This document shows, piece after piece, positions 1-64,000 of a stretch of 64,000 nt of DNA (the first letter of the stretch is position 1; each line of letters starts with the position of its first letter). The DNA is from Trichlorobacter thiogenes (GTDB taxonomy: Bacteria > Desulfobacterota > Desulfuromonadia > Geobacterales > Pseudopelobacteraceae). Under the pieces are notes generated by a model, which was not told the origin of the DNA, did not search any database, and saw nothing but the letters and a program-made list of their open reading frames with translations. The stretch is taken from positions 62,001-126,000 of the forward strand of contig NZ_FUWR01000005.1 in the NCBI RefSeq assembly GCF_900167465.1, read 5' to 3'. The position numbers and the translations under genes are program-made.

Positions 1-1397
1 AGATCATTCACGCCACACTCAAAGGCACCTGCCAGGGCCACCGCGATCTGGATGGCACTGTAAGCATCGTTACACTGGCCGATATCCAGGAGACGGGGGA
101 TACCGCCGATATCGCCAAACTCCAGCTTGTTGAAGCGGTACTTACCGCAGGCCAGGGTCAGGATCACGGTATCCTGGGGTGCCTTCTCGGCAAACTCGGT
201 GTAGTAGTTACGACCTGATTTCGCGCCGTCGCAACCGCCCACCAGGAAGAAATGCTTGATCTGGCCAGCCTTGACCGCTGCGATCACCTTGTCAGCCACA
301 CCCAGAACTGCCTTGTGACCAAAGCCGGTCAGGATCTCCTGGCCCGGATTTTCCGGCAGACTTGGGCACTCCAACGCCTTGTTAATCACCTCGGAGAAAT
401 CCCAGCCACTGATGTGGGTTACGCCTGGCCATTGCACCAGTCCCCAGGTATAGAGACGATCCTTGTAGGAATCAGCCGGACGCTGGATGCAGTTGGTGTT
501 GAAGATGATGGCGCCGGGAAAGTTAGGGAACTCCTTGGCCTGATCCTGCCATGCGCCGCCATAGTTGGCCACCAGATGGGGGTACTTCTTCAGGCCGGGA
601 TAACCGTGGGCAGGCAGCATCTCACCATGGGTATAGATGTTGATCCCCTTGCCTTCGGTCTGCTTCAGCAGCTCTTCCAGCATCTTCAGGTCGTGACCGG
701 TAACCAGAATCCCTTTGCCTGCCTTGGTGCCCAGGTTAACCGAGGTCGGGGTCGGTGCGCCGTAGGTCTCGTTGTGGGCCGTGTCCAACAGGGCCATGAC
801 CGTCAGGTTCTGCTTGCCGCACTCCATGCAAAGGCCAACGAAATCCATCAGACCAAGAGCCGGATCCGTGGTGGCTGCCAGCGCCTTCTGAAAAAAGGCC
901 ATTACTGCGTCATCGCTGCGACCCAGGATCATGGCATGATCCATATAGGCAGACATCCCTTTCAGGCCGTACATCAGGATCTCGATCACGGAACGGATAT
1001 CTTCGTTAATATGCTGGGTGTTGATGCCGTGCTGCTCACCCTGAGCCACCATGCCGGCCAGGTCGGCCGCAGGCTTCCAATCAGCAACCGGGCAGGCGAT
1101 TGCAGCGCCGGAGGCTGCCTTGGCCTTTTCCTTCAACCGGTAGCATTTCTGAATCAGCTTGCCGATATCTTCAGGATCAAAATCCACGTTGGTGACGGTG
1201 CTGAACAGCGCCTCAATGGTAAAGCGGTCGATCTCGGCATCACGTCCCATTTTATCAGCATACAGGGCGACAGACTTCAGACCGTATAACAGATGGTCCT
1301 GCAGGGCTGCCACATCAGGCTTCTTGCCACAGACACCGGAAATGTTACAGCCGGTTCCATTTGCTGCCTGCTCACATTGGTTACAGAACATACTCAT
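1..1397 (-). CDS. hcp: Hydroxylamine reductase / hybrid cluster protein (3' part beyond the window)
   Basis: Translating the minus strand from 1397 gives an open frame of 465 codons to the window edge. It starts MSMFCNQCEQ and has the cysteine pattern C5-x2-C8-x8-C17-x5-C23, the N-terminal [4Fe-4S] motif of the anaerobe-type Hcp. Further in, a GLCMECGK motif and a GGCDGAKSGRNYYTEFA segment match the part of the family that binds the hybrid Fe-S-O cluster. Hcp is a cytoplasmic enzyme that reduces hydroxylamine in vitro and acts as an NO reductase in nitrosative stress. The start at 1397 is preceded by GGAGG at 1406-1410 with 8 nt spacing; the alternative ATG at 1391 lies too far from it. About 80-90 C-terminal residues should lie outside the window. 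Confidence 0.96.
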   Translation of the reverse strand, partial: MSMFCNQCEQAANGTGCNISGVCGKKPDVAALQDHLLYGLKSVALYADKMGRDAEIDRFTIEALFSTVTNVDFDPEDIGKLIQKCYRLKEKAKAASGAAIACPVADWKPAADLAGMVAQGEQHGINTQHINEDIRSVIEILMYGLKGMSAYMDHAMILGRSDDAVMAFFQKALAATTDPALGLMDFVGLCMECGKQNLTVMALLDTAHNETYGAPTPTSVNLGTKAGKGILVTGHDLKMLEELLKQTEGKGINIYTHGEMLPAHGYPGLKKYPHLVANYGGAWQDQAKEFPNFPGAIIFNTNCIQRPADSYKDRLYTWGLVQWPGVTHISGWDFSEVINKALECPSLPENPGQEILTGFGHKAVLGVADKVIAAVKAGQIKHFFLVGGCDGAKSGRNYYTEFAEKAPQDTVILTLACGKYRFNKLEFGDIGGIPRLLDIGQCNDAYSAIQIAVALAGAFECGVND

Positions 1398-1465
1398 ACT
1401 CGAATCCTCCTTTGGGTTAGGTACATCCTCATCAGATGCGTTTTGGTCGTTTGTATGGTATGAAG

Positions 1466-1505
1466 AGTATAGCAGTCCTTTTAGATAATGCATGACCTTG
1501 GTCAA
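1466..1505 (-). promoter_or_regulatory. hcp promoter with a TGACC-N2-GGTCA palindrome
   Basis: A perfect inverted repeat TGACC-TT-GGTCA lies at 1493-1504. On the minus strand a TATACT -10 box follows at 1471-1466, which places the palindrome centre near -40 of the expected start site, the class II activator position for CRP/FNR-type regulators. From memory, HcpR sites in some Deltaproteobacteria resemble TTGACC-N2-GGTCAA; this site differs by one base in one arm. Assignment to HcpR is inference. Confidence 0.55.
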
Positions 1506-1601
1506 AAAAAGTGCGTATCTTGCGAATACGTTCTGTAGTATCTTGTCTGCCAATACTATCATTAAGCAGGACTATCAAAAATCTTTCAGGAGTTTCCCCC
1601 G

Positions 1602-3002
1602 ATGTCTGATCTGCGTGTCCGTTTTGCCCCATCCCCCACCGGCTACCTGCATGTTGGTGGCGCCCGCACCGCCCTGTTTAACTGGCTCTACGCCCACCAC
1701 TTTGGCGGCACCTTTATCCTACGGATTGAGGATACCGATACCGAGCGTTCCACCCAGCAGTCGGTGGATGCTATTTTACAGGGGATGGAGTGGTTGGGGC
1801 TGGATTGTGATGAAGGGCCGTTCTTTCAGACCGACAACTTTCCGCTCTACAAGCAGCATGTGCAGAAGTTGTTAGAGGAAGGCAAGGCCTACCGTTGCTG
1901 GTGCAAACCGGAAGAGTTGGAGGCCAAGCGCGAGGCAGCCATGGCAGAAGGGCGCAAGCCCAAATATGATGGCACCTGCCGCCACCGCCAGGATCAACCG
2001 CTTGATCAGCCCCACGTAATCCGCTTCAAGGCCCCTGAAGAGGGAGAAACCGCCTTTGATGACCTGATCAAGGGGAGGATCGCCTTCCCCAATGCTGAAC
2101 TGGATGACCTGATCATCAGCCGTACTGACGGCACCCCCACCTATAACTTCTGCGTGGTGATTGATGATGCCCTGATGCGGATCTCCCATGTCATTCGTGG
2201 CGATGACCATGTCAACAACACCCCCCGCCAGATTCAACTCTACGAAGCACTGGGCTATCCGGTACCGATCTTTGCCCATGTGCCGATGATCCTGGGCAGT
2301 GACAAGGCCCGCCTCTCCAAGCGCCACGGAGCCACCAGCGTAATCGCCTACCGTGATATGGGCTACCTGCCGGAGGCGCTGAACAACTATCTGGTACGGC
2401 TTGGCTGGAGCAATGGCGATGACGAGATCTTCAGCCGTGAAGAGATGGTACAGAAGTTTGATATCGCCAATGTGGGCCGTTCTCCGTCTGTCTTTAACCC
2501 GGACAAGCTGAACTGGCTGAACGCCCACTACATCAAGACCGGCGATCCTGCCCGACTGGCAGAGCTGCTGAAACCACACCTGGCCAGCCGTGGTGTAACT
2601 GACACAACAGCCCCTGATCTTGCCGGGGTAATCAGCACCCTGCAGGAACGGGCCCAGACCCTGGAAGAGATGGCCGAGCGGGCTCTTTTCTACTATCAGG
2701 TACCCCAAAGCTATGATGAGGCAGCCCTGGCCAAGTTTGAGAAACCCCATCTGGCAGCGGTCTTTACGGCAGTTGCCGCAAAACTGTCAGCTGCAGCAAT
2801 CACCACTGCCGCAGAGTGCGATGCACTGTTCAAGGAAATTTGCACAGAAGGTGGCTGGAAGATGCCCCAGGTTGGCCAGCCGGTGCGGATAGCACTTTCC
2901 GGCAGCACCCAGGCCCCTGGTATTGGTGAGATTGTCATGGCGTTAGGGGTACCAGAGGCAGTGGCCCGGATCCAACGGGCCAAGGCAGCCTTAGCCGGCT
3001 AG
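1602..3002 (+). CDS. gltX: Glutamyl-tRNA synthetase
   Basis: This 466-residue class I aminoacyl-tRNA synthetase charges tRNA-Glu with glutamate in the cytoplasm. The N terminus [18 protein letters not shown] carries the HIGH-type motif, and KARLSKRHG around residues 233-241 is the KMSKS loop. Length and layout fit discriminating or non-discriminating GluRS; the sequence alone does not decide which. The start has AGGAG at 1588-1592, 9 nt upstream. It is divergent from hcp, with about 200 bp between them. Confidence 0.97.
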
Positions 3003-3041
3003 GAGCCCTAAACATTTAACCCGGATACACACAGGACACCC

Positions 3042-4295
3042 ATGCAGATAGTTGCCATCACTGACATACCGCGCATGACTGTTTTTTTTGAACGCCTGGT
3101 CCAACAGTACCCTGATCTGGTCGTGGTCAACGAGATTCATCGCGGCATTGAGGAGCTTGAAAGCCGCAAACCGGTCGTGGTGATTATCCAGAATCACCTT
3201 TCCGGTCTGTCGGCCGATATTCTGCAGAAGCACCTTAAATCCCGTTTGGGTCAGCACAAGGCCCGCTTTGGTCTGATCAGCAGCTCAGCAACATTGGATG
3301 TTGACACCTCTGCACAGTTTGAAACCATCCTGGACCCGGCTTTGGACGATACGCAGCTGGAGCAGGCACTCGAACGAATCCTGCAGCGCCAGCCCGCAAA
3401 AAAGCAGGAGATTGCAGCTCTTAGCCAGCCTGCTGCCCCTGCACAGGAACCAGAACTGCCGTTGGAGCAGCAGCCCCCGCTATCTGATGCAGCAGGTGAT
3501 GCTGAAGCAGATGAGGAACAACCGGCAACTCCACTCACCTACGAAATGCCGCGCCGCACCGGTCTCTCGATTATTTCTGATTTCAGCAAGCAGCTCGACA
3601 CCAGATCAGACACCCTCCAACCTGAACCTGTAGCCGCACCGTTCAGCCACCGCGAACGAGAACTGCAGATCAGGGACCTGCACCAGGAACCGCATCTGAT
3701 TGCAGATTTTGAAGAGCCGCAGCCCTGGTATCGCAAAACATCGTTCATGCTGATCAGCGTCACACTGGTTGTGGTGGTGGCCGTAAGCCTGTTCCAGCAT
3801 CGTTCAAACCGCACGACAACACCAGCTCCCAAGATTGCTGCAGAACAAAAAGCAGCGGCGCCAACGCCACCTCCGGCAGCCCCCGCTGCTGCTCCTCAAC
3901 CAGAGCAGAAACCGGCTCTTGCCTCCCATGGCACCGGACGTCCCCGCAGTCTGCCAAGCTTTATTCCCAAAGAAGGTCTGGAGCTGGGCTATGGCAAAGA
4001 CAATCCCGGCTGGGAAAATTATCGCGGCCAGACCAGTGAATACCGTGTTTTCCGCGAAAAGGATGGCGCCATCAAGGCGATTCAGGTCATTGACCGCAGT
4101 GGCGCCGGTATCCAGGAATCTTTTTACACCACCATCCTTAAAGAATTGGCCGGTGCGACGGTAATGCGCCCCACCTCTTCAGAGATCAAGGAAGGCTATG
4201 AGATCCGCCGTGGTGAGCTGGCCGGTCTACAGTTGGTACAGTATCGGGATGCCCAGGGGGGCAGGATGCGGGGATTTGTAATTACCTGGCCCTAA
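3042..4295 (+). CDS. Single-pass membrane protein with receiver-like N terminus, unknown function
   Basis: I do not recognise a named family for this 417-residue protein. The first ~110 residues have an alternating beta/alpha pattern like a response-regulator receiver, but the expected phospho-acceptor strand reads VVVIIQNHLSG, with no aspartate. Residues ~115-170 are Gln/Pro/Ala-rich. One transmembrane helix lies at ~233-250 (SFMLISVTLVVVVAVSLF), followed by a Pro/Ala-rich linker of ~45 residues and a C-terminal globular domain of ~120 residues (ELGYGKDNPGW to the end). No N-terminal signal is present, so the receiver-like part is probably cytoplasmic and the C-terminal domain periplasmic. 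It lies 39 bp after gltX on the same strand. Confidence 0.8.
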   Translation: MQIVAITDIPRMTVFFERLVQQYPDLVVVNEIHRGIEELESRKPVVVIIQNHLSGLSADILQKHLKSRLGQHKARFGLISSSATLDVDTSAQFETILDPALDDTQLEQALERILQRQPAKKQEIAALSQPAAPAQEPELPLEQQPPLSDAAGDAEADEEQPATPLTYEMPRRTGLSIISDFSKQLDTRSDTLQPEPVAAPFSHRERELQIRDLHQEPHLIADFEEPQPWYRKTSFMLISVTLVVVVAVSLFQHRSNRTTTPAPKIAAEQKAAAPTPPPAAPAAAPQPEQKPALASHGTGRPRSLPSFIPKEGLELGYGKDNPGWENYRGQTSEYRVFREKDGAIKAIQVIDRSGAGIQESFYTTILKELAGATVMRPTSSEIKEGYEIRRGELAGLQLVQYRDAQGGRMRGFVITWP

Positions 4296-4317
4296 CGGGA
4301 AGAATAACCATAAAACT

Positions 4318-4475
4318 AAAAAAAGCAGTTCACGCAACGGCGCAACGACGCTACGCAATAAAAGCAAAATCTTGCATAAACAAAGCCTCTCACCAAACGG
4401 ATGTATCTGAATGTTTCTGTAACTGTTTGGTTTTCGTTGCGAGCGTTGCGGCTTTGCGTGAGAAACTGCTGTTTT
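4318..4475. repeat. Intergenic inverted-repeat element A (GCAGTT-cored, 8-nt period)
   Basis: The left arm begins AAAAGCAGTTCACGCAACGG and continues with CGCAACGA and CGCTACGC, an 8-nt period. The right arm (4430-4475) is its imperfect reverse complement and ends GAAACTGCTGTTTT. It lies between two convergent genes. It shares its terminal core with the elements at 12.5, 19.0 and 20.6 kb. Confidence 0.7.
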
Positions 4476-4486
4476 AAGGATAAACA

Positions 4487-4528
4487 ACAAAAGAACGGGC
4501 GCCCTGATTGGGGTGCCCGTTCTTTTGT
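4487..4528. terminator. Bidirectional Rho-independent terminator
   Basis: An 18-bp stem (4487-4504 with 4511-4528, one G-T pair) encloses the 6-nt loop TGATTG. The stem has a GC core (GGGCGCCC/GGGTGCCC) and runs of A on the left and T on the right, so it can end transcription from both sides. It lies between the convergent genes ending at 4295 and 4553. Confidence 0.85.
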
Positions 4529-4552
4529 TAAGCAGACAACGACAGTGTCGTT

Positions 4553-5140
4553 CTATTTTGCCGAAAGCTTCAGATAGCACTCCGCCCGGTTCAAGGTAGC
4601 TTCAGGTAGCAGTGCCGATGAAGGGTAGCTGCTGATAAACTGATCAAACTGGGCAATGGCTGTTTCACAATCACCCTTTTTGTAGGCTTCAAGCCCACGG
4701 TTATAGGCATTGTACTCGCCCTTGGCACCAGCAGAGGGGCGCTGCTTTTCAGATCTCTTCTTAGGAACATCCACGGTCAACTCATGGGTAAGAGACTTCT
4801 GCTCCGGCTTTTTTTCTTCTACAGCCTGCTGGCCAAGTTTCGCGGCGGCTTTGCGGGAAAGCGGTACCCGCAGGACCTGTCCGATCTGAATCCAATGGGG
4901 TCTTTTGATATCATTAAAGAGCAGAATCTGGGGATAGTAGTAATCACGGCCAGAATACCTCTTGGAGATCCGCGAAAGGTTGTCACCCTTCTTAACCGTA
5001 ACCTCCCGCACCAGCACCCCTTCACCGGCTTCGCCGTTAAACGGCTGGGGTAAATAGAGGTAATCAGCGCCCCAGCTTGCGGTTGCCCCGCACAACAACA
5101 GTGCCATCAACAATGGAATCTTTACACCTGGTAGATGCAT
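4553..5140 (-). CDS. Secreted LysM and TPR protein
   Basis: The 195-residue protein starts with a signal peptide (cleavage near SWGA|D, ~residue 24). A LysM peptidoglycan-binding domain follows at ~46-95 (VKKGDNLSRISKRYSGRDYYYPQILLFNDI ... IQIGQVLRVP). After a Lys-rich linker comes one TPR-like pair at ~145-195 (AYNRGLEAYKKGDCETAIAQF) resembling the CpoB/YbgF family. The protein ends inside the second helix pair. It is probably a periplasmic cell-wall-associated factor. Its ATG comes 1 nt after the stop of the large coiled-coil gene, so the two are surely co-translated and may form one envelope assembly. Confidence 0.85.
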   Translation of the reverse strand: MHLPGVKIPLLMALLLCGATASWGADYLYLPQPFNGEAGEGVLVREVTVKKGDNLSRISKRYSGRDYYYPQILLFNDIKRPHWIQIGQVLRVPLSRKAAAKLGQQAVEEKKPEQKSLTHELTVDVPKKRSEKQRPSAGAKGEYNAYNRGLEAYKKGDCETAIAQFDQFISSYPSSALLPEATLNRAECYLKLSAK

Positions 5141-5141
5141 A

Positions 5142-8100
5142 TCAGTACCTGTTCCCCACTTGATCCTGGTAGGTCAGGATGCTTTTCAGCTGAACACCGG
5201 TACCAACACCGGTACCAGGCTTAATCCTGAATGACACCTTCACCACCCGCTTTTCACCGGCACCAAGCTCACTGAAACGCCAGAGAGACGTACCTGCCTC
5301 GGCTTTACCGGCAGCCTGATCAATGGCCACCAACTCAATCTGCTCAGGCCAGGTGACTGCCAACTCCACCTGCTTGGCAAGGTTGGAACCACGGTTAAGG
5401 ATATCCAGATCGATCGTCAGCAGATCCCCCGGAACCATCCGGCCTTCGCGCCCTTTCATCGCCAGTTGCAGCACTGGCCGTGAATAGCCGATCTCGGCTT
5501 CAACCATAACGGCCTTACCCTGCACCGCTTCAGGTGCGGCACTCAGAGAAAGTTTTTCAACCGTCCCGTCCAGTGCCGTCTTTGATGTGGTCACTTCAAG
5601 CAACAGTGTAGCTTCTTCCTTCGGACCCAGTGGGCCGATAACCGCCACCTCCGGCTCACCCGGCTGACGCAGGCCGTCACGGTTCAGGTCATGATAGACA
5701 ACAACCTTCTGGAACGGTGCCGATGAAGCCACCAGACTGAAACGCTCACGCTGGTTGCCCTTGTTCACAATCCGGGCCGGAACGGTCACCACCTGTCCAG
5801 GTACCGCCTTGACCCGCTCCGTTGCCATCTTCACCGCCAGCTCACTAACCGGCAGCACAAAGCTGGCATTGGACAGGAAGGTGCCTCTGATCTGCAGCGG
5901 ATTATTCATAAGATCAGCCCGTACGATCAGCTCTTCCTTTGCCAGCGCCTCAGCCTTAAGCTGGAAGGTCACGGTCAGATCACGGCTTTCGCCCGGCTTA
6001 AGTGCAAGGCCGTCCAGTACCAGTGCCGCTCCCATCTCCTGCCGGAAGCCTGCGGCGGCAAAATCAACCGCCTGATACTGGGGAGGGAAATTCAGGCGCA
6101 GGGTAACATCCTCTGCCGGTGTTGATCCCACGTTCAGCACCGCAACCCGGTACTGCACCGTATCACCGGGCAGTAACTGGGGTTTGTCAGTCTTGACCAC
6201 AGCACGCAGCAGCGGAGCAGCAGCAGCAAGTGATACCGTCCGGCTCTGGGATGCCTCAGCCATAAACTGAGAAGCTGCCTTGATCGGATGGGCTATCCTC
6301 AGACCGTCAATTGAAGCTGCAGGCACGCTCAGCACCAGCAGACCCTTGAATTTTTCACCGGGCGCAAGCTGCGGGGTCTGGTTGATGGACTGCTCTGGCA
6401 TTCCGGCAGCAGCAAAGCGGGCACCAAACTCAGCAGGGAACCCTGAAGCAAGATAAAAACTATCCTGACCGTTACCACGGTTCTGGATCTCAAACGGAAT
6501 AACATTCTTGCGGGCAACTTCAAGGGGAGCCTGGGGAGACTGCACATCAAACTCAAAGGCCGCATACTGGGCAACCTCAAGGGTCAGCACCTGGGCAGTG
6601 GCGCTACTTTCAACCGGCTGGGACGGCGTTGATGCTGGTGGCAATGCCACTGCCACCCCCAACTCCTTCAGGCGTGATGCCGCAGTACGGGCTGCCGGCG
6701 TATTGGGGAAACGCTCCAGAATCCCTTTGTATCCTGCAATCGCCTTTTCCTTCAGCCCGGCCCGTTCCTGACGCAGCTTCTCTGCAGCCGCCTTGGCCTC
6801 ATCCGCCTTACGGGCCGCCACAAGCTCACGCTCTTTCTGCTCGGCTGCAGCCATGGCAGCCTTTTCAGCTACACGGCGTTCTTCAGCTGCCTTCTCGGCT
6901 GCCACCTTATCCGCTGCCGCTTTTTCCCTGGCCAGTCGTTCTTCTTCAGCCTTCACCGCTGCAAGCCGGTCTGCCTCGGCCTTGGCCTGCAGGACACGGG
7001 CCTTTTCAGCTGCTTCCTGGGCTGCCTTTTCCTGGGCCAGGCGATCTGCCTCCAGCTTGGCTACTGCCAGACGATCAGCCTCTGCCTTTTCACGGGCGAT
7101 CCGGTCAGCCTCTGCCTTAGCCTTCAGGATGCGAGCCTTCTCGGCTGCCTCCTGAGCGGCCTTTTCCTGGGCTAAGCGCTGCTCTGCCTCCAGCTTGGCG
7201 GCTGCCAGACGATCAGCTTCTGCTTTTTCCTGAAGCGCACGCTGCTGCTCTGCCTGTAACGCCGCCTGACGCATCTTTTCCGCCTCAAGCGCAACCAGCT
7301 TCTGCTTCTCTGTTGCAAGATCCGCCTGACGCTTATCTTCAAGCGCTTTAGCCGCCAGACGTTCAGCTTCCAGCTTTTCGCGGGCAATCCGCTCTGCTTC
7401 AGCCTTGGCCTTCAGGATGCGGGCCTTCTCAGCTGCTTCCCGGGCTGCCTGTTCCTGGGCTACACGCTCTGACTCCAGCCTGGCGGCTGCCAGACGATCA
7501 GCCTCAGCCTTTTCACGGGCAACCCGCTCTGCCTCAGCTGCGGCCTGCTGTTTTTCCTGTTCCAGCTTGATGGCTGCCAGTCGCTCTGTTTCCGCCTTCT
7601 CGCGGGCGATCCGGTCTGCCTCTGCCTTGGCCTTCAGGATACGGGCCTTCTCGGCTGCTTCCTGGGCCGCCTTTTCCTGAGCCAGACGCTCTGATTCCAG
7701 TTTGGCGGCTGCCAGGCGATCAGCCTCAGCCTTTTCGCGGGCAACCTGCGCCGTGGCTTCTGCAGCACGCTGTTTTTCAGCCTCCAGCTGCGCTGCAGCG
7801 GCAACCTGAACAGCACTACCCTGACCCTTTTCATACTGGGACGCCAACGCAAGCAGATCTTCTTCAACCGTATTTTTCAGGGGGTTATCGGGATATTCGC
7901 GGGAAAACTGGGCCATATAGCGGGCTGCATCAGAACGGCTACCGGCCTTAAAGTGGGCCCGGGCCAACCAGAACAGGGTCATGTCACGCAGGGGGGTGTC
8001 AGGATATTTCTTCAGGACATCGCCAAGGCGGGTCACTGCTGCAGAGAAATCTTGTTGCTGGTAGGCATTGAAGCCGGAAAGGAACAGTTGGGAGTCTTCG

Positions 8101-8192
8101 GTCTCTTGAGCAACGACCGTTGCTGCACACAGCAGGGTGGCAATGAGCAGGCAGGTAAAAAATGCCGTTAAGGCACGGCAGTATCTAAGCAT
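5142..8192 (-). CDS. Secreted TPR / TolA-like coiled-coil / DUF11-like repeat protein
   Basis: I place the start at 8192 (MLRYCRALTAFFTCLL), which gives a clean signal peptide ending near VVAQ|E; the frame stays open upstream but that extension has no such signal. The mature protein of ~1016 residues has TPR-like helices at ~35-105 (FNAYQQQDFSAAVTRLGDVLKKYPDTPL). Then comes an Ala/Glu/Lys/Arg-rich coiled coil at ~115-490 with four copies of the block EKARILKAKAEADRIARE, resembling the TolA stalk. A short TPR-like piece (AIAGYKGILERFPNTPAA) and several immunoglobulin-like DUF11-type domains run from ~530 to the end, one with a D-x-N-x-D-G calcium-type loop (YHDLNRDGLRQPGEPE). It likely spans or sits in the periplasm. 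The function is unknown. Confidence 0.85.
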   Translation of the reverse strand: MLRYCRALTAFFTCLLIATLLCAATVVAQETEDSQLFLSGFNAYQQQDFSAAVTRLGDVLKKYPDTPLRDMTLFWLARAHFKAGSRSDAARYMAQFSREYPDNPLKNTVEEDLLALASQYEKGQGSAVQVAAAAQLEAEKQRAAEATAQVAREKAEADRLAAAKLESERLAQEKAAQEAAEKARILKAKAEADRIAREKAETERLAAIKLEQEKQQAAAEAERVAREKAEADRLAAARLESERVAQEQAAREAAEKARILKAKAEAERIAREKLEAERLAAKALEDKRQADLATEKQKLVALEAEKMRQAALQAEQQRALQEKAEADRLAAAKLEAEQRLAQEKAAQEAAEKARILKAKAEADRIAREKAEADRLAVAKLEADRLAQEKAAQEAAEKARVLQAKAEADRLAAVKAEEERLAREKAAADKVAAEKAAEERRVAEKAAMAAAEQKERELVAARKADEAKAAAEKLRQERAGLKEKAIAGYKGILERFPNTPAARTAASRLKELGVAVALPPASTPSQPVESSATAQVLTLEVAQYAAFEFDVQSPQAPLEVARKNVIPFEIQNRGNGQDSFYLASGFPAEFGARFAAAGMPEQSINQTPQLAPGEKFKGLLVLSVPAASIDGLRIAHPIKAASQFMAEASQSRTVSLAAAAPLLRAVVKTDKPQLLPGDTVQYRVAVLNVGSTPAEDVTLRLNFPPQYQAVDFAAAGFRQEMGAALVLDGLALKPGESRDLTVTFQLKAEALAKEELIVRADLMNNPLQIRGTFLSNASFVLPVSELAVKMATERVKAVPGQVVTVPARIVNKGNQRERFSLVASSAPFQKVVVYHDLNRDGLRQPGEPEVAVIGPLGPKEEATLLLEVTTSKTALDGTVEKLSLSAAPEAVQGKAVMVEAEIGYSRPVLQLAMKGREGRMVPGDLLTIDLDILNRGSNLAKQVELAVTWPEQIELVAIDQAAGKAEAGTSLWRFSELGAGEKRVVKVSFRIKPGTGVGTGVQLKSILTYQDQVGNRY
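6780..7740 (-). repeat. Repetitive coiled-coil coding segment
   Basis: Within the large envelope gene, near-identical DNA blocks encode EKARILKAKAEA... four times (near 7000, 7130, 7420 and 7640). They are interspersed with REKAEADRLAAAKLE repeats. The repetition is in frame and favours expansion or contraction of the stalk by recombination. Confidence 0.85.
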
Positions 8193-8271
8193 CTTCACGG
8201 GGGGCACCCTTTCCCCGGCTGACCGGGACGGCGGTGGTAACTGCCAAGAAATACTTGGGTAAAATGGGTAT

Positions 8272-8300
8272 TCCTTAGCATCTTCACCGTCCCTTGTCAA
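8272..8300 (-). promoter_or_regulatory. Candidate sigma-70 promoter for the coiled-coil/LysM operon
   Basis: On the minus strand a perfect TTGACA -35 (8300-8295) is followed after 17 bp by TAAGGA (8277-8272), a weak -10. It lies 80 bp upstream of the start at 8192. Confidence 0.45.
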
Positions 8301-8321
8301 CCGCGGAAAGCGAGCAGCAGA

Positions 8322-8475
8322 GGGTTTTAAACAATCACCAGCATTGACGAAACGAGGATTTTTCGTTTCAGGGCTTGGCAGACAAAGAAGGGCGCGGAGA
8401 CGTACGGTACAGTACGTCGCACAAGCCCTTCTGCTGTATGACGAGGTCTGAAGCGAAAAAGACCGTTTAACAGGT
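8322..8475. repeat. Long imperfect hairpin element F
   Basis: Nested inverted repeats fill the gap between the coiled-coil gene and amtB. TTTTTCGTTTCAG (near 8369-8381) pairs with CTGAAGCGAAAAA (near 8448-8460). AGAAGGGC (8386-8393) pairs with GCCCTTCT (8425-8432). ACGTAC pairs with GTACGT at the tip. TTAAAC appears near both ends. It abuts the amtB stop codon and could also end amtB transcription. Confidence 0.6.
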
Positions 8476-9693
8476 TTAGCGTATATGGTCTTCTGGGTAG
8501 GCCCCAATCTTATGGATTGCCAGGTCAGGCCCGTTGTACTCATCCTCTTCATGCATCCTGATACCGACTGTTTTTGACAGGGCGCCATAGACAATGAAGC
8601 CGCTGGCAACCGCAAACAGTACCGCGGTCAGAGAACCGGCCAGCTGGGAAATAAAACTGATGTTGCCCATCCCGCCAAAAAATTTCTGGCCAAAGATACC
8701 GGCGGCAATACCACCCCAGGTACCGATCACCCCATGCAGCGGCCAGACACCCAGCACGTCGTCAATCTTCAGCTTTTCCTGTTCAAAGGTAAACCCATAG
8801 ACAAAGATCACTGCTGCAATGGCACCGGTTGCCAGCGCCCCCAGGGGATGCATCAGGTCACTGCCGGCACAGACCGCAATCAGGCCTGCCAGGGCACCGT
8901 TATGCACAAAGCCGGGGTCATTTTTGCCTGCAATCAGTGCTGCCAGCACACCACCCACCATGGCCATCAAGGAGTTGACCGCCACCAGACCGGAGATCTT
9001 CTCCAGATTACCGGCGCTCATCACGTTAAAACCAAACCAGCCCACCGCCAGAATCCAGGAGCCAAGCGCCAGAAACGGGATATTGCTGATCGGCAGGGGG
9101 TGGGACTTGCCATGCTGATAGCGCCCCTTACGTGCCCCCAGCAGAATCACCGCAGGCAGGGCGATCCAGCCACCAATGGAGTGTACCACCACCGATCCGG
9201 CATAATCATGGAACTCAAGCCCGCCGATTGACTTAAAGATCCCTTGTAGCAGCGAGGCGTTCTTACCCCAGATCAGGGACTCAAACAGGGGATAGCAGAG
9301 ACCGGCAAAGATCGCCCCGGCGATCACCTGGGGCCAGAACTTGGCCCGTTCCGCAATACCGCCGGAGATAATGGCCGGGATACAGGCGGCAAAACAGAGC
9401 AGAAAGAAGTAGTGGACCAGGTCATAGCCCATGGCGCCCTGCATCAGCTGATCAGCCGGTTTCAAAAACGAGATGCCATAGGCCAGCGGAAAGCCGATCA
9501 AAAAATAGACAATGGTTGAAACAGACCAGTCGGTCAGGATCTTTACAAAGGCATTCACCTGACTCTTCTTGCGGACCGAGCCCACTTCAAGAAAGGCAAA
9601 TCCGGCGTGCATGGCAAAGACCATCACCGCACCAAGCATCAAGAACAGGACATCTCCACTTTGTTTCAGGGGGGTAAGGGGTGACAACTCCAT
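8476..9693 (-). CDS. amtB: Ammonium transporter
   Basis: This inner-membrane Amt/MEP/Rh channel of 405 residues takes up ammonium. The frame shows about eleven hydrophobic helices and family motifs: GFAFLEVGSVRKKSQVNAFVKI near the N terminus, HSIGGWIALPAVILLGARKGR in the middle and DDVLGVWPLHGVIGTWGGIAAGIF later. The C-terminal tail GPDLAIHKIGAYPEDHIR is the GlnK-interacting tail type. I chose the ATG at 9693 because GGAGG lies 8 nt upstream (9706-9702). Unusually, no glnB/glnK gene is next to it. Upstream lies a sigma-54 promoter, which implies nitrogen control. Confidence 0.95.
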   Translation of the reverse strand: MELSPLTPLKQSGDVLFLMLGAVMVFAMHAGFAFLEVGSVRKKSQVNAFVKILTDWSVSTIVYFLIGFPLAYGISFLKPADQLMQGAMGYDLVHYFFLLCFAACIPAIISGGIAERAKFWPQVIAGAIFAGLCYPLFESLIWGKNASLLQGIFKSIGGLEFHDYAGSVVVHSIGGWIALPAVILLGARKGRYQHGKSHPLPISNIPFLALGSWILAVGWFGFNVMSAGNLEKISGLVAVNSLMAMVGGVLAALIAGKNDPGFVHNGALAGLIAVCAGSDLMHPLGALATGAIAAVIFVYGFTFEQEKLKIDDVLGVWPLHGVIGTWGGIAAGIFGQKFFGGMGNISFISQLAGSLTAVLFAVASGFIVYGALSKTVGIRMHEEDEYNGPDLAIHKIGAYPEDHIR

Positions 9694-9755
9694 TGTTGCT
9701 GCCTCCTGGGCATAATTTAAACTGCACTGCATCAATAGATGGCAGCAACCAGACA

Positions 9756-9771
9756 AGCAAAAATGTGGCCA
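9756..9771 (-). promoter_or_regulatory. Sigma-54 promoter of amtB
   Basis: The minus strand reads TGGCCACATTTTTGCT, against the consensus TGGCAC-N5-TTGCA. GG (9770-9769) and GC (9758-9757) have the required 10-nt gap. The expected start near 9745 leaves a leader of about 50 nt before the amtB ATG. Confidence 0.7.
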
Positions 9772-9816
9772 ATCAGCAACTTACGCTGCAACTGCCTGAA
9801 AAATGGAGCCTTAGTA

Positions 9817-9871
9817 CAAAATAAAGGCAGTCATGTCTGCATAAAATATATGCATATATGCCTTTATTTTG
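9817..9871. promoter_or_regulatory. Nested palindromes upstream of the amtB sigma-54 promoter (candidate NtrC-type enhancer)
   Basis: Perfect 13-bp arms CAAAATAAAGGCA (9817-9829) and TGCCTTTATTTTG (9859-9871) enclose a 17-bp palindrome TGCATA-N5-TATGCA (9838-9854). Its TGCA-ended 6-5-6 geometry matches NtrC sites (TGCACC-N5-GGTGCA), though the inner bases are AT-rich. The centre lies ~100 bp upstream of the expected amtB start, a usual enhancer distance. The rest of 9694-10011 holds no gene. Confidence 0.45.
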
Positions 9872-10011
9872 ATCACCATCTACAGTTTTCCCATCACACC
9901 AAACCGCTTCGTTTTCTGATCGAAGCAGCCTCCTGCCAACAATGTAACAACAGAGATCGTTGACAACGCCCGCGTCCTTACCATATATTAAAAAGTAAGG
10001 AGGGATGAGCC

Positions 10012-10230
10012 ATGTCACTTGCAACGATCACCTCAAAAGGACAGACAACCATTCCCAAAGAGATCAGAGACTGTCTTGGCCTACAGCCCAAAGACCAGGT
10101 TCAGTTTACCCTGATTGCCGATGAAACCGTCATCATGAGGGTAAAAAAGCGGGCTATCCGGGAGCTGTTTGGTGCGCTGCATGACCCGAAAAGATCAACC
10201 ATTCCGCTTGAAGATATGCGGTGCCGTTGA
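10012..10230 (+). CDS. AbrB/MazE-fold antitoxin (VapB-type)
   Basis: This 72-residue protein has the SpoVT/AbrB swapped-hairpin signature TITSKGQTTIPKEIRDCLGLQPKDQVQF at its N terminus, the DNA-binding part. The C-terminal half (RAIRELFGALHDPKRSTIPLEDM) is the usual toxin-wrapping tail. It should neutralise the PIN toxin encoded next and repress its own promoter. The AAGGAGGG sequence just upstream (9998-10005) is a strong ribosome-binding site. The stop shares one base with the toxin start. Confidence 0.9.
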   Translation: MSLATITSKGQTTIPKEIRDCLGLQPKDQVQFTLIADETVIMRVKKRAIRELFGALHDPKRSTIPLEDMRCR

Positions 10231-10646
10231 TGAGCATATTTGGACTTGATACCAATGTACTGGTCCGTTTTCTGCTTAAAGACGATCCGGTACAGGCAGA
10301 ACAGGCAAGGCGAGTGATTGAAGAGACTCTGGCTTCTGGTGATCAGGTGGCAGTCGGATTGCCGGTTGTGCTGGAGACAGAATGGGTTCTGCGTTCATGC
10401 GCAAAACTTGATAAAAAGACCATCATAACCACCTTCAGAATGCTGCTCGAATCCCGTGATCTGCTGATTGAACATGAGGACTACCTTGAACATGCCCTGT
10501 ACCTGTACGAAAACAACAACGCCGATTTTGCCGATTGCCTGATCGCCACCGGCTACAAGCGTTCCGGCTGCTCTGCAATGCTTACTTTTGACCGCAAGGC
10601 CGCCTCTATTCCAGGCGTCATCCTGCTGAACAGCACCAGATCATAA
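10230..10646 (+). CDS. PIN-domain RNase toxin (VapC-type)
   Basis: This 138-residue PIN protein starts MSIFGLDTNVLVRFLLKDDP and shows the acidic metal-binding residues of the family: D in GLDTNVL, E in LETEWVLR, and D residues in NADFADCLIA and TFDRKA. VapC toxins cut tRNA or rRNA. The ATG at 10230 overlaps the antitoxin stop as TGATG, so I prefer it to the GTG at 10221, which would add MPL. The gene ends 10 bp before uvrC. Confidence 0.88.
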   Translation: MSIFGLDTNVLVRFLLKDDPVQAEQARRVIEETLASGDQVAVGLPVVLETEWVLRSCAKLDKKTIITTFRMLLESRDLLIEHEDYLEHALYLYENNNADFADCLIATGYKRSGCSAMLTFDRKAASIPGVILLNSTRS

Positions 10647-10656
10647 CCCCGCCCCC

Positions 10657-12522
10657 ATGGAACTTCGTGACACCATCCGCAGCTTTCCCACCAGCCCCGG
10701 CGTCTACCTGATGCGGGATACCGCCGGTACGATCCTGTATGTCGGCAAGGCCCGTAACCTACGCCAGCGGGTCAGTAACTACTTCGGCAACACCGATGGG
10801 CGGCCCCAGGTCCGCTTTCTAATGGCCCGTGTGGCCACCATTGAATTCACCATCACCGATACTGAAAAAGAGGCGTTGCTGCTTGAAAACACCCTGATCA
10901 AACAGCATCAGCCCCGCTACAACCTCAACCTGAAGGATGACAAGACCTTCTTCTCTCTGCAGATTGACCTGCACAAGCCGTTTCCCCGCTTTCAGGTGGT
11001 ACGCAAGGTCAGCCGGGACGGTGCGCGCTACTTTGGCCCCTACGCCTCTGCCAGTGCTGCCCGTGAAGTGCTGCGCCAGCTGCAGCGGATGTTTCCGCTG
11101 CGTCACTACCCGCTCAAAAGCTGCATGAACCGTCCCCGCCCCTGCCTGTACCACCAGATCGGCCAGTGCAGCGCCCCCTGCCACAAGCTGATTTCAGCCG
11201 AGGAGTACGGCTTGCTGGTGGAAGGTGCGGTGCTGTTTCTGGAAGGCAAAAGCAAGGATCTGGTGGCTGGATTTAAAACCCGGATGAAGGATGCTGCCGA
11301 AGGGATGCGCTATGAAGAGGCTGCCCGCTGGCGTGATCTGCTGAGGGCGATTGACACCACCCTGGAGCACCAGAAGATGGTCAGCCAGGGGGGCGACAGC
11401 GATATCCTGGGGCTGGCCAGCAATGGCGACAGCCTGACTGTTGCGGTACTGTTTGTGCGGGGCGGCAACCTGTCCGGCAGCACGGCCCTGCATGGCTCCG
11501 GCGGGTTGGATACCGCGGATGCCCTGACCGCCTTTATCCAGCGCTATTACCATGAGGAGCGGTTTATCCCTGATGAACTGCTGCTGCCGCTGCCTGTTGA
11601 AGCCAGCCAGGCGCTGGAAGAATGGCTCAGTGAACTGAAGGGCAGAAAGGTCCGCCTGCATCAGCCCCGGCGCGGCGACAAACTGGATCTGGTCAACCTG
11701 GCTGGCCGTAACGCCCAGGCTGCACTGCTTGAAAAAACAGCAACCAGTCGCTCACAGGACCGGACGCTGGAAGAGCTGCAGCAAAAACTGTCCCTGCCAA
11801 GCCTGCCCCGCCGGATTGAATGCTACGACATCTCTACCCTGCAGGGACGGCACTCCGTCGGCAGCGGCATTGCCTTTCTGGATGGGCTGCCGGACAAGGC
11901 CCGCTACCGGCGTTACCGGATCAGAAACAGCCAGGGGCAGGATGATTTCGGGATGCTACAGGAGGTCTTTGCCCGGCGTTTCAGCCCGGAGCGGATCCAG
12001 CAATGGGGCCTGCCGGATCTGGTGGTGGTGGATGGCGGCATCGGGCAGCTGAACAGCACCCTGGCGGTGGTGACAGAACTGGGACTTTCAGAACAGCTGG
12101 CGGTTGTGTCGCTGGCAAAAAGCAGGGTTAAAGGGGATGGAAAAGATATCCACGTAGAGCGGACTGAAGAACGGGTCTTTCTGCCGGGCCGCCGTAACCC
12201 GCTCAGACTGCGGCAGGATTCAGCCCCGCTAAAACTACTGGCAGCTATCCGTGATGAGGCCCACCGCTTTGCCATCACGTACCACCGCAGCCTGCGGGAT
12301 AGAGCAACGCTCCGTTCCGCCCTGCGGGATATTCCCGGCATCGGGCCGAAACTGGAGCGGCTGCTGTTGACGCAGTTTGGTTCTTTGGAAGGGATTAAAA
12401 ATGCCACGGTTGAGGAACTTGCCACCGTGGCAGGGGTCAGTCAGGAACTGGCGCAGCAAATTAACCAACAACAAACACAGCAGCTCATATCCACGAAGGA
12501 CACGAAGTTTCACGAAGATTAA
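10657..12522 (+). CDS. uvrC: UvrABC system protein C
   Basis: UvrC makes both incisions in nucleotide excision repair after UvrAB finds the lesion. The 621-residue protein has an N-terminal GIY-YIG nuclease domain (GVYLMRDTAGTILYVGKARNL, ~14-34), a four-Cys segment typical of the UvrC Fe-S region (CMNRPRPC ... GQCSAPC, ~155-174), and a UVR segment (~208-230, AAEGMRYEEAARWRDLLRAI). The RNase H-like endonuclease region (ECYDISTLQG, VDGGIGQL) and C-terminal helix-hairpin-helix pair (DIPGIGPKLERLLL, ATVAGVSQELAQQI) follow. The last ~10 residues (STKDTKFHED) are encoded by an intergenic repeat element and are probably not ancestral. Confidence 0.96.
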   Translation: MELRDTIRSFPTSPGVYLMRDTAGTILYVGKARNLRQRVSNYFGNTDGRPQVRFLMARVATIEFTITDTEKEALLLENTLIKQHQPRYNLNLKDDKTFFSLQIDLHKPFPRFQVVRKVSRDGARYFGPYASASAAREVLRQLQRMFPLRHYPLKSCMNRPRPCLYHQIGQCSAPCHKLISAEEYGLLVEGAVLFLEGKSKDLVAGFKTRMKDAAEGMRYEEAARWRDLLRAIDTTLEHQKMVSQGGDSDILGLASNGDSLTVAVLFVRGGNLSGSTALHGSGGLDTADALTAFIQRYYHEERFIPDELLLPLPVEASQALEEWLSELKGRKVRLHQPRRGDKLDLVNLAGRNAQAALLEKTATSRSQDRTLEELQQKLSLPSLPRRIECYDISTLQGRHSVGSGIAFLDGLPDKARYRRYRIRNSQGQDDFGMLQEVFARRFSPERIQQWGLPDLVVVDGGIGQLNSTLAVVTELGLSEQLAVVSLAKSRVKGDGKDIHVERTEERVFLPGRRNPLRLRQDSAPLKLLAAIRDEAHRFAITYHRSLRDRATLRSALRDIPGIGPKLERLLLTQFGSLEGIKNATVEELATVAGVSQELAQQINQQQTQQLISTKDTKFHED

Positions 12523-12625
12523 GCAGTTACAGCAAACAAACGATTCACCCAAAAGGTGTTTGCTCTTTTTTAAACAATACGTTTTTCTTCGTGTTTCTTC
12601 GTGAACTTCGTGGACAACTGCTTTT
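12491..12625. repeat. Inverted-repeat element B (CACGAAG type) overlapping the uvrC 3' end
   Basis: The left arm CCACGAAGGACACGAAG... (12491-12517) includes the uvrC stop at 12520-12522. The right arm (12583-12615) is its imperfect reverse complement, ending ACTTCGTGG, and is followed by ACAACTGCTTTT, the core shared with elements A, C and D. The centre holds a bulged hairpin plus a T run (12565-12571) that may end uvrC transcription. Confidence 0.7.
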
Positions 12626-12632
12626 CTCAGGA

Positions 12633-14570
12633 CTATTCTTTCGACGCCTGCCCCCCACCCTGCGCAATCACCAGCTTCATCTCCTCATGCAGCAGCTTCA
12701 GATCAACCGGTTTTGCAACATAGCCGTCAAAGCCGGAACTTAACATATGTTCCCGGGTCTCTTTCAGCGCATGGGCGGTCAGGGCGACAATCGGCAGATG
12801 CGCGCCGCTCTTTTTCTCATGCTCACGGATAACCCGTGTGGTCTCCATACCATCCATAACCGGCATCTGAATATCCATCAGGGCCACATCAAACTCACCC
12901 TTTTGCCAGTGGTGCAGCAGCTCACCGCCATCATTCGCCTGGGTAACGGTATGGCCGTAGCGTGAAAGCAGCAGACTCAGCATCATGCAGTTGGTTTCAC
13001 TGTCGTCCGCCAGCAGAATTCGCAGCGGCGGCCCATCCCATAGTGACTTACTCCGGTCAGGCGTAAGGGTTTCCTGCTGGGGTGCCGGTTGAGAGTTGAT
13101 CAGGAACGGCAGGGTAACCGAGAAGGTACTGCCCTTGCCTTCCTGACTTTCAACCGTTATCTCCCCACCCATCTGATGGACCAGCCGGCTGCAGATGGAC
13201 AGCCCCAGTCCGGTGCCGCCAAAGCGGCGGCTTACTGATGTATCGGCCTGGGCAAAGGGGGCAAATATCTTCTCAAGCGCCTCCTGCTTGACACCAATCC
13301 CGGTATCACTGACGCTGAAACAGAGTTGCGCCTTGTCATCACGGCGATCCAGCAACTGGACCTTGACCCGAATCTCACCCTTACTGGTAAACTTGATGGC
13401 GTTGCCCACCAGATTGTACAGGATCTGCTTCAGGCGCAACTGATCACCAAACAAACTGTCAGGGGCACCATCAGCTATCTCATGCACAACGGCAACAGAC
13501 TTTGCCTGAGCCCGCGCTTCCTGGGATCTGATCAGTTGCGTGATGCAGCTGCGCAGACTAAACGGCGCGCTCTCAAGCTCCAGCTTGCCTGCCTCAATCT
13601 TTGAGATATCAAGCACATCATTGATCATCGACAGCAGGTTTTTTGCATCAGCCTCAATATTGGCAAGATACTTGGACTGCTCTTCAGAAAGAACCGTAAA
13701 GCGGAGCAGCTGGGCATTACCGATCACCCCGCTCATGGGGGTGCGGATCTCATGGCTCATGTTGGCCAGAAACTCGGTCTTGGCATTGTTGGCCGCTTCT
13801 GCCTCAGCCTTGGCCTTAAGCAACTCTTCCCTGGCCAGCCGTTTTTCCTCAAAGCGTTGTTCCAGTGAATCTGCCAGCTCATTAACCGCAAGCGCCGCCT
13901 GGCCCGGTTCGTCATCGGATTCCACAGCAATCCGGGAACTGAAATTACCCTTCTGCAAGGTATCAATGCCACGCATAAGTGCGTTAAAAGAACGGGTCAA
14001 CCGGAGCAGCACCAGATGGCTCAGGAAAGAGACAGCCACCCAGAAGAGAATAGCGATACTGACCGACCAGCCCACCAGCATCCGCACTGAACGGGACAGA
14101 TCAGTCGTGCTGCGCTCGATCCGCAGGCTACCCAGCACAGACTGCACATCCCCCCCGGCCCCCAGCGATGAACTGATAGAGGAGAGCTGCGGATTGCTAC
14201 GCACCTCCACGGTCTGGCTGATGATTTCTGAAGTGGGCACCGTGGGTTTGGCATGCAGATCAACCAGCACCCTGCCATCTGCAGCAGCGATCACCACCCG
14301 GTAGATTTCAGGTGACTCTGCCACCTGCTCTGCCATCTGGCGCAGCAGAAAGGTATTTTCAGCAAACAGCGGCAACCGGATCGATTGGGCCAGGGACTGG
14401 GCCTGCAGCTGAAGATGCTTAACCGCCTCATTTTTTGTTTTTGAAATTTCCCGGGTAATAAACAGGGTGCTTAACAGCAGGACAATCAGAAAGGTAAACA
14501 GGGTAAAAATCGTAAGCAGTTTGCGCTGAAAGCTGGTACGGATATCTAACTGTTTCAGGCGGGTAATCAT
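12633..14570 (-). CDS. Membrane hybrid sensor histidine kinase (HAMP-HisKA-HATPase-REC)
   Basis: This 645-residue kinase has two transmembrane helices (~16-38 and ~160-185) around a periplasmic sensor domain, then HAMP and a short coiled coil. HisKA follows with phospho-acceptor H273 in [12 protein letters not shown], then HATPase_c (N box [10 protein letters not shown] boxes DTGIGVK and GGTGLGLSI). A C-terminal receiver has LADDSE, D in [11 protein letters not shown] and the lysine in GYVAKPVD. I chose the ATG at 14570 because AAGGA lies 7 nt upstream; an upstream TTG would overlap the preceding stop. It closes a three-gene operon with a binding protein and a TonB-dependent receptor, which suggests it senses the ligand these handle. 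Confidence 0.92.
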
Positions 14571-14583
14571 GGAGGATTCCTTA

Positions 14584-15459
14584 CTACTCAACCAACTGTT
14601 TAACCAGAGTATCGTTGATTTTCAGACGTTTCAACAGACCGGCATTGGTTTTAAGGGTCACGCCCTTAGGGAAGCGCAGTGACATGCTGTCACCAGAGCC
14701 ACCTTCAAGCAGCTGATCAACCATATCCCTTGCCTGACGCCCCAGGGCAGCACGATCAATATCCAGCACCGCCGCAGCCCCCAGCCCCAGATAACTGGCG
14801 GTAAAGGAGACCACCGGCACCCCGTGCTGCTGGCTGAAGTAGAAATAGGCCTCGGTTGTCTCTCTGGTTACTGCGGTCAGATCCGGCAGCATCCAGAGCG
14901 CATCCACCTTGCCGGCCAGCGAGGCCAGCTGGGGCAGGGTATCGCGGGCTGTGGTCACTTCCCGCAGCACCAGACTGATACCGGCCTGTTCCGCTGCCTG
15001 CTGTGCCTGCCGCAGGTACCAGCCGCTTCTGGCAGGATTATAGACCACCCCCACCCGGCGCACCTTCATCTGCCGCAGCAGATTACAATACTGTTCAGGC
15101 GGGGCAACCATACCGATACCGGTCAGGTTGGCCTGAACAGACTTCAGGCGATGGATATCAAGGGACATCAGGGCGATCACCGGAATCGTCCGTATCTTGC
15201 GGGCCAGGGCCAGGGCAGCATCCCCCACCGCCAGGATCATACGGGGCCGGTCTTCACGCACAAGACGCACAACATCCACCTCAGCATAGTCAGACAGCAG
15301 CACCAACCGCCGGGTAATCCCCTGATCACGGTAAAAACCTTTCAACACCTCATCATAGGCCGGGTTACGCTGACTCTGCAGCACCAGCACGTCATAGGCC
15401 TGGGCCAATGAGGGGAGCAGCAACGCCAGGGCGAGTATGCACAGGACCAGGCGCCGCAT
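14584..15459 (-). CDS. Orphan periplasmic substrate-binding protein (ABC_sub_bind family)
   Basis: The 291-residue protein has a signal peptide (cleavage near AQA|Y, ~21) and the two-lobe pattern of the ABC_sub_bind/TrpX-like family ([58 protein letters not shown]). Such proteins normally deliver ligands to ABC importers, but no permease or ATPase gene is nearby. Its ATG overlaps the stop of the TonB receptor gene (TGATG), and the kinase starts 14 bp downstream. I infer a sensory role as ligand receptor for that kinase; the ligand is unknown. Confidence 0.88.
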
Positions 15460-17333
15460 CAGAACTTCACCCGCATGCCGCCTTCAAACCAGCGGCCAGC
15501 GTTACGATACAGTTCGGTGTCTGTAGTCTGTACGCCATTGAACAGGTTATGGGCAGAGAAGAACAGTTCAGGTGTCAGGCCATACCATGACTTTATCCGC
15601 CAGTTCAGGTGCAGGTCCCAGATCATGCCGGTGTCACGGGCAAGAGTGCTTTCATCCCGGTTCCACCAGACATAGTTGCCGGTCACCGTTCCACGCAACC
15701 CCAACTCACGGTTATCGTAGTTCAAGGCCAGCTTGACAGTATGGGGGGGAACCGCCTGATTGCTGTTGGTATGCAGCCGCTGGCCAGTATCACTATCCCA
15801 GGCATCCAGATAGGTATAGCCGCCGGCCAGAGAAAGGCCGAACAGCGGCGTGGTGCGGGCCTCCAGCTCAACCCCCTGACGCTGCTGGTTGCTGGTGGTG
15901 GTTACGGTACCGATAGATTGGCTGTCACGCAGGGCATTAAAAAAGTAGGTCCCCTTCAGCCAGACAAAAGGCAGTGCCTCGCTCTCTACCCCTACTTGAA
16001 CGGTCTTGATCTTCTGCAGCCTGTTGTCGGCCTTTGGCGTTGGCAGGGTATAGCCCTGGGCAGCATAGGCCCGCAGCAGCGTATGTTCAGCCAGTTGATA
16101 GGTGGCCCCCAGGGTCAGACTGGTAACATCGCCGGATGTACCGGTAATGTCATAACGGGCACCGGGCAGAATAGTCAGCTGCCCCAGGGTATAGGCGCCA
16201 TTGGCATAGATGCCCCAACGGTCCCAGCTTCGTTCGTAGAGCGGAGGACTACCGCTCAAGACGTCTTTGTTAATGGCCCAGGCATGGCTATAATCAAGCC
16301 CCAGCAGCAGGCTTTTCTGGTAGTCACCCCAGCGCAGACGGGCATTGATCCCCTGGCTGGTGTCCCTCACCACACCATCACTATAAAAAGCAAAACCACC
16401 CAGACCATCAGGAGCACCAAATTTGGTATGGTCATCACGGTTGGTCAGGTAGCTGTCCAGCTCCAGGGTCAAGCGATCAGTCAGAGGCTGGTTAAGTTTC
16501 AGGTAGGCATTGGTGCGGCGGTACTGGTTATTGTCATGGACAAAGCCCCAACTAACTGTTTCCCCTTCATCCAGACCCGGCTTGGCGGTCAGATAGGACA
16601 GCCCAAAGGTAAGGCTGCCATTGTGCGGTAACTGGTAGGCAAGCTTGGTAAACAGGTTATTCTGGTTAGTACCTGCATTGGGGGTCAGACCATCAGAACG
16701 CAGGTTAGCGACGGTCATGTAATAGCCAAAACGGTCCAGAGTACCGCTTACCTCTGCGCGGGAATCTGCGGTAAACTGAGAGCCGGTAGAGCCGGACACC
16801 ATGCCGCTGAATTTGCGCTCAGCATCAGGGGATTTGGTGATGATATTGATCACCCCGCCCAGGGCCGGCCCCCAGGCAGCCGAGGCAGCCCCCTTGATGA
16901 TCTCAACCCGCTCAATCTGTTGCACCGGAATCAAGCCGGGAATGGCCATGTTCTGATCAAAATCATTCTGGCGGATACCGTCCACCAGCACTAGAATTGT
17001 GGTGTTATATGCCCCCTGGATATTGAAAAAACTAAAGGTGCCAGGGGTACGCAGGTAGTCAAGTTGGATGCCCGGCACGGTCTGCAACACCTCAGCCAGG
17101 GTGTGGGCATTCAGTCGTTCAATATCATCAGCAGTAATAACAGTGATGTTTTCAGCAACGCGGGAGGTAGGACGGGGACTGCGAGAGGCAGCAACAACCG
17201 ATTCAGCCTGGGCCTCAATAATACCAAGATCCTCCAGGCCGTCATCGGCAGCACACAGCGTAGCGGCTGTTGTGTGCCACAACAGCATCAGCAGAAGCAA
17301 CCATGATGTTTTGCAGTTGATACGGATCAACAT
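15459..17333 (-). CDS. TonB-dependent outer-membrane receptor
   Basis: This 624-residue protein has a signal peptide (~1-28), then a plug domain (~45-160: ENITVITADDIERLNAHTLAEVLQTVPGI ... ILVLVDGIRQN ... IERVEIIKGAASAAWGPALGGVINIITKSP). A beta-barrel follows, ending in the aromatic RWFEGGMRVKF typical of outer-membrane proteins. It resembles vitamin B12/siderophore-type receptors, but the ligand cannot be told. The ATG at 17333 has AGGAG 5 nt upstream; a GTG two codons earlier is less likely. No cobalamin riboswitch is visible upstream. It is transcribed divergently from the geopeptide cassette. Confidence 0.93.
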   Translation of the reverse strand: MLIRINCKTSWLLLLMLLWHTTAATLCAADDGLEDLGIIEAQAESVVAASRSPRPTSRVAENITVITADDIERLNAHTLAEVLQTVPGIQLDYLRTPGTFSFFNIQGAYNTTILVLVDGIRQNDFDQNMAIPGLIPVQQIERVEIIKGAASAAWGPALGGVINIITKSPDAERKFSGMVSGSTGSQFTADSRAEVSGTLDRFGYYMTVANLRSDGLTPNAGTNQNNLFTKLAYQLPHNGSLTFGLSYLTAKPGLDEGETVSWGFVHDNNQYRRTNAYLKLNQPLTDRLTLELDSYLTNRDDHTKFGAPDGLGGFAFYSDGVVRDTSQGINARLRWGDYQKSLLLGLDYSHAWAINKDVLSGSPPLYERSWDRWGIYANGAYTLGQLTILPGARYDITGTSGDVTSLTLGATYQLAEHTLLRAYAAQGYTLPTPKADNRLQKIKTVQVGVESEALPFVWLKGTYFFNALRDSQSIGTVTTTSNQQRQGVELEARTTPLFGLSLAGGYTYLDAWDSDTGQRLHTNSNQAVPPHTVKLALNYDNRELGLRGTVTGNYVWWNRDESTLARDTGMIWDLHLNWRIKSWYGLTPELFFSAHNLFNGVQTTDTELYRNAGRWFEGGMRVKF

Positions 17334-17396
17334 GACCACTCCTGGTAAACCTGCCTGCAGTGCAAATTCTTACTAGCAAATTTATAGGCATTCGTC

Positions 17397-17412
17397 TAGG
17401 GTAAACACCCTA
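17397..17412. promoter_or_regulatory. Palindrome TAGGGT-N4-ACCCTA in the receptor/geopeptide divergent promoter region
   Basis: A perfect 6-4-6 palindrome lies between the divergent TonB receptor and peptide precursor genes. On the plus strand a TATTAC -10-like box (17433-17438) would put its centre near -40, while no good -35 is seen, so activator dependence is possible. It could equally be an operator for the receptor operon. Confidence 0.35.
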
Positions 17413-17457
17413 CATTCCATCTATTTGGATGGTATTACACTCAAAAGGAGGTGCGTC

Positions 17458-17547
17458 ATGGAAATTGAAGTGCTGAATCAGGGAGTGGAAGAGTGTCAGA
17501 TAGTGGCAGGCTGTTGCACCGGCGGTGCCAACAGCGCCCGCAAGTAA
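17458..17547 (+). CDS. Geopeptide-type RiPP precursor, 29 residues
   Basis: The frame starts ATG at 17458 with a near-perfect AAGGAGGTG ribosome-binding site ending 4 nt upstream, and ends TAA at 17545-17547. The first 12 residues (MEIEVLNQGVEE) are acidic and leader-like. The C-terminal half is small and Cys/Gly-rich, with Cys at 13, 19 and 20 (CQIVAGCCTGG) and an NSARK end. A radical SAM/SPASM enzyme lies 68 bp downstream, the layout of ribosomally made, modified peptides. I recall a family annotated 'putative geopeptide' with a matching maturase in Geobacter genomes, but no product structure that I know of. The gene is too short for routine callers. Confidence 0.8.
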   Translation: MEIEVLNQGVEECQIVAGCCTGGANSARK

Positions 17548-17568
17548 CAAAAAACAAAAAGCTGTATT

Positions 17569-17602
17569 TGAATGGGGGGCGCTTGCTCCCCATTCATTTT
17601 TT
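17569..17602 (+). terminator. Terminator/attenuator between peptide precursor and maturase
   Basis: A perfect 9-bp stem (TGAATGGGG 17569-17577 with CCCCATTCA 17588-17596) has a 10-nt loop and is followed by six T (17597-17602). It should cut most transcripts after the precursor, giving excess peptide over maturase mRNA, as is usual in RiPP clusters. The T run is 14 nt before the maturase start. Confidence 0.8.
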
Positions 17603-17615
17603 CAGGAGCCTGACC

Positions 17616-18920
17616 ATGCCGCTTTCCCGTTACGCCATCTCATTTCCCGACCCGCAGCGTCCTGGCTTTACAATTCTGTACTCCACCCGCAAGGGGTCTC
17701 TGGTCAGGGTTTCTGAGCAGTTGTTAACCGCTATTACAAACAACACCCTTACAGATGAAGAACGCGCCACCTTGCAGCAGCTCCAGCTCTGGACCAATGA
17801 TCTGGATGCCGAGCGTAGCGAGATGGCAGCCATTGTTGATCATACCAATAGCCATGCCCCGCTCTTTTCCGCCACAGTGGTGCTGACCCTGGCCTGTAAT
17901 CTGGCCTGTCCCTACTGTTTTGAAGAACCGTTCCGGGACGGCCAGGAGATGACTGAAGAAACCGGCAGGGTGCTGGTTGATTATCTTATCAGGAATCATC
18001 TTGATCAGGGCCGCAATGTGGAACTGCGCTTTTATGGCGGCGAACCATTAATGGCTACCACGCGACTAAAGGAGATTGCCACCCCGCTGCTGGCAGCGGC
18101 TGCAAACGCAGGCAAAACCTTTTCATTCAGCCTGGTGACCAATGCCACCCTGTTAACGCGGGCAATGGTGGAAGAGTTGCTCCCCCTTGGCCTGAAAAGC
18201 GCCATCATTACTCTGGACGGACCGCCGGAGATCCACGACCAGCAGCGTCCGTTTGTATCAGGCAAAGGAAGTTTCAAGACCATCATCGACAATCTTGCAG
18301 CGGTGTACGATCTGGTCACCATCAAGCCCGGTGGCAATTTCACCCGCGACAATTACCGTTGTTTTCCGGAAATGCTGGACCTGCTGTTGGAGGCTGGTAT
18401 TGATCCGTCTCGGTTGGGACCGGTGCAGTTTTCACCAATCCACCCCAAGTCCGGCCTGTTTGATCCCCACGCCGCAGCCTGTGTCCTTCCTAACGAACCG
18501 TGGCTGATTGAGGCGAACCTGTTTCTGCGGGAAGAAATACTGCGGCGCGGCTTTGCGATGGACAAACTGCAGATGGGCATCTGCATGATTGATTTGGAAC
18601 AGACTCTGGTGGTTAACTACGATGGCAGCCTGTACAAATGCCCCAGCCTGATGGGCTGGCCGGAGTTCTGTGTCGGCACCCTGGCCGAGGGGGTGAGTGA
18701 CTACCAAGAATCTCACCGGCTGGATATCTGGAAGAATGACGAATGCCTGGACTGCGCCTACCTGCCGATCTGCTTTGGTGGCTGCCGGCTGCTGACGCTA
18801 CAGAAAAATGGAGCAATCGACACCGTGGAATGCCATCGCCCGATGCTGGATGCCTCGCTGGAGCGGCTGGTACTGCAGGATCTGGGGACACGGAAGCCTG
18901 ACTTGCGGCCAGCCTGCTGA
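17616..18920 (+). CDS. Radical SAM/SPASM peptide maturase (geopeptide type)
   Basis: I start this 434-residue enzyme at ATG 17616, with AGGAG at 17603-17607; the frame is open upstream but that part overlaps the precursor. The radical SAM motif C94-x3-C98-x2-C101 (LACNLACPYCFEE) binds the SAM-cleaving [4Fe-4S] cluster. GGEP (FYGGEPL) and a TIM-barrel pattern follow. The C-terminal SPASM region has many cysteines (GICMID, YKCPS, EFCVG, ECLDCAYLPICFGGCR, ECHRP), fitting two auxiliary Fe-S clusters. The first ~85 residues may hold the peptide-recognition part. It should modify the 29-residue peptide encoded just upstream, perhaps with thioether or C-C links at its cysteines. Confidence 0.9.
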   Translation: MPLSRYAISFPDPQRPGFTILYSTRKGSLVRVSEQLLTAITNNTLTDEERATLQQLQLWTNDLDAERSEMAAIVDHTNSHAPLFSATVVLTLACNLACPYCFEEPFRDGQEMTEETGRVLVDYLIRNHLDQGRNVELRFYGGEPLMATTRLKEIATPLLAAAANAGKTFSFSLVTNATLLTRAMVEELLPLGLKSAIITLDGPPEIHDQQRPFVSGKGSFKTIIDNLAAVYDLVTIKPGGNFTRDNYRCFPEMLDLLLEAGIDPSRLGPVQFSPIHPKSGLFDPHAAACVLPNEPWLIEANLFLREEILRRGFAMDKLQMGICMIDLEQTLVVNYDGSLYKCPSLMGWPEFCVGTLAEGVSDYQESHRLDIWKNDECLDCAYLPICFGGCRLLTLQKNGAIDTVECHRPMLDASLERLVLQDLGTRKPDLRPAC

Positions 18921-18950
18921 CAGAACAAAACAATACCCCCAGAAAAACCA

Positions 18951-19230
18951 TTTCACGCGGAGACGCAGAGACGCGAAGAAAAAATCAAGCTATTATCTAT
19001 AAAACGGCAGTTAACCACAGATACATAGGATGAACACGGATAAAACCTGACTGTCTTTTGCCTTTAACTCTTTGATGTATCTGTGTTTATCCTATTCATC
19101 CCAGTTTCAAATGCTTTTTATAGGATTATTCACGTATGTTTCCGTTTCTCCAACAGGGTTATCGTTTGCAAGCTCCTAACCATCAGATTTTCTCCGCGGC
19201 CCCGCGGCTCCGCGTGAGTAACTGCCGTTT
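18951..19230. repeat. Nested inverted-repeat element C (two repeat families, one inside the other)
   Basis: The outer arms are CACGCGGAGACGCAGAGACG (from 18954, 8-nt period) and a GATTTTCTCCGCGG... GCTCCGCGTGAGTAACTGCC arm (19186-19226). Inside, at 19001-19109, a second element begins AACGGCAGTTAACCACAGAT and has its own opposing arm ending ATCCTATTCATCCCAGTTT. Thus a CACAGATxxA-type element lies within a CGCAGAGA-type one. The 326 bp between the maturase gene and lysC hold nothing else that I can see. Confidence 0.65.
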
Positions 19231-19246
19231 CAAGCATCAGCCCCCA

Positions 19247-20470
19247 TCACTCGCTGCACTGATCCACCTTAAACGCCTCATGCAGGACCCGCACGGCAAG
19301 TTCAGTGTACTTTTCTTCAATGGCCACCGAGACCTTGATTTCCGAGGTGGAGATCATCTGAATATTGATATTGTTGTAGGCCAGTGCGGTGAACATCCGG
19401 GCTGCCACACCGGCGTGGTTCTTCATCCCCAGGCCGACAATGGAGACCTTGCTGATGTTGCGGTCTGCAAGCAGTTCCCGCGCATTAACCTCTTTGGCGA
19501 TCTGGGCGGTAATCTGGTGGGCCTTGTCCAGATCGGTCTTTGAGACGGAAAAGGTGATATCCGCCAGACCATCCTGCCCCACGTTCTGGACAATCATATC
19601 AACGGAGATATCCTTGTCAGCCAGGCCGGTCAGGATCTTTGCGGCACTGCCCGGTTTATCAGGTACGCCCAGCACCGCAATCTTCGCCTCATTCTTGTCT
19701 GCCACAATCCCGGTAACAACCACACCTTCCATTGGCATATGCTCCTTTACGACCAGTGTGCCGCTTTCAGCAGTGAATGCCGAGCGGATATGCATAGTCA
19801 CGTTATGCTTCTTTGCGTATTCAATGGCACGGATCTGGACACCCCGCGCCCCCTGGCTGGCCAGCTCCAGCATCTCATCATAGGAGATCTCTTTAATCTT
19901 GCGGGCATTTTCGCAGATGGCCGGATCAGCGGTAAAGATGCCATCAACATCGGAGTACAGTTCACAGACCTCTGCACCCAGAGCGTGGGCCAGGGCCACG
20001 GCAGAGGTATCACCGCCGCCCCGTCCCAGGGTGGTAATGGTGCCGCTGCGATCAATCCCCTGGAATCCGGCAACCAGCACAATGGCGCCATGGTTGAGGT
20101 CTGCCCTGATTTTTGTCGGGTCTATATATTCTATGGAGGCCCTGGTGTGCAGCGAGTCGGTGATAATCGGCACCTGCCAGCCCAGGTAGGTCTTGACCTT
20201 GTAGCCCAGCGAGCTGATGCTGAGCGCCAGCAGGCCGATGGAGACCTGTTCACCGGCAGAGATCAGCAGATCATACTGGCTGCCGGTCTGGGCCGGACTG
20301 ATCTCTTGCGCCATCTCAATCAGGCGGTTGGTTTCACCTGCCCGGGCCGAGATGACCACCACGACGTCGTTGCGGTCGTTGTACGACTGAATAATCCGCT
20401 GGGCGATCTTCCTGATCTGCTCCGGCGAGGTGACTGCAGAACCGCCATATTTTTGAACTACCGATGCCAT
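19247..20470 (-). CDS. lysC: Aspartate kinase
   Basis: This 407-residue kinase phosphorylates aspartate, the first step toward Lys, Met and Thr. The kinase domain (~1-240) shows [54 protein letters not shown] and [14 protein letters not shown]. Two ACT domains follow (~262-405: [25 protein letters not shown] and [37 protein letters not shown]), so feedback control by lysine or threonine is expected. The N-terminal motif is KYGGSAV where KFGGTSV is usual, a mild deviation at the nucleotide site. GAGG lies 7 nt before the ATG. Confidence 0.96.
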
Positions 20471-20512
20471 AGCAACCTCGTGATAACCGTGTTGTCATCT
20501 CTGCTGATACAG

Positions 20513-20541
20513 ATCTAGCCCAGCTGTGGGCTGGGCTAGAT
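20513..20541. promoter_or_regulatory. Perfect 12-bp hairpin in the lysC leader
   Basis: ATCTAGCCCAGC (20513-20524) and GCTGGGCTAGAT (20530-20541) form a 12-bp stem with a 5-nt loop, 43 bp before the lysC start codon. No T run follows on either strand. It may be an operator, an mRNA hairpin or the end of an old element. Confidence 0.5.
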
Positions 20542-20570
20542 ACCAAACAGAACGCAGGTACTACAAACAA

Positions 20571-20718
20571 AAACAGTTGCCACAGAGGTCACAGAGTTCT
20601 CAGAGAAAAAACAAAAAATACAACGCACTACCTGTTTGCTTTTGGATGAGGCACTACCATCCGATTTTTCTTGCAGTTCTCTGTGTTTCTCTGTGACCTC
20701 TGTGGCTGATTGCCGTTT
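20571..20718. repeat. Inverted-repeat element D (CACAGAG type)
   Basis: The left arm AAACAGTTGCCACAGAGGTC (20571-20590) continues with ACAGAGTTCTCAGAG, a 9-nt period. The right arm (20672-20718) is its imperfect reverse complement, reading CTCTGTGACCTCTGTGGC then TGATTGCCGTTT. It ends 4 nt from the gdhA stop codon and lies between gdhA and lysC. Confidence 0.7.
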
Positions 20719-20722
20719 CAGG

Positions 20723-22210
<1,488 letters not shown>

Positions 22211-22283
22211 TTATTTTACACTGACGACACCCGCGCAGCCATAGCAGCGTAACAGTTGAATTAGAGTTATTTATCAGCTCACT

Positions 22284-22313
22284 TTTGGCGCAGAATGTAA
22301 CTCATGCGCCAAA
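22284..22313. promoter_or_regulatory. 30-bp palindrome TTTGGCGCA-N12-TGCGCCAAA between gdhA and etfB
   Basis: Two perfect 9-bp arms (22284-22292 and 22305-22313) with a 12-bp spacer lie in the 384-bp divergent intergenic region. The centre is 155 bp upstream of etfB. It looks like a dimeric regulator site or a cruciform. The remainder of 22070-22453 has no gene beyond the sigma-54 site. Confidence 0.5.
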
Positions 22314-22453
22314 TAACGAGCCGCACCACTAATAGCAAAATCAGCACTTTAGGTATTGCATGATTTATTTTGATGCAGTATTTACATCAGTCCAGCTGTA
22401 CGAGCAAACGCAACCCGGCATTTTGCACATTAAATAGTCATATCGAGGAAAAC

Positions 22454-23269
22454 ATGCTGATTGTCGCCTGTATCAAACAAGTCCCTGATACGACCCAGGT
22501 CAAGATTGACCCGGTCACCAACACCCTGGTGCGTGAAGGGATCCCCTTCATCATGAACCCCTATGACACCCATGCCATGGAGGCGGCGCTGCAACTGAAA
22601 GACCAGTTTGGTTGCCGGGTTGCGGTACTTTCCATGGGGCCGCCCAATGCCGAGGCCACCCTGCGCAAGGCGCTGTCTGCCGGTGTTGATCGTGCCATTC
22701 TGCTGTCTGACCGGGTCTTTGGCGGTGCCGATACTCTGGCAACCAGCAAGGTGCTGGCCGCTGCCATTGCCAAGCTGAATGCCGAGGTGGAGCCGGTGGG
22801 ACTGGTGATCTGCGGCAAGCAGACCATTGATGGCGATACCGCCCAGGTGGGACCGGGCATAGCGGTTCGGCTGGGCTACCAGCAGTTGACCCTGGTGGAC
22901 AAGGTGGAAGAACTGGACCTGGTCAACAAAAAGCTGGTGGTCAGCCGTAAGCTGGAAGGCCGCCACGAACGGGTGCAGGCACCGCTACCGGCCATGCTGA
23001 CGGTGGTACGGGAGCTGAACCGCCCCCGCTACCCCACCGTGCCGATGCGGCTGGCTGCGGCCACTGCCGAGGTTGAGGTCTGGGATAACGGGGTGCTGCA
23101 ACTGGACCCGCAGACCATCGGCCTGAAAGGCTCACCCACCTGGGTATCCAAGATCTTCTCACCAGAACGTGACAAAGGCGAAATTGTGGGGGACGGCTAC
23201 GCTGACCCGGAGGGGACCGTTGACCTGCTGCTGGGCAAATTGATGGAAAAGGATCTGCTACCGCTATGA
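22454..23269 (+). CDS. etfB: Electron transfer flavoprotein beta subunit
   Basis: This 271-residue ETF beta subunit starts MLIVACIKQVPDTTQVKIDP at ATG 22454, with GAGGA 5 nt upstream. The family signature VxRxLE-type region (VVSRKLEGRHERVQAPLPAMLTVVRELNRPRYP) and the nucleotide-binding GPPNAEATLRKALSAGVDRAILL are present. With EtfA it takes electrons from acyl-CoA dehydrogenases in the cytoplasm. Its stop overlaps the etfA start by 4 nt. Confidence 0.95.
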   Translation: MLIVACIKQVPDTTQVKIDPVTNTLVREGIPFIMNPYDTHAMEAALQLKDQFGCRVAVLSMGPPNAEATLRKALSAGVDRAILLSDRVFGGADTLATSKVLAAAIAKLNAEVEPVGLVICGKQTIDGDTAQVGPGIAVRLGYQQLTLVDKVEELDLVNKKLVVSRKLEGRHERVQAPLPAMLTVVRELNRPRYPTVPMRLAAATAEVEVWDNGVLQLDPQTIGLKGSPTWVSKIFSPERDKGEIVGDGYADPEGTVDLLLGKLMEKDLLPL

Positions 23270-24597
23270 GTGAAACCACACCAAAGATCAAAAAACCCCG
23301 TGGACGCGCCCGCCTGCTGGACGGCAAGTGTATCGCCTGCGGTGCCCGCTGTGAAAGCTCCTGCCCAGTCAACTGCATCAGCATGAATGAGGCCGGCGAG
23401 CCGGTGGTGGATGCTGAAAAGTGTATCGGCTGCCTTAAGTGCGTCAAGGTCTGTCCGGCCCAGGCGATTGAGATGTTCTTCACCCCTGAAGAGCAGAAGA
23501 TTCTGGATCAGCTTGCCGCAGCAGGGGCAGCACCACAGGCTGAAGATGAGGATCCTGAAGCTGCTGCCATTGCCAAACTGCAGGCCCAGTATCGCGGGGT
23601 CTGGGTCTTTATTGAACAGGCTGATGGTGAGGCGGCCAAGGTCTCCTGGGAACTGCTGGGCAAGGGCAAGGAGCTGGCTGCCAAGCTGGGGGTCGGCCTG
23701 TCTGCCGTGGTGATCGGCCACAAGGTGGAACCACTCTGCCATGAGGCATTCAAGTACGGCGCAGAAAAGGCCTATCTGCTGGATGCACCGCTCTATGCCG
23801 ATTACCGCACCCAATCCTACCTTGAGGCGATGTGCCACCTGATCGGGCAGCACAAGCCGGAGGTGATCCTGATGGGGGCCACCGGTATGGGCCGTGACCT
23901 GGCCGGGGCCGTGGCCACCAGGGTCGGCACCGGCCTGACCGCTGACTGCACCGGCCTGGATATTGATGACAAACGCAACCTGATGCAGACCCGCCCGGCC
24001 TTTGGCGGCAACATCATGGCCACCATCATGTGTGACAAGTACCGGCCCCAGATGTCCACGGTCCGGCCCCATGTGATGCAGATGCCGGAACCGTTACCGG
24101 GGGCAACCGGCCAGATCATCAGAGACAGCTTTACCACCCCGGAAGATCAGGTACTGGCAAAGGTACTGGAGATCATCCGTGATGGGGACAGCAAGCACAA
24201 GGTGGATATCGGCGGCGCTGAATTTATTGTCTCTGGCGGCCGTGGCATGATGGGACCGGAAAACTTCGGCATGTTGGAAGAGCTGGCCAAAGAGCTGAAC
24301 GGCGTGGTGGGGGCCTCCCGCTCTGCAGTGGATGCAGGATGGCTTGGCCATGACCGGCAGGTGGGCCAGACCGGCAAGACCGTGCGGCCCAAGATCTACA
24401 TCGCCTGCGGCATCTCCGGCGCTATTCAGCATCTGGTGGGAATGCAGGATGCTGATCTGATTATCGCCATTAACCGGGACAAGGATGCACCGATCTTTGA
24501 AGTGGCCCATTACGGCATTGTGGGCGACCTGTTCCAGGTGGTACCTGTCCTGACGCGAAAAATTCGTGAGCTGAAAGCACGAGGCAAAAAACAATGA
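23266..24597 (+). CDS. etfA: Electron transfer flavoprotein alpha subunit with N-terminal ferredoxin domain
   Basis: The 443-residue protein carries an N-terminal ferredoxin-like domain with cysteines at 22, 25, 29, 33, 37 and at 53, 56, 59, 63 (CIGCLKCVKVCP), likely two [4Fe-4S] clusters. The ETF alpha domains follow, ending in the FAD-binding signature PKIYIACGISGAIQHLVGMQDADLIIAINRDKDAPIFEVAHYGIVGD. The ferredoxin extension is known from ETFs of anaerobes and should link FAD to another Fe-S partner. The stop overlaps the start of the membrane oxidoreductase by 4 nt, so the three genes form one operon. Confidence 0.95.
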   Translation: MSETTPKIKKPRGRARLLDGKCIACGARCESSCPVNCISMNEAGEPVVDAEKCIGCLKCVKVCPAQAIEMFFTPEEQKILDQLAAAGAAPQAEDEDPEAAAIAKLQAQYRGVWVFIEQADGEAAKVSWELLGKGKELAAKLGVGLSAVVIGHKVEPLCHEAFKYGAEKAYLLDAPLYADYRTQSYLEAMCHLIGQHKPEVILMGATGMGRDLAGAVATRVGTGLTADCTGLDIDDKRNLMQTRPAFGGNIMATIMCDKYRPQMSTVRPHVMQMPEPLPGATGQIIRDSFTTPEDQVLAKVLEIIRDGDSKHKVDIGGAEFIVSGGRGMMGPENFGMLEELAKELNGVVGASRSAVDAGWLGHDRQVGQTGKTVRPKIYIACGISGAIQHLVGMQDADLIIAINRDKDAPIFEVAHYGIVGDLFQVVPVLTRKIRELKARGKKQ

Positions 24598-26561
24598 CAT
24601 CAACCCAGACCATCTTCGCACCACTTTTTATTGCCGCCACCGCCCTGTTTATCTGGAGCTGCTGGAAACGACTCTCGCTCACCGCACTGGGCAGGCCTGA
24701 CAACCGCCTTGACAACATCGGCCAACGGATCGGCGACACCCTAAGCTACGCCTTTGCCCAGAAACGGGTCCTGGCCAAGCCGTCCGGCCTGATCCATGTG
24801 GCCATCTTCTGGTGTTTTCTGGTGCTGATGGTTGCCAACACTGAATTTATTCTGCATGGCCTGTTCCCTGCTGTCAGCTTCACCAAGCTGCCGGACGGCA
24901 TCTTCATGCCGCTGATGCAGATGATTGACGTGGTCTCGCTGATCACCCTGCTGGCGGTGACTGCGGCTGCCATCCGCAGGCTGGTGGCCCCGCCCTATCC
25001 TGAGGCCCGTACCTTTGAGGCGTTCTTCATCCTGTTTCTGATCGCCACCCTGATGATGGCAAACTTTGGCGTGAATGCCGCCAAGATCTCCCGCATGCAG
25101 GGTTCAATGCTGGAGATGGCAAAAAACATCATGCCGGTTTCCAGCCTGTTTGCCCCCTATGTGCCGCCAGGCATGGGCAGACTGGTGCATGACCTGTCCT
25201 GGTGGACCCATGCCCTGGTGCTGCTGTTGTTCATGAACCTGCTGCCGTTAAGCAAGCATTTCCATATCATTACCGCCATCCCCAACGTCTTTCTGCGGCG
25301 GCGCGAGCATCCGCCCCTGCCGGAACGGGAAGAGTTTAATGCTGGCAACAGCTTCGGCATCAGTCAGGTTGACGGCTATACCTGGAAAGAACTGCTGGAT
25401 TCTTTTTCCTGTACCGAGTGTGGCCGTTGCCAGAATGTCTGCCCGGCAGACCAGACCCGCAAGCCGCTGAACCCGCGGGGGGTGATCGCCCAGTTAAAGC
25501 ATAACCTGATGGCCAACGGCCCCCAGCTGAAGCAGGGCAAGGCAGCCACCACGCCGCTGATCGGCGAAGGTGAGGCCTCCATCTCTGAAGAAGCGATCTG
25601 GTCCTGTACCACCTGCGGCGCCTGTCTGCAGGCCTGCCCGGTCTTTATCGAGCAGATGCCCAAGCTGATCCCACTGCGCAGACATCTGGTGGAGATGGAA
25701 TCACGCTTCCCGGAAGAACTGCTGAACCTGTTTGAAAACATGGAAGGACGCAGCAACCCCTGGGGTATCGCCCCCACTGAGCGGGGCAAGTGGGCCACCC
25801 AGCTGGGCGAGCGTCCCTATGAGCCGGGCAAGAGCGAGTATCTTTTCTATGTTGGTTGTGCCGGTTCCTTTGATGCCCGTGCCAAGCAGATTACCGTAGC
25901 CACCGCCCTGCTGCTGGACAAGGCCGGGGTTTCCTGGGGCATGCTGGGCAAGGATGAGAAGTGCTGCGGAGACAGCCTGCGCAGGCTGGGCAATGAGTAT
26001 GTCTTTGACAAGCTGGCCAAAGAGAACGTGGCCCTGTTCAAAGAGCGGGGGATCAAGAAGGTGATCGTACAGTGCCCCCACTGCCTGACCACCCTGAAAA
26101 ATGACTATAAGCAGTACGGTATCGAGCTGGAGGTGATCCACCACAGCCAGCTGCTGCTGTATCTGGTGCAGGATGGCCGGTTGAAACTGCCCAAGCAGGC
26201 TGATCTGGGCAAACTGGTCTACCATGATTCCTGCTACCTGGGCCGCCACAACGGCATCTATGACGAACCACGGGAGGCACTGGCCCTTGCCACCGGTGCA
26301 GAGCCGCTGGAGATGCCCCGCAACCGTGAAGACGGCTTCTGCTGCGGTGCCGGTGGAGGACGGATGTGGATGGAAGAGTTTACCGGCGACCGGATCAACC
26401 TGGTGCGGGCAGCCGAGGCGTTGGAACAGCAGCCGGATACGATCTGTACCGCCTGCCCCTACTGTCTGACCATGCTGGATGACGGTATGAAAGATCTAAA
26501 GGCTGAAAAGGTGCAGGTGAAGGATATTGCAGAGATTATGGCAGAGGCGGTACTGCGGTAA
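24594..26561 (+). CDS. Membrane Fe-S oxidoreductase, ETF:(methyl)menaquinone oxidoreductase type
   Basis: The 655-residue protein has an N-terminal membrane domain of about five or six helices (~1-230, NarI-like). A ferredoxin domain with two [4Fe-4S] motifs follows at ~268-350 (CTECGRCQNVCP and CTTCGACLQACP), then two CCG domains (GCAGSFDAR ... KCCGDSLRRLGN ... CPHC; HDSCYLGRHNG ... FCCGAGGGRM ... CPYC) as in HdrD. This is the architecture of EMO, which passes electrons from reduced ETF to menaquinone during fatty-acid or aromatic acyl-CoA oxidation. It overlaps etfA by 4 nt. No acyl-CoA dehydrogenase is in the window. Confidence 0.9.
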   Translation: MTSTQTIFAPLFIAATALFIWSCWKRLSLTALGRPDNRLDNIGQRIGDTLSYAFAQKRVLAKPSGLIHVAIFWCFLVLMVANTEFILHGLFPAVSFTKLPDGIFMPLMQMIDVVSLITLLAVTAAAIRRLVAPPYPEARTFEAFFILFLIATLMMANFGVNAAKISRMQGSMLEMAKNIMPVSSLFAPYVPPGMGRLVHDLSWWTHALVLLLFMNLLPLSKHFHIITAIPNVFLRRREHPPLPEREEFNAGNSFGISQVDGYTWKELLDSFSCTECGRCQNVCPADQTRKPLNPRGVIAQLKHNLMANGPQLKQGKAATTPLIGEGEASISEEAIWSCTTCGACLQACPVFIEQMPKLIPLRRHLVEMESRFPEELLNLFENMEGRSNPWGIAPTERGKWATQLGERPYEPGKSEYLFYVGCAGSFDARAKQITVATALLLDKAGVSWGMLGKDEKCCGDSLRRLGNEYVFDKLAKENVALFKERGIKKVIVQCPHCLTTLKNDYKQYGIELEVIHHSQLLLYLVQDGRLKLPKQADLGKLVYHDSCYLGRHNGIYDEPREALALATGAEPLEMPRNREDGFCCGAGGGRMWMEEFTGDRINLVRAAEALEQQPDTICTACPYCLTMLDDGMKDLKAEKVQVKDIAEIMAEAVLR

Positions 26562-26592
26562 AGTAAGCCAGACAACCAATTTATTTTACATC

Positions 26593-26683
26593 AAACCCCT
26601 CCCAGCCTCCCCTTGTCAGGGGAGGGGCGCAACGTAGCAATTTTAAAGGATTCCCCCCTGACAAGGGGGGACTAAGGGGGGTT
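26593..26683. repeat. Inverted-repeat element E (CCCCTCCC.../...GGGGGG type)
   Basis: The left part AACCCCTCCCAGCCTCCCCT-TGTCAGGGGAGGGG (26594-26627) and the right part CCCCCCTGACAAGGGG... ACTAAGGGGGGTT (26653-26683) are imperfect reverse complements, and each contains an internal CCCCTTGTCAGGGG-like palindrome. It lies between convergent genes and may serve as a bidirectional terminator. Its type differs from elements A-D. Confidence 0.7.
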
Positions 26684-26701
26684 GGTTTCAGTTCTTACCA
26701 A

Positions 26702-27085
26702 CTACCCTTTCTCCCGTGCTGCCAGACAGTCTTTCACCGCCTGCAGCAGTTCCATAAAACTGATCGGCTTCAGGATGGTCAGGTCTGCCTCAGGACAGTA
26801 GTGGGCATCATCATCGTAGGCCGTGGTAATGATAATCGGAATGCTGTGATCAAGCTCCCGTATTTTACGGATCATCTCCATCCCGTTCATAACCGGCATC
26901 TCAAGATCAGTAATCACCACGGCAGGCCGTTTCTCCTGATACAGCTGCAGACCTTCGCTGCCGTTTGAAGCCAGCAGCAGCTCTCCCATATAGCGGCGCA
27001 GAAAACTGCCGATGGAGAGACGGGCAATATCTTCGTCTTCCACATACAGCAGGGTCAACTGCTTCAGTTTTTCAGTAGCGTCCAT
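26702..27085 (-). CDS. Stand-alone response-regulator receiver
   Basis: This 127-residue single-domain receiver (CheY-like) has the acidic pocket YVEDEDIA, the phospho-acceptor aspartate in VVITDLEMPVMNG, the T/A switch IIITTAYDDD and the lysine in LTILKPI. It has no output domain. Its ATG overlaps the stop of the kinase at 27085 by 1 nt, so that kinase is the likely phosphodonor. It is the only free receiver of the 21-kb kinase block and could relay signals from several of the kinases. Confidence 0.93.
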   Translation of the reverse strand: MDATEKLKQLTLLYVEDEDIARLSIGSFLRRYMGELLLASNGSEGLQLYQEKRPAVVITDLEMPVMNGMEMIRKIRELDHSIPIIITTAYDDDAHYCPEADLTILKPISFMELLQAVKDCLAAREKG

Positions 27086-28593
27086 CAGACTTCTCCCTGT
27101 TTCAGCGGAATGGCAAGGGTTATGACGGCACCACCATCCTGGTTTTCAGCCGTAACCGTGCCATTAAAGCGCTGTTCAATAATCTGCCGCACCACAAACA
27201 ACCCCAGACCAACCCCCTGCGTACGAAACTTGCTGGTGACGTAGGGATCAAAGAGAGAGCCCAGCAGCTGCTGCGGAATACCGCCACCCGTATCAGCCAC
27301 GACAATACATAAAACGTCCGGGGTTTGCCTGGCAATAGTTACCGTAATACGTCCAGTAGCAGCCTGACTGGCCACAATGGCATCACGGGCATTCGTAAAA
27401 ACATTCAATACGCACTGTACCAGATCCTGCAGAGCCCCTTGAAGTTCCTGTTCCGAGATCAGGTTCAGCTCAAAACTGATCCCCGACTGCTGGTAGCTGT
27501 CCTGCACCATTGAGATAGAACGCTTCACGGCGTCTGAGGGCAAGACCGTTTCATCAGGAACCGCAGGCTTGCAGAGCAACTGGAAACCGGTAATCGAGCG
27601 GGACAGTTGCTTCAGATCCTGTATCACCAGATCTGCAGCGGCCATGGCATTTTCAGGGGCCAGTTCACCATTTGCCAGCAACCAGGCATTTTCCTGCACC
27701 CGCGCCCCGATGTTATTCAGCGGCTGTCGCCAGTGGTGGGCAATATTGACCAGCAGCTCACCCAGGGTCTGGTAGCGGGCCTGCTGCAGCAACAGGGCAT
27801 CCTTTTCACGGCTTTTGGCAACCTCTTCCTCAACTCGCGCCTCCAGGGTGCGATTCAACTCCAGCAGTTCCTGCTCAATCCGGCACAGCTCTGTCGAGGC
27901 ATAGTTGAGCGATGCCCCCAGGTCCTGCACCTCTGTCACACTACTCTCAACCGGCACGGTTGCACCTTTATGCTGTGGCAGCTCCCGGGCAAAACCGGAC
28001 AGCGTGCTGATGGATCGCAGGGGACGTCGCAGCAGCAGGACCACCAGACTGATACCGATCAAGCTCTCTACAAAGCTGAGAATAATACCGTGCCGCCAGA
28101 TCTGCTGTTGTAATTGAGTAATCTCCTCCAGGCTATAGGTAATCTGTAGCCACCCCAACATGCCGCCCGCCTGCACCGGCTGCCAAACCAGCAGGGTAGT
28201 ACCGGCCAACTGCGTCGCTTGCGTTGCGGTACCAGGCACCTGCAGCGCAGGTGGTCCATCAGCCAACTCTGCTGCAGAGGTATCAGTGGTGCGCTGAAAT
28301 ACCGTCAGCACCACTCCTCTGGCATCGGTGGCAACTACCTTACGCAACCCCGGCAGGCCGGTGGCATGACGAAGATACTGATCCAGTGCCGCATAATCCT
28401 CAAGGGCCAGGGGATGGGCACACCCCTCGGCAAGATTTTCAGACAACAGCATTGCCTGCTGAAGACGTGCGGCAAGCAGCTGATTTGACTGACTTGCAGC
28501 GGTCCAGAAGGACAGCCCCAGAGTCCCGATCACCATGGCCAGGGTAATCGCCAGCAACATGCGGGTATACAAACGCTGCGGCAGCAGTTGCAT
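27085..28593 (-). CDS. Membrane sensor histidine kinase paired with a PhnD-like protein
   Basis: This 502-residue kinase has a transmembrane helix at ~10-32, a periplasmic domain of ~130 residues, a second helix at ~167-188 and a coiled coil (~235-270). The dimerisation domain is of the NIAHHWRQPLN type with H286 as likely acceptor. HATPase_c follows (NVFTNARDAI, VADTGGGIP, GVGLGLFVVRQI). There is no receiver. It starts 4 nt after the PhnD-like gene and overlaps the free receiver gene, forming a binding protein-kinase-receiver trio. The ligand is likely sensed through the PhnD-like protein, which is inference. Confidence 0.92.
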   Translation of the reverse strand: MQLLPQRLYTRMLLAITLAMVIGTLGLSFWTAASQSNQLLAARLQQAMLLSENLAEGCAHPLALEDYAALDQYLRHATGLPGLRKVVATDARGVVLTVFQRTTDTSAAELADGPPALQVPGTATQATQLAGTTLLVWQPVQAGGMLGWLQITYSLEEITQLQQQIWRHGIILSFVESLIGISLVVLLLRRPLRSISTLSGFARELPQHKGATVPVESSVTEVQDLGASLNYASTELCRIEQELLELNRTLEARVEEEVAKSREKDALLLQQARYQTLGELLVNIAHHWRQPLNNIGARVQENAWLLANGELAPENAMAAADLVIQDLKQLSRSITGFQLLCKPAVPDETVLPSDAVKRSISMVQDSYQQSGISFELNLISEQELQGALQDLVQCVLNVFTNARDAIVASQAATGRITVTIARQTPDVLCIVVADTGGGIPQQLLGSLFDPYVTSKFRTQGVGLGLFVVRQIIEQRFNGTVTAENQDGGAVITLAIPLKQGEV

Positions 28594-28597
28594 CTGT

Positions 28598-29425
28598 TTA
28601 GATACCTTTGGTCATTGCTTCGTAATCCATTTTTTCCAGGGCCTTGTAATCACGATCATACTCCGCCACAACCGGCTTACCCAACTGTACCGGCTTAAGC
28701 AGGGGATTTGTTTCCGGCTTGCCGGCCATCCGCAGCACCGCATCAGCCACCGCCTGCTGAACCTGCCTTGATGTCCGGGGGTGCGCTGAGATCGGGTGTG
28801 GCGCTATCATGGGTGCTTTCATCAAGACACGCAATTTCGCCTTCACATCTTCCGGCTGAGCATCAAAATCAACGTTCAGCACTGTTCCGGCATCGGTTTT
28901 GCCCAACAAGACCATTTTATAGACATTACTGCTGGAGCCGACAAAAACCTCTTTCATGTTCAGCTTGATATTCTGTTGTGACAGGATCTGCCGCAATGAC
29001 AGACTGCAGACGTTACGACTACCGACATAGGCAATCTGCTTGTTATCCAGGTCTGGCAGTACCTTGATGGCTGAATCAGCTCTGGTAATCAACATACCGG
29101 CAAGAAGGTGACTGCCCCGCACCAGCGGCCGGTAATTCTGACTGCGATGCACCAGCATCAGCTGGTAGGGGGTGGAAAAGGCAAAATCTGGCACCCCCTG
29201 TTTAAATTCAGCCTCAAACTGGTTCATGGTCTCGTACAGCTTTAACTTAAACTTGACTCCAGTCTCCTGTTCCAGTTGATCCAGAAACGGTCGCCACGTC
29301 GTATGCATGGTCACCGGCGGCCGTTGCGGCAGCACGGCAAAAATATACGGTTTCTGTTCTGCCCCCTGGGCAGGCAGTCCCATGGCCAACATCAGCAGCA
29401 TCACCAACCCCGCAACTGTTTTCAT
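28598..29425 (-). CDS. Orphan PhnD-like periplasmic binding protein
   Basis: The 275-residue protein has a signal peptide (~1-21, PAQG|AEQ) and the PhnD/ABC phosphonate-binding fold pattern (FAVLPQRPPVTMHTTWRPFLDQLEQETGVKFKL, DFAFSTPYQLML, IAYVGSRNVCSLSLRQIL, GKTDAGTVLNVDFD). No permease or ATPase lies nearby. Its ATG overlaps the stop of the CheR-kinase gene by 4 nt, and a membrane kinase follows 4 nt later. PhnD-like proteins in two-component loci usually act as sensors, not transporters. The ligand is not deducible. Confidence 0.9.
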   Translation of the reverse strand: MKTVAGLVMLLMLAMGLPAQGAEQKPYIFAVLPQRPPVTMHTTWRPFLDQLEQETGVKFKLKLYETMNQFEAEFKQGVPDFAFSTPYQLMLVHRSQNYRPLVRGSHLLAGMLITRADSAIKVLPDLDNKQIAYVGSRNVCSLSLRQILSQQNIKLNMKEVFVGSSSNVYKMVLLGKTDAGTVLNVDFDAQPEDVKAKLRVLMKAPMIAPHPISAHPRTSRQVQQAVADAVLRMAGKPETNPLLKPVQLGKPVVAEYDRDYKALEKMDYEAMTKGI

Positions 29426-32400
29426 GGCGTTTCCTCCTTTTGGCTGAAACCGCTACCATCCTGCCGCATCAAACGGCTCACCTCCGTCACTAACTCATCA
29501 ACATCAATCGGTTTCGCCACATAGCCGTCAAACCCATGCTCCAGCAACTTACCCCGGTCGCCGGTCAGGGCATGGGCGGTCAGGGCGATGATCGGCGTAT
29601 GACGATCACCACCTTTTTCTTGCGTCCTGATTGCCGATGTGGCTGCAACACCATCCATACCGGGCATCTGCACATCCATCAAAATCAGATCAAAATCCCC
29701 CTTAACCCAACCTTCAAGGGCTGCCTTGCCATCTTCCACTGCGGTCACCCGATGTCCGAGACGTTCAAGCAGCCGGGTGGCATAGAGCCGTCCCACCGGC
29801 TGATCCTCTGCCAGAAGCACCCGCAACGACTGTCCCTGCGTATGAACCGGTGCCTTTTCAGCCAGATTGTGGGGCATGATGGCCCCCAGCGGTACCTTCA
29901 TCGGCAGGGTAACCGTAAAGCAACTTCCGACACCGGGCGTGCTTTCAACCTCAATACTCCCCCCCATCAGCTCAGTCAGGCGCTGACAGATGGCTAACCC
30001 AAGGCCGGTGCCGCCATAGCGGCGGCTGATGGTTTCATCTGCCTGGGTAAACGGCGCAAAGATCCGGCTCAGGGTATCCGGCTCCATGCCGATGCCGGTA
30101 TCGGTCACACGAAAGCGGGCATGGAGCGGTTGCCCCGGCTGGGACAGCGCTTCTATCTGCAGCACAATCTGCCCCTGATCGGTAAACTTGACCGCGTTCC
30201 CCACCAGATTATGCAGGACCTGCTTCAGGCGTGAAGGCACACCGCGCATGGTGGCAGGCAGGTCCGGGGCCAGCTTGAGCTGCAGGCCCACCCCTTTACG
30301 CTGGGCAACCGGCTGGTGAATCCGCAGGATGTCATTGGCCAGTTCATCGGGATCAAAGTCTGCCTGTTCCATGCCAAATCCGCCAGACTCAATCCGGGTC
30401 AGATCCAGCAGGTCGTTGATGACCGACAACAGACTCTGGGCAGAATCATCCAGATGGCGCAGGTAGTCCAGCTGTTCATCCACCAGCGGGGTCATATGCA
30501 GCAGGTTGCTCATCCCCATAATACCGTTCAAGGGGGTACGCACCTCATGGCTGATGTTGGCCAGAAACTGGGTCTTGGCCCGGTTGGCAGATTCAGCGGC
30601 ATCCCTGGCCAGCCGGATCTCCTGCTCAACCTTTTTCTGTTCTGACAGATCGGTGACAAAGGCAAAGGATGATTTGACCGTGTCGTTTTCATCAAACAGG
30701 GTGGTGGCATGAAACATGACCGGCACCGGATCGCCGTTTTTGTGCTGCAGGTTCAGCTCAAAGTTACGGTGAAGCGTCCCTTCAACCCTACCCAGCTGGT
30801 ACAGGAAGGCAGGCCGTGATTCCTGAACGGCAAACTCAACCGGAGAACGACCCAGCATCTCTTCCGGGCTATAGCCCAGCATGGCAGACAAAGCCGGATT
30901 AACCTTGATGGTTAACCGGTCCGGCCCCAGTTGCCAGAATCCCTGAACAGAACTTTCAATAAAGGCACGCATATTGGCTTCGCTGGCCGACAGCTCCCGG
31001 GTCCGTTCCTGCACCTTCTGCTCAAGCTGGATGTTCATCTCTGCCACAGCAGCCTGGGCCTGCTTGACCGCACTGATATCGGTAAAGGTCAGCACCACAC
31101 CATCCACCGTGCCGTCTTCACCCTTGTAGGGCAGGATACGCTGCAGCACCCACTGATCAGGGCCGGACTGAATCTCCTGCTCCATCCGCAGGCCGGTCTC
31201 AAGCACCTGAATAAGGTTTCGCCTGAACTCCTGGGGCGAACTCAGTTCATAGGCAATATGATCGATGGGACGTCCCAGATCCTGGGGCAACAACTTCATA
31301 AACCCGCTGATGGCACTGGAAAACTTGCGGATACAGAGCTGTTGGTCCAGAAAAACAGTGCCCACTTCGGTGCTGGCCAGCAGGTTGTCATGGTCGCTAT
31401 TCAGACGCAGCAACTCCTCATTGCGCCGTTCCAGCTCACCATTAACGGCGTAGAGATCTTCGTTGACCGATTTCAGTTCTTCGTTGGTGCTCTGTAGTTC
31501 TTCGTTGGAGGAGATCAGCTCTTCATTGGCCAGATCCAGCTTCTCGTTACTGGCCTGCAGTTCTTCAATGGTTAACTGCAAGGAATGCCGGGTGGAGTGC
31601 AGCTCCTGCTCAAGGTCTGACAGGCGGTGGTGGGCAGCTGAATCAGCAGCATCATGGTGACAGCTGACACGATCAGATTCCTGGGTCGGCTGCCAGTCTG
31701 AAGGGGCCAGGGTGACATGAAAATGCATCTCATTGCTCCGGTCATCCCTCAGGCAGCTGACCGAGAGATCAACATAGCTGCAGCCGGTATCCTGCAGCAG
31801 TGGAATCCGGTCCACCACTGAATTTTCATGTTGCTGCTCCGCCCGCAACAGGGCGGTGGAGAGGGCAGGCCGCAGCTCATCACGCAGGCTGCCCAGAATA
31901 TCACCGCTTAAACGACCGGTCAGAGGGCGCAGATAGCGGGTCAGGTCGCCAAAGATATGCAGCACCTGGCGGTTGCTGTTTAAGAGCATACCGGGCGGGG
32001 CATACCGTTCCAGGATCAGGTCATAGTCATGCAGCAGGTGACGGTCCAGGGCGATGGCATTGCGCGGCCCCTGATGCAGCGAGGCGATTAAGGGATTACG
32101 GGCCATCCAGGGGATACCCGGCACGGTGATGCTGTCACGGGGGGTGGCCTGTTTCCGAAACAGCTTGATCCCGGCCTGTACGCTACTGAAGGCGTTGGGC
32201 AGATGACTGACCCCTTCGCTGGGACCCAGCAGCAGCAGGCCGCCAGGCACCAATGAAAACTGCAGGGCCGTCAACACCCGTTGCTGGGCATCGGGCTGCA
32301 GGTAGATCAGCATATTACGGCAGACCGCCAGATCAATCCGGGTAAAAGGAGGATCAGACAACAGGTTGTGGTGGGCAAAGACCAGCATACGCCGGATCTG

Positions 32401-33006
32401 GGGATCTATCCGGTAACAGCCTTCTTCTTCAGCACGGAAGTAACGTTCAAGAAACGGGGTTGGCATCCCTGCAATCAAATCTTCGCAATAGGCCCCCCGT
32501 GAAGCGATCTCCAGCGCACCTTTGTGGACATCAGTGGCAAACACCTTCAGATCACCGCTAAACCCAACCTCCTGGGCAATGCTGTGCAGCAGCACCGCCA
32601 GTGAATAGGCCTCTTCACCGGTTGCACAGCCGGCGGACCAGACCCGGAACCCATCGGATGCCGACCGTCCGCGCAACAGCTCCCGCAGCTGTTCTTCAAG
32701 CCCCCGAAAGACCTGGGGATCACGAAAAAACTCCGTCACGCCGATCAGCAGATCACGACCCAGCAGCTCAACCTCTTCCTGATCCGCTGACAACAGGGTG
32801 ACATAATCAGCCGGATCATCAAGCTGCAGCATCTCCATCCGGCGCGAAATCCGGCGCCCTACCGTACCGGAACGGTAACAGCCAAAATCTATACCCAGAA
32901 CGCGCCGAAGCAGATCGGTAACCGGCTGCCAGTCGGTTGTACTCTCATCACCGCTGTTATCCAGTAGTTCAGACTCTGGCAGCGCTTGGTTGTCACTATC
33001 ACTCAT
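29422..33006 (-). CDS. CheR methyltransferase-PAS-hybrid histidine kinase fusion
   Basis: This 1194-residue soluble protein begins with a CheR-type methyltransferase (~28-290; SAM loop SAGCATGEE at 124-132, then FATDVHKGALEIASRGAY, VCRNMLIYL). A linker and a long coiled coil (~460-545; repeated NEELxSSNEELQSTNEEL pattern) lead to two PAS domains (~550-660 and ~685-800). HisKA follows with H820 (NISHEVRTPLNG), then HATPase_c (GGTGLGLAI) and a C-terminal receiver (LLAEDQP, LMDVQMPGMDG, GYVAKPID). The architecture resembles CheB-CheR-PAS kinases but lacks CheB. It overlaps both neighbours by 4 nt. No chemoreceptor gene is in the window, so the methylation target is unknown. Confidence 0.92.
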   Translation of the reverse strand: MSDSDNQALPESELLDNSGDESTTDWQPVTDLLRRVLGIDFGCYRSGTVGRRISRRMEMLQLDDPADYVTLLSADQEEVELLGRDLLIGVTEFFRDPQVFRGLEEQLRELLRGRSASDGFRVWSAGCATGEEAYSLAVLLHSIAQEVGFSGDLKVFATDVHKGALEIASRGAYCEDLIAGMPTPFLERYFRAEEEGCYRIDPQIRRMLVFAHHNLLSDPPFTRIDLAVCRNMLIYLQPDAQQRVLTALQFSLVPGGLLLLGPSEGVSHLPNAFSSVQAGIKLFRKQATPRDSITVPGIPWMARNPLIASLHQGPRNAIALDRHLLHDYDLILERYAPPGMLLNSNRQVLHIFGDLTRYLRPLTGRLSGDILGSLRDELRPALSTALLRAEQQHENSVVDRIPLLQDTGCSYVDLSVSCLRDDRSNEMHFHVTLAPSDWQPTQESDRVSCHHDAADSAAHHRLSDLEQELHSTRHSLQLTIEELQASNEKLDLANEELISSNEELQSTNEELKSVNEDLYAVNGELERRNEELLRLNSDHDNLLASTEVGTVFLDQQLCIRKFSSAISGFMKLLPQDLGRPIDHIAYELSSPQEFRRNLIQVLETGLRMEQEIQSGPDQWVLQRILPYKGEDGTVDGVVLTFTDISAVKQAQAAVAEMNIQLEQKVQERTRELSASEANMRAFIESSVQGFWQLGPDRLTIKVNPALSAMLGYSPEEMLGRSPVEFAVQESRPAFLYQLGRVEGTLHRNFELNLQHKNGDPVPVMFHATTLFDENDTVKSSFAFVTDLSEQKKVEQEIRLARDAAESANRAKTQFLANISHEVRTPLNGIMGMSNLLHMTPLVDEQLDYLRHLDDSAQSLLSVINDLLDLTRIESGGFGMEQADFDPDELANDILRIHQPVAQRKGVGLQLKLAPDLPATMRGVPSRLKQVLHNLVGNAVKFTDQGQIVLQIEALSQPGQPLHARFRVTDTGIGMEPDTLSRIFAPFTQADETISRRYGGTGLGLAICQRLTELMGGSIEVESTPGVGSCFTVTLPMKVPLGAIMPHNLAEKAPVHTQGQSLRVLLAEDQPVGRLYATRLLERLGHRVTAVEDGKAALEGWVKGDFDLILMDVQMPGMDGVAATSAIRTQEKGGDRHTPIIALTAHALTGDRGKLLEHGFDGYVAKPIDVDELVTEVSRLMRQDGSGFSQKEETP

Positions 33007-35378
33007 ATATGAAACGTCCCTTTCATCGCAACGACTCGTGCCATTTCAGCCATCAGCTGGTCAATCTGGACCGGCTTGCTGATATAGCCATCAAAACCGC
33101 TTTTCAGCAACTTTTCCTTGTCCCCTGCCAGGGCATGGGCGGTCAGGGCGATAACCGGCAGATGCAGCCCGCTGGCCTGTTCAGTCTGACGCAGACGAGC
33201 CAGCACCTCTTCACCACCCATACCGGGCATCTGGATATCCAGCAGCATCAGGTCATACTGTTCCCGTCCCAGCAGATCAAGAGCCATCAGGCCATCGACC
33301 GCCGGTGTTATCCGATGTCCCTGCCGCTCCAGCAGCCGCTGCACAAAGGTACGGTTTACCTCCTGATCCTCAACCAGCAGAATCTGAAGCGGCTCAAGCT
33401 GCAGGATTGACACTGCCGGTTGAGTATCATCGGCAACCTGCTCACCTGCATAGCGCCCAAAAGGCAGTTCCACAATAAAACAGCTGCCCTGTCCCAGGCT
33501 GCTTTCAGCACGGATACTTCCCCCCATCAACTCAGACAGGCGTCTGCAGATCGCCAGCCCCAACCCACTGCCGCCATGATTCCTGGCGGTGGATGCATCA
33601 GCCTGGGTAAAGGGATTAAATATCTTCTGCAGGGTTTCCGGCGCCATACCGATACCGCTGTCACACACCTCAAACCGGAGCCGACTCCCCTGGGAAGAAT
33701 CATGCAGCCGATGAATCTGAACGCTGACCCCGCCACGGCTGGTAAACTTAATCGCGTTCCCCACCAGGTTGATCAAGACCTGTTTCAGACGCAGGGGGTC
33801 ACCCACCAGGGCCGGGGGCAGATCATCCGGCAGCTGCACCGTAAGGTCGATCCCTTTTTCTGCTGCAGGTTTCTCATACAGGGCAGCCACCTCACGCAGT
33901 AGCTTGGCCAGGCTGAACGGTGTCTGTTGAATGGCAAGGCTGCCGGCCTCTATCCTTGAAATATCAAGAATGTCGTTAATCAAGGTCAACAGATTACGGG
34001 CCGAGCCATCCAGCATATCCATATAACCGGCCTGTTCTTCAGTCAGGTTGGTGGTCCGTAGCAACTGACTCAAGCCCATGATGCCGTTCAAGGGGGTGCG
34101 CACCTCATGGCTCATATTGGCCAGAAATTCATTCTTGGCAACCGTAGCGGCCTGAGCTGCATCCCGCGTCCGCTGCAGTTCAAGGGCAGCCAGTTTTCTC
34201 TGGGTAATATCAAGATCAACACAGTACATCTCAAGCTCGCCATTGATATTACGCAGCATGGCGTGGCTTGAAAAAACATCCAGCAACTGACCTGACTTGT
34301 GCTGCAGCTGCAGCTCTCCGGCAGGGATCGGGATATCCTCATCAATCCACTGTTGCACCCCTTGAATAACCGCTTCCCGCATGAAAGAGGGGATGATCAG
34401 ATCTTCGAGCTGTCTGCCCAACGCCTCTTCGCTACTGTAGCCGTAAAACAGCTCACTGGCATGGTTCCAGAAAATGACCCGGCGCTGGCTGTCATATCCC
34501 TGCACCGGAAGATGGGGCACATTCTCCACCAGGGCGCGGAAGCGGTGTTCGCTTTCTCGCAGCACGGCATCCAGCCTTTTACGTTCGCTGATATCCCGCA
34601 CCACCGCCAGCAACCGTTGTCGGCCGTTGATCTCAGCGGCCCGCAGGCTGACCTCGACCCAGAAGGTCGTGTCATCAGGGCGCGCACAAAGCCATTCAAA
34701 CAGCTGCGGTTCACCCTCTAATGCTGCCAGTATATAACGCTGGGCCTGTTCAAAACTGAATGCAGAATGATCCGACGGAGAAAGCTGCGCCGGGTTAGCC
34801 CCGATCAGCTCCTCCCGTGGACGCCCAAAAAGTTCCAGCGCCTGCTTGTTACAGTCAATGATCATCCCCTGCTGGGCATCCATGATAAAGATCACGTCAT
34901 TGGTGGCATTAAAGATGGTCCGGTAGGCGTTCTCTGCCGCCTGCAGCGCCAGGGCATCTTCACGGGCAGCGGTAATATCCCGGGCTGTGCCATACAGCAG
35001 CAACTGATCTGGATCAGAGGGGTGCTGCACACATTTGTTGTGTTCGCGGATCCAGCGTACATGTTGATCTTTGCGGACAAGGCGGAACTCGGTACGGACC
35101 TCATCACCATCTGCCATTTTCAACAGCCCGGCTGCTATCCGCTCCCGATCATCGGGATGGACCAATGGCAACCAGCAGCCAAAGTCATACAGTTCCTGCT
35201 CGGAATAGCCGGTAATCCGCTCAAACTGTCCGCCGATCCACTGCACGCGATAGGCTCCGTTTGCGATACGACTGCAGACATGGCAGAAATCGGAGGTCAG
35301 CTCGGTAAAGGCATGATAGCGCTGTTCCGACTCAAGCAGTTGACGTTCAAGTTCTGCACGATGCTCAGCCGTTGTCAT
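33003..35378 (-). CDS. Soluble multi-PAS hybrid histidine kinase
   Basis: The 791-residue protein has no transmembrane segment. Three PAS domains fill residues ~1-400 (YHAFTELTSDFCHVC..., YRTIFNATNDVIFIMDAQQGMIID, FRALVENVPHLPVQGYDSQRRVIFWN). HisKA follows with H424 (NMSHEVRTPLNGIMG), HATPase_c ([27 protein letters not shown]) and a receiver with D in LLDIQMPGMGG and K in GYISKPVQ. A cytoplasmic signal such as redox state or a small molecule is likely. Its ends overlap the flanking kinase genes by 4 nt each, so translation is coupled. Confidence 0.92.
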   Translation of the reverse strand: MTTAEHRAELERQLLESEQRYHAFTELTSDFCHVCSRIANGAYRVQWIGGQFERITGYSEQELYDFGCWLPLVHPDDRERIAAGLLKMADGDEVRTEFRLVRKDQHVRWIREHNKCVQHPSDPDQLLLYGTARDITAAREDALALQAAENAYRTIFNATNDVIFIMDAQQGMIIDCNKQALELFGRPREELIGANPAQLSPSDHSAFSFEQAQRYILAALEGEPQLFEWLCARPDDTTFWVEVSLRAAEINGRQRLLAVVRDISERKRLDAVLRESEHRFRALVENVPHLPVQGYDSQRRVIFWNHASELFYGYSSEEALGRQLEDLIIPSFMREAVIQGVQQWIDEDIPIPAGELQLQHKSGQLLDVFSSHAMLRNINGELEMYCVDLDITQRKLAALELQRTRDAAQAATVAKNEFLANMSHEVRTPLNGIMGLSQLLRTTNLTEEQAGYMDMLDGSARNLLTLINDILDISRIEAGSLAIQQTPFSLAKLLREVAALYEKPAAEKGIDLTVQLPDDLPPALVGDPLRLKQVLINLVGNAIKFTSRGGVSVQIHRLHDSSQGSRLRFEVCDSGIGMAPETLQKIFNPFTQADASTARNHGGSGLGLAICRRLSELMGGSIRAESSLGQGSCFIVELPFGRYAGEQVADDTQPAVSILQLEPLQILLVEDQEVNRTFVQRLLERQGHRITPAVDGLMALDLLGREQYDLMLLDIQMPGMGGEEVLARLRQTEQASGLHLPVIALTAHALAGDKEKLLKSGFDGYISKPVQIDQLMAEMARVVAMKGTFHI

Positions 35379-37969
35379 CCGCGTTTCTCCTTGCTGATCA
35401 GTTCCAGCACCCGTGCCATCTCTTCAAACAGTTTGCTGACCTGCAGTGGCTTGGCAAGATAGCCGTCAAAACCGGCGTTCAGCAGCCGTTCCCGATCCCC
35501 CACAATGGCGTGGGCCGTCAGGGCGATAATCGGGGTATGCCGTCTGATCGAGTCTTCTGCCGCCCTGATAACCGCCAACGCCTTCAGACCATCCATGACC
35601 GGCATCTGGATATCCATTAGCACCAGATCAATTGACTCATCCTGCCAGAGGGCGACCGCTTCCTGCCCGTTATTGGCCAACAGCGGCGTATGCCCCTGTT
35701 TCCGCAGGATCTCTGCCACAAAACGCTGGTTCACCGGCTGGTCCTCTGCCACCAGTATCTTTAACGGTTGATCAAGCGTAATAATGGGGACTGCTTCCGG
35801 CATAGCCTCCCGAAGTTCCGCACGTTTAAGCGGCACGGAAAAGCTGAAGGTGCTACCCTGGCCCGGACTGCTGACCAGACTGATACTGCCGTTCATCAGC
35901 TCAACCAGCTGCTTGCAGATCGCCAGCCCCAGGCCGGTACCACCGTACTTGCGGGTGGTGGAGCTATCGGCCTGGATAAACGGCTCAAACACCGCCTGCT
36001 GGGTTGCTGCATCCATGCCGATGCCGGAATCCCTGACCTCAACCAGAAACAGCACCGTTTCCTCATTGACCTCTCTGGCTGAAGCCTGGACCGCGACCTC
36101 ACCACCCACCGTAAACTTGATGGCGTTATTCACCAGATTACTCAGCACCTGCGCCAACCGGTGGGGGTCACCGGTCAGTGCTGCCGGCAGGCTGTCGCTG
36201 CAGGCAAGGGTAAGCTGCAGCCCTTTGGCCTGTGCCCGCAGACGCATCACCCGCAGGGTATCGTTCAAGAGTCCACAGGGCTGGAACGGCAGTTCCTCCA
36301 GCTCCATCCGGCCAGCTTCGATCTTTGAGAAATCAAGGATATCGTTAATCACGCTCAGCAGACTTTCTGCTGATGTTTCAATATTATCCAGAAACTCCTG
36401 CTGCAGAGGAGGCATCTCCATATCCTGCAACAGCTGCACCATGCCGGTAATACCGTTTAACGGGGTGCGGATTTCATGGCTCATCACCGCCAGGAAACGG
36501 CTCTTGGCCTCGTTGGCCTGCTTGAGTTGCGTCATGGTGCTGCGCAGGGCGTCTTCCTGCCAGATCCTGGCAGTAATATCGCTGAAGATGGTGGCAAACC
36601 GCTCCGCCCCGATCCGACAGACTGAAACCGTCAAGTGCAGTTGCAGCGGCTCATAATACGCCTCAAAACTACAGGGCTGACCGGTTGCCACCACGGTGGC
36701 ATATTCCTGCAGGTAGGGGGCATGGGAGATACGATAGACCTCTGTGGCCAGCTTCCCCACCACCTCATCGCGGGAAAGCCCCAGAATATCACGATAGCGC
36801 TGATTGATCTCTTCAAGCCGGTAATCGCAAGGAGTACCCTCTGCATCGTAACAGATCCGATGCAATGCCACCCCTTCAGCCATGGCATCAAACAGGGCAT
36901 GGAACTGTTCTTCACTGGCGGCCAGACGCTCCATGCTTTCCTGCAGGCGGGCAGACATCTGCTGCAGACTTTCCTGCAGCAGGGCAAACTCATCACGACG
37001 GACCGGCAGCTGCTCCAGCGCCGTGGTATCACCCTCACCCCGACGACGGACGGCACGGGAGATCTCTTCAAGGGGACGGCTGATCCTGCCCACCATCAGC
37101 GAGACAATCACAATGCCGACCGCACACATGAACCCATTTACCACCAGCTTGCGCTTCAGCCGTTGACGGGCCACCTCATAGATCTGGGCCTTGGGAATAC
37201 TCACCTGCAGATGCCAGATTCCTGTTGTTGAACTACTCAGCCCCTGCACCGGCGTTATAATCTGCAGTTCTGACCCGCTATCACGCACCAGTTGTCCTGC
37301 GCTGCCGGACGGTCCGCTAACCGGCGCCTGATTACCGCCACTGGTAAACAGCGCCAGCCCGGCCTGGTTCAGCAACGCAACCTGCAGACGATCTGCCCCG
37401 CTCATTCGATAGGTTTGAAAATACTCGCTTAAGGCACTCAACCGGGTTTCCTGCAGCCTGCCAACGATAACCCCTTTGGGCTGCTCCCCTGCTTCACGGC
37501 GTACCGGCGCATAAAACAACACCCCGGCCGCTGTACTGCCGCTGCCCGGCTGAATCAGGAAACCGCTCTGACCAGCCATCCCCTTCTGCCAAAGCGCTTT
37601 ATCCATCGGCTGCCCCAGGTTCAGACCATCGGCATCGGCCCGAACCGTGCCGTCAGGCCCACAGAAGGTCAGGTGTCCAAAGGAAGCAGAGCTTTCACGG
37701 AAGTCAAACAGACGACGGTTAATGGAGGGAATACTACGGCCCGGTTCATTGAGGAAGGCAGAGCGGGAGACCATTGCCAGGTCACGGGATGCCTGTTGCA
37801 GCAGCAGATCTATGGTATGGCTGACCTGATGGCTGGTACCCAGCAGGTTGCGGGTCGCCACCTGTTGATCATTACGGGTGGCCCCCAGATAGCTGACCAG
37901 TAGCTCCACACTGACAATCAGCAGGATAATCACGGCAAAGGTTATGGTAAGTCGGGTACGGAACTTCAT
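35375..37969 (-). CDS. Membrane hybrid histidine kinase with periplasmic sensor and PAS
   Basis: This 864-residue kinase has a first helix at ~7-29, a large periplasmic domain of ~245 residues (Cache-like), and a second helix at ~277-297 followed by HAMP. One PAS domain lies at ~355-470. HisKA has H498 ([15 protein letters not shown]). HATPase_c shows NLVNNAIKF, DSGIGMDAA and GGTGLGLAI. The receiver has LVAEDQPVNQRF, D in [11 protein letters not shown] and GYLAKPLQ. GGAG lies 5 nt before the ATG. A candidate promoter stands 36 bp upstream, so this may start the downstream operon of kinases. Confidence 0.93.
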   Translation of the reverse strand: MKFRTRLTITFAVIILLIVSVELLVSYLGATRNDQQVATRNLLGTSHQVSHTIDLLLQQASRDLAMVSRSAFLNEPGRSIPSINRRLFDFRESSASFGHLTFCGPDGTVRADADGLNLGQPMDKALWQKGMAGQSGFLIQPGSGSTAAGVLFYAPVRREAGEQPKGVIVGRLQETRLSALSEYFQTYRMSGADRLQVALLNQAGLALFTSGGNQAPVSGPSGSAGQLVRDSGSELQIITPVQGLSSSTTGIWHLQVSIPKAQIYEVARQRLKRKLVVNGFMCAVGIVIVSLMVGRISRPLEEISRAVRRRGEGDTTALEQLPVRRDEFALLQESLQQMSARLQESMERLAASEEQFHALFDAMAEGVALHRICYDAEGTPCDYRLEEINQRYRDILGLSRDEVVGKLATEVYRISHAPYLQEYATVVATGQPCSFEAYYEPLQLHLTVSVCRIGAERFATIFSDITARIWQEDALRSTMTQLKQANEAKSRFLAVMSHEIRTPLNGITGMVQLLQDMEMPPLQQEFLDNIETSAESLLSVINDILDFSKIEAGRMELEELPFQPCGLLNDTLRVMRLRAQAKGLQLTLACSDSLPAALTGDPHRLAQVLSNLVNNAIKFTVGGEVAVQASAREVNEETVLFLVEVRDSGIGMDAATQQAVFEPFIQADSSTTRKYGGTGLGLAICKQLVELMNGSISLVSSPGQGSTFSFSVPLKRAELREAMPEAVPIITLDQPLKILVAEDQPVNQRFVAEILRKQGHTPLLANNGQEAVALWQDESIDLVLMDIQMPVMDGLKALAVIRAAEDSIRRHTPIIALTAHAIVGDRERLLNAGFDGYLAKPLQVSKLFEEMARVLELISKEKRG

Positions 37970-38004
37970 GGCAGCTCCCGTGCGGTTAAGACCATTGTCA
38001 GATC

Positions 38005-38032
38005 AGTGTACCACCGGTTTAACGGTTTACAA
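38005..38032 (-). promoter_or_regulatory. Candidate sigma-70 promoter in the kinase block
   Basis: On the minus strand TTGTAA (38032-38027) and TACACT (38010-38005) are separated by 16 bp, each matching four of six consensus bases. This would start the five-gene unit 37969-27085 plus the free receiver. Confidence 0.4.
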
Positions 38033-38047
38033 TGAAGACAGAAAAAA

Positions 38048-38806
38048 TCAGATCCGACCCGCCTTGATCGACAGCGGCCAGACCACCCTTTGACAGCCCG
38101 GCCCCCAGTAGGGAGCAAGCTCTGCTGACAGGCTTACCACCGGGTCACTGCCATGCTGATCACGATAACGACTGGTGGCAGACCAGCTACGCAGATAGCC
38201 GCACAGGTCATCCAGATCCCAGTCAACCGCCATGGCACAAACCGGTGGTTTTAACTCTTGAAAGGGGAAAGCCAGGTCGGCATAGCCGTTCTCCACATGA
38301 CGCCGTTCCGGTGGCCAGCAGTCACCAACGGTTTCGTAGTAGAAGCGGTCCAGCAGCGCCTGGATCCCGACCGTATCAGCCCCTTCAACCTGAAAGACAC
38401 CATAGGTCCAGACCGCCAGCAGACCGCCCGGCTTCAGCACACGTCGTACCTCGGCATAAAAGCGCTCAAGATCAAACCAGTGCAGGGCCTGGGCCACGGT
38501 TACCAGATCAACCGACTGATCCGGCAGACCGGAACAATCAGCCGGTGCGGTATGATACTGCACCCCGGCGCAGGCGGTAGCTGCCTCAATCTGTGACCCA
38601 CTGGCATCGGTGGCCCAGACCTGCTCAAAATAATCAGCCAGTGCCACCGCGGCCTGACCGGTACCGGTGGCGCAATCCCAGGCCAGCTTGCGGGCCGGAG
38701 CCTGATCAGCCAGCCAGCGAAACAGCTCTGCCGGATAGCTGGGACGGTGGCTGGCATAGTGGGCCGCTACCTTGGCAAAATGGTCGGTGAAGCTGGTGTT
38801 TGTCAT
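38048..38806 (-). CDS. Class I SAM-dependent methyltransferase
   Basis: The 252-residue protein is a Methyltransf_11-type enzyme. It has [20 protein letters not shown] at the N terminus, the SAM-binding [15 protein letters not shown] (motif I) and [14 protein letters not shown] (motif II), and the [35 protein letters not shown] motif III region. It resembles many small-molecule methyltransferases; the substrate is unknown. Its ATG overlaps the stop of the upstream kinase by 4 nt, which is unusual company. It is the only non-signalling enzyme inside the kinase block. Confidence 0.93.
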
Positions 38807-41445
38807 GGCCCTTCCTTTGTGGTTACCCGCTGCATTTCAGCGCAGAGCAGTCTGATATCAACCGGCTTGGTGACATAGCCGTCAAATCCATCAGCCAGTA
38901 GGCGTTCACGATCACCACGCAGCGCGTTGGCCGTAAGTGCAATAACCGGCGTATGACCGCCGCCGATCTGATCAATGGCCAGCATTGTCTGCAATGCCTC
39001 AGTACCGCTCATGATCGGCATCTGCACATCCATCAGGATACAATCAAACCGCTGTCGCTGCCACCGTTCAAGCGCCTGCCTGCCGTTTTCAACCGTGGTG
39101 ACCTGATGCCCGATCTTGGTCAGCAGGGTAGAGATAAAACGGGCGTTAACCGGATTGTCTTCTGCCACCAGCAGTGTGAGTGGTGTTCCGCTCCAGACCG
39201 GTATTGCAGCTGATCTGTCATCATTGCTGCAGATCAGCTGTTGTGGTACGGCAAAGGGCAATTCCAGATGAAACACACTGCCGCTTCCATCATTGCTCTC
39301 AGCCCAGATCCGTCCCCCCATCAGCTCTGCCAGCTTACGACAGATTGCCAGCCCCAGACCGGTGCCCCCGTATCGGCGGGTGGTGGAACTGTCTGCCTGG
39401 GTAAAGGGGGCAAAGATCCGCCCCATCGCCTCCGGCGAGATACCGATGCCGGTATCGCTCACACTCAGGCGCAGCACCAGCTGACCACCATCCTCTGAAA
39501 CAACCGTTGCCCCAATGGTAATGCTGCCCAAATCAGTGAACTTGATGGCATTACTCAACAGATTCAGCAGAATCTGCTTGATACGCAACTGATCACCCAC
39601 CAGCAGATCCGGCACGGCTGCTGAAAGATCAGCCTTGATCTGCAACCGCTTCTGGTGAATGCGGGAGATCTGGGTACTGACAATATCGTTGATGGTCTTG
39701 CGCAGGGAAAAGTCGGCATATTCCAGTTCAACTTTGCCCGCCTCAATCTTGGAGAGATCAAGGATATCATTGATCAACGACAGCAGGTTGTCGGCAGACA
39801 GTTCAATACTGTGCAGATATTCTGATTGCTCCGGGGTCAGCTCTGTAAAGCGAAGCAGTTGGGACATACCGATGACACCGTTCATCGGCGTACGGATCTC
39901 ATGGCTCATATTGGCCAGAAACTCGCTTTTGGCCTGGTTGGCCGCATCAGCTGCCTCCCGGGCCAGCTCAAGCTCTGCCTCATGCTGCTTCCGCTCGGTA
40001 ATATCATGGGCAACATGCACCGTGGCCTCGTAGCTGCCATCTGCACCAAACATCGGAATGGTGGTTACCTGGAAGCTCCGCCCCAGCCGCTCCACCAGCG
40101 TCTCAACGCAATGGTTGTCATGATCAAGCAGGGTTTGGGATTGGGGGCACGACTCAGGGGGCGCTTCTTTGCCATGCATGCACAGGTAACAGGGGGCCTG
40201 CACCGCCTGGGTCCTGGTGACACCAAGTGCATCCAAAGCAGCCTGATTGACTCTGATGATGCGGTGGTTGGCATCAATGATAAAAATCAGATCAGCCATG
40301 GCATCAAAGGTCCGCTCCCATTCATCACGACTGCGGCGCAATTCGGTTTCTGCCTGTTTACGTGCCGTGATGTCATGACTGATACCGATGAGCCCAACCA
40401 CCTGCCCGGCGCTGTCGCGAAAGGCCATCTTGGTACTTTCCACCTGCACCTGACTGCCATCCTGCATGGTTACCGGCAGCTCATAGCTGATCGGCTGTCC
40501 GGCTTCCAGCGCCTCACGGTCTTTGTGTCGAATAAAGCCGGCCAGTTCCTGATCCTTAATCAGTTCCAGATCAGAATGGCCGATAATCTGCTCTCTGGGC
40601 AGGCCGATAAAACGCTCGGCATACAGGGTATTACACCCCAGATAGCAGCCGTTGACATCTTTGTAGAAGATCAGGGCCGGGATCGTATCCAGCAGGGTAT
40701 GCAGAAAGGCACGACGATCCTGCAGATGTTGCTCCCGCAGATCACGCTGGTGGATCAGATCTTCAATGGTAGCAGCCATCTCATTGAAGGCGGTGACACA
40801 GGTATCGATCTCCGGCAGGCGGCAAAGCTCTGCCCTGATACGGTAATCACCATTGCCAAACCGCTCTGCAGCCTGTTGCAGACTACGCAGTGGCCGTAAT
40901 GCCTGCCTGATAACAGGCGCCATCAGACCACAGAAGGAGGCCAGACCAACCAGCAGAAAAAAACCTTGCAACTGCAACAAACGCCAGAACAGTGCCTGTT
41001 CTTTAGCGGGTGAGTAGCCCAGGACCAATTCGCCGTAGGAACGCCCACCAGCTTCTACCAACGTGCTTTCACGACGTTTATGAATATCAGTCAGTTTTTC
41101 AAACCACGCCGGAGCATGCCTCCTTGAAGCATTGTCAACCACTTCAAGCACCCTGCCTGACTGATCGGTCCAACGAATCAGATAGATACGTTCCTGTTTT
41201 ACCGTACTGCGCAAGACCTGCTCAATGCTGTGATAATCACCTGAAGCAGCATTACCGGCAACAACAGCACTGAGATCCCGCAGTTGATCATGCAGTTCTT
41301 CCCTGATCCGTTCACGCAGGCTGTCCAGTTCATGCAGTGCCTGAAACCAGACCAACAGCGAGGTAATCACAAACATGACAAAACCGCTGACCAGCAGCAG
41401 GCGGGTGAACAAACTCAGGCGGGGCAGTTTAAATGGGCTGGTCAT
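38803..41445 (-). CDS. Membrane hybrid histidine kinase with Cys-containing PAS domain
   Basis: The 880-residue kinase has helices at ~15-37 and ~150-175 around a small periplasmic domain, then HAMP (~185-235) and two PAS domains (~245-365, ~370-490). The second PAS has a [16 protein letters not shown] segment near 412-428, a Cys/His pattern that could bind a metal or cofactor. HisKA has H515 ([15 protein letters not shown]). HATPase_c ([18 protein letters not shown]) and a receiver (D in [19 protein letters not shown]) follow. It overlaps the methyltransferase gene by 4 nt. Confidence 0.93.
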
Positions 41446-41503
41446 AGGTAAGGCTCCGATGCCACGTCACATGGCCCATAGGCAATGTTACACTGTGCTT
41501 CTA

Positions 41504-44257
41504 TCAGACCCGATGAGCAGAAGCAGATGTACCTCCTGGTAGTGATGCCAATGCTGCCAGCAGCAGTTCCATATCCACCGGCTTGGCGATGTAGTTGTCA
41601 AACCCTTCTGCCATGATCCGTTCGCGGTCACCCCGCAGGGCGTGGGCGGTCAGGGCGATAATGGCGGTGTGGCTCCCCCGCTGCTGCTCCTCCTGGCGGA
41701 TCTGACGGGTGGCCTCAATGCCATCCATTACCGGCATCTGCACATCCATCAGGATGCAGTCCCACTCAGTCGTTCGCCATTGCTCAAGCGCCTGAAGGCC
41801 ATCCTCCACTGCAGTGACCTGATGTCCCATCCGGCTCAGGATGGCAGTCATGCTGCGGGCGTTAATCTGATTATCCTCTGCCAGCAGGATCTTCAGAGAA
41901 CGGGTTGGCCTCTGTTCCGGGAGATTCTCCTTAACCACCTGGCTCAGGGACCGTTCCGGCTGTTTCTGAAGCAGGAACGGCAGCTCAACATGGAAGCTGC
42001 TGCCAACCCCTTCCTTGCTTTCTGCCCAGATCCGTCCCCCCATCAGCTCAACCAGTCGGCGACAGATTGAAAGCCCCAAACCGGTGCCGCCATACTTGCG
42101 GGTGGTGGAGCTGTCTGCCTGTTCAAAGGGGGCAAAGATTCGCTCCATTGCCGCTGCCGACATGCCGATACCGGTATCGCTGACCGATAGACGCAGGGTG
42201 ACACTGTTGCGATCACGGGAAATCTGCCGGGCCGCAACCGTAATCCGCCCCTGTGCAGTAAATTTAATGGCATTGCCCAGCAGGTTGAGAAAGATCTGCT
42301 TGACCCGTAGCGCATCCCCCTGCAGGGTATCCGGCAGCTCCTCCGGCAGGTCACAGATCAGCTCCAGTCCCTTTTGGCTGATGGTATAGGTCTGGGACCC
42401 AATAATTTCATGCAGTGTCTGGCGCAGGGAAAAATCAACATATTCAAACTCAAGCTTACCTGCCTCAACCTTTGAAATATCAAGGATATCACTGATTATT
42501 GCCAACAGGCTTTTGGCAGAGAGCTCAACATTCTCCAGGTACTCATCCTGTTCATGATCTAGTTTTGTTGATTGCAACAGGTGTATCGTACTGATGATCC
42601 CGTGCATTGGCGTACGCAGTTCATGGCTCATGTTGGCCAGAAACTCTGTCTTGGCCCGGTTGGCAGTCTCTGCCCGTTCCTTGGCCTCCTGCAGTGCTGC
42701 CTCAATCTTTTTCCGCTCGGTTATATCCCGTACCAGCCCCAGGTTGTAGCCCTCTCCATTAAACTCAAGGTAATTGGCGGTAACCTCAACCGGATAGAGC
42801 TTACCTGACTTGCCTCTGTGAGATCCCTCAAAGGTCATGCTGCGCTGTGCCATCAGCTGGTGCCAAAGGGCAGGCCACTCATCCAGTGAAAAATCAGTAT
42901 CAATATCGCCAATCCCCATGGTCAGCAGTTCTTCGCGGCTGTACCCGGTGGCACGGCTGGCCTCCTGATTGACATAGTAAAAACGGGCATCCTTGTCGGC
43001 CATGAAGGCCGCCTCATGGATCGTATCCAGGGCAAAATTCAGCAGGGCCATCTGCCGTTCTGCCTCTTTGCGCTCAGTAATAATCTCCTTGATCGCCACA
43101 AAGTTAATGATGGCTCCGCTATCATCAAGCAGCGGGGTGATGGTGGCCTGCTCCCAGAATTCCGTGCCATCCTTGGTCTTGTTCAGCAGCTCACCCCGCC
43201 AGGGCTGGCCTGCGGTAATGGTCTGCCAGAGCTCGGCATACAGCTCCGGGGGATGATACTCTGATTTGAGTATCCGGGGGGTTTGACCAATGGCCTCTTC
43301 CGGGCTGTAACCGGTTGCCTCGCTAAAACGGGGGTTCACATACTGGATCACCCCGTGGGGATCGGTGATCACCACTATATTGGCACTCTGTTCCACGGCA
43401 AGTGAAAGACGTTTCAGGGCGATCTCTCCCTGTTTACGCTCGGTGATATCAATGATACTCCAGACGACCCCGATCTCGCCATCCTGCAGCGGCAACTTGA
43501 CCCCGGTTAAGAAGCACCAGAAGACACTGCCGTCCTTGCGGCGCATCGGGTATTCAGCAGTCAGGTGCGTCTTGCCATCCCGGGCTTGCCTGAAGGTGGG
43601 CGCCCAGTTTTCATAGTGCTGCTGATCAACATGGAGCATCCGTACGCACTGCCCCACCATCTCTTCTTCCTGATACCCGAACAGGTGACAGAACTGCTGA
43701 TTGACCTTCAGCATCAGCCGTTCTGACGAGACAATCAGGTTGCCGGTGCCGTTATGTTCAAACAGGGCTTGCAGGTGGCTGCGTTCAGCCAGCAGTTCTT
43801 CTTCAGCCTGTTTACGATCACTGATGTCAGTCAGGCTCCAGACCACCCCGCCATCACCATCAGGCAGGGTAATGGCGCCACCGGAAATAACCGCCCAGAA
43901 CAGGCTGCCATCCTTGCGTCGGTACTGCCATTCAATCTGTACCAGCGGTCCATTGGCACGGGCATTGGCGAACCATTGACCAAAACGTAGATACTGCTCG
44001 TGGTCAGGATGCACAATCTCCACGCTCTGGCCAACCAGTTCATCGCGACCATACCCGAACAGCTCGCAGAAACGTCGGTTCACCTCAACGATCATCCGCT
44101 CTGATGATACGATCAGAATCCCTGCGGTGGTGCGTTCCAGCAACGCCTGCTTGAATGCTACCTGGTGCTGCAACTGGCGTTTTTGCCAGCTATACAACAG
44201 AAACAAAGCAGCCAGAATCAGCATGCCAACACCATAGACCAGGACAGATGCCGTCAT
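41504..44257 (-). CDS. Hybrid histidine kinase with four PAS domains
   Basis: The 917-residue protein has one N-terminal helix (~3-23) and then four PAS/PAC units (~35-155, ~160-275, ~285-405, ~410-525; PAC ends such as GGVVWSLTDISDRKQ and IGVVWSIIDITERKQ). HisKA has H545 (NMSHELRTPMHGIIS). HATPase_c ([18 protein letters not shown]) and a receiver (D in LMDVQMPVMDG, NYIAKPVD) complete it. The first two PAS units are similar to each other and to one in the upstream kinase, which points to duplication. The ATG overlaps the upstream kinase stop by 4 nt. Confidence 0.92.
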   Translation of the reverse strand: MTASVLVYGVGMLILAALFLLYSWQKRQLQHQVAFKQALLERTTAGILIVSSERMIVEVNRRFCELFGYGRDELVGQSVEIVHPDHEQYLRFGQWFANARANGPLVQIEWQYRRKDGSLFWAVISGGAITLPDGDGGVVWSLTDISDRKQAEEELLAERSHLQALFEHNGTGNLIVSSERLMLKVNQQFCHLFGYQEEEMVGQCVRMLHVDQQHYENWAPTFRQARDGKTHLTAEYPMRRKDGSVFWCFLTGVKLPLQDGEIGVVWSIIDITERKQGEIALKRLSLAVEQSANIVVITDPHGVIQYVNPRFSEATGYSPEEAIGQTPRILKSEYHPPELYAELWQTITAGQPWRGELLNKTKDGTEFWEQATITPLLDDSGAIINFVAIKEIITERKEAERQMALLNFALDTIHEAAFMADKDARFYYVNQEASRATGYSREELLTMGIGDIDTDFSLDEWPALWHQLMAQRSMTFEGSHRGKSGKLYPVEVTANYLEFNGEGYNLGLVRDITERKKIEAALQEAKERAETANRAKTEFLANMSHELRTPMHGIISTIHLLQSTKLDHEQDEYLENVELSAKSLLAIISDILDISKVEAGKLEFEYVDFSLRQTLHEIIGSQTYTISQKGLELICDLPEELPDTLQGDALRVKQIFLNLLGNAIKFTAQGRITVAARQISRDRNSVTLRLSVSDTGIGMSAAAMERIFAPFEQADSSTTRKYGGTGLGLSICRRLVELMGGRIWAESKEGVGSSFHVELPFLLQKQPERSLSQVVKENLPEQRPTRSLKILLAEDNQINARSMTAILSRMGHQVTAVEDGLQALEQWRTTEWDCILMDVQMPVMDGIEATRQIRQEEQQRGSHTAIIALTAHALRGDRERIMAEGFDNYIAKPVDMELLLAALASLPGGTSASAHRV

Positions 44258-46317
44258 GACGCGATACCTGTCAGTCGCTTCATGACATCCAATAACAAAG
44301 CGACATCCACCGGCTTGGACACATGGGCATCAAACCCCTGCTCCAGCAATCGTGCCCGTTCATCATGCATGGCGTGGGCCGTCAGGGCGATAATCGGCAG
44401 GTGGCCGCCGCTCTGCTGCTCCTGCTGGCGGATACTCCTGGTGGCAACATCACCCCCCAGTACCGGCATCTGGATATCCATCAAGACAATATCAAACCGC
44501 TGCTGTTCCACCTGTTCAAGCGCCTCCTGACCATTAGCCACTGCAGTGACCTGATGCCCCAACCGTGTCAGTAATTTTACAACAAACTCTCTACTGATCG
44601 GATTATCCTCTGCCAGCAGGATGGCCAATGGCCGCAACACCACCCCACTATCCGTCTCCGCCCCATTGCACTGCTGCTGAATGGTTGACTGATCCGGCAC
44701 GGTAAACGGCAGTTCAACATGAAAGCTACTGCCAACCGTTTCCTGGCTTTCCGCCCAGATCTGTCCTCCCATCAGCTCAACCAGACGGCTGCAGATGGCA
44801 AGACCCAATCCGCTGCCGCCGTACCTGCGGGTGGTTGAGTTATCAGCCTGCTCAAAGGGGGCAAAGATCCGCGCCAGTTTGTCCGGCGACATGCCGATGC
44901 CGGTATCGGCAACAGTCAGACGGACCACTGCACTACCGTTTCTGCGTGCCACCAGTTCCACGGCAATGGTAATCCTGCCCTGCCCGGTAAACTTAATCGC
45001 ATTGCCCAGCAGGTTCAGCAAGATCTGCCGCGTCCGCATCTGGTCACCCAGCAGGATCTCCGGCAGGCTGTCAGCCAGATCAATATGGACGCTGATATTT
45101 TTTTGGTTAATCTCAAACTGCTGGCTTGCCAGTAGTTCATCGACCATGCGCCGTAGCGAAAACTGAACCTGCTCTAGCTCCAGCTTGCCTGCCTCAATCC
45201 TGGAGAGGTCCAGAATATCACCGATCAAGGTAATCAGGCTGTTTGCTGAGCTTTCAATGCAGCCAAGATACTTCTCCTGTTCAGGACTCAGTTCCGTGGC
45301 ACCCAACAGATGGGCCATACCGATCACCCCATTCATCGGGGTACGCAGTTCATGGCTCATGTTGGCCAGAAATTCACTCTTGGCCCGGTTGGCAGCCTCG
45401 GCAGCCTCTTTGGCGTGCAGCAGCTCATCCTCAACCTGCTTGCGGTCGCTGATGTCGATCACGCTCCAGACAACCCCTTGATCGCCATCAGGCAGGGTTA
45501 AGCGCACCCCGGTAAAGACACACCAGATAATGCTGCCATCCTTACGCAATGAAGGATGTTCTGCGCTCAGATGGGTAACACCGTTACGGGCCTGGATAAA
45601 GCGCGGGGCCCAATCCAGATAGTGCTGCTCATCAAGGTGCAGCATCCGCACCGACTGCCCCAGCAGTTCCTGTTCCGTATAGCCCAGCATCTCGCAGAAC
45701 TGCTGGTTTACCTGCACAATAATCCGTTGCGAAGAGACAATCAGGTGGCCGGAACCGCCATACTCAAACAATGCCTTCAGATAGTTGCGATCGGTCTCCA
45801 GCTTCTGCTCAATCTGTTTGCGCTCCGTAATATCCCGCCCCACCACGATCAACCCTTTGCGCCTGCCCTGCTGGTCAAAGGTGGGTACTTTGATGACATC
45901 AAAGATCTTGCTGCTGCCATCAGGTCGGGGAATAATCTCGTCAGAGCGGGAGAGGCTGCCCTTGCGCCAGGCGATTTCATCGCTGTCTTCGCAGCCTAAA
46001 AAGGCATCCCGATAAAATCCGCTGTAGGCGGCAAGTTCTGAATCCTTCTTGCCCCGGTAGTCAACCCCTTCCAGCTGAAACAGCTGCAGATCAAACTCAT
46101 TGGCCTCAAGCCACCTGCCTTCGGCATCCTTGAAGCAGACAATATCAGGCACAGAGTTGATCAGGGTGCGTAACTGCTCTTCCCTGGCAACCAGCTCTTG
46201 CTCGGTTTTTTCCCGTTCATCAATCTCTGTCTGCAGGCGCTTGCTTAGATTACGGAACATAAGCACCAGAGCAGACAGAAAACAGAGCAGACAGAGCAGG
46301 ATGATACGTTCTGTCAT
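44254..46317 (-). CDS. Membrane-anchored hybrid histidine kinase with two PAS domains
   Basis: The 687-residue protein begins with one helix (~4-20), a short coiled coil, and two PAS domains (~45-165 and ~175-295; GDQGVVWSVIDISDRKQVEDEL). HisKA has H322 ([15 protein letters not shown]). HATPase_c (NLLGNAIKF, DTGIGMSPD, GGSGLGLAI) and a receiver with LLAEDNPIS, D in [11 protein letters not shown] and AHVSKPVD follow. It is closely related to the next kinase downstream. It overlaps both neighbours by 4 nt. Confidence 0.92.
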   Translation of the reverse strand: MTERIILLCLLCFLSALVLMFRNLSKRLQTEIDEREKTEQELVAREEQLRTLINSVPDIVCFKDAEGRWLEANEFDLQLFQLEGVDYRGKKDSELAAYSGFYRDAFLGCEDSDEIAWRKGSLSRSDEIIPRPDGSSKIFDVIKVPTFDQQGRRKGLIVVGRDITERKQIEQKLETDRNYLKALFEYGGSGHLIVSSQRIIVQVNQQFCEMLGYTEQELLGQSVRMLHLDEQHYLDWAPRFIQARNGVTHLSAEHPSLRKDGSIIWCVFTGVRLTLPDGDQGVVWSVIDISDRKQVEDELLHAKEAAEAANRAKSEFLANMSHELRTPMNGVIGMAHLLGATELSPEQEKYLGCIESSANSLITLIGDILDLSRIEAGKLELEQVQFSLRRMVDELLASQQFEINQKNISVHIDLADSLPEILLGDQMRTRQILLNLLGNAIKFTGQGRITIAVELVARRNGSAVVRLTVADTGIGMSPDKLARIFAPFEQADNSTTRRYGGSGLGLAICSRLVELMGGQIWAESQETVGSSFHVELPFTVPDQSTIQQQCNGAETDSGVVLRPLAILLAEDNPISREFVVKLLTRLGHQVTAVANGQEALEQVEQQRFDIVLMDIQMPVLGGDVATRSIRQQEQQSGGHLPIIALTAHAMHDERARLLEQGFDAHVSKPVDVALLLDVMKRLTGIAS

Positions 46318-48011
46318 GGGAGCTCCTTTGCTAGCGGTAGTTCGACATAAAAGCAGCTTCCTTTGCCCGGCTCTGATTCAACCCGGATCTGCCCTCCCAT
46401 CAACTCGGTCAAACGCTTGCAGATGGCAAGCCCCAGACCGGAGCCGCCAAACTTACGGGTGATGGTTCCATCGGCCTGGGTAAAAGGGGCAAATATCTGT
46501 TTCTGATGTTCCTCAGAGATGCCGATGCCGGTGTCTCTGACTGCTACCAACAATCTGGCCGGTGTATCCTGTTCTGATGCAAGACGGCAAGCACTGATTG
46601 TAACGCCCCCCTGCTGGGTAAATTTGACGGCATTCCCCAACAGGTTCAGGATAATCTGCTTGAAGCGCAACGGGTCGCCCTGCATCTGCTCCGGCAGATC
46701 ATCCGCCAGATCAAGTTGTAGTTGCAGCGATTTCTGTCGGGCAGTGGCACTCTGGATAGCAACGACCTCTTCAAGCACCAGACGGATTGGAAAGGTGATC
46801 TCTTCAAGTTCGATCCGGCCTGCTTCAATCTTGGAAAGATCCAGAATGTCGCTGATCAGAGAAAGCAGGGTGCTGGAACAAAGCTCCATGTTTTCCAAAT
46901 ACTCTTCCTGCTCATGATTCAGTTTTGTATAGCGCATCAGCTGCACCATCCCCAGCAGGCCGTTCATCGGGGTGCGGATCTCATGGCTCATATTGGCCAG
47001 AAACTCACTTTTCACCCGGTTGGCTGCCTCTGCAGCGTAACGGGCTTCAAGCAACTGCGCCTCATGTTGCTTACGCAGGGTAATATCACGGGAAAGCACC
47101 ACAAAGCGTGGCTGATCGCCGCCAGTTCCCGACTTCCGGGCAACAGACAGCTCAAACCAGGCATCGCCATCTGGAAGCGGCAACATGATCTGCCGTCTAT
47201 GGGAATGGCCGGTTATATGGGCCTCCTGCAATGCTTCAAGACAGACCTCTGCTGCCTGGGGCGGCAACATCTCATGCACCGTCTTGCCCAATAACTGCTC
47301 AGACGGTGCAACCAGCTTGTCTGGATCACGGGTATAACAGGCATAGTAACGGCCATCCAGCCCCAACTCAAACAACAGGTCCGGTATGGCCTGAATCAGA
47401 CTGTTAAGGCTGGCACGTTCAGCTTCCAGGGCCTGTTCAACGGCAATATGGCGCTCCATCTGAAGAAACAGCTGGCAGACCAGCAGGGTGGCAAGGGGAT
47501 AGATAACCAGGACCGGCAGCGTAATGGTTGCCAGTGTTTTGGCAATTACAGCCGAAGGAAGCAGAGCGGTACAGCCGATCATCCAAAGGTGCACCAGCAG
47601 CCCGAACAGATAGATACCGGGCAGACCAGCCAGACCGGGATAGCGGCGGCGCAGGTAGTAACCGATCACACCGATGCCGCCAGCGCCGATAATAACGGCG
47701 ATTCCCATGGCAGCCCCGACCCCGCCCAGCCAATAGCGGTAGCCGGCAGCCATAACGGCGGCAACCCCGGCGGTAACCGGACCACCAAACAGACCGGCCA
47801 CGGCAATAACAATACTGCGTCCGTCAAAGATCAGGCCGGGCTGCAGGACTATCGGGGTCAGTATCCCCACCAGGGCCACTCCGCCAAACAGCAGGCCGGA
47901 CACCAGCGCATACCCGAGCCCCTGGTGCCGGATGCGGCGCAGCAGCAGCCCGTGCAGGAAGGTTAAGGCCACCAGCAGGGCGATGTTCTGAATCAGGGAA
48001 AGATAGATCAT
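46314..48011 (-). CDS. 5TMR-LYT type membrane sensor kinase
   Basis: This 565-residue kinase has an N-terminal membrane domain of five or six helices (~1-190) with the LytS-type pattern (VGILTPIVL ... FDGRSIVIAVAGLFGGPVTAGVAAVMAAGYRYWLGG). A PAS domain (~205-315), HisKA with H343 ([15 protein letters not shown]) and HATPase_c (NLLGNAVKF, DTGIGISEE, GGSGLGLAI) follow. It ends after HATPase_c with no receiver, unlike its relatives. It is the first gene of the 21-kb block; GAGG lies 9 nt before its ATG. It may pass phosphate to the receivers of the following hybrids. Confidence 0.92.
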   Translation of the reverse strand: MIYLSLIQNIALLVALTFLHGLLLRRIRHQGLGYALVSGLLFGGVALVGILTPIVLQPGLIFDGRSIVIAVAGLFGGPVTAGVAAVMAAGYRYWLGGVGAAMGIAVIIGAGGIGVIGYYLRRRYPGLAGLPGIYLFGLLVHLWMIGCTALLPSAVIAKTLATITLPVLVIYPLATLLVCQLFLQMERHIAVEQALEAERASLNSLIQAIPDLLFELGLDGRYYACYTRDPDKLVAPSEQLLGKTVHEMLPPQAAEVCLEALQEAHITGHSHRRQIMLPLPDGDAWFELSVARKSGTGGDQPRFVVLSRDITLRKQHEAQLLEARYAAEAANRVKSEFLANMSHEIRTPMNGLLGMVQLMRYTKLNHEQEEYLENMELCSSTLLSLISDILDLSKIEAGRIELEEITFPIRLVLEEVVAIQSATARQKSLQLQLDLADDLPEQMQGDPLRFKQIILNLLGNAVKFTQQGGVTISACRLASEQDTPARLLVAVRDTGIGISEEHQKQIFAPFTQADGTITRKFGGSGLGLAICKRLTELMGGQIRVESEPGKGSCFYVELPLAKELP

Positions 48012-48117
48012 CTAGTTTAACCTCAACGGGAGGCCTCACCCGCATTAAGACTTCAGTGCCCAGTGTTGTTAAATCAGCTTAAAGGCGTGTAAAAGTCTGC
48101 CATTAAACCATGAGATG

Positions 48118-49365
48118 TCAAGCTATTCCACGCTGTTTTGGAGAGGGCAGAAAAAAGGCAAACAGGGCTGCAGAGAGTGTAATAGCAGCAGCGCAGAGAT
48201 AGGCAGGGCTGAATGAACCGTACAGACGCGCCAGCAGCCCGGCAACGGCTGGCCCGATGGCCTGCCCCACCGCAAAAAAGAGGGTAATGGTGGCAAATGA
48301 AGCAGCAGCCCGGGCGCTGCCCAGATAGTCACCCACGGCAGCGGCCATGATGGCCGGTATGGCAAAGACAGCGGAGCCATACAGGACAATGGCAAACAGT
48401 AGACCAACGCTTCCCAACTTGAGACCGGCTAACAGATAGGCGGTACTCTGCACCAGAAAAACCAGTATCAGCCCCTGCTTGCGCCCAATCCGGTCAGACA
48501 GGGCGCCAAAGCCAACCCCGGAAAAAACGCTGAAGAAGCCTACCCATGACCAGTACTGCCCTGCCCGGACCTCGCTCAGACCGTACTCCCGCACCATACT
48601 GGTGACAATAAAGGTGCCGAAGACCATGAAGGTTGCGCCAAAGGCCAGATACAGCAATCCCAACCGGACAAGCAGCCCGCCATCACCACGATGTTCATGG
48701 GGTACCGGCATGCTGCCGTGTTGTTCGTGCTGCACCGGCCCCAGCGGTTCAAGCCCCTTTTCTGCAGGGGTATTACGCAGCCAGAGGGCCGCAATCAAAG
48801 CAGTCAGCAGAGCCATGGCTGCCAGCAGCAGCCAGGCCATACGCCAGCCATCGGCAGCGTAAGAGCGATTGAGCAGAGGGATCAGATACCCGGCACAGAT
48901 AATGGCCAGACCATTACCACCAATAATCAGCCCGGCTGCCCGGCCACGGGTCTGACTACGGAACCAGCAGGGAACCAGCGCCATAAGGGGGATGTTTGCA
49001 AAACCACCACCCAGACCGGTAAGCGCATAGAGCAGTGCAACCGGAAGAAAACCGTGGGATTGACTGATACCGGCCATGCAGAGTGAGATCAGCAGCAGAC
49101 CGGCACTGATCACCGCCCGTGGGCGGAAACGGCGGATCAGCCAGGGGGACAGCACCACGGCAACCAGATAGCCGCTGAAGTTGGCGGTGCCGATCAGCCC
49201 CATCCGGTCATAGGACAGCTGCAGACCGGCCTGCATGGCAGGCAGCAGCATGGTGTAGGCGTAACGGGCCAGCCCCAGACAGGAGAACAGCACCAAGGCA
49301 CCGACCGCCACAATGACCCAGCCGTAGTGCAGTGAACGGCTTGTATCTGAGGTTGAAATGGGCAT
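48118..49365 (-). CDS. MFS transporter (YbfB/YjiJ-like)
   Basis: The 415-residue protein has about twelve hydrophobic helices in two halves, with a charged, His-rich central loop (GPVQHEQHGSMPVPHEHRGDGG). The N-terminal segment LFSCLGLARYAYTMLLPAMQAGLQLSYDRMGLIGTANFSGYLVAV resembles the YbfB/YjiJ family, and GALSDRIGRKQGLILVF is the typical MFS loop motif in the second half. The substrate is unknown. It lies 106 bp upstream of the first kinase gene on the same strand and may share its transcript. Confidence 0.9.
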   Translation of the reverse strand: MPISTSDTSRSLHYGWVIVAVGALVLFSCLGLARYAYTMLLPAMQAGLQLSYDRMGLIGTANFSGYLVAVVLSPWLIRRFRPRAVISAGLLLISLCMAGISQSHGFLPVALLYALTGLGGGFANIPLMALVPCWFRSQTRGRAAGLIIGGNGLAIICAGYLIPLLNRSYAADGWRMAWLLLAAMALLTALIAALWLRNTPAEKGLEPLGPVQHEQHGSMPVPHEHRGDGGLLVRLGLLYLAFGATFMVFGTFIVTSMVREYGLSEVRAGQYWSWVGFFSVFSGVGFGALSDRIGRKQGLILVFLVQSTAYLLAGLKLGSVGLLFAIVLYGSAVFAIPAIMAAAVGDYLGSARAAASFATITLFFAVGQAIGPAVAGLLARLYGSFSPAYLCAAAITLSAALFAFFLPSPKQRGIA

Positions 49366-49550
49366 GGCGCATCATGCCACAGCTGATTACCAGAATCCAG
49401 CTGCATCAACGCCTGCATGGCCCAAAAGCTGTTGACAGCAAACGGCTGTTTCGTTAGGTTGTGCCAACCTTTGTCCAGAGATCCAAACTGTGCGATAAAG
49501 GCTTTTTTATTTTCATACAATTGCGACAACATTTGAAAGGGACGTACGCC

Positions 49551-50054
49551 ATGAACAAGCCGCTGGTTGGTATTTTGATGGGCAGCGACAGTGATCTGCC
49601 GGTAATGGAGAAGGCTGCCGAGGTTTTAAGCCAATTGGGAATCGCCTGGGAAATGGATATCAGTTCTGCCCACCGTCTGCCAGACAAGACCGCTGTCTAT
49701 GCCCGTACCGCCCGCGAACGGGGGATTGAGGTCCTGATCTGCGGGGCAGGTATGGCTGCCCATCTGGCTGGCGTTGTCGCCTCCCATACCACCCTGCCGG
49801 TGATTGGCGTACCGCTGAAATCAGGTGCCCTGGCCGGTGTGGATGCCCTCTATGCCACAGTGCAGATGCCCCCCGGCATTCCGGTAGCCACCGTGGCCAT
49901 TGATGGCGGCAAAAATGCCGGCTATCTGGCTGCCTCAATCCTTTCCATCAAACGACCTGAGCTGGCAGAGAAGCTGGAGCAGTTCCGTGCCTCCACCCGT
50001 CAGGAGCTGGAGACAAAATCCAGCGAGCTGCAGACCCGCCTGAAGCAGGCTTGA
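49551..50054 (+). CDS. purE: N5-carboxyaminoimidazole ribonucleotide mutase
   Basis: This 167-residue class I PurE moves the carboxyl group of N5-CAIR to give CAIR in purine synthesis. It shows the family motifs [55 protein letters not shown] and [15 protein letters not shown]. The ATG at 49551 is preceded by AAAGGGA; the open frame upstream lacks family similarity. It has no purK next to it. Beta-carbonic anhydrase follows after 13 bp, an interesting pairing since both concern CO2/bicarbonate. Confidence 0.96.
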
Positions 50055-50067
50055 GGGAGAAGCTGCA

Positions 50068-50700
50068 ATGCAGGAAATCCAAAAATTTATCCACGGCTTC
50101 CGTAACTTCCAGGAAGAATACTTCCATGAAGACCACGAGCTGTTTGATTGTCTGAAAAAGGGGCAGCGCCCCAAGGTGGTGCTGATCGGCTGCAGTGATT
50201 CACGGGTCGATCCTTCCATGATGGTTCGCTCGGAGCCGGGGGATCTGTTTATTGTCCGCAACGTGGCCAACCTGGTCCCCCCCTGCGAACATGACCAGGC
50301 CTACCACGGGGTCAGCGCCGCCCTTGAGTATGCGGTCTGCCATCTTGAGGTGGAGCATATCATTGTGCTGGGTCACTCCAACTGCGGAGGCATCCGTTCT
50401 TTAATGGAGGGGATTCCGTCTGATAAAAACGGTGAGTATATCAGCAAGTGGGTCAGCATTGCCGAGCGGGCCAAGCAGCAGGTGCTGGAAAACTTTGCCG
50501 GTGACTCGCCGGAGCGCCAGGCCAAGGCCTGCGAACATGCCTCGATACTGGTTTCATTGGAAAACCTGCTGACCTTCCCCTGGGTACGGGAGCGGGTTGA
50601 TGCCGGACAACTGGACCTGCATGGCTGGTACTTTGATATTGAGTCCGGTAACCTGTACAGCTACCACCCTGCCAGTGGCGAATTTACGCTGCTTGTTTAA
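50068..50700 (+). CDS. Beta-class carbonic anhydrase
   Basis: The 210-residue zinc enzyme interconverts CO2 and bicarbonate. The zinc ligands are visible in GCSDSRVDP (Cys with the Asp-Arg dyad) and LGHSNCGG (His and Cys). FIVRNVANLVPP and SAALEYAVCHLEVEHIIVLGH are also family features. No signal peptide is present, so it is cytoplasmic. It follows purE by 13 bp with GGGAGA before the ATG and is likely co-transcribed. Confidence 0.96.
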   Translation: MQEIQKFIHGFRNFQEEYFHEDHELFDCLKKGQRPKVVLIGCSDSRVDPSMMVRSEPGDLFIVRNVANLVPPCEHDQAYHGVSAALEYAVCHLEVEHIIVLGHSNCGGIRSLMEGIPSDKNGEYISKWVSIAERAKQQVLENFAGDSPERQAKACEHASILVSLENLLTFPWVRERVDAGQLDLHGWYFDIESGNLYSYHPASGEFTLLV

Positions 50701-50741
50701 AACCTGCTGAAATGACATAAAAAACAACTTATCGAATCCCC

Positions 50742-50770
50742 TTGACAAGCATACCAAGGCTGATTATGAT
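50742..50770 (+). promoter_or_regulatory. Sigma-70 promoter of the manganese riboswitch operon
   Basis: A perfect TTGACA -35 (50742-50747) is followed after 17 bp by TATGAT (50765-50770). Transcription should start near 50777, just before the riboswitch. Confidence 0.8.
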
Positions 50771-50778
50771 TTCTCTAC

Positions 50779-50932
50779 GTAAAGGGGAGTAGCTACCGAC
50801 CGGAGACATGGTCGGCCCACGATTCGTCAAGACAGTCCTGTAAAAAGGGCTCGGACGTGGGACGAGAAATCGCCAGCAAGACCTTTATCCAGGTGCAAAA
50901 TTTTTATTTCGCCGTGGGTAAAGGTCTTTTTT
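50779..50932 (+). ncRNA. yybP-ykoY manganese riboswitch with terminator
   Basis: The leader shows the conserved AAAGGGGAGTAGCT (50781-50794) and, at the 3' side, AGCAAGACCTTT (50875-50886), both hallmarks of yybP-ykoY RNAs. CCGACC/GGTCGG and CCCACG/CGTGGG form two further stems. The 3' element also makes an intrinsic terminator: 50879-50890 pairs with 50916-50927 (12 bp, one G-T), followed by T50927-T50932. In this class Mn2+ binding to the aptamer prevents termination, so downstream genes are induced by Mn2+. The two Mn-exporter-type genes in the operon support the call. Confidence 0.9.
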
Positions 50933-50982
50933 ATTTGGCCTTCCCCGGTTTTATCAAAGCAACCTAACGGAGGAACCAAACA

Positions 50983-51840
50983 ATGATGAACCAGTTTAAA
51001 ACAACCTTGCTACTGTCACTATTGACGGTGCTGCTGGTGGCCATGGGCGGCGCTGTTGGCGGATCAGGCGGCATGCTGATCGCCTTTGTCATGGCGGCAG
51101 TCATGAACTTTGGCAGCTATTGGTTTTCAGACAAGATCGTACTGCGAATGTACAATGCCCAGGAGATCACCCGCACTGAGAACCCGGCCTTCTACGATAT
51201 GGTGGAGCGGCTGGCTGGCCGGGCCAATCTGCCGATGCCCAAGGTCTACATCATCCCGGACCAGTCACCCAATGCCTTTGCCACTGGTCGTAACCCCAGC
51301 CATGCTGCAGTGGCAGCCACGGAAGGGATCCTGCGGATTCTTTCACCTGAAGAACTGGAAGGGGTGATGGCCCATGAACTGGGGCATGTCAAGAACCGCG
51401 ACATCCTGATCTCCACGGTTGCTGCCACCTTTGCCGGTGCCATCTCCATGATCGGCAGTATGCTGCAGTGGGGAGCCATGCTGGGCGCTGGGCGGGATGA
51501 TGAAGAAGGTGGCGGTCTTGGCGGCCTGGTGGGATCACTGGCTATGGCAATTCTCGCCCCGTTTATGGCGATGCTGATCCAGATGGCGGTTTCCCGCTCG
51601 CGGGAATATCTGGCTGATGCAACCGGCGCCGAGATCTGCGGCAAGCCCCGCGCCCTGGCCAGTGCCCTGGGACGGCTGCAGAACGCATCGTACCAGATTC
51701 CGATGCATGACGCCACACCGGCCACAGCCCATATGTTCATCGTCAATCCGCTGACCGGCGGCGGTATGATGAGCCTGTTCTCCACCCATCCGCCCATGGA
51801 AGAGCGGATCGCCCGGCTGCAGGCCATGGCCCAGCGTTAA
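50983..51840 (+). CDS. htpX: Membrane zinc metalloprotease HtpX
   Basis: This 285-residue M48 protease degrades damaged inner-membrane proteins. Two N-terminal helices (~7-45) precede the zinc site HELGH ([14 protein letters not shown], ~130), and a third ligand Glu lies in [17 protein letters not shown] further hydrophobic pair lies at ~145-205. The first ATG (50983) has GGAGG 9 nt upstream; an ATG one codon later is an alternative. It is the first gene after the Mn2+ riboswitch, which makes it part of a metal-stress response here. Confidence 0.95.
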
Positions 51841-52076
51841 TGCTGCACTGGACCCTGCGCAAGGCCCGCCAACTGGTGGTGGCGGTGGTAGGTGTCACGG
51901 TGGTGATCATCGGTATCATCATGATCTTTACCCCTGGCCCGGCAATCGTGGTGATACCACTGGGCCTGGGGATCCTGGCCACTGAATTTGTCTGGGCCAA
52001 GGATTTGTTGCACAAGGTCAAGACCTACATTGAGAAGAAAGTAAAGAAACCAAAGAAAACGGAGGAATCACAATGA
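51840..52076 (+). CDS. Small PGPGW-type transmembrane protein
   Basis: This 78-residue protein has two hydrophobic segments (~11-32 and ~33-52) around FTPGPAIVVIPLGLGILATEFVWAKDLL, which matches the PGPGW family of small membrane proteins. A Lys-rich cytoplasmic tail follows. Its function is unknown. Its ATG shares a base with the htpX stop (TAATG), and its end overlaps lemA by 4 nt. Confidence 0.85.
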   Translation: MLHWTLRKARQLVVAVVGVTVVIIGIIMIFTPGPAIVVIPLGLGILATEFVWAKDLLHKVKTYIEKKVKKPKKTEESQ

Positions 52077-52657
52077 AACGAATCATGCTGTTGATTATGG
52101 GAACCCTGCTGATGAGCATGCTGTCCGGCTGCGGCTACAACTCCATGCAGGCCAATGAAGAAGCGGTAATTGCTGCCTGGGGTGATGTGGAATCTGCCTA
52201 TCAGCGTCGTAACGACCTGATCCCCAACCTGGTTGAGGTGGTCAAAGGCTATGCCAAACATGAGGCCGACACCTTGAAGGCGGTCACCGAGGCCCGTGCC
52301 AGTGTGGGTGGCATGAAGGTGAGCAAGGATGTCATCAATGACCCGGCTGCCATTGCCAAGTTCCAGCAGATGCAGGGTCAGATGTCCGGCGCCCTGTCCC
52401 GCCTGATGGTGGTGGCAGAGAAGTATCCTGACCTGAAGGCAAACCAGAACTTCCTTGACCTGCAGAAACAGCTGGAAGGGACTGAAAACCGGATCAACGT
52501 GGCCCGTGAGCGTTACAACAAGCAGGTACAGGCCTTTAACACCAGCATCCGTACCTTCCCCAACTCTTTGACCAACTCCCTGATGCTGCACCTGAAGCGC
52601 AAGGAACCGTTCAAGGCTGAAGAGGGAGCCAAGGTTGCACCGAAAGTAAAGTTCTAG
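52073..52657 (+). CDS. LemA family lipoprotein
   Basis: The 194-residue protein has a lipobox (MLSGC, Cys at ~20), so it is lipid-anchored. The LemA signature follows: QANEEAVIAAWGDVESAYQRRNDLIPNLVEVVKGYAKHE and LEGTENRINVARERYNKQVQAFNTSIRTFPNSL. It is mainly helical. LemA proteins are often near HtpX-type proteases in genomes, as here. Its biochemical role is unknown. Confidence 0.93.
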   Translation: MKRIMLLIMGTLLMSMLSGCGYNSMQANEEAVIAAWGDVESAYQRRNDLIPNLVEVVKGYAKHEADTLKAVTEARASVGGMKVSKDVINDPAAIAKFQQMQGQMSGALSRLMVVAEKYPDLKANQNFLDLQKQLEGTENRINVARERYNKQVQAFNTSIRTFPNSLTNSLMLHLKRKEPFKAEEGAKVAPKVKF

Positions 52658-53245
52658 GTGGAGCTGTCCACCTTTATCAGCACCTTTGGGCTGATTTTTC
52701 TGGCAGAGCTGGGTGATAAGACCCAGCTCACAGCCATGGCCCTGGCGCTGCGCTACCCCTGGAAACGGATCTTCATCGGCATTGCCGCTGCCTTTGCCGT
52801 GCTGAATCTTGCAGCGGTACTGGTGGGCAAGATCCTGTTTCTGGTGCTGCCGATCTTCTGGGTCACCCTGGTTTCTGCCCTGCTGTTTCTGTACTTTGGC
52901 TACAGCACCCTGAAAAATGCCTGTGATGCTGAAGATGAAGATGGTCCCCCCCCCACAGCGGCTGATGCAGTGCGGACCGCCTTTCTGATGATCTTCATGG
53001 CGGAACTGGGTGACAAGACCCAGTTGGTTACCGCCAGTCAGGCAGCCCAGCATTCCGGCAGCCTGAGCGGCATGGGCACGGTCTTTGTGGCCTCAACCCT
53101 GGCACTCTGGCTGGTCTCGCTGATCGGCATATTTGCCGGTAAACAACTGGTTAAATATATCCCGGTCTGCTGGATTCATCGCACTGCCGGATTCATGTTT
53201 CTGGTATTTGGCGTTGCCATGGGCTGGCGCCTCTTTTCACTGTAA
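52658..53245 (+). CDS. mneA: UPF0016/TMEM165-Gdt1 type manganese exporter
   Basis: The 195-residue membrane protein has two homologous three-helix halves, each with the family motif E-x-G-D-K-T-Q (AELGDKTQLTAMAL at ~16 and AELGDKTQLVTASQ at ~120). Bacterial members export Mn2+ and are often under the yybP-ykoY riboswitch, as here. The start is a GTG directly after the lemA stop with no clear ribosome-binding site, so translation is likely coupled. The gene symbol follows the Vibrio name and is a family-level transfer. Confidence 0.9.
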   Translation: MELSTFISTFGLIFLAELGDKTQLTAMALALRYPWKRIFIGIAAAFAVLNLAAVLVGKILFLVLPIFWVTLVSALLFLYFGYSTLKNACDAEDEDGPPPTAADAVRTAFLMIFMAELGDKTQLVTASQAAQHSGSLSGMGTVFVASTLALWLVSLIGIFAGKQLVKYIPVCWIHRTAGFMFLVFGVAMGWRLFSL

Positions 53246-53260
53246 ATCTGGAGTTTGTAT

Positions 53261-54199
53261 ATGTCCCCGACAACACTGATGTGGATAGTATTTGCCGTAC
53301 TGATCAGCTTTATGCTGGTCATCGACCTGAGCCTGAATCGTAAGAGCGGTCACGTCAGCTTCAAAAAAGCAGCCACCTGGACCGTGGTCTGGATGCTCCT
53401 GGCTCTGCTGTTCGGTGGCGGAATCTGGTTCACCATGGGCCAGCAGAAGGCGCTGGAGTTTCTGACCGGCTACCTGATTGAACAGTCGCTTTCGGTGGAT
53501 AACCTGTTCGTATTCATCATGATCTTCACGGTCTTCGGGGTGCGGGGCGAACTGCAGGCCAAGGTGCTGAAATGGGGTATTCTGGGGGCGATTGTGATGC
53601 GGCTGGCCTTCATCTTCGCTGGCAGCGTCCTGCTGAAGGAATTTCAATGGCTCTTCTATTTCTTTGGTGCACTGCTGGTCTACACCGCCTGGAAGATGGC
53701 CTTCAGCGGCGATGACGAGATCGAGCCGGACAAGAACCCGCTGGTCAAACTGGCCCGCCGCTTTCTGCCAATGACCAAACGGATCAGGGGCGACTGGTTT
53801 GTTACCCGTCGCATGCAGCTCTGGATCGCCAGTCCGCTCTTCATGGTGCTGCTGGTGGTGGAAAGCAGCGACCTGATCTTTGCCATGGACTCCATTCCAG
53901 CTATCTTCGCCATCACCCTGGATCCGTTTATTGTACTGACCTCCAACATCTTTGCCATCATGGGACTCAGGTCACTCTTCTTCCTGCTGTCAAATCTGAT
54001 GGGGATGTTCGCCTACCTCAAGTTTGGTATCGCCCTGATCCTGGCCTTTGTAGGGGTGAAGATGATCCTGATGATGCTGGGCTTCCATATCCCGATCAGC
54101 CTGTCGCTTGCAGTGATCGTGGTAACCCTGGTAATTGCAGTGGTTGCCTCGCTGCTTTTGCGGAAACCGGAAACCGATGAACTGCTGGAAACAGCTTGA
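53261..54199 (+). CDS. TerC/Alx family membrane protein
   Basis: The 312-residue protein has nine or so hydrophobic helices with family motifs: EQSLSVDNLFVFIMIF (~70-85), RLAFIFAGSVLL, and VVESSDLIFAMDSIPAIFAITLDPFIVLTSNIFAIMGLRSLFFLL. The acidic residues in these helices are expected to bind Mn2+. E. coli Alx is controlled by a yybP-ykoY element too. I start at ATG 53261 (MSPTTLMW) with GGAG 7 nt upstream; a TTG two codons earlier is possible. It ends the Mn2+ operon. Confidence 0.93.
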   Translation: MSPTTLMWIVFAVLISFMLVIDLSLNRKSGHVSFKKAATWTVVWMLLALLFGGGIWFTMGQQKALEFLTGYLIEQSLSVDNLFVFIMIFTVFGVRGELQAKVLKWGILGAIVMRLAFIFAGSVLLKEFQWLFYFFGALLVYTAWKMAFSGDDEIEPDKNPLVKLARRFLPMTKRIRGDWFVTRRMQLWIASPLFMVLLVVESSDLIFAMDSIPAIFAITLDPFIVLTSNIFAIMGLRSLFFLLSNLMGMFAYLKFGIALILAFVGVKMILMMLGFHIPISLSLAVIVVTLVIAVVASLLLRKPETDELLETA

Positions 54200-54231
54200 C
54201 AAACATCCAGGGGAATCCCTACTATTTAACT

Positions 54232-54585
54232 ATGCTACAAAAACGTATCCGCATATTCAGCACCACCCTGCTGAGCATACTGGCACTGGCAACGATCCTG
54301 ATGGCTCCGGTGGCTGCACTGAGCCATCAGGATCTGCCCAAAACTGTCAGTTCTGCAGCTGCAGCCACTGGTTGTGATGATTGTCATCATGATGCAGCGG
54401 ATACCCAGCAGGACGATTGCTGCGCAACAACCGCCTGTGCCTGCGCCTGCCATGCCCCCCTGACCCTGAAAGCCATTACAGTTCCTTTGCCGGTTGCCAT
54501 TGCCAGTAACTTTAACCTCCCAACCCCACAAGCACCGCCACAGGTCTATATCTCCATTTTTGTTCCTCCTCAAAACCGTTTCTAA
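54232..54585 (+). CDS. Small secreted His/Cys-rich metal-binding protein (CopL-like)
   Basis: The 117-residue protein has an N-terminal signal helix (~7-30, cleavage near AALS). A metal-ligand-rich stretch follows at ~46-75 (CDDCHHDAADTQQDDCC and ACACACHAP), and the tail is Pro-rich (TPQAPPQVYISIFVPPQNRF). This layout recalls small CopL-like periplasmic metal-binding proteins, but similarity is only in style. A TTGACA/TACTAT promoter (54196-54225, 18-bp spacer) ends 6 nt before the ATG, so the message may be nearly leaderless. It stands between the Mn2+ operon and a DUF2318-ABC cluster. Confidence 0.7.
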   Translation: MLQKRIRIFSTTLLSILALATILMAPVAALSHQDLPKTVSSAAAATGCDDCHHDAADTQQDDCCATTACACACHAPLTLKAITVPLPVAIASNFNLPTPQAPPQVYISIFVPPQNRF

Positions 54586-54716
54586 ACCCTAAAAGTCCCT
54601 ATTACACAAGCTCATATACTGCAGTAGTGGCCCAATACTGGACCGCAGGCACCTTGCGCTGCCTGCAATAACGGTATTGAGACGCCATACCCACATAAAA
54701 CATCAGGAGATTCGCT

Positions 54717-55145
54717 ATGAAACAGGTTTTGATGGTGATCTGTATGATTGTTGTAACAGCCTGCAGCAGTGGTTCACACAAGACGGTGCAGGCAGACGGC
54801 AACGTAGTAAAGATTCCGCTGGCAGAGTTGCAACCGCAGCAGGCCTCCTTTTACCGGATTACCCTGGACGGCAAAGAGATCCGCTTTTTTGCGGTCAAAG
54901 GCAGTGATGGCCGGATCAGGACCGCGCTGGATGCCTGCGACGTCTGCTTTAAGGAACGCAAAGGCTATCAACAGCAGGGGGACGTGATGCTCTGCCGCAA
55001 TTGCAACCTGACCTTCCCGATTGACCGGATCGGTCCATCATCTGTAGGTGGCTGCAACCCCCACTTCCTGCCCTCACAGGTGACAGGTGATCAGTTGCTC
55101 CTGCCGGTGGCTGAACTGAAACAGGGGGCACGGTTCTTCCCATGA
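54717..55145 (+). CDS. DUF2318 (FtrD-like) lipoprotein
   Basis: The 142-residue protein has a lipobox (VVTACSS, Cys ~16) and then a DUF2318 domain with paired cysteines: ALDACDVCFKERKGY, MLCRNCNLTFPIDRIG and VGGCNPHFLP. Family members bind Fe-S or another metal and occur in iron-uptake loci with FtsX-like ABC genes, for example beside Campylobacter p19. AGGAG precedes the ATG by 7 nt. Its stop overlaps the permease start by 4 nt. A small GC-rich hairpin (GCAGGCA/TGCCTGC, 54645-54666) lies in the leader. Confidence 0.88.
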   Translation: MKQVLMVICMIVVTACSSGSHKTVQADGNVVKIPLAELQPQQASFYRITLDGKEIRFFAVKGSDGRIRTALDACDVCFKERKGYQQQGDVMLCRNCNLTFPIDRIGPSSVGGCNPHFLPSQVTGDQLLLPVAELKQGARFFP

Positions 55146-56302
55146 GACCCTATCAGATCGCCTTAAAAAACCTGATCCGCCGACCTGCCCGGATGTTTTT
55201 CCTGACCGTGGCACTGGCCGTGGGGCTGGCTGCGGTGGTGGCGCTGGTCACCCTCTCAAACTCCATGACTGCTGATATTGAGCACACCATGGATCAGTTC
55301 GGGGCCAATATCCTGATCACCCCCAAGAGCAATGATCTGGCCCTCTCCTACGGTGGCATCAGCCTGGGACGGGTCTCCTTTGACCAGCGTGAGCTTGATC
55401 CATCGGTGCTGGAGCGGATCCGCACCATCAAGAACCACCAGAACATCGCCGCCGTTGCCCCCAAGGTGCTGGGGGCAGTCACCCTGCAGGGCAAGGAGCT
55501 ACTACTGGTGGGGGTGGACTTTGCGGCTGAATTACGGATGAAGCCCTGGTGGCGTCTGACCGGTACGGAGCCGTCGGCAGCTGACGATGCTTTACTCGGC
55601 AGCAACGCCGCACGGGTGCTGGGGGTAAAGCCGGGTGACCGGCTTACCGTAGGGGACAGGTCGTTCAAGGTTGCGGCGCTTTTGCAGGAGACCGGCTCCC
55701 AGGATGACGGCCTGCTGTTTGTGCCGCTGGCAGCTGCCCAGGCCATTACCGCCAAACAGGGTAAAATCACCCTGATCGAGGTGGCAGCGCTCTGTTCCGG
55801 CTGTCCGATTGGCGAGATGGTGGATCAGATTGCCGCGGTGCTGCCGGATGCCAAGGTCAGCGCCATCAAACAGGTGGTGGAGGGGCGGCTGCAGACCATC
55901 GGCCAGCTCAAGCGGTTCTCCTTGGGCATGGGCGGTGTGATCGCCCTGATCGGTCTGTTGGTGGTCTTCATCACCATGATGGGCAATGTCAATGAGCGCA
56001 AGGTGGAGATCGGCATCTTCCGGGCCATCGGCTACCGCACCGGACATGTGATGGGGATTATCCTGCTGGAGGCCGGGCTGGTGGGGCTGGTGGCAGGCCT
56101 GGCAGGCTATCTGCTGGGGCTTGGGGCTGCGGCGATTGCGCTACCTCTGCTGGCTCAGTCCGATCACCCGCACCTGCTGCTACAGTGGCAGGTGGCCCTT
56201 GCCGCCATTGCTGCCGTGGGACTGGTCAGTCTGCTGGCAGCGGTCTATCCGGCGCGGCGGGCAGGCAGGATGGACCCGGCAGACGCACTCAGAAGTCTTT
56301 AG
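55142..56302 (+). CDS. FtsX/MacB-type ABC transporter permease
   Basis: The 386-residue protein has one N-terminal helix (~18-40), a periplasmic MacB-PCD-like domain (~45-250) and three C-terminal helices (~265-375; GVIALIGLLVVFITMMGNVNERKVEIGIFRAIGYRTGHVMGII). This is the FtsX topology of type VII-like ABC systems, which move or power periplasmic proteins and are not classical importers. The neighbouring DUF2318 lipoprotein suggests a role in iron or other metal handling, as inferred from gene order in other genomes. Confidence 0.92.
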   Translation: MRPYQIALKNLIRRPARMFFLTVALAVGLAAVVALVTLSNSMTADIEHTMDQFGANILITPKSNDLALSYGGISLGRVSFDQRELDPSVLERIRTIKNHQNIAAVAPKVLGAVTLQGKELLLVGVDFAAELRMKPWWRLTGTEPSAADDALLGSNAARVLGVKPGDRLTVGDRSFKVAALLQETGSQDDGLLFVPLAAAQAITAKQGKITLIEVAALCSGCPIGEMVDQIAAVLPDAKVSAIKQVVEGRLQTIGQLKRFSLGMGGVIALIGLLVVFITMMGNVNERKVEIGIFRAIGYRTGHVMGIILLEAGLVGLVAGLAGYLLGLGAAAIALPLLAQSDHPHLLLQWQVALAAIAAVGLVSLLAAVYPARRAGRMDPADALRSL

Positions 56303-56334
56303 GAAATGGCCTTTTTCTGAAAACGAGGAACCAC

Positions 56335-57006
56335 ATGATAACCACATCCAATGTGACAAAAAACTACCCCTCTGGTGCAGGCAACGTGGCTGCCCTGAAG
56401 GGGGTTGATCTGACCGTGGAGACCGGCGAGTTTGTCTGCATCATGGGGCAATCCGGCTCCGGCAAGAGTACCCTGCTGACCATTCTGGGAGGGATGTGCC
56501 ACCCCAGTGCCGGTAGTGTCGAGGTGGATGGCGCTGCCATCTACAGCCTGAATGACGATGGTCTGGCGGATTTCCGGGCCGGGCATTTCGGCTTCGTGTT
56601 CCAGTCCTTTCATCTGGTGCCCTACCTGACCGCACTGGAGAACGTCATGCTGCCGCTGGCCCCGCTGAAGATGTCAGCGCTGGAAAAACAACAGCTGGCC
56701 AGTGACGCATTGACACGGGTGGGGCTGGCAGATTGCGCCGGACGCCTGCCCAGCCGCCTGTCCGGTGGAGAGCAGGAACGAGTGGCAATCGCACGGGCCG
56801 TAGTCAACCGCCCGGCGATCCTGTTTGCCGATGAGCCGACCGGCAACCTGGACAGCGCCACCAGCGACCAGGTCATGGGACTCTTTGCAGAGCTGCATCA
56901 GGCTGGCCAGACCATCGTGATGGTGACCCACAACCCGGATAACGGCCGCTACGCCCAGCGCACCATCCGCCTGAAGGACGGGCTGTTGGACACGCCAGAC
57001 TCTTAA
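56335..57006 (+). CDS. LolD/MacB-type ABC transporter ATPase
   Basis: This 223-residue ATPase starts at ATG 56335 with GAGGA 5 nt upstream. It has Walker A GQSGSGKST (~40), the Q loop FVFQSFHLVPYLTALENVMLPL, signature LSGGEQERVAIARAVVNRPAILFADEPTGNLD (signature, Walker B and D loop together) and the H loop MVTHNP. It belongs to the LolD/MacB group and pairs with the FtsX-type permease encoded 32 bp upstream. Confidence 0.95.
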   Translation: MITTSNVTKNYPSGAGNVAALKGVDLTVETGEFVCIMGQSGSGKSTLLTILGGMCHPSAGSVEVDGAAIYSLNDDGLADFRAGHFGFVFQSFHLVPYLTALENVMLPLAPLKMSALEKQQLASDALTRVGLADCAGRLPSRLSGGEQERVAIARAVVNRPAILFADEPTGNLDSATSDQVMGLFAELHQAGQTIVMVTHNPDNGRYAQRTIRLKDGLLDTPDS

Positions 57007-57014
57007 ACACAAAA

Positions 57015-57043
57015 CGGGCCGCCTCTCACAAAAAGGCGGCCCG
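57015..57043 (-). terminator. Rho-independent terminator
   Basis: A 10-bp GC-rich stem (CGGGCCGCCT 57015-57024 with AGGCGGCCCG 57034-57043) has a 9-nt loop. On the minus strand it is followed by TTTTGTGTTT, so it ends the kinase gene at 57083. It may also stop the convergent ABC operon. Confidence 0.8.
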
Positions 57044-57082
57044 GCTACGGCATGAAAGTATGTGTACTGCCTGTTAATGCGG

Positions 57083-59074
57083 CTAGGCAGAATTCTGTTG
57101 CTGCAGATCAGGCGCCTTCACCGGCACGACAATCCTGAAGCGGGTACCGCCTGAACAGGATTCCACTTCTATCGTACCGTTAAAGTTCTCTTCAATGATC
57201 TTTTTTGAGATATACAACCCCAGACCTGTGCCCTGGGCCTTATGCTTGGTGGTAAAGTACGGATCAAAGATCTTATCAACAATATCGGCTGCAATACCGC
57301 CGCCATTATCTTCTACGGTGATCTGAGCCATCCCCTGGACCTGCTGGGTTGTCACCGTTACCGCCGGAGCAGGCACCGCTCGAGTCAGCAGTGCATCTCT
57401 GGCATTATTTAAAATATTCAGCACAACCTGAGAAAAATCATTGGGCTGTCCCTGCAGCAGACAACCTGGCTGCAGATCAAGCTTCAGGCTGATACCAGCG
57501 GCCTGCAGCGAGGCCTGAAGCAGATTAGCGGTTGCCGTGATGGCGGTCGACAGATCAAACTGTTGTACTGCGCGATTCTGCTTAAAAAAGTCACGGAAGG
57601 TGTTGATGGTTTGAGACATGTGCTGAATGGTATTCATGCAGTCATCGGTAAACTCATCAATCCGTTCACCATTCAGTAGGTTATCATCATACTCCAGCCT
57701 AAGGGTCTGGACCATGATTGCCAGTTCATTCAACGGCTGCCGCCATTGGTGGGCAATGTTGGATATCATCTCCCCCATGGCAGCAAGACGTCCCTGCTGA
57801 ATCATAATGGCATCTTTTTCGCGGTTTTTGGCCAGCTCCTGGCGGACCCGGTCTTCAAGGGTCAGATTCAACGTCTCAAGCTGCGTCTGTTTAACCTGCA
57901 GACTTTGCTCTGCCAACACCCGCTCAGCCACCTCCTGCTCCAGCAGCAACGCTTTTTCATGCAGTTGTTCCTGCACCTGCTGGCGTTCTGCAATCTCATC
58001 TTCAAGCAGTCGGGCCCGTTCATGCAGGCTTCCTGACATCTTTTGCAGACTGTCGGCCAACGCATTAAATTCAGCAACATTGGAATGCGGCCAGTCCGTT
58101 GCTGCTCCACCACGGGTGATCAATTGCGCATGTTCAGCCAGCGATTCAAAACGCTGTGACATCCGGCGAGTCAGCACCATGGCCACCCCAAAGGCGGCCA
58201 GTGTGGTGGCTGAAAGTGCTACCGCCATGATACCCAGTGAGGTCCAGAGCTGGCGGTAGGCCGTTTGCGTGGGGCGCGCCACCAGCACCCACCAGTCAAC
58301 CGTGCCAATTCTGTGCAGGCTGCCCACCATTTCAACACCATTCAGCACCAGACGTCCATGCACCTCTTTCGAGGAGTTGAGACGATCACGGATCAGCGGG
58401 ATGTTGCTCAGATTCAGCTGCTGAGCGGTCCAGGTCCCTGCCTGATCGGCAACCACCTGTCCACGCCGGTCAATCAGCATGATCACCTGGTCAGAAACGG
58501 GGGTTGTCTGCTGCAAAAACTCACTCAGATAGGCAAGATCAAACTCGGCAATCACCACGTTAGTGCCTGTCGGTACGGCTACGGCAACCGACAGTCCTCC
58601 GCCAACCACCGAAAGAAAACTGTCAGACCACTGTTCCGCACCAGTGCTTTTTGCCTTTTGAAACAGCTCATTGCGGGAAAGATCAAGCCCAAGCAGATCG
58701 TTCTGCAGTGCCGCAGACATTTTGTTAACCCCAACCGCCCGCACCCGACCGCCAGCATCAACAAGATACATGGCGCGGAGACGTTTGAGTAACTGCAGGT
58801 TGGTTGCAATGGCCTTCTGGACAGTAGCAACATGTTCGTCATGATCAATAACGCCTGCCACGGAAACAGCGGTGACACGTGATGTTTTAAAGAACGAATC
58901 AACCTGTCCGGCAATGGTCAATGCCAGTTGGCGATGGTAGGAGGCGATCTCCTGCTCCGCCTGGGGCAACAGCCACAGACTGCCCAGCAGCGCACTTAAC
59001 CCCAGGGGCAACAGGGTAACCAGCGCAGCAAAACGGACCAGCATATGACGCAGCGGGCGGACAGCCATAGCCAT
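57083..59074 (-). CDS. Membrane sensor histidine kinase with dCache-like sensor
   Basis: The 663-residue kinase has helices at ~12-34 and ~278-300, with a ~240-residue periplasmic dCache-like domain between (AMYLVDAGGRVRAVGVNK ... DWWVLVARPTQTAYRQL). HAMP and a long coiled coil (~350-430) lead to the HisKA of NIAHQWRQPLNELA type with H442. HATPase_c (NILNNARDAL, VEDNGGGIAAD, GTGLGLYISKKII) ends it, with no receiver. It begins 2 nt after the binding-protein gene, so the two are one unit. No response regulator is adjacent. Confidence 0.93.
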   Translation of the reverse strand: MAMAVRPLRHMLVRFAALVTLLPLGLSALLGSLWLLPQAEQEIASYHRQLALTIAGQVDSFFKTSRVTAVSVAGVIDHDEHVATVQKAIATNLQLLKRLRAMYLVDAGGRVRAVGVNKMSAALQNDLLGLDLSRNELFQKAKSTGAEQWSDSFLSVVGGGLSVAVAVPTGTNVVIAEFDLAYLSEFLQQTTPVSDQVIMLIDRRGQVVADQAGTWTAQQLNLSNIPLIRDRLNSSKEVHGRLVLNGVEMVGSLHRIGTVDWWVLVARPTQTAYRQLWTSLGIMAVALSATTLAAFGVAMVLTRRMSQRFESLAEHAQLITRGGAATDWPHSNVAEFNALADSLQKMSGSLHERARLLEDEIAERQQVQEQLHEKALLLEQEVAERVLAEQSLQVKQTQLETLNLTLEDRVRQELAKNREKDAIMIQQGRLAAMGEMISNIAHQWRQPLNELAIMVQTLRLEYDDNLLNGERIDEFTDDCMNTIQHMSQTINTFRDFFKQNRAVQQFDLSTAITATANLLQASLQAAGISLKLDLQPGCLLQGQPNDFSQVVLNILNNARDALLTRAVPAPAVTVTTQQVQGMAQITVEDNGGGIAADIVDKIFDPYFTTKHKAQGTGLGLYISKKIIEENFNGTIEVESCSGGTRFRIVVPVKAPDLQQQNSA

Positions 59075-59076
59075 GC

Positions 59077-60189
59077 CTACTCCAGAGTTTGATAGATTCC
59101 GTTACGCACAATGGTGGCCGTTGTTAAGCGGTTTGCATCACCAAAACGATCAATCTGATACTTTTGCTGCCCCCCCTGAAAGCTGTTCAGGCGGATTATG
59201 GTTTGCTTAAGAGTCTCTCCTGATTTGCGCGCAGCATAGGCATCCATGGCTGCCAGGGCAGCATCATAGCCAGCAAGCCCTGCAAAGCCAGGCTCCTGAC
59301 CACCAAAACGCTCACGGTACTGCTTTAGAAATCTCTGATAACGTTCTGAAGGATCTGTGCGATTTACAAACTGGGAAACAAGAACCCCCTCCGCAGCACC
59401 GCCTGCCAACTCAATAAACCGCTCGGTTGAGGCCCATTCGGCCATACCGATCGACACCGCAGCATCCTGTTTGCGGATCTGCTGGCAGATCAGGGCAGCA
59501 TCAACAGCGTTTGTAATGATAACCACCAGCTCTGGTTTCTGTTTTAAAAGCGTTGTTGCCAGTTGATGAAAAGAGGTTGTGGGTAAGGAATGATAGGTTT
59601 CTACCGCAACGACTGAGCCGCCATGCAGTTCAAATTCACGTTTGAAATCTCCAAACCAGCTTTCAGTGTAGGAACGGTTGTTCAGGTCATAGATCACCGC
59701 CACGCGGCGGTGTCCAAACTTCTGCGCCTGATAGCGGGCGAGCTTGGTCGCGTAGGTACTGGTGTCGCCAATAATCCGCAGAAAATTGTCATTCTTGCCG
59801 GTCAGGGCCGTCGTGCTCACCGTAGGAGCAAGCAGAATCGCCTTTGAGGCATTAACCTGATCAAGCACCGCCAAGGCAATGCTGCTGGTCATGGGGCCAA
59901 TGATCAGCTCAATGTTGCTGTTCAGCAGCTCGGCAACTGCTTTTTGGGCAACTTCCGAATTTTGTCCATCATCCTTTACCACCAGCTCCACTTGCTGCCC
60001 ATGAATACCACCGGCAGTGTTTCTCTGCTCAATGGCCAGCATGGCACCATTGCGGCCAGCCACCCCCAGATCGGCTACCCGACCTGACATGCCACCCAGA
60101 AAACCGATCTTAACGGGCTTTTTGGGCGAACAGGCAATCAGCAGGCTTAAAAGGCAACAGAAAACTGCGGCTATGCGAAACAGGAACAT
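59077..60189 (-). CDS. Orphan periplasmic binding lipoprotein (Peripla_BP_6, branched-chain amino acid type)
   Basis: The 370-residue protein has a lipobox (LLIACS, Cys ~20) and the leucine/isoleucine/valine-binding fold (VKIGFLGGMSGRVADLGVAGRNGAMLAIEQRNTAGGIHGQQVELVVKDDG, LIIGPMTSSIALAVLDQ, YDAALAAMDAYAARKS). No permease or ATPase genes of a Liv system are near. It lies 2 nt upstream of a sensor kinase, which suggests it presents a ligand to that kinase. The ligand may be an amino acid or amide, but this cannot be told. Confidence 0.92.
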   Translation of the reverse strand: MFLFRIAAVFCCLLSLLIACSPKKPVKIGFLGGMSGRVADLGVAGRNGAMLAIEQRNTAGGIHGQQVELVVKDDGQNSEVAQKAVAELLNSNIELIIGPMTSSIALAVLDQVNASKAILLAPTVSTTALTGKNDNFLRIIGDTSTYATKLARYQAQKFGHRRVAVIYDLNNRSYTESWFGDFKREFELHGGSVVAVETYHSLPTTSFHQLATTLLKQKPELVVIITNAVDAALICQQIRKQDAAVSIGMAEWASTERFIELAGGAAEGVLVSQFVNRTDPSERYQRFLKQYRERFGGQEPGFAGLAGYDAALAAMDAYAARKSGETLKQTIIRLNSFQGGQQKYQIDRFGDANRLTTATIVRNGIYQTLE

Positions 60190-60298
60190 ATATACCTCCC
60201 GTTCTTTGCGTGTCGCTTGAGAAGCTTACCGTAAAAGCAAAAGCTGTCAATGAAACGGCACACGTCAGCCCCTCAAAGACTGTCCGTTGCTTAAACGG

Positions 60299-60326
60299 CA
60301 ATGGCCGGGTAAACACCCGGCCATTG
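60299..60326 (-). terminator. Strong hairpin, probable terminator of the lipoprotein/thioredoxin unit
   Basis: A perfect 12-bp stem CAATGGCCGGGT (60299-60310) with ACCCGGCCATTG (60315-60326) has the loop AAAC. It lies 63 bp beyond the stop of the lipoprotein gene on the minus strand. A proper T run is lacking. Confidence 0.6.
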
Positions 60327-60388
60327 TTTCGAAGACTACTTCCTGCCTCGGTTCCTGATGCGCCACACGGGCGCTAGTAGCCGCTGCC

Positions 60389-60739
60389 TCAACAGTTGGC
60401 CACAACGTTGATATCGTAACCATTTTGCTGGAATGCGGTCTTCAGTGCCGTACGTTGCTCTTTAGTCATCCCTTCAAGGGTTGCTAACAGACGTTCCTTA
60501 ACCTTGTTACTGTTGCAGATGCCATCTTTCAGATCTTTCTGCAGGGGGGCTGGCAGCTGAGATTCTTTGGCAATTTTATCCATATCCCCGGTATCGCACA
60601 GGATTCTCTTAAGCTCTGGCCCGGTACTGGTCACATAAAAATGTTTGGAATCCTTGTAGACCATAAAATTCCCGGAACTGCAGCCGCTAATGCCAAGAGC
60701 TGCAATCAGCACTACACCAAACTTCATCCAGAATTGCAT
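60389..60739 (-). CDS. Small lipoprotein of unknown function
   Basis: The 116-residue protein has a clear lipobox (GISGCSSG, Cys ~20). The mature part contains three further cysteines (ILCDTGDM, DGICNSNK and the C-terminal NC), which could form disulphides. I recognise no domain. It lies 4 bp downstream of a TlpA-like thioredoxin gene, which might act on its cysteines. Confidence 0.75.
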   Translation of the reverse strand: MQFWMKFGVVLIAALGISGCSSGNFMVYKDSKHFYVTSTGPELKRILCDTGDMDKIAKESQLPAPLQKDLKDGICNSNKVKERLLATLEGMTKEQRTALKTAFQQNGYDINVVANC

Positions 60740-60743
60740 AGGG

Positions 60744-61250
60744 TCACCGTCCTTTCAGATAGCTGTTCATTTTTGCCTTGATCTGAGGCGAGTTCCAGTC
60801 TACGGCACCAATAATCTTTTCACGCACCAGACCGGTACGGTCAACAATCACACTCACCGGCTGGCCAAACAGGCCGTAACTGTCAAAGTAAACATCCTTG
60901 TTACTATCAAGCATGGTCGGATACTCGATTTTGAGCTTGCCGACCAGCTCACGAACCGGCTTTTCAGCAGGATCAAGGGCGATGCCCAGCACCACCAAGC
61001 CAGCCTGTTTCTGTTCCTTATAAAGTTCGTTCAGTGAGGGCAATTCCTGCACGCAGGGGGGACAGGTGGTTGACCAGAAGTTAAGTAGTACAAGCTTACC
61101 CTTGTAAGCTGAAAGGGCCTGTTTAACCCCATGCAGATCCTTGAGAACAAAGTCTGGGGCCGGACTGTTAAGTTTTACGGCCAGACAAGGTGCAACGGAG
61201 AGCAGCAGTGATGCCAGTAGCAGAACCAAAGAAACAAGGGCACGTCGCAT
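60744..61250 (-). CDS. TlpA/ResA-like periplasmic thioredoxin
   Basis: I start this 168-residue protein at ATG 61250 (MRRALVSLVLLLASLL), with AGGAG 7 nt upstream; the open frame upstream is not signal-like. A signal peptide (~1-24) precedes an AhpC/TSA-redoxin domain with the active site WSTTCPPCVQELPSL and the cis-Pro region FGQPVSVIVDRTG. It is a membrane-side or periplasmic thiol reductase for proteins such as cytochrome c apo-forms. It is co-transcribed with the small Cys-containing lipoprotein. Confidence 0.92.
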   Translation of the reverse strand: MRRALVSLVLLLASLLLSVAPCLAVKLNSPAPDFVLKDLHGVKQALSAYKGKLVLLNFWSTTCPPCVQELPSLNELYKEQKQAGLVVLGIALDPAEKPVRELVGKLKIEYPTMLDSNKDVYFDSYGLFGQPVSVIVDRTGLVREKIIGAVDWNSPQIKAKMNSYLKGR

Positions 61251-61427
61251 ATCACAACTCCTGTGATGTTTCCCTATTGCATTCAGTAGGCGTAACAAAA
61301 ACACAATAACGACAGCGGGGACTTTTAATGAGTATAACTTGACAAGAATGATAGGACAACCAGATAATCGTATTGAGGCGGGATATCAATCAGTATACAA
61401 CACACAAAATCGCAGACAGACCTTACA

Positions 61428-61967
61428 TCAAGACCCTTCTCCAAACACCTCGGCAGAGAAGATGTAGATCTCACAATCCTTTTTCCAGGCCGTTTCCGGC
61501 AGGCCGGCCTTCAGGCAGGTATGGCGCAGGAAGGTCTCCCGATCCCAGCCGTACTCCGTGGCCACCTGGGGCAGCAGCACACCATGGGCATGTCCTTTGA
61601 TCAGGTAGAGCCCGTGGCTGCCAACCTCAATCTCATCAACCGACTGGATCAGCTGCAGCGGCGAAAGCACTGAGATCTCCAGCTGAAAATCAGCCAGGTC
61701 TGCAGGCCGCATCGGGTAAAAACGGGGGTCCCGGGTGGCAGCAGAAACCGCCATTTCCCGCACGGTCTGCCAGAGTGGCTGCTGGGCCACAAAACTGCCA
61801 ATACAGCCACGCAACTGCCCCTGCTGCTTGATGGTTACAAAACAGCCGGAATGGGATTGCAGCGCCTCTGACGGTTTTTCAATGCCGGGCAGAGGCTGTC
61901 CGTTCACCTGTGCCACGATGGTTGTCCTGGCTAGCTGCAGCAACAGCTTCTGTTCAGTCTTTTTCAT
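61428..61967 (-). CDS. AMMECR1 domain protein (AmmeMemoRadiSam system protein A)
   Basis: The 179-residue protein has the AMMECR1 signature GCFVTIKQQGQLRGCIGSF, followed by AVSAATRDPRFYPMRPADLADFQLEISVLSPL and HGVLLPQVATEYGWDRETFLRHTCLKAGLP. In many bacteria it occurs with a MEMO protein and a radical SAM enzyme; neither is next to it here. Its reaction is unknown. It lies 9 bp after the deformylase gene on the same strand. Confidence 0.93.
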   Translation of the reverse strand: MKKTEQKLLLQLARTTIVAQVNGQPLPGIEKPSEALQSHSGCFVTIKQQGQLRGCIGSFVAQQPLWQTVREMAVSAATRDPRFYPMRPADLADFQLEISVLSPLQLIQSVDEIEVGSHGLYLIKGHAHGVLLPQVATEYGWDRETFLRHTCLKAGLPETAWKKDCEIYIFSAEVFGEGS

Positions 61968-61976
61968 CTTTGCTCC

Positions 61977-62486
61977 CTAACGGTAGCTTTTTCTGCGAAA
62001 CAGGCCTGTTGATACACTAATAACCCGATCCAGAAAAAGCAGACCATCCAGATGATCCATCTCATGCTGGATCGCCACCGCCTCAAACCCGGAGGCAGCC
62101 ACTTCCCGCTCCAGACCGCTTTGGCTATCCAGAAAACGGACCGTTATCTCGGTGGCCCGCTCAACATCGCCGGTATAATCCGGCACACTCATGCAGCCTT
62201 CCCGCATCACGGCGTTACCGCTGCGACTGATAATTTCCGGGTTAACCATGCAGAGCAGACCGTGATTATTATCCTTGCCGTGGCGGCTGTTGGACACATC
62301 CACCACGCAGATCCGTAACCCCACCCCGATCTGTGGCGCAGCCACCCCCACCGAACCGGGACCGGCCGCCATGGTGTCAAGCAGGTCCTGCACCAAATTC
62401 TGAATAGCTGTATCCAAACTATCAACACGGTGGGCCATCTTTTTCAGCAGCGGGTGCGGGTATTTCAGAATCGGTTGAACCGCCAT
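61977..62486 (-). CDS. def: Peptide deformylase
   Basis: This 169-residue enzyme removes the N-formyl group from new proteins. The three motifs are present: GVAAPQIGVGLRI, REGCMSVPDYTGDV (Cys metal ligand) and QHEMDHLDGLLFLDRV (HExxH). EGCMS replaces the more common EGCLS. Its ATG overlaps the stop of the ACT-domain gene, so translation is coupled. The usual partner fmt is not adjacent. Confidence 0.95.
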   Translation of the reverse strand: MAVQPILKYPHPLLKKMAHRVDSLDTAIQNLVQDLLDTMAAGPGSVGVAAPQIGVGLRICVVDVSNSRHGKDNNHGLLCMVNPEIISRSGNAVMREGCMSVPDYTGDVERATEITVRFLDSQSGLEREVAASGFEAVAIQHEMDHLDGLLFLDRVISVSTGLFRRKSYR

Positions 62487-63043
62487 TACAGCTCCACCGG
62501 GGTAACTATCCGCACACTGATTTCAACCTGCAGCTCCTGCTTCAGTCCATCCAGAAGCTGCTCCACCGCTTCCGGCTCACAACCATCCGGCAGGGTTGCC
62601 TCCAGTAGCATGATATAAACCGGCTCCTGTTCTGTTCCGGCCAGCTTGGTCTGCAGATCCATAATATTTATCTGGTGTGTTGCCAAGGTATTGGTCACCC
62701 GGTAGACAATCCCCGGCTGATCAGCCCCATAGACGGTGATCTGGCAGATCTCGCCCGATGTTTCCTTGCGATCTTCTTCACCCAACGGCAGATGACGCAC
62801 CGAAAGGGTCATGGCCATCCGCTCACAAACCGGCTTCAACTCTTCAATCAGCAGGGCCTTGGTAAACGGCTTTTTGTGGGAGACAATCAGGATCATGGCG
62901 AATTCGCCAGCCAGCATGGCGCAGCTGGAATCGGCAATATTGCAGCCCAACTTGTAGAGTGCCTCGGTAACTCCGGCAACAATGCCGGGACGATCAGCAC
63001 CAACTACTGAAACAGCATAATGGGTCAGCTCACGATGGGGCAT
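62486..63043 (-). CDS. Double ACT-domain protein (GcvR-like)
   Basis: The 185-residue protein consists of two ACT domains (~8-80, HYAVSVVGADRPGIVAGVTEALYKLGCNIADSSCAML; ~98-180, CQITVYGADQPGIVYRVTNTLATHQINIMDLQTKL). It matches the GcvR-like family of putative amino-acid-sensing regulators. The ligand and target are unknown. It starts the ACT-def-AMMECR1 unit on the minus strand. Confidence 0.9.
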   Translation of the reverse strand: MPHRELTHYAVSVVGADRPGIVAGVTEALYKLGCNIADSSCAMLAGEFAMILIVSHKKPFTKALLIEELKPVCERMAMTLSVRHLPLGEEDRKETSGEICQITVYGADQPGIVYRVTNTLATHQINIMDLQTKLAGTEQEPVYIMLLEATLPDGCEPEAVEQLLDGLKQELQVEISVRIVTPVEL

Positions 63044-63144
63044 GGTTTACTCCCGACAGGAATAGTAGTCTGTAATGGTTGGTGCGGACTGGTTACCATT
63101 ATTACAATTATGCTGCAATTGTTTTTGACGATTGACAAACCTGC

Positions 63145-63166
63145 AGCCCGCTCTTTAGAGTGGGCT
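63145..63166. promoter_or_regulatory. Hairpin directly before the DUF2062 start codon
   Basis: AGCCC-G-CTCT and AGAG-T-GGGCT form a 10-bp stem with one G-T pair and a very short loop, ending 5 nt before the ATG at 63172. It includes the only weak ribosome-binding sequence (GAGTGGG), so it could limit translation. Confidence 0.35.
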
Positions 63167-63171
63167 TTCCC

Positions 63172-63681
63172 ATGAATAAAGAACAGATAAAACAACGGAT
63201 GAAGGCAATTCTTGCCCTGGACAGCCACCCCGGCCATATTGCCGCCGGTTTTGCGGTGGGGGTTTTTATCAGCATTACGCCATTTTTTGGTGTCCACACG
63301 CCGTTGGCCATTGCTGCAGCATTTCTGTTTCGCCTCAACAAGCTAACCACCATTACCGGGGCCTGGGTCAACACCCCGCTGACCGTTGTGCCGGTTCTGG
63401 CCGCCAGCTACAAATTTGGCGAATGGCTACTCAACATTCCGCCTCGACCGTTCCATCTGACTGAACTCAGCTGGACAGCTTTAAAGCCCTATGCCAAGGC
63501 TGTGCTGCTGGGCAGTTCCATCATCGGCCTTGCTGCAGCAGTTCTCTCCTATTTTCTCTGCTACTGGCTGGTGGTACGCTTCCGCCGTAAAGACCCTGGT
63601 CTGGCAGAACTGACCCGTGAATCAATCATCGCCGGTGAAGATCTTGAGTTGGAACCAAAGCAGGTGAAGCATGACCCGTGA
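63172..63681 (+). CDS. DUF2062 membrane protein
   Basis: The 169-residue protein has the DUF2062 pattern: a short cytoplasmic N terminus, then DSHPGHIAAGFAVGVFISITPFFGVHTPLAIAAAFLFRLNKLTTITGAWVNTPLT, and three hydrophobic helices up to ~150. The tail is charged. I prefer ATG 63172 (MNKEQIKQRM); a GTG at 63160 in the same frame is possible. The function of the family is unknown. It overlaps the next gene by 11 nt. Confidence 0.88.
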   Translation: MNKEQIKQRMKAILALDSHPGHIAAGFAVGVFISITPFFGVHTPLAIAAAFLFRLNKLTTITGAWVNTPLTVVPVLAASYKFGEWLLNIPPRPFHLTELSWTALKPYAKAVLLGSSIIGLAAAVLSYFLCYWLVVRFRRKDPGLAELTRESIIAGEDLELEPKQVKHDP

Positions 63682-64000
63682 GCGGATTATTGAGCGGGTC
63701 CGCAAGCTGTTGGCCCTTTCAAACAGCAGTAACGAGCATGAAGCAGCCCTGGCTGCGGCCCATGCCCAACGCCTGCTGGCTGAACACAACCTGGCCATGT
63801 CAGAGCTGGAGGTTCAGGAAGAAGGGGCTGGCGAGGCAGAGCTGGTGGTGGCCAAGACCGTTGCCAAATGGCTCTCGTCCCTGTTTGCCACCGTGGCCAA
63901 TGCCTTTGACTGTTTCCCAATTGTCACCACAACCCCGGAAAACAGCCGTCTGCGTTTCATCGGGGTAGGAGAAGATCCCGGTGTGGCAGCCTGCACCCTG
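63671..64000 (+). CDS. DUF2786 protein (N-terminal part)
   Basis: The frame begins MTRERIIERVRKLLALSNSSNEHEAALAAAHAQRLLAEHNL, the start typical of DUF2786 proteins, whose function is unknown. A domain of unknown type follows (WLSSLFATVANAFDCFPIVTTTPENSRLRFIGVGEDPGVAACTL). The gene runs out of the window after 110 codons. Its ATG overlaps the DUF2062 stop by 11 nt. Confidence 0.85.
   Translation, partial: MTRERIIERVRKLLALSNSSNEHEAALAAAHAQRLLAEHNLAMSELEVQEEGAGEAELVVAKTVAKWLSSLFATVANAFDCFPIVTTTPENSRLRFIGVGEDPGVAACTL

Follow-up and report, generated by a model that had tools for sequence, protein, structure and literature searches.

A geopeptide-type RiPP cassette of Trichlorobacter thiogenes, found in the 64,000-nucleotide stretch of DNA analyzed here (hereafter the window), lies beside genes for a TonB-dependent receptor, a periplasmic solute-binding protein and a hybrid histidine kinase. 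We tentatively propose, at a probability of about 0.4, that its product is a RiPP of the thioether type with a function outside the cell, taken up through its own receptor and sensed by way of the binding protein and the kinase. In almost every relative examined, the receptor and the binding protein adjoin the cassette, so that the peptide probably belongs to a system for sensing or uptake and is not a product on its own.

The predicted precursor is encoded at positions 17458–17547 of the forward strand, where an ATG at 17458 and a TAA at 17545–17547 delimit a frame of 29 codons whose translation is MEIEVLNQGVEECQIVAGCCTGGANSARK. As described in the initial annotation, the frame has Cys at positions 13, 19 and 20 and is preceded by a Shine-Dalgarno sequence, AAAGGAGG, at 17444–17451 (forward strand). 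The peptide consists of a leader with the motif EVLNQG, the conserved pair Cys19-Cys20 and a 9-residue tail, TGGANSARK; with two Gly among the nine residues after the pair, the Gly-rich end that had been noted is weak. Against the NCBI model TIGR04229 (“geopeptide”), the peptide scored 29.6 bits, or 28.0 bits in a six-frame search, which is just under the cut-off of 30. Its orthologues in two genomes of the same genus exceeded that cut-off (G126, 37.6 bits; G135, 33.6 bits), and the maturases beside them are 89 and 93% identical, respectively, to that of the window. Given that these orthologues pass TIGR04229, the window peptide is termed geopeptide-type by orthology.

The maturase, a protein of 434 amino acids encoded at 17616–18920 (forward strand), matched TIGR04280 at 679.5 bits (cut-off 400), with residues 1–425 aligned to positions 1–427 of the 428-position model, so that the earlier designation of the pair as a geopeptide-type precursor and maturase stands, with the enzyme far above its cut-off and the peptide slightly below. 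The SPASM domain is characterized by Cys residues in the order CX9–15GX4C…CX2CX5CX3C…C. The maturase fits both this order and the radical SAM motif CX3CX2C, and its score against the SPASM model TIGR04085 (54.3 bits, cut-off 27) places it within that group, which agrees with its initial classification as a SPASM-type radical SAM enzyme with C-x3-C-x2-C at 94–101. The radical SAM Cys residues (C94, C98 and C101) and the SPASM residues C323, G337, C342, C377, C380, C386, C390 and C406 are invariant in 22 aligned sequences, the window included. Among the 25 of 70 NCBIfam matches listed, only TIGR04280 and the general SPASM model reached their cut-offs, while the models of thioether-forming enzymes remained below theirs (PapB, 140 of 340 bits; SCIFF TIGR03974, 111.8 of 425 bits; RumMC, 63.1 of 720 bits). 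The solved structure nearest to the AlphaFold model of the maturase (mean pLDDT 84.6) is that of the thioether enzyme 5why/5wgg (Foldseek, 2.3e-22; profile, 6e-30), which we take to be CteB of Clostridium thermocellum. Because this closest solved relative forms thioethers, we take the formation of thioethers at the Cys pair as our best chemical guess for the window.

The maturase family is widespread in the order to which the window belongs, where TIGR04280 matched 103 of 141 genomes (1e-60 or better) and exceeded its cut-off in 101. In a phylum-wide draw of 395 genomes, 39 had a match (30 over the cut-off), and none of 14 control genomes matched. The peptide model is weaker than the maturase model: TIGR04229 matched 59 of the 141 genomes at an E value of 0.1 or better, 14 of them over the cut-off, and one of the 14 control genomes, below it. 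One relative of the cassette was found in a Nitrospiraceae MAG.

To survey precursors, 100 stretches around maturases picked from the order-wide and phylum-wide match lists were combined with the window, which gave 105 maturase hits in 101 loci. A strict pattern search found a precursor upstream of 94 of the 105 hits, compared to 2 on the reverse strand, 0.9 expected from dinucleotide shuffles and 2 of 58 upstream of other SPASM maturases, and the possibility of a chance frame is thus rejected. Five further precursors were recognized by eye (L183, L208, L231, L186 and L187). Conservation of the peptide frame upstream of orthologous maturases, which had been set beforehand as the test of the cassette, was thereby found for 99 of 105 hits. 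A candidate with Cys-Thr-Cys that precedes the truncated L145 maturase was left out of this count, and no precursor was found for the second hit of L145 or for L213, L214, L217 and L221.

The strict peptides share a leader motif, [VILFM][VILF]xxG, that mostly lies 8–12 residues before the Cys pair (VLNQG in the window and VLDEG in many relatives), and their tails comprise 6–13 residues. Of the 94, 91 contain a Cys-Cys pair, although this count is biased upward as the search score rewards the pair. A third Cys before the pair occurs in only 18 of these 91 peptides, and at the spacing of the window in 7 of the 91. Cys19-Cys20 is thus the conserved pair, and Cys13, to which the initial annotation had also ascribed a modification, is not conserved and was rejected as a core residue. 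The tails are either hydrophilic, ending in Arg or Lys, or aromatic or aliphatic; among 93 distinct peptides, the first Arg after the pair is at +8 in 34 and at +6 in 13, and neither Arg nor Lys is found in 25.

The spacer between the two genes contains an intrinsic-terminator-like hairpin and T6, a probable attenuator, at 17569–17602 (forward strand). Its two 12-base arms (17569–17580 and 17585–17596) are 92% complementary and are followed by TTTTTT; the hairpin and its six T had been recognized before, but its length had been understated as 9 bp. The region 17545–17620 folds better than its shuffles (z −2.5), of which 6 of 200 were as good. In 91 peptide-maturase spacers of 25–200 bases (5 of 96 peptide rows fell outside this range and were left out), with expectations computed from dinucleotide shuffles, stems of at least 6 pairs were found in 81 (31.7 expected), stems of at least 8 bp in 68 (8.4 expected) and terminator-like structures in 49 (1.5 expected), which bears out the suggestion of an attenuator between peptide and maturase. 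Judged from these homologous spacers, the hairpin is a conserved part of the cassette, and it may set the ratio of precursor to enzyme such that the precursor is above the enzyme. Other upstream elements are less clear. A hairpin in the 5′-leader, CCATC-N6-GATGG, upstream of the ribosome-binding site (17417–17432, forward strand), is suggestive only: some homologues have similar stems in the corresponding position, and a general scan gave a mild excess, with 68 of 95 leaders above their own shuffled mean. No Rfam element was found between receptor and peptide at gathering scores in a scan of window positions 10000–24000. A sigma-54 site before the peptide reached the limit in 16 of 96 cases (3.2 in simple shuffles); the window fell below that limit, and a sigma-54 promoter was set aside for its peptide.

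On the reverse strand, divergent from the peptide, are three genes that overlap one another. The first (15459–17339) encodes a TonB-dependent receptor of 626 amino acids with PF07715 and PF00593 and a BtuB/PqqU-like fold. Its end is overlapped by the gene for a 291-amino-acid periplasmic solute-binding protein of the ABC_sub_bind family (14584–15459; PF04392, 62.7 bits), which in turn is overlapped by that for a 652-amino-acid hybrid histidine kinase with HAMP, HisKA, HATPase and receiver domains (12633–14591). It had been stated initially that no export or protease gene stands beside the cassette; this holds for the recurrent gene clusters described below, but these divergent genes (12633–17339) had been overlooked.

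Of 105 maturase hits, 94 have at least 3.2 kb of upstream sequence and were used to count linkage; the 11 with shorter flanks were excluded, and some neighbors are shared between tandem cassettes. Within about 6 kb, homologues of the receptor and of the binding protein were each found for 93 of the 94 maturases, a kinase for 80 at a lenient limit of 35 bits, and all three for 79. The sole miss, L221, has a maturase under the family cut-off (307.4 bits). As a control, 80 loci were scored over a 7-kb range, 22 of them geopeptide-type and 58 with other SPASM maturases. Among the 58, a receptor was near in 1 (a 44-bit match), although this comparison is somewhat flattering as, judged by record titles, about a quarter of these loci are from groups without an outer membrane, and a binding protein was near in none. 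Receptor and binding protein were each found in 18 of the 22 geopeptide-type loci, and the loci with misses (L066, L070, L074, L077 and L081) adjoin contig ends. In the 3.57-Mb genome of the window, receptor matches fall in 12 stretches that correspond to about 8 genes, of which one is close, and there are 3 PF04392 proteins, including one that adjoins a second receptor on another contig (C23); by an arithmetic estimate, a receptor or a PF04392 protein would be present in just a few per cent of random 12-kb stretches of this genome.

The linkage persists where the order of genes differs. The receptor frame ends at most 1 kb upstream of the maturase in 85 cases, 67 of them divergent and 18 co-directional, and the orientation label changes twice on a quickly built tree of 112 receptors. 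Outside the order of the window, in most loci, and in some loci inside it, the receptor points in the same direction as the peptide, with the binding protein and kinase mostly pointing away. The receptor is downstream in L197, L201 and L236; in many loci, the kinase accompanies the binding protein, and it directly follows the maturase in L142, L149, L151, L157, L173, L184, L189 and L232. In the Nitrospiraceae MAG (L076), a single strand carries the receptor (7184–9082), the peptide (ATG at 9171; MKKGIVVLKKGVAKKAVLATTCCRIGAANVKL), a hairpin with a T run, the maturase (9349–10638), the binding protein, before which the contig has a two-base N gap, the kinase and an NtrC-type regulator (PF00158 and PF00072). 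In L186 and L187, the precursor stays beside the receptor, and its distance to the maturase is greater by several hundred bases. The receptor/binding-protein linkage thus survives changed gene order. That the cassette and the receptor set are two units without shared function that are simply neighbors would agree with the occurrence of the receptor set alone in places; the near-complete linkage, the controls of 1 and 0 among 58, the varied gene orders and the concordant Nitrospiraceae locus make it very improbable.

The other neighbors of the cassette were assessed as clusters found in at least 6 of the 101 loci, with 20 clusters in 3–5 loci left out. These clusters comprised the receptor, maturase, binding protein and kinase, a receiver-domain cluster and five others; one member of each of the latter was compared to Pfam; one matched CheB, four had no match, and three of these look like shadow frames. 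The receiver-domain cluster (32 of 101 loci) is a mixture of NtrC-type regulators and kinase pieces, so that it gives no count of the former; such a regulator was confirmed by Pfam in L076, L142 and L171, downstream in the last two. No exporter, protease/peptidase, immunity, inner-membrane importer, permease or ATPase family was among the clusters in at least 6 of 101 loci, and an exporter or protease partner is rejected at that level of recurrence. Given that the binding-protein and kinase genes overlap and that neither a permease nor an ATPase family recurs beside them, the gene layout is that of a sensing pair of binding protein and kinase.

These neighbors also bear on two other roles for the product. 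A sactipeptide-like bacteriocin that enters rivals via their homologue of the receptor and is linked to a regulator would account for the variable tails and for unlike cassettes in close species. We regard such an antimicrobial as quite improbable, given that neither immunity nor export families recur and that a maturase family so common in the order (103 of 141 genomes) is more like a standing function. Alternatively, the secreted Cys-Cys peptide could bind a metal, with the receptor importing the complex and the binding protein and kinase gauging uptake, in which case the cargo is what matters. The structural model of the receptor (mean pLDDT 83.9) ranks BtuB first and PqqU-PQQ third, with many siderophore receptors close behind; deducing a ligand from this fold was rejected, as many classes of receptor score alike. 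A metallophore would fit both this proximity to cobalamin and siderophore receptors and the vicinal Cys pair of the strict peptides, whereas the lack of a recurrent exporter or inner-membrane importer and of a second conserved ligand residue, with Arg at +8 in about a third of the distinct peptides and neither Arg nor Lys in 25 of 93, make it a minority possibility.

Evidence that the tail is related to the receptor came from partial Mantel tests on 51 cassettes of 47 genomes, with UvrC as the species clock. With species removed, receptor and maturase distances correlated at a partial r of 0.79 and tail and receptor at 0.555, compared to 0.005 for tail and species with the receptor removed. 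With maturase and species removed, the tail-receptor correlation was 0.216 (p 0.001, which is optimistic as the tests were run on related sequences and significance is overstated), and it was 0.212 when the leader was removed too. Tail and maturase correlated at 0.244 with receptor and species removed, while the leader correlated at 0.343 with the maturase and, with maturase and species removed, at 0.165 with the receptor. When the maturase alone was removed in a larger set (76 cassettes), the values were 0.113 for tail and receptor and 0.219 for leader and receptor. The binding protein is not supported as the reader of the tail in the 76 cassettes (−0.01) and is weakly so in the 51 (0.145, p 0.015, again overstated). 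Three genomes (G125, G051 and G023) each contain two unlike cassettes, every one with its own type of tail and receptor. On these comparisons, cassettes are transferred between lineages as units, and tails track the receptor rather than the species, for which binding of the product by the receptor would be the simplest reason.

The correlation of the leader with the receptor, however, implies that plain co-inheritance accounts for part of the tail-receptor signal, and it led us to weigh import and sensing of the product lower and an internal effector higher. For the latter, the receptor and sensor would detect an external compound, the two-component output would induce the geopeptide and maturase, and the product would stay inside the cell. 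This is a minority possibility that we take seriously and, together with the metallophore at almost the same probability, rank next after import and sensing: neither an exporter nor a protease recurs near the cassette, receptor sets without a peptide exist, and the leader tracks the receptor as well as the tail does, as expected from plain co-inheritance. It does not predict the tail-receptor correlation of 0.212 that persists with maturase, species and leader removed, nor the precursors of L186 and L187 that stay by the receptor with the maturase further off.

The receptor sets without a peptide were found through the PF04392 family, which is present in 117 of the 141 genomes of the order. 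Of 150 binding-protein places listed (the total is at least 150), 100 had a maturase within 7 kb and 50 did not. In a sample of 20 of these 50, 18 contained a receptor, and four of the 18 end near it. Among the other 14, one locus has a maturase remnant (L243) and one a Cys-Ile-Cys precursor without an adjacent maturase (L244); no trace of peptide or maturase was present in the remaining 12 of these 14 loci with enough DNA. On the receptor tree, the sets that lack a maturase nearby are scattered (17 rows and 13 changes, 11 of them forced by well-supported branches; shuffled mean, 16.2). The existence of these sets indicates that the set can function without its own geopeptide, and either loss of the peptide with eavesdropping or another ligand would fit.

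The proposed import and sensing of the product would proceed as follows. The maturase would read the leader motif and join the Cys-Cys core to residues in the short tail through what are probably thioether cross-links, with the terminator between the genes keeping the precursor in excess of the enzyme. The product would then exit the cell via a route encoded elsewhere. Outside, free or with a metal or other cargo, it would be bound by its own TonB-dependent receptor, as the co-inheritance suggests, and brought to the periplasm. Judging from domains and linkage, the ABC_sub_bind protein could bind the product and signal to the histidine kinase, from which some relatives may relay the signal to the NtrC-type regulator. 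Overall, this self-made modified peptide would serve as a signal or scout, imported and sensed by an apparatus dedicated to it, and would most likely act at the outer membrane of its makers. Support for such a loop comes from the linkage in 93 of 94 cases, the changed gene orders, the tail-receptor correlation and the thioether-like structure of the maturase; against it are the lack of a recurrent exporter or peptidase, the receptor-only sets, the leader-receptor co-inheritance and the ambiguous fold of the receptor. A bolder form, in which geopeptides are ribosomal, radical-SAM-modified pheromones or scouts in Gram-negative bacteria with their own receptor, binding protein and kinase, receptor types match peptide types, receptor-only genomes listen in and related species use separate channels, is speculative and, as a whole, doubtful.

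In the literature searched, which excluded most subscription papers and bioRxiv preprints, no mention of “geopeptide” or “TIGR04280” was found; under the same coverage, and mostly from titles and listings, no report of a receptor-maturase-sensor module was found. Geopeptides are not mentioned in the accessible part of one match to a search for Geobacter, RiPP and radical SAM (PMC4289311). What was known already are thus the names of the RiPP families at NCBI, while the module of receptor, binding protein and kinase, recognized here from gene neighborhoods and with no prior report found, would be new. The geopeptides are a named family for which no product or function was found in the literature searched, and their function becomes directly testable through the single kind of receptor, of binding protein and of kinase to which they are tied in almost all loci examined. 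Geobacter-type bacteria are known for metal and electron cycling. If the loop reading is true, they would also possess a modified-peptide signaling system that crosses the outer membrane.

Compared to the families TIGR04229 and TIGR04280, the window is alike in the score of its maturase and in the place and pattern of its precursor; it differs in that its peptide is 0.4 bits under the cut-off and in the receptor/sensor linkage, which is absent from the family names, by which alone this was compared. The SCIFF enzyme 5wgg/5why is closest in structure, but its precursor has six spaced Cys, whereas that of the window has one Cys pair. The pathways of PapB-type ranthipeptides and SkfB-type sactipeptides likewise combine a radical SAM/SPASM enzyme with a short Cys-containing precursor, and the structure of SkfB (6efn) matched the window maturase by profile at 4.8e-07; unlike in these pathways, the window maturase is under the PapB cut-off and no exporter or protease family is among its recurrent neighbors. 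PQQ is made from a peptide by a SPASM enzyme. Its TonB importer, PqqU, provides a precedent for a TonB receptor of a peptide-derived product, according to the accessible part of its description (PMC12124388). PQQ is, however, a cofactor, and the fold rank of the window receptor gives no distinction between PqqU, BtuB and siderophore receptors. In the LuxP-LuxQ system, a periplasmic binding protein without a transporter feeds a histidine kinase. By layout, the window resembles this system in its binding protein and kinase with no transporter, and it adds to them a TonB-dependent receptor and an encoded peptide.

Two small inverted repeats lie 5' of the peptide gene, TAGGGTAAACACCCTA at window positions 17397-17412 and CCATCTATTTGGATGG at 17417-17432. 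In a subset of the relatives, the latter has counterparts whose position relative to the start codon is similar and whose stems are altered yet still pair (CATCC/GGATG, CACCC/GGGTG and CCATTC/GAATGG). A perfect 8-bp inverted repeat is also found within the maturase gene (18568-18585), where it probably occurs by chance.

Receptor sets, which comprise a TonB-dependent receptor and a PF04392 periplasmic binding protein, were also observed without a complete cassette. At locus L244, the receptor set is adjoined by a precursor in which Cys-Ile-Cys replaces Cys-Cys, with no adjacent maturase; maturases are present at other places in the same genome (G071). At L243, the maturase frame opposite the receptor is reduced to a C-terminal remnant. 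The genome of T. thiogenes itself encodes a further TonB receptor away from the cassette, with a PF04392 protein after it (contig C23, 22331-25271), and neither TIGR04280 nor TIGR04229 was found there among the matches listed for this genome.

Locus L150 carries two maturases and three near-identical precursors in a tandem array. Downstream of the maturase and convergent with it, a protein of ~475 residues is encoded at loci L171, L192, L194, L200, L226-L230, L240 and L241, the L171 member of which is an NtrC-type regulator by Pfam.
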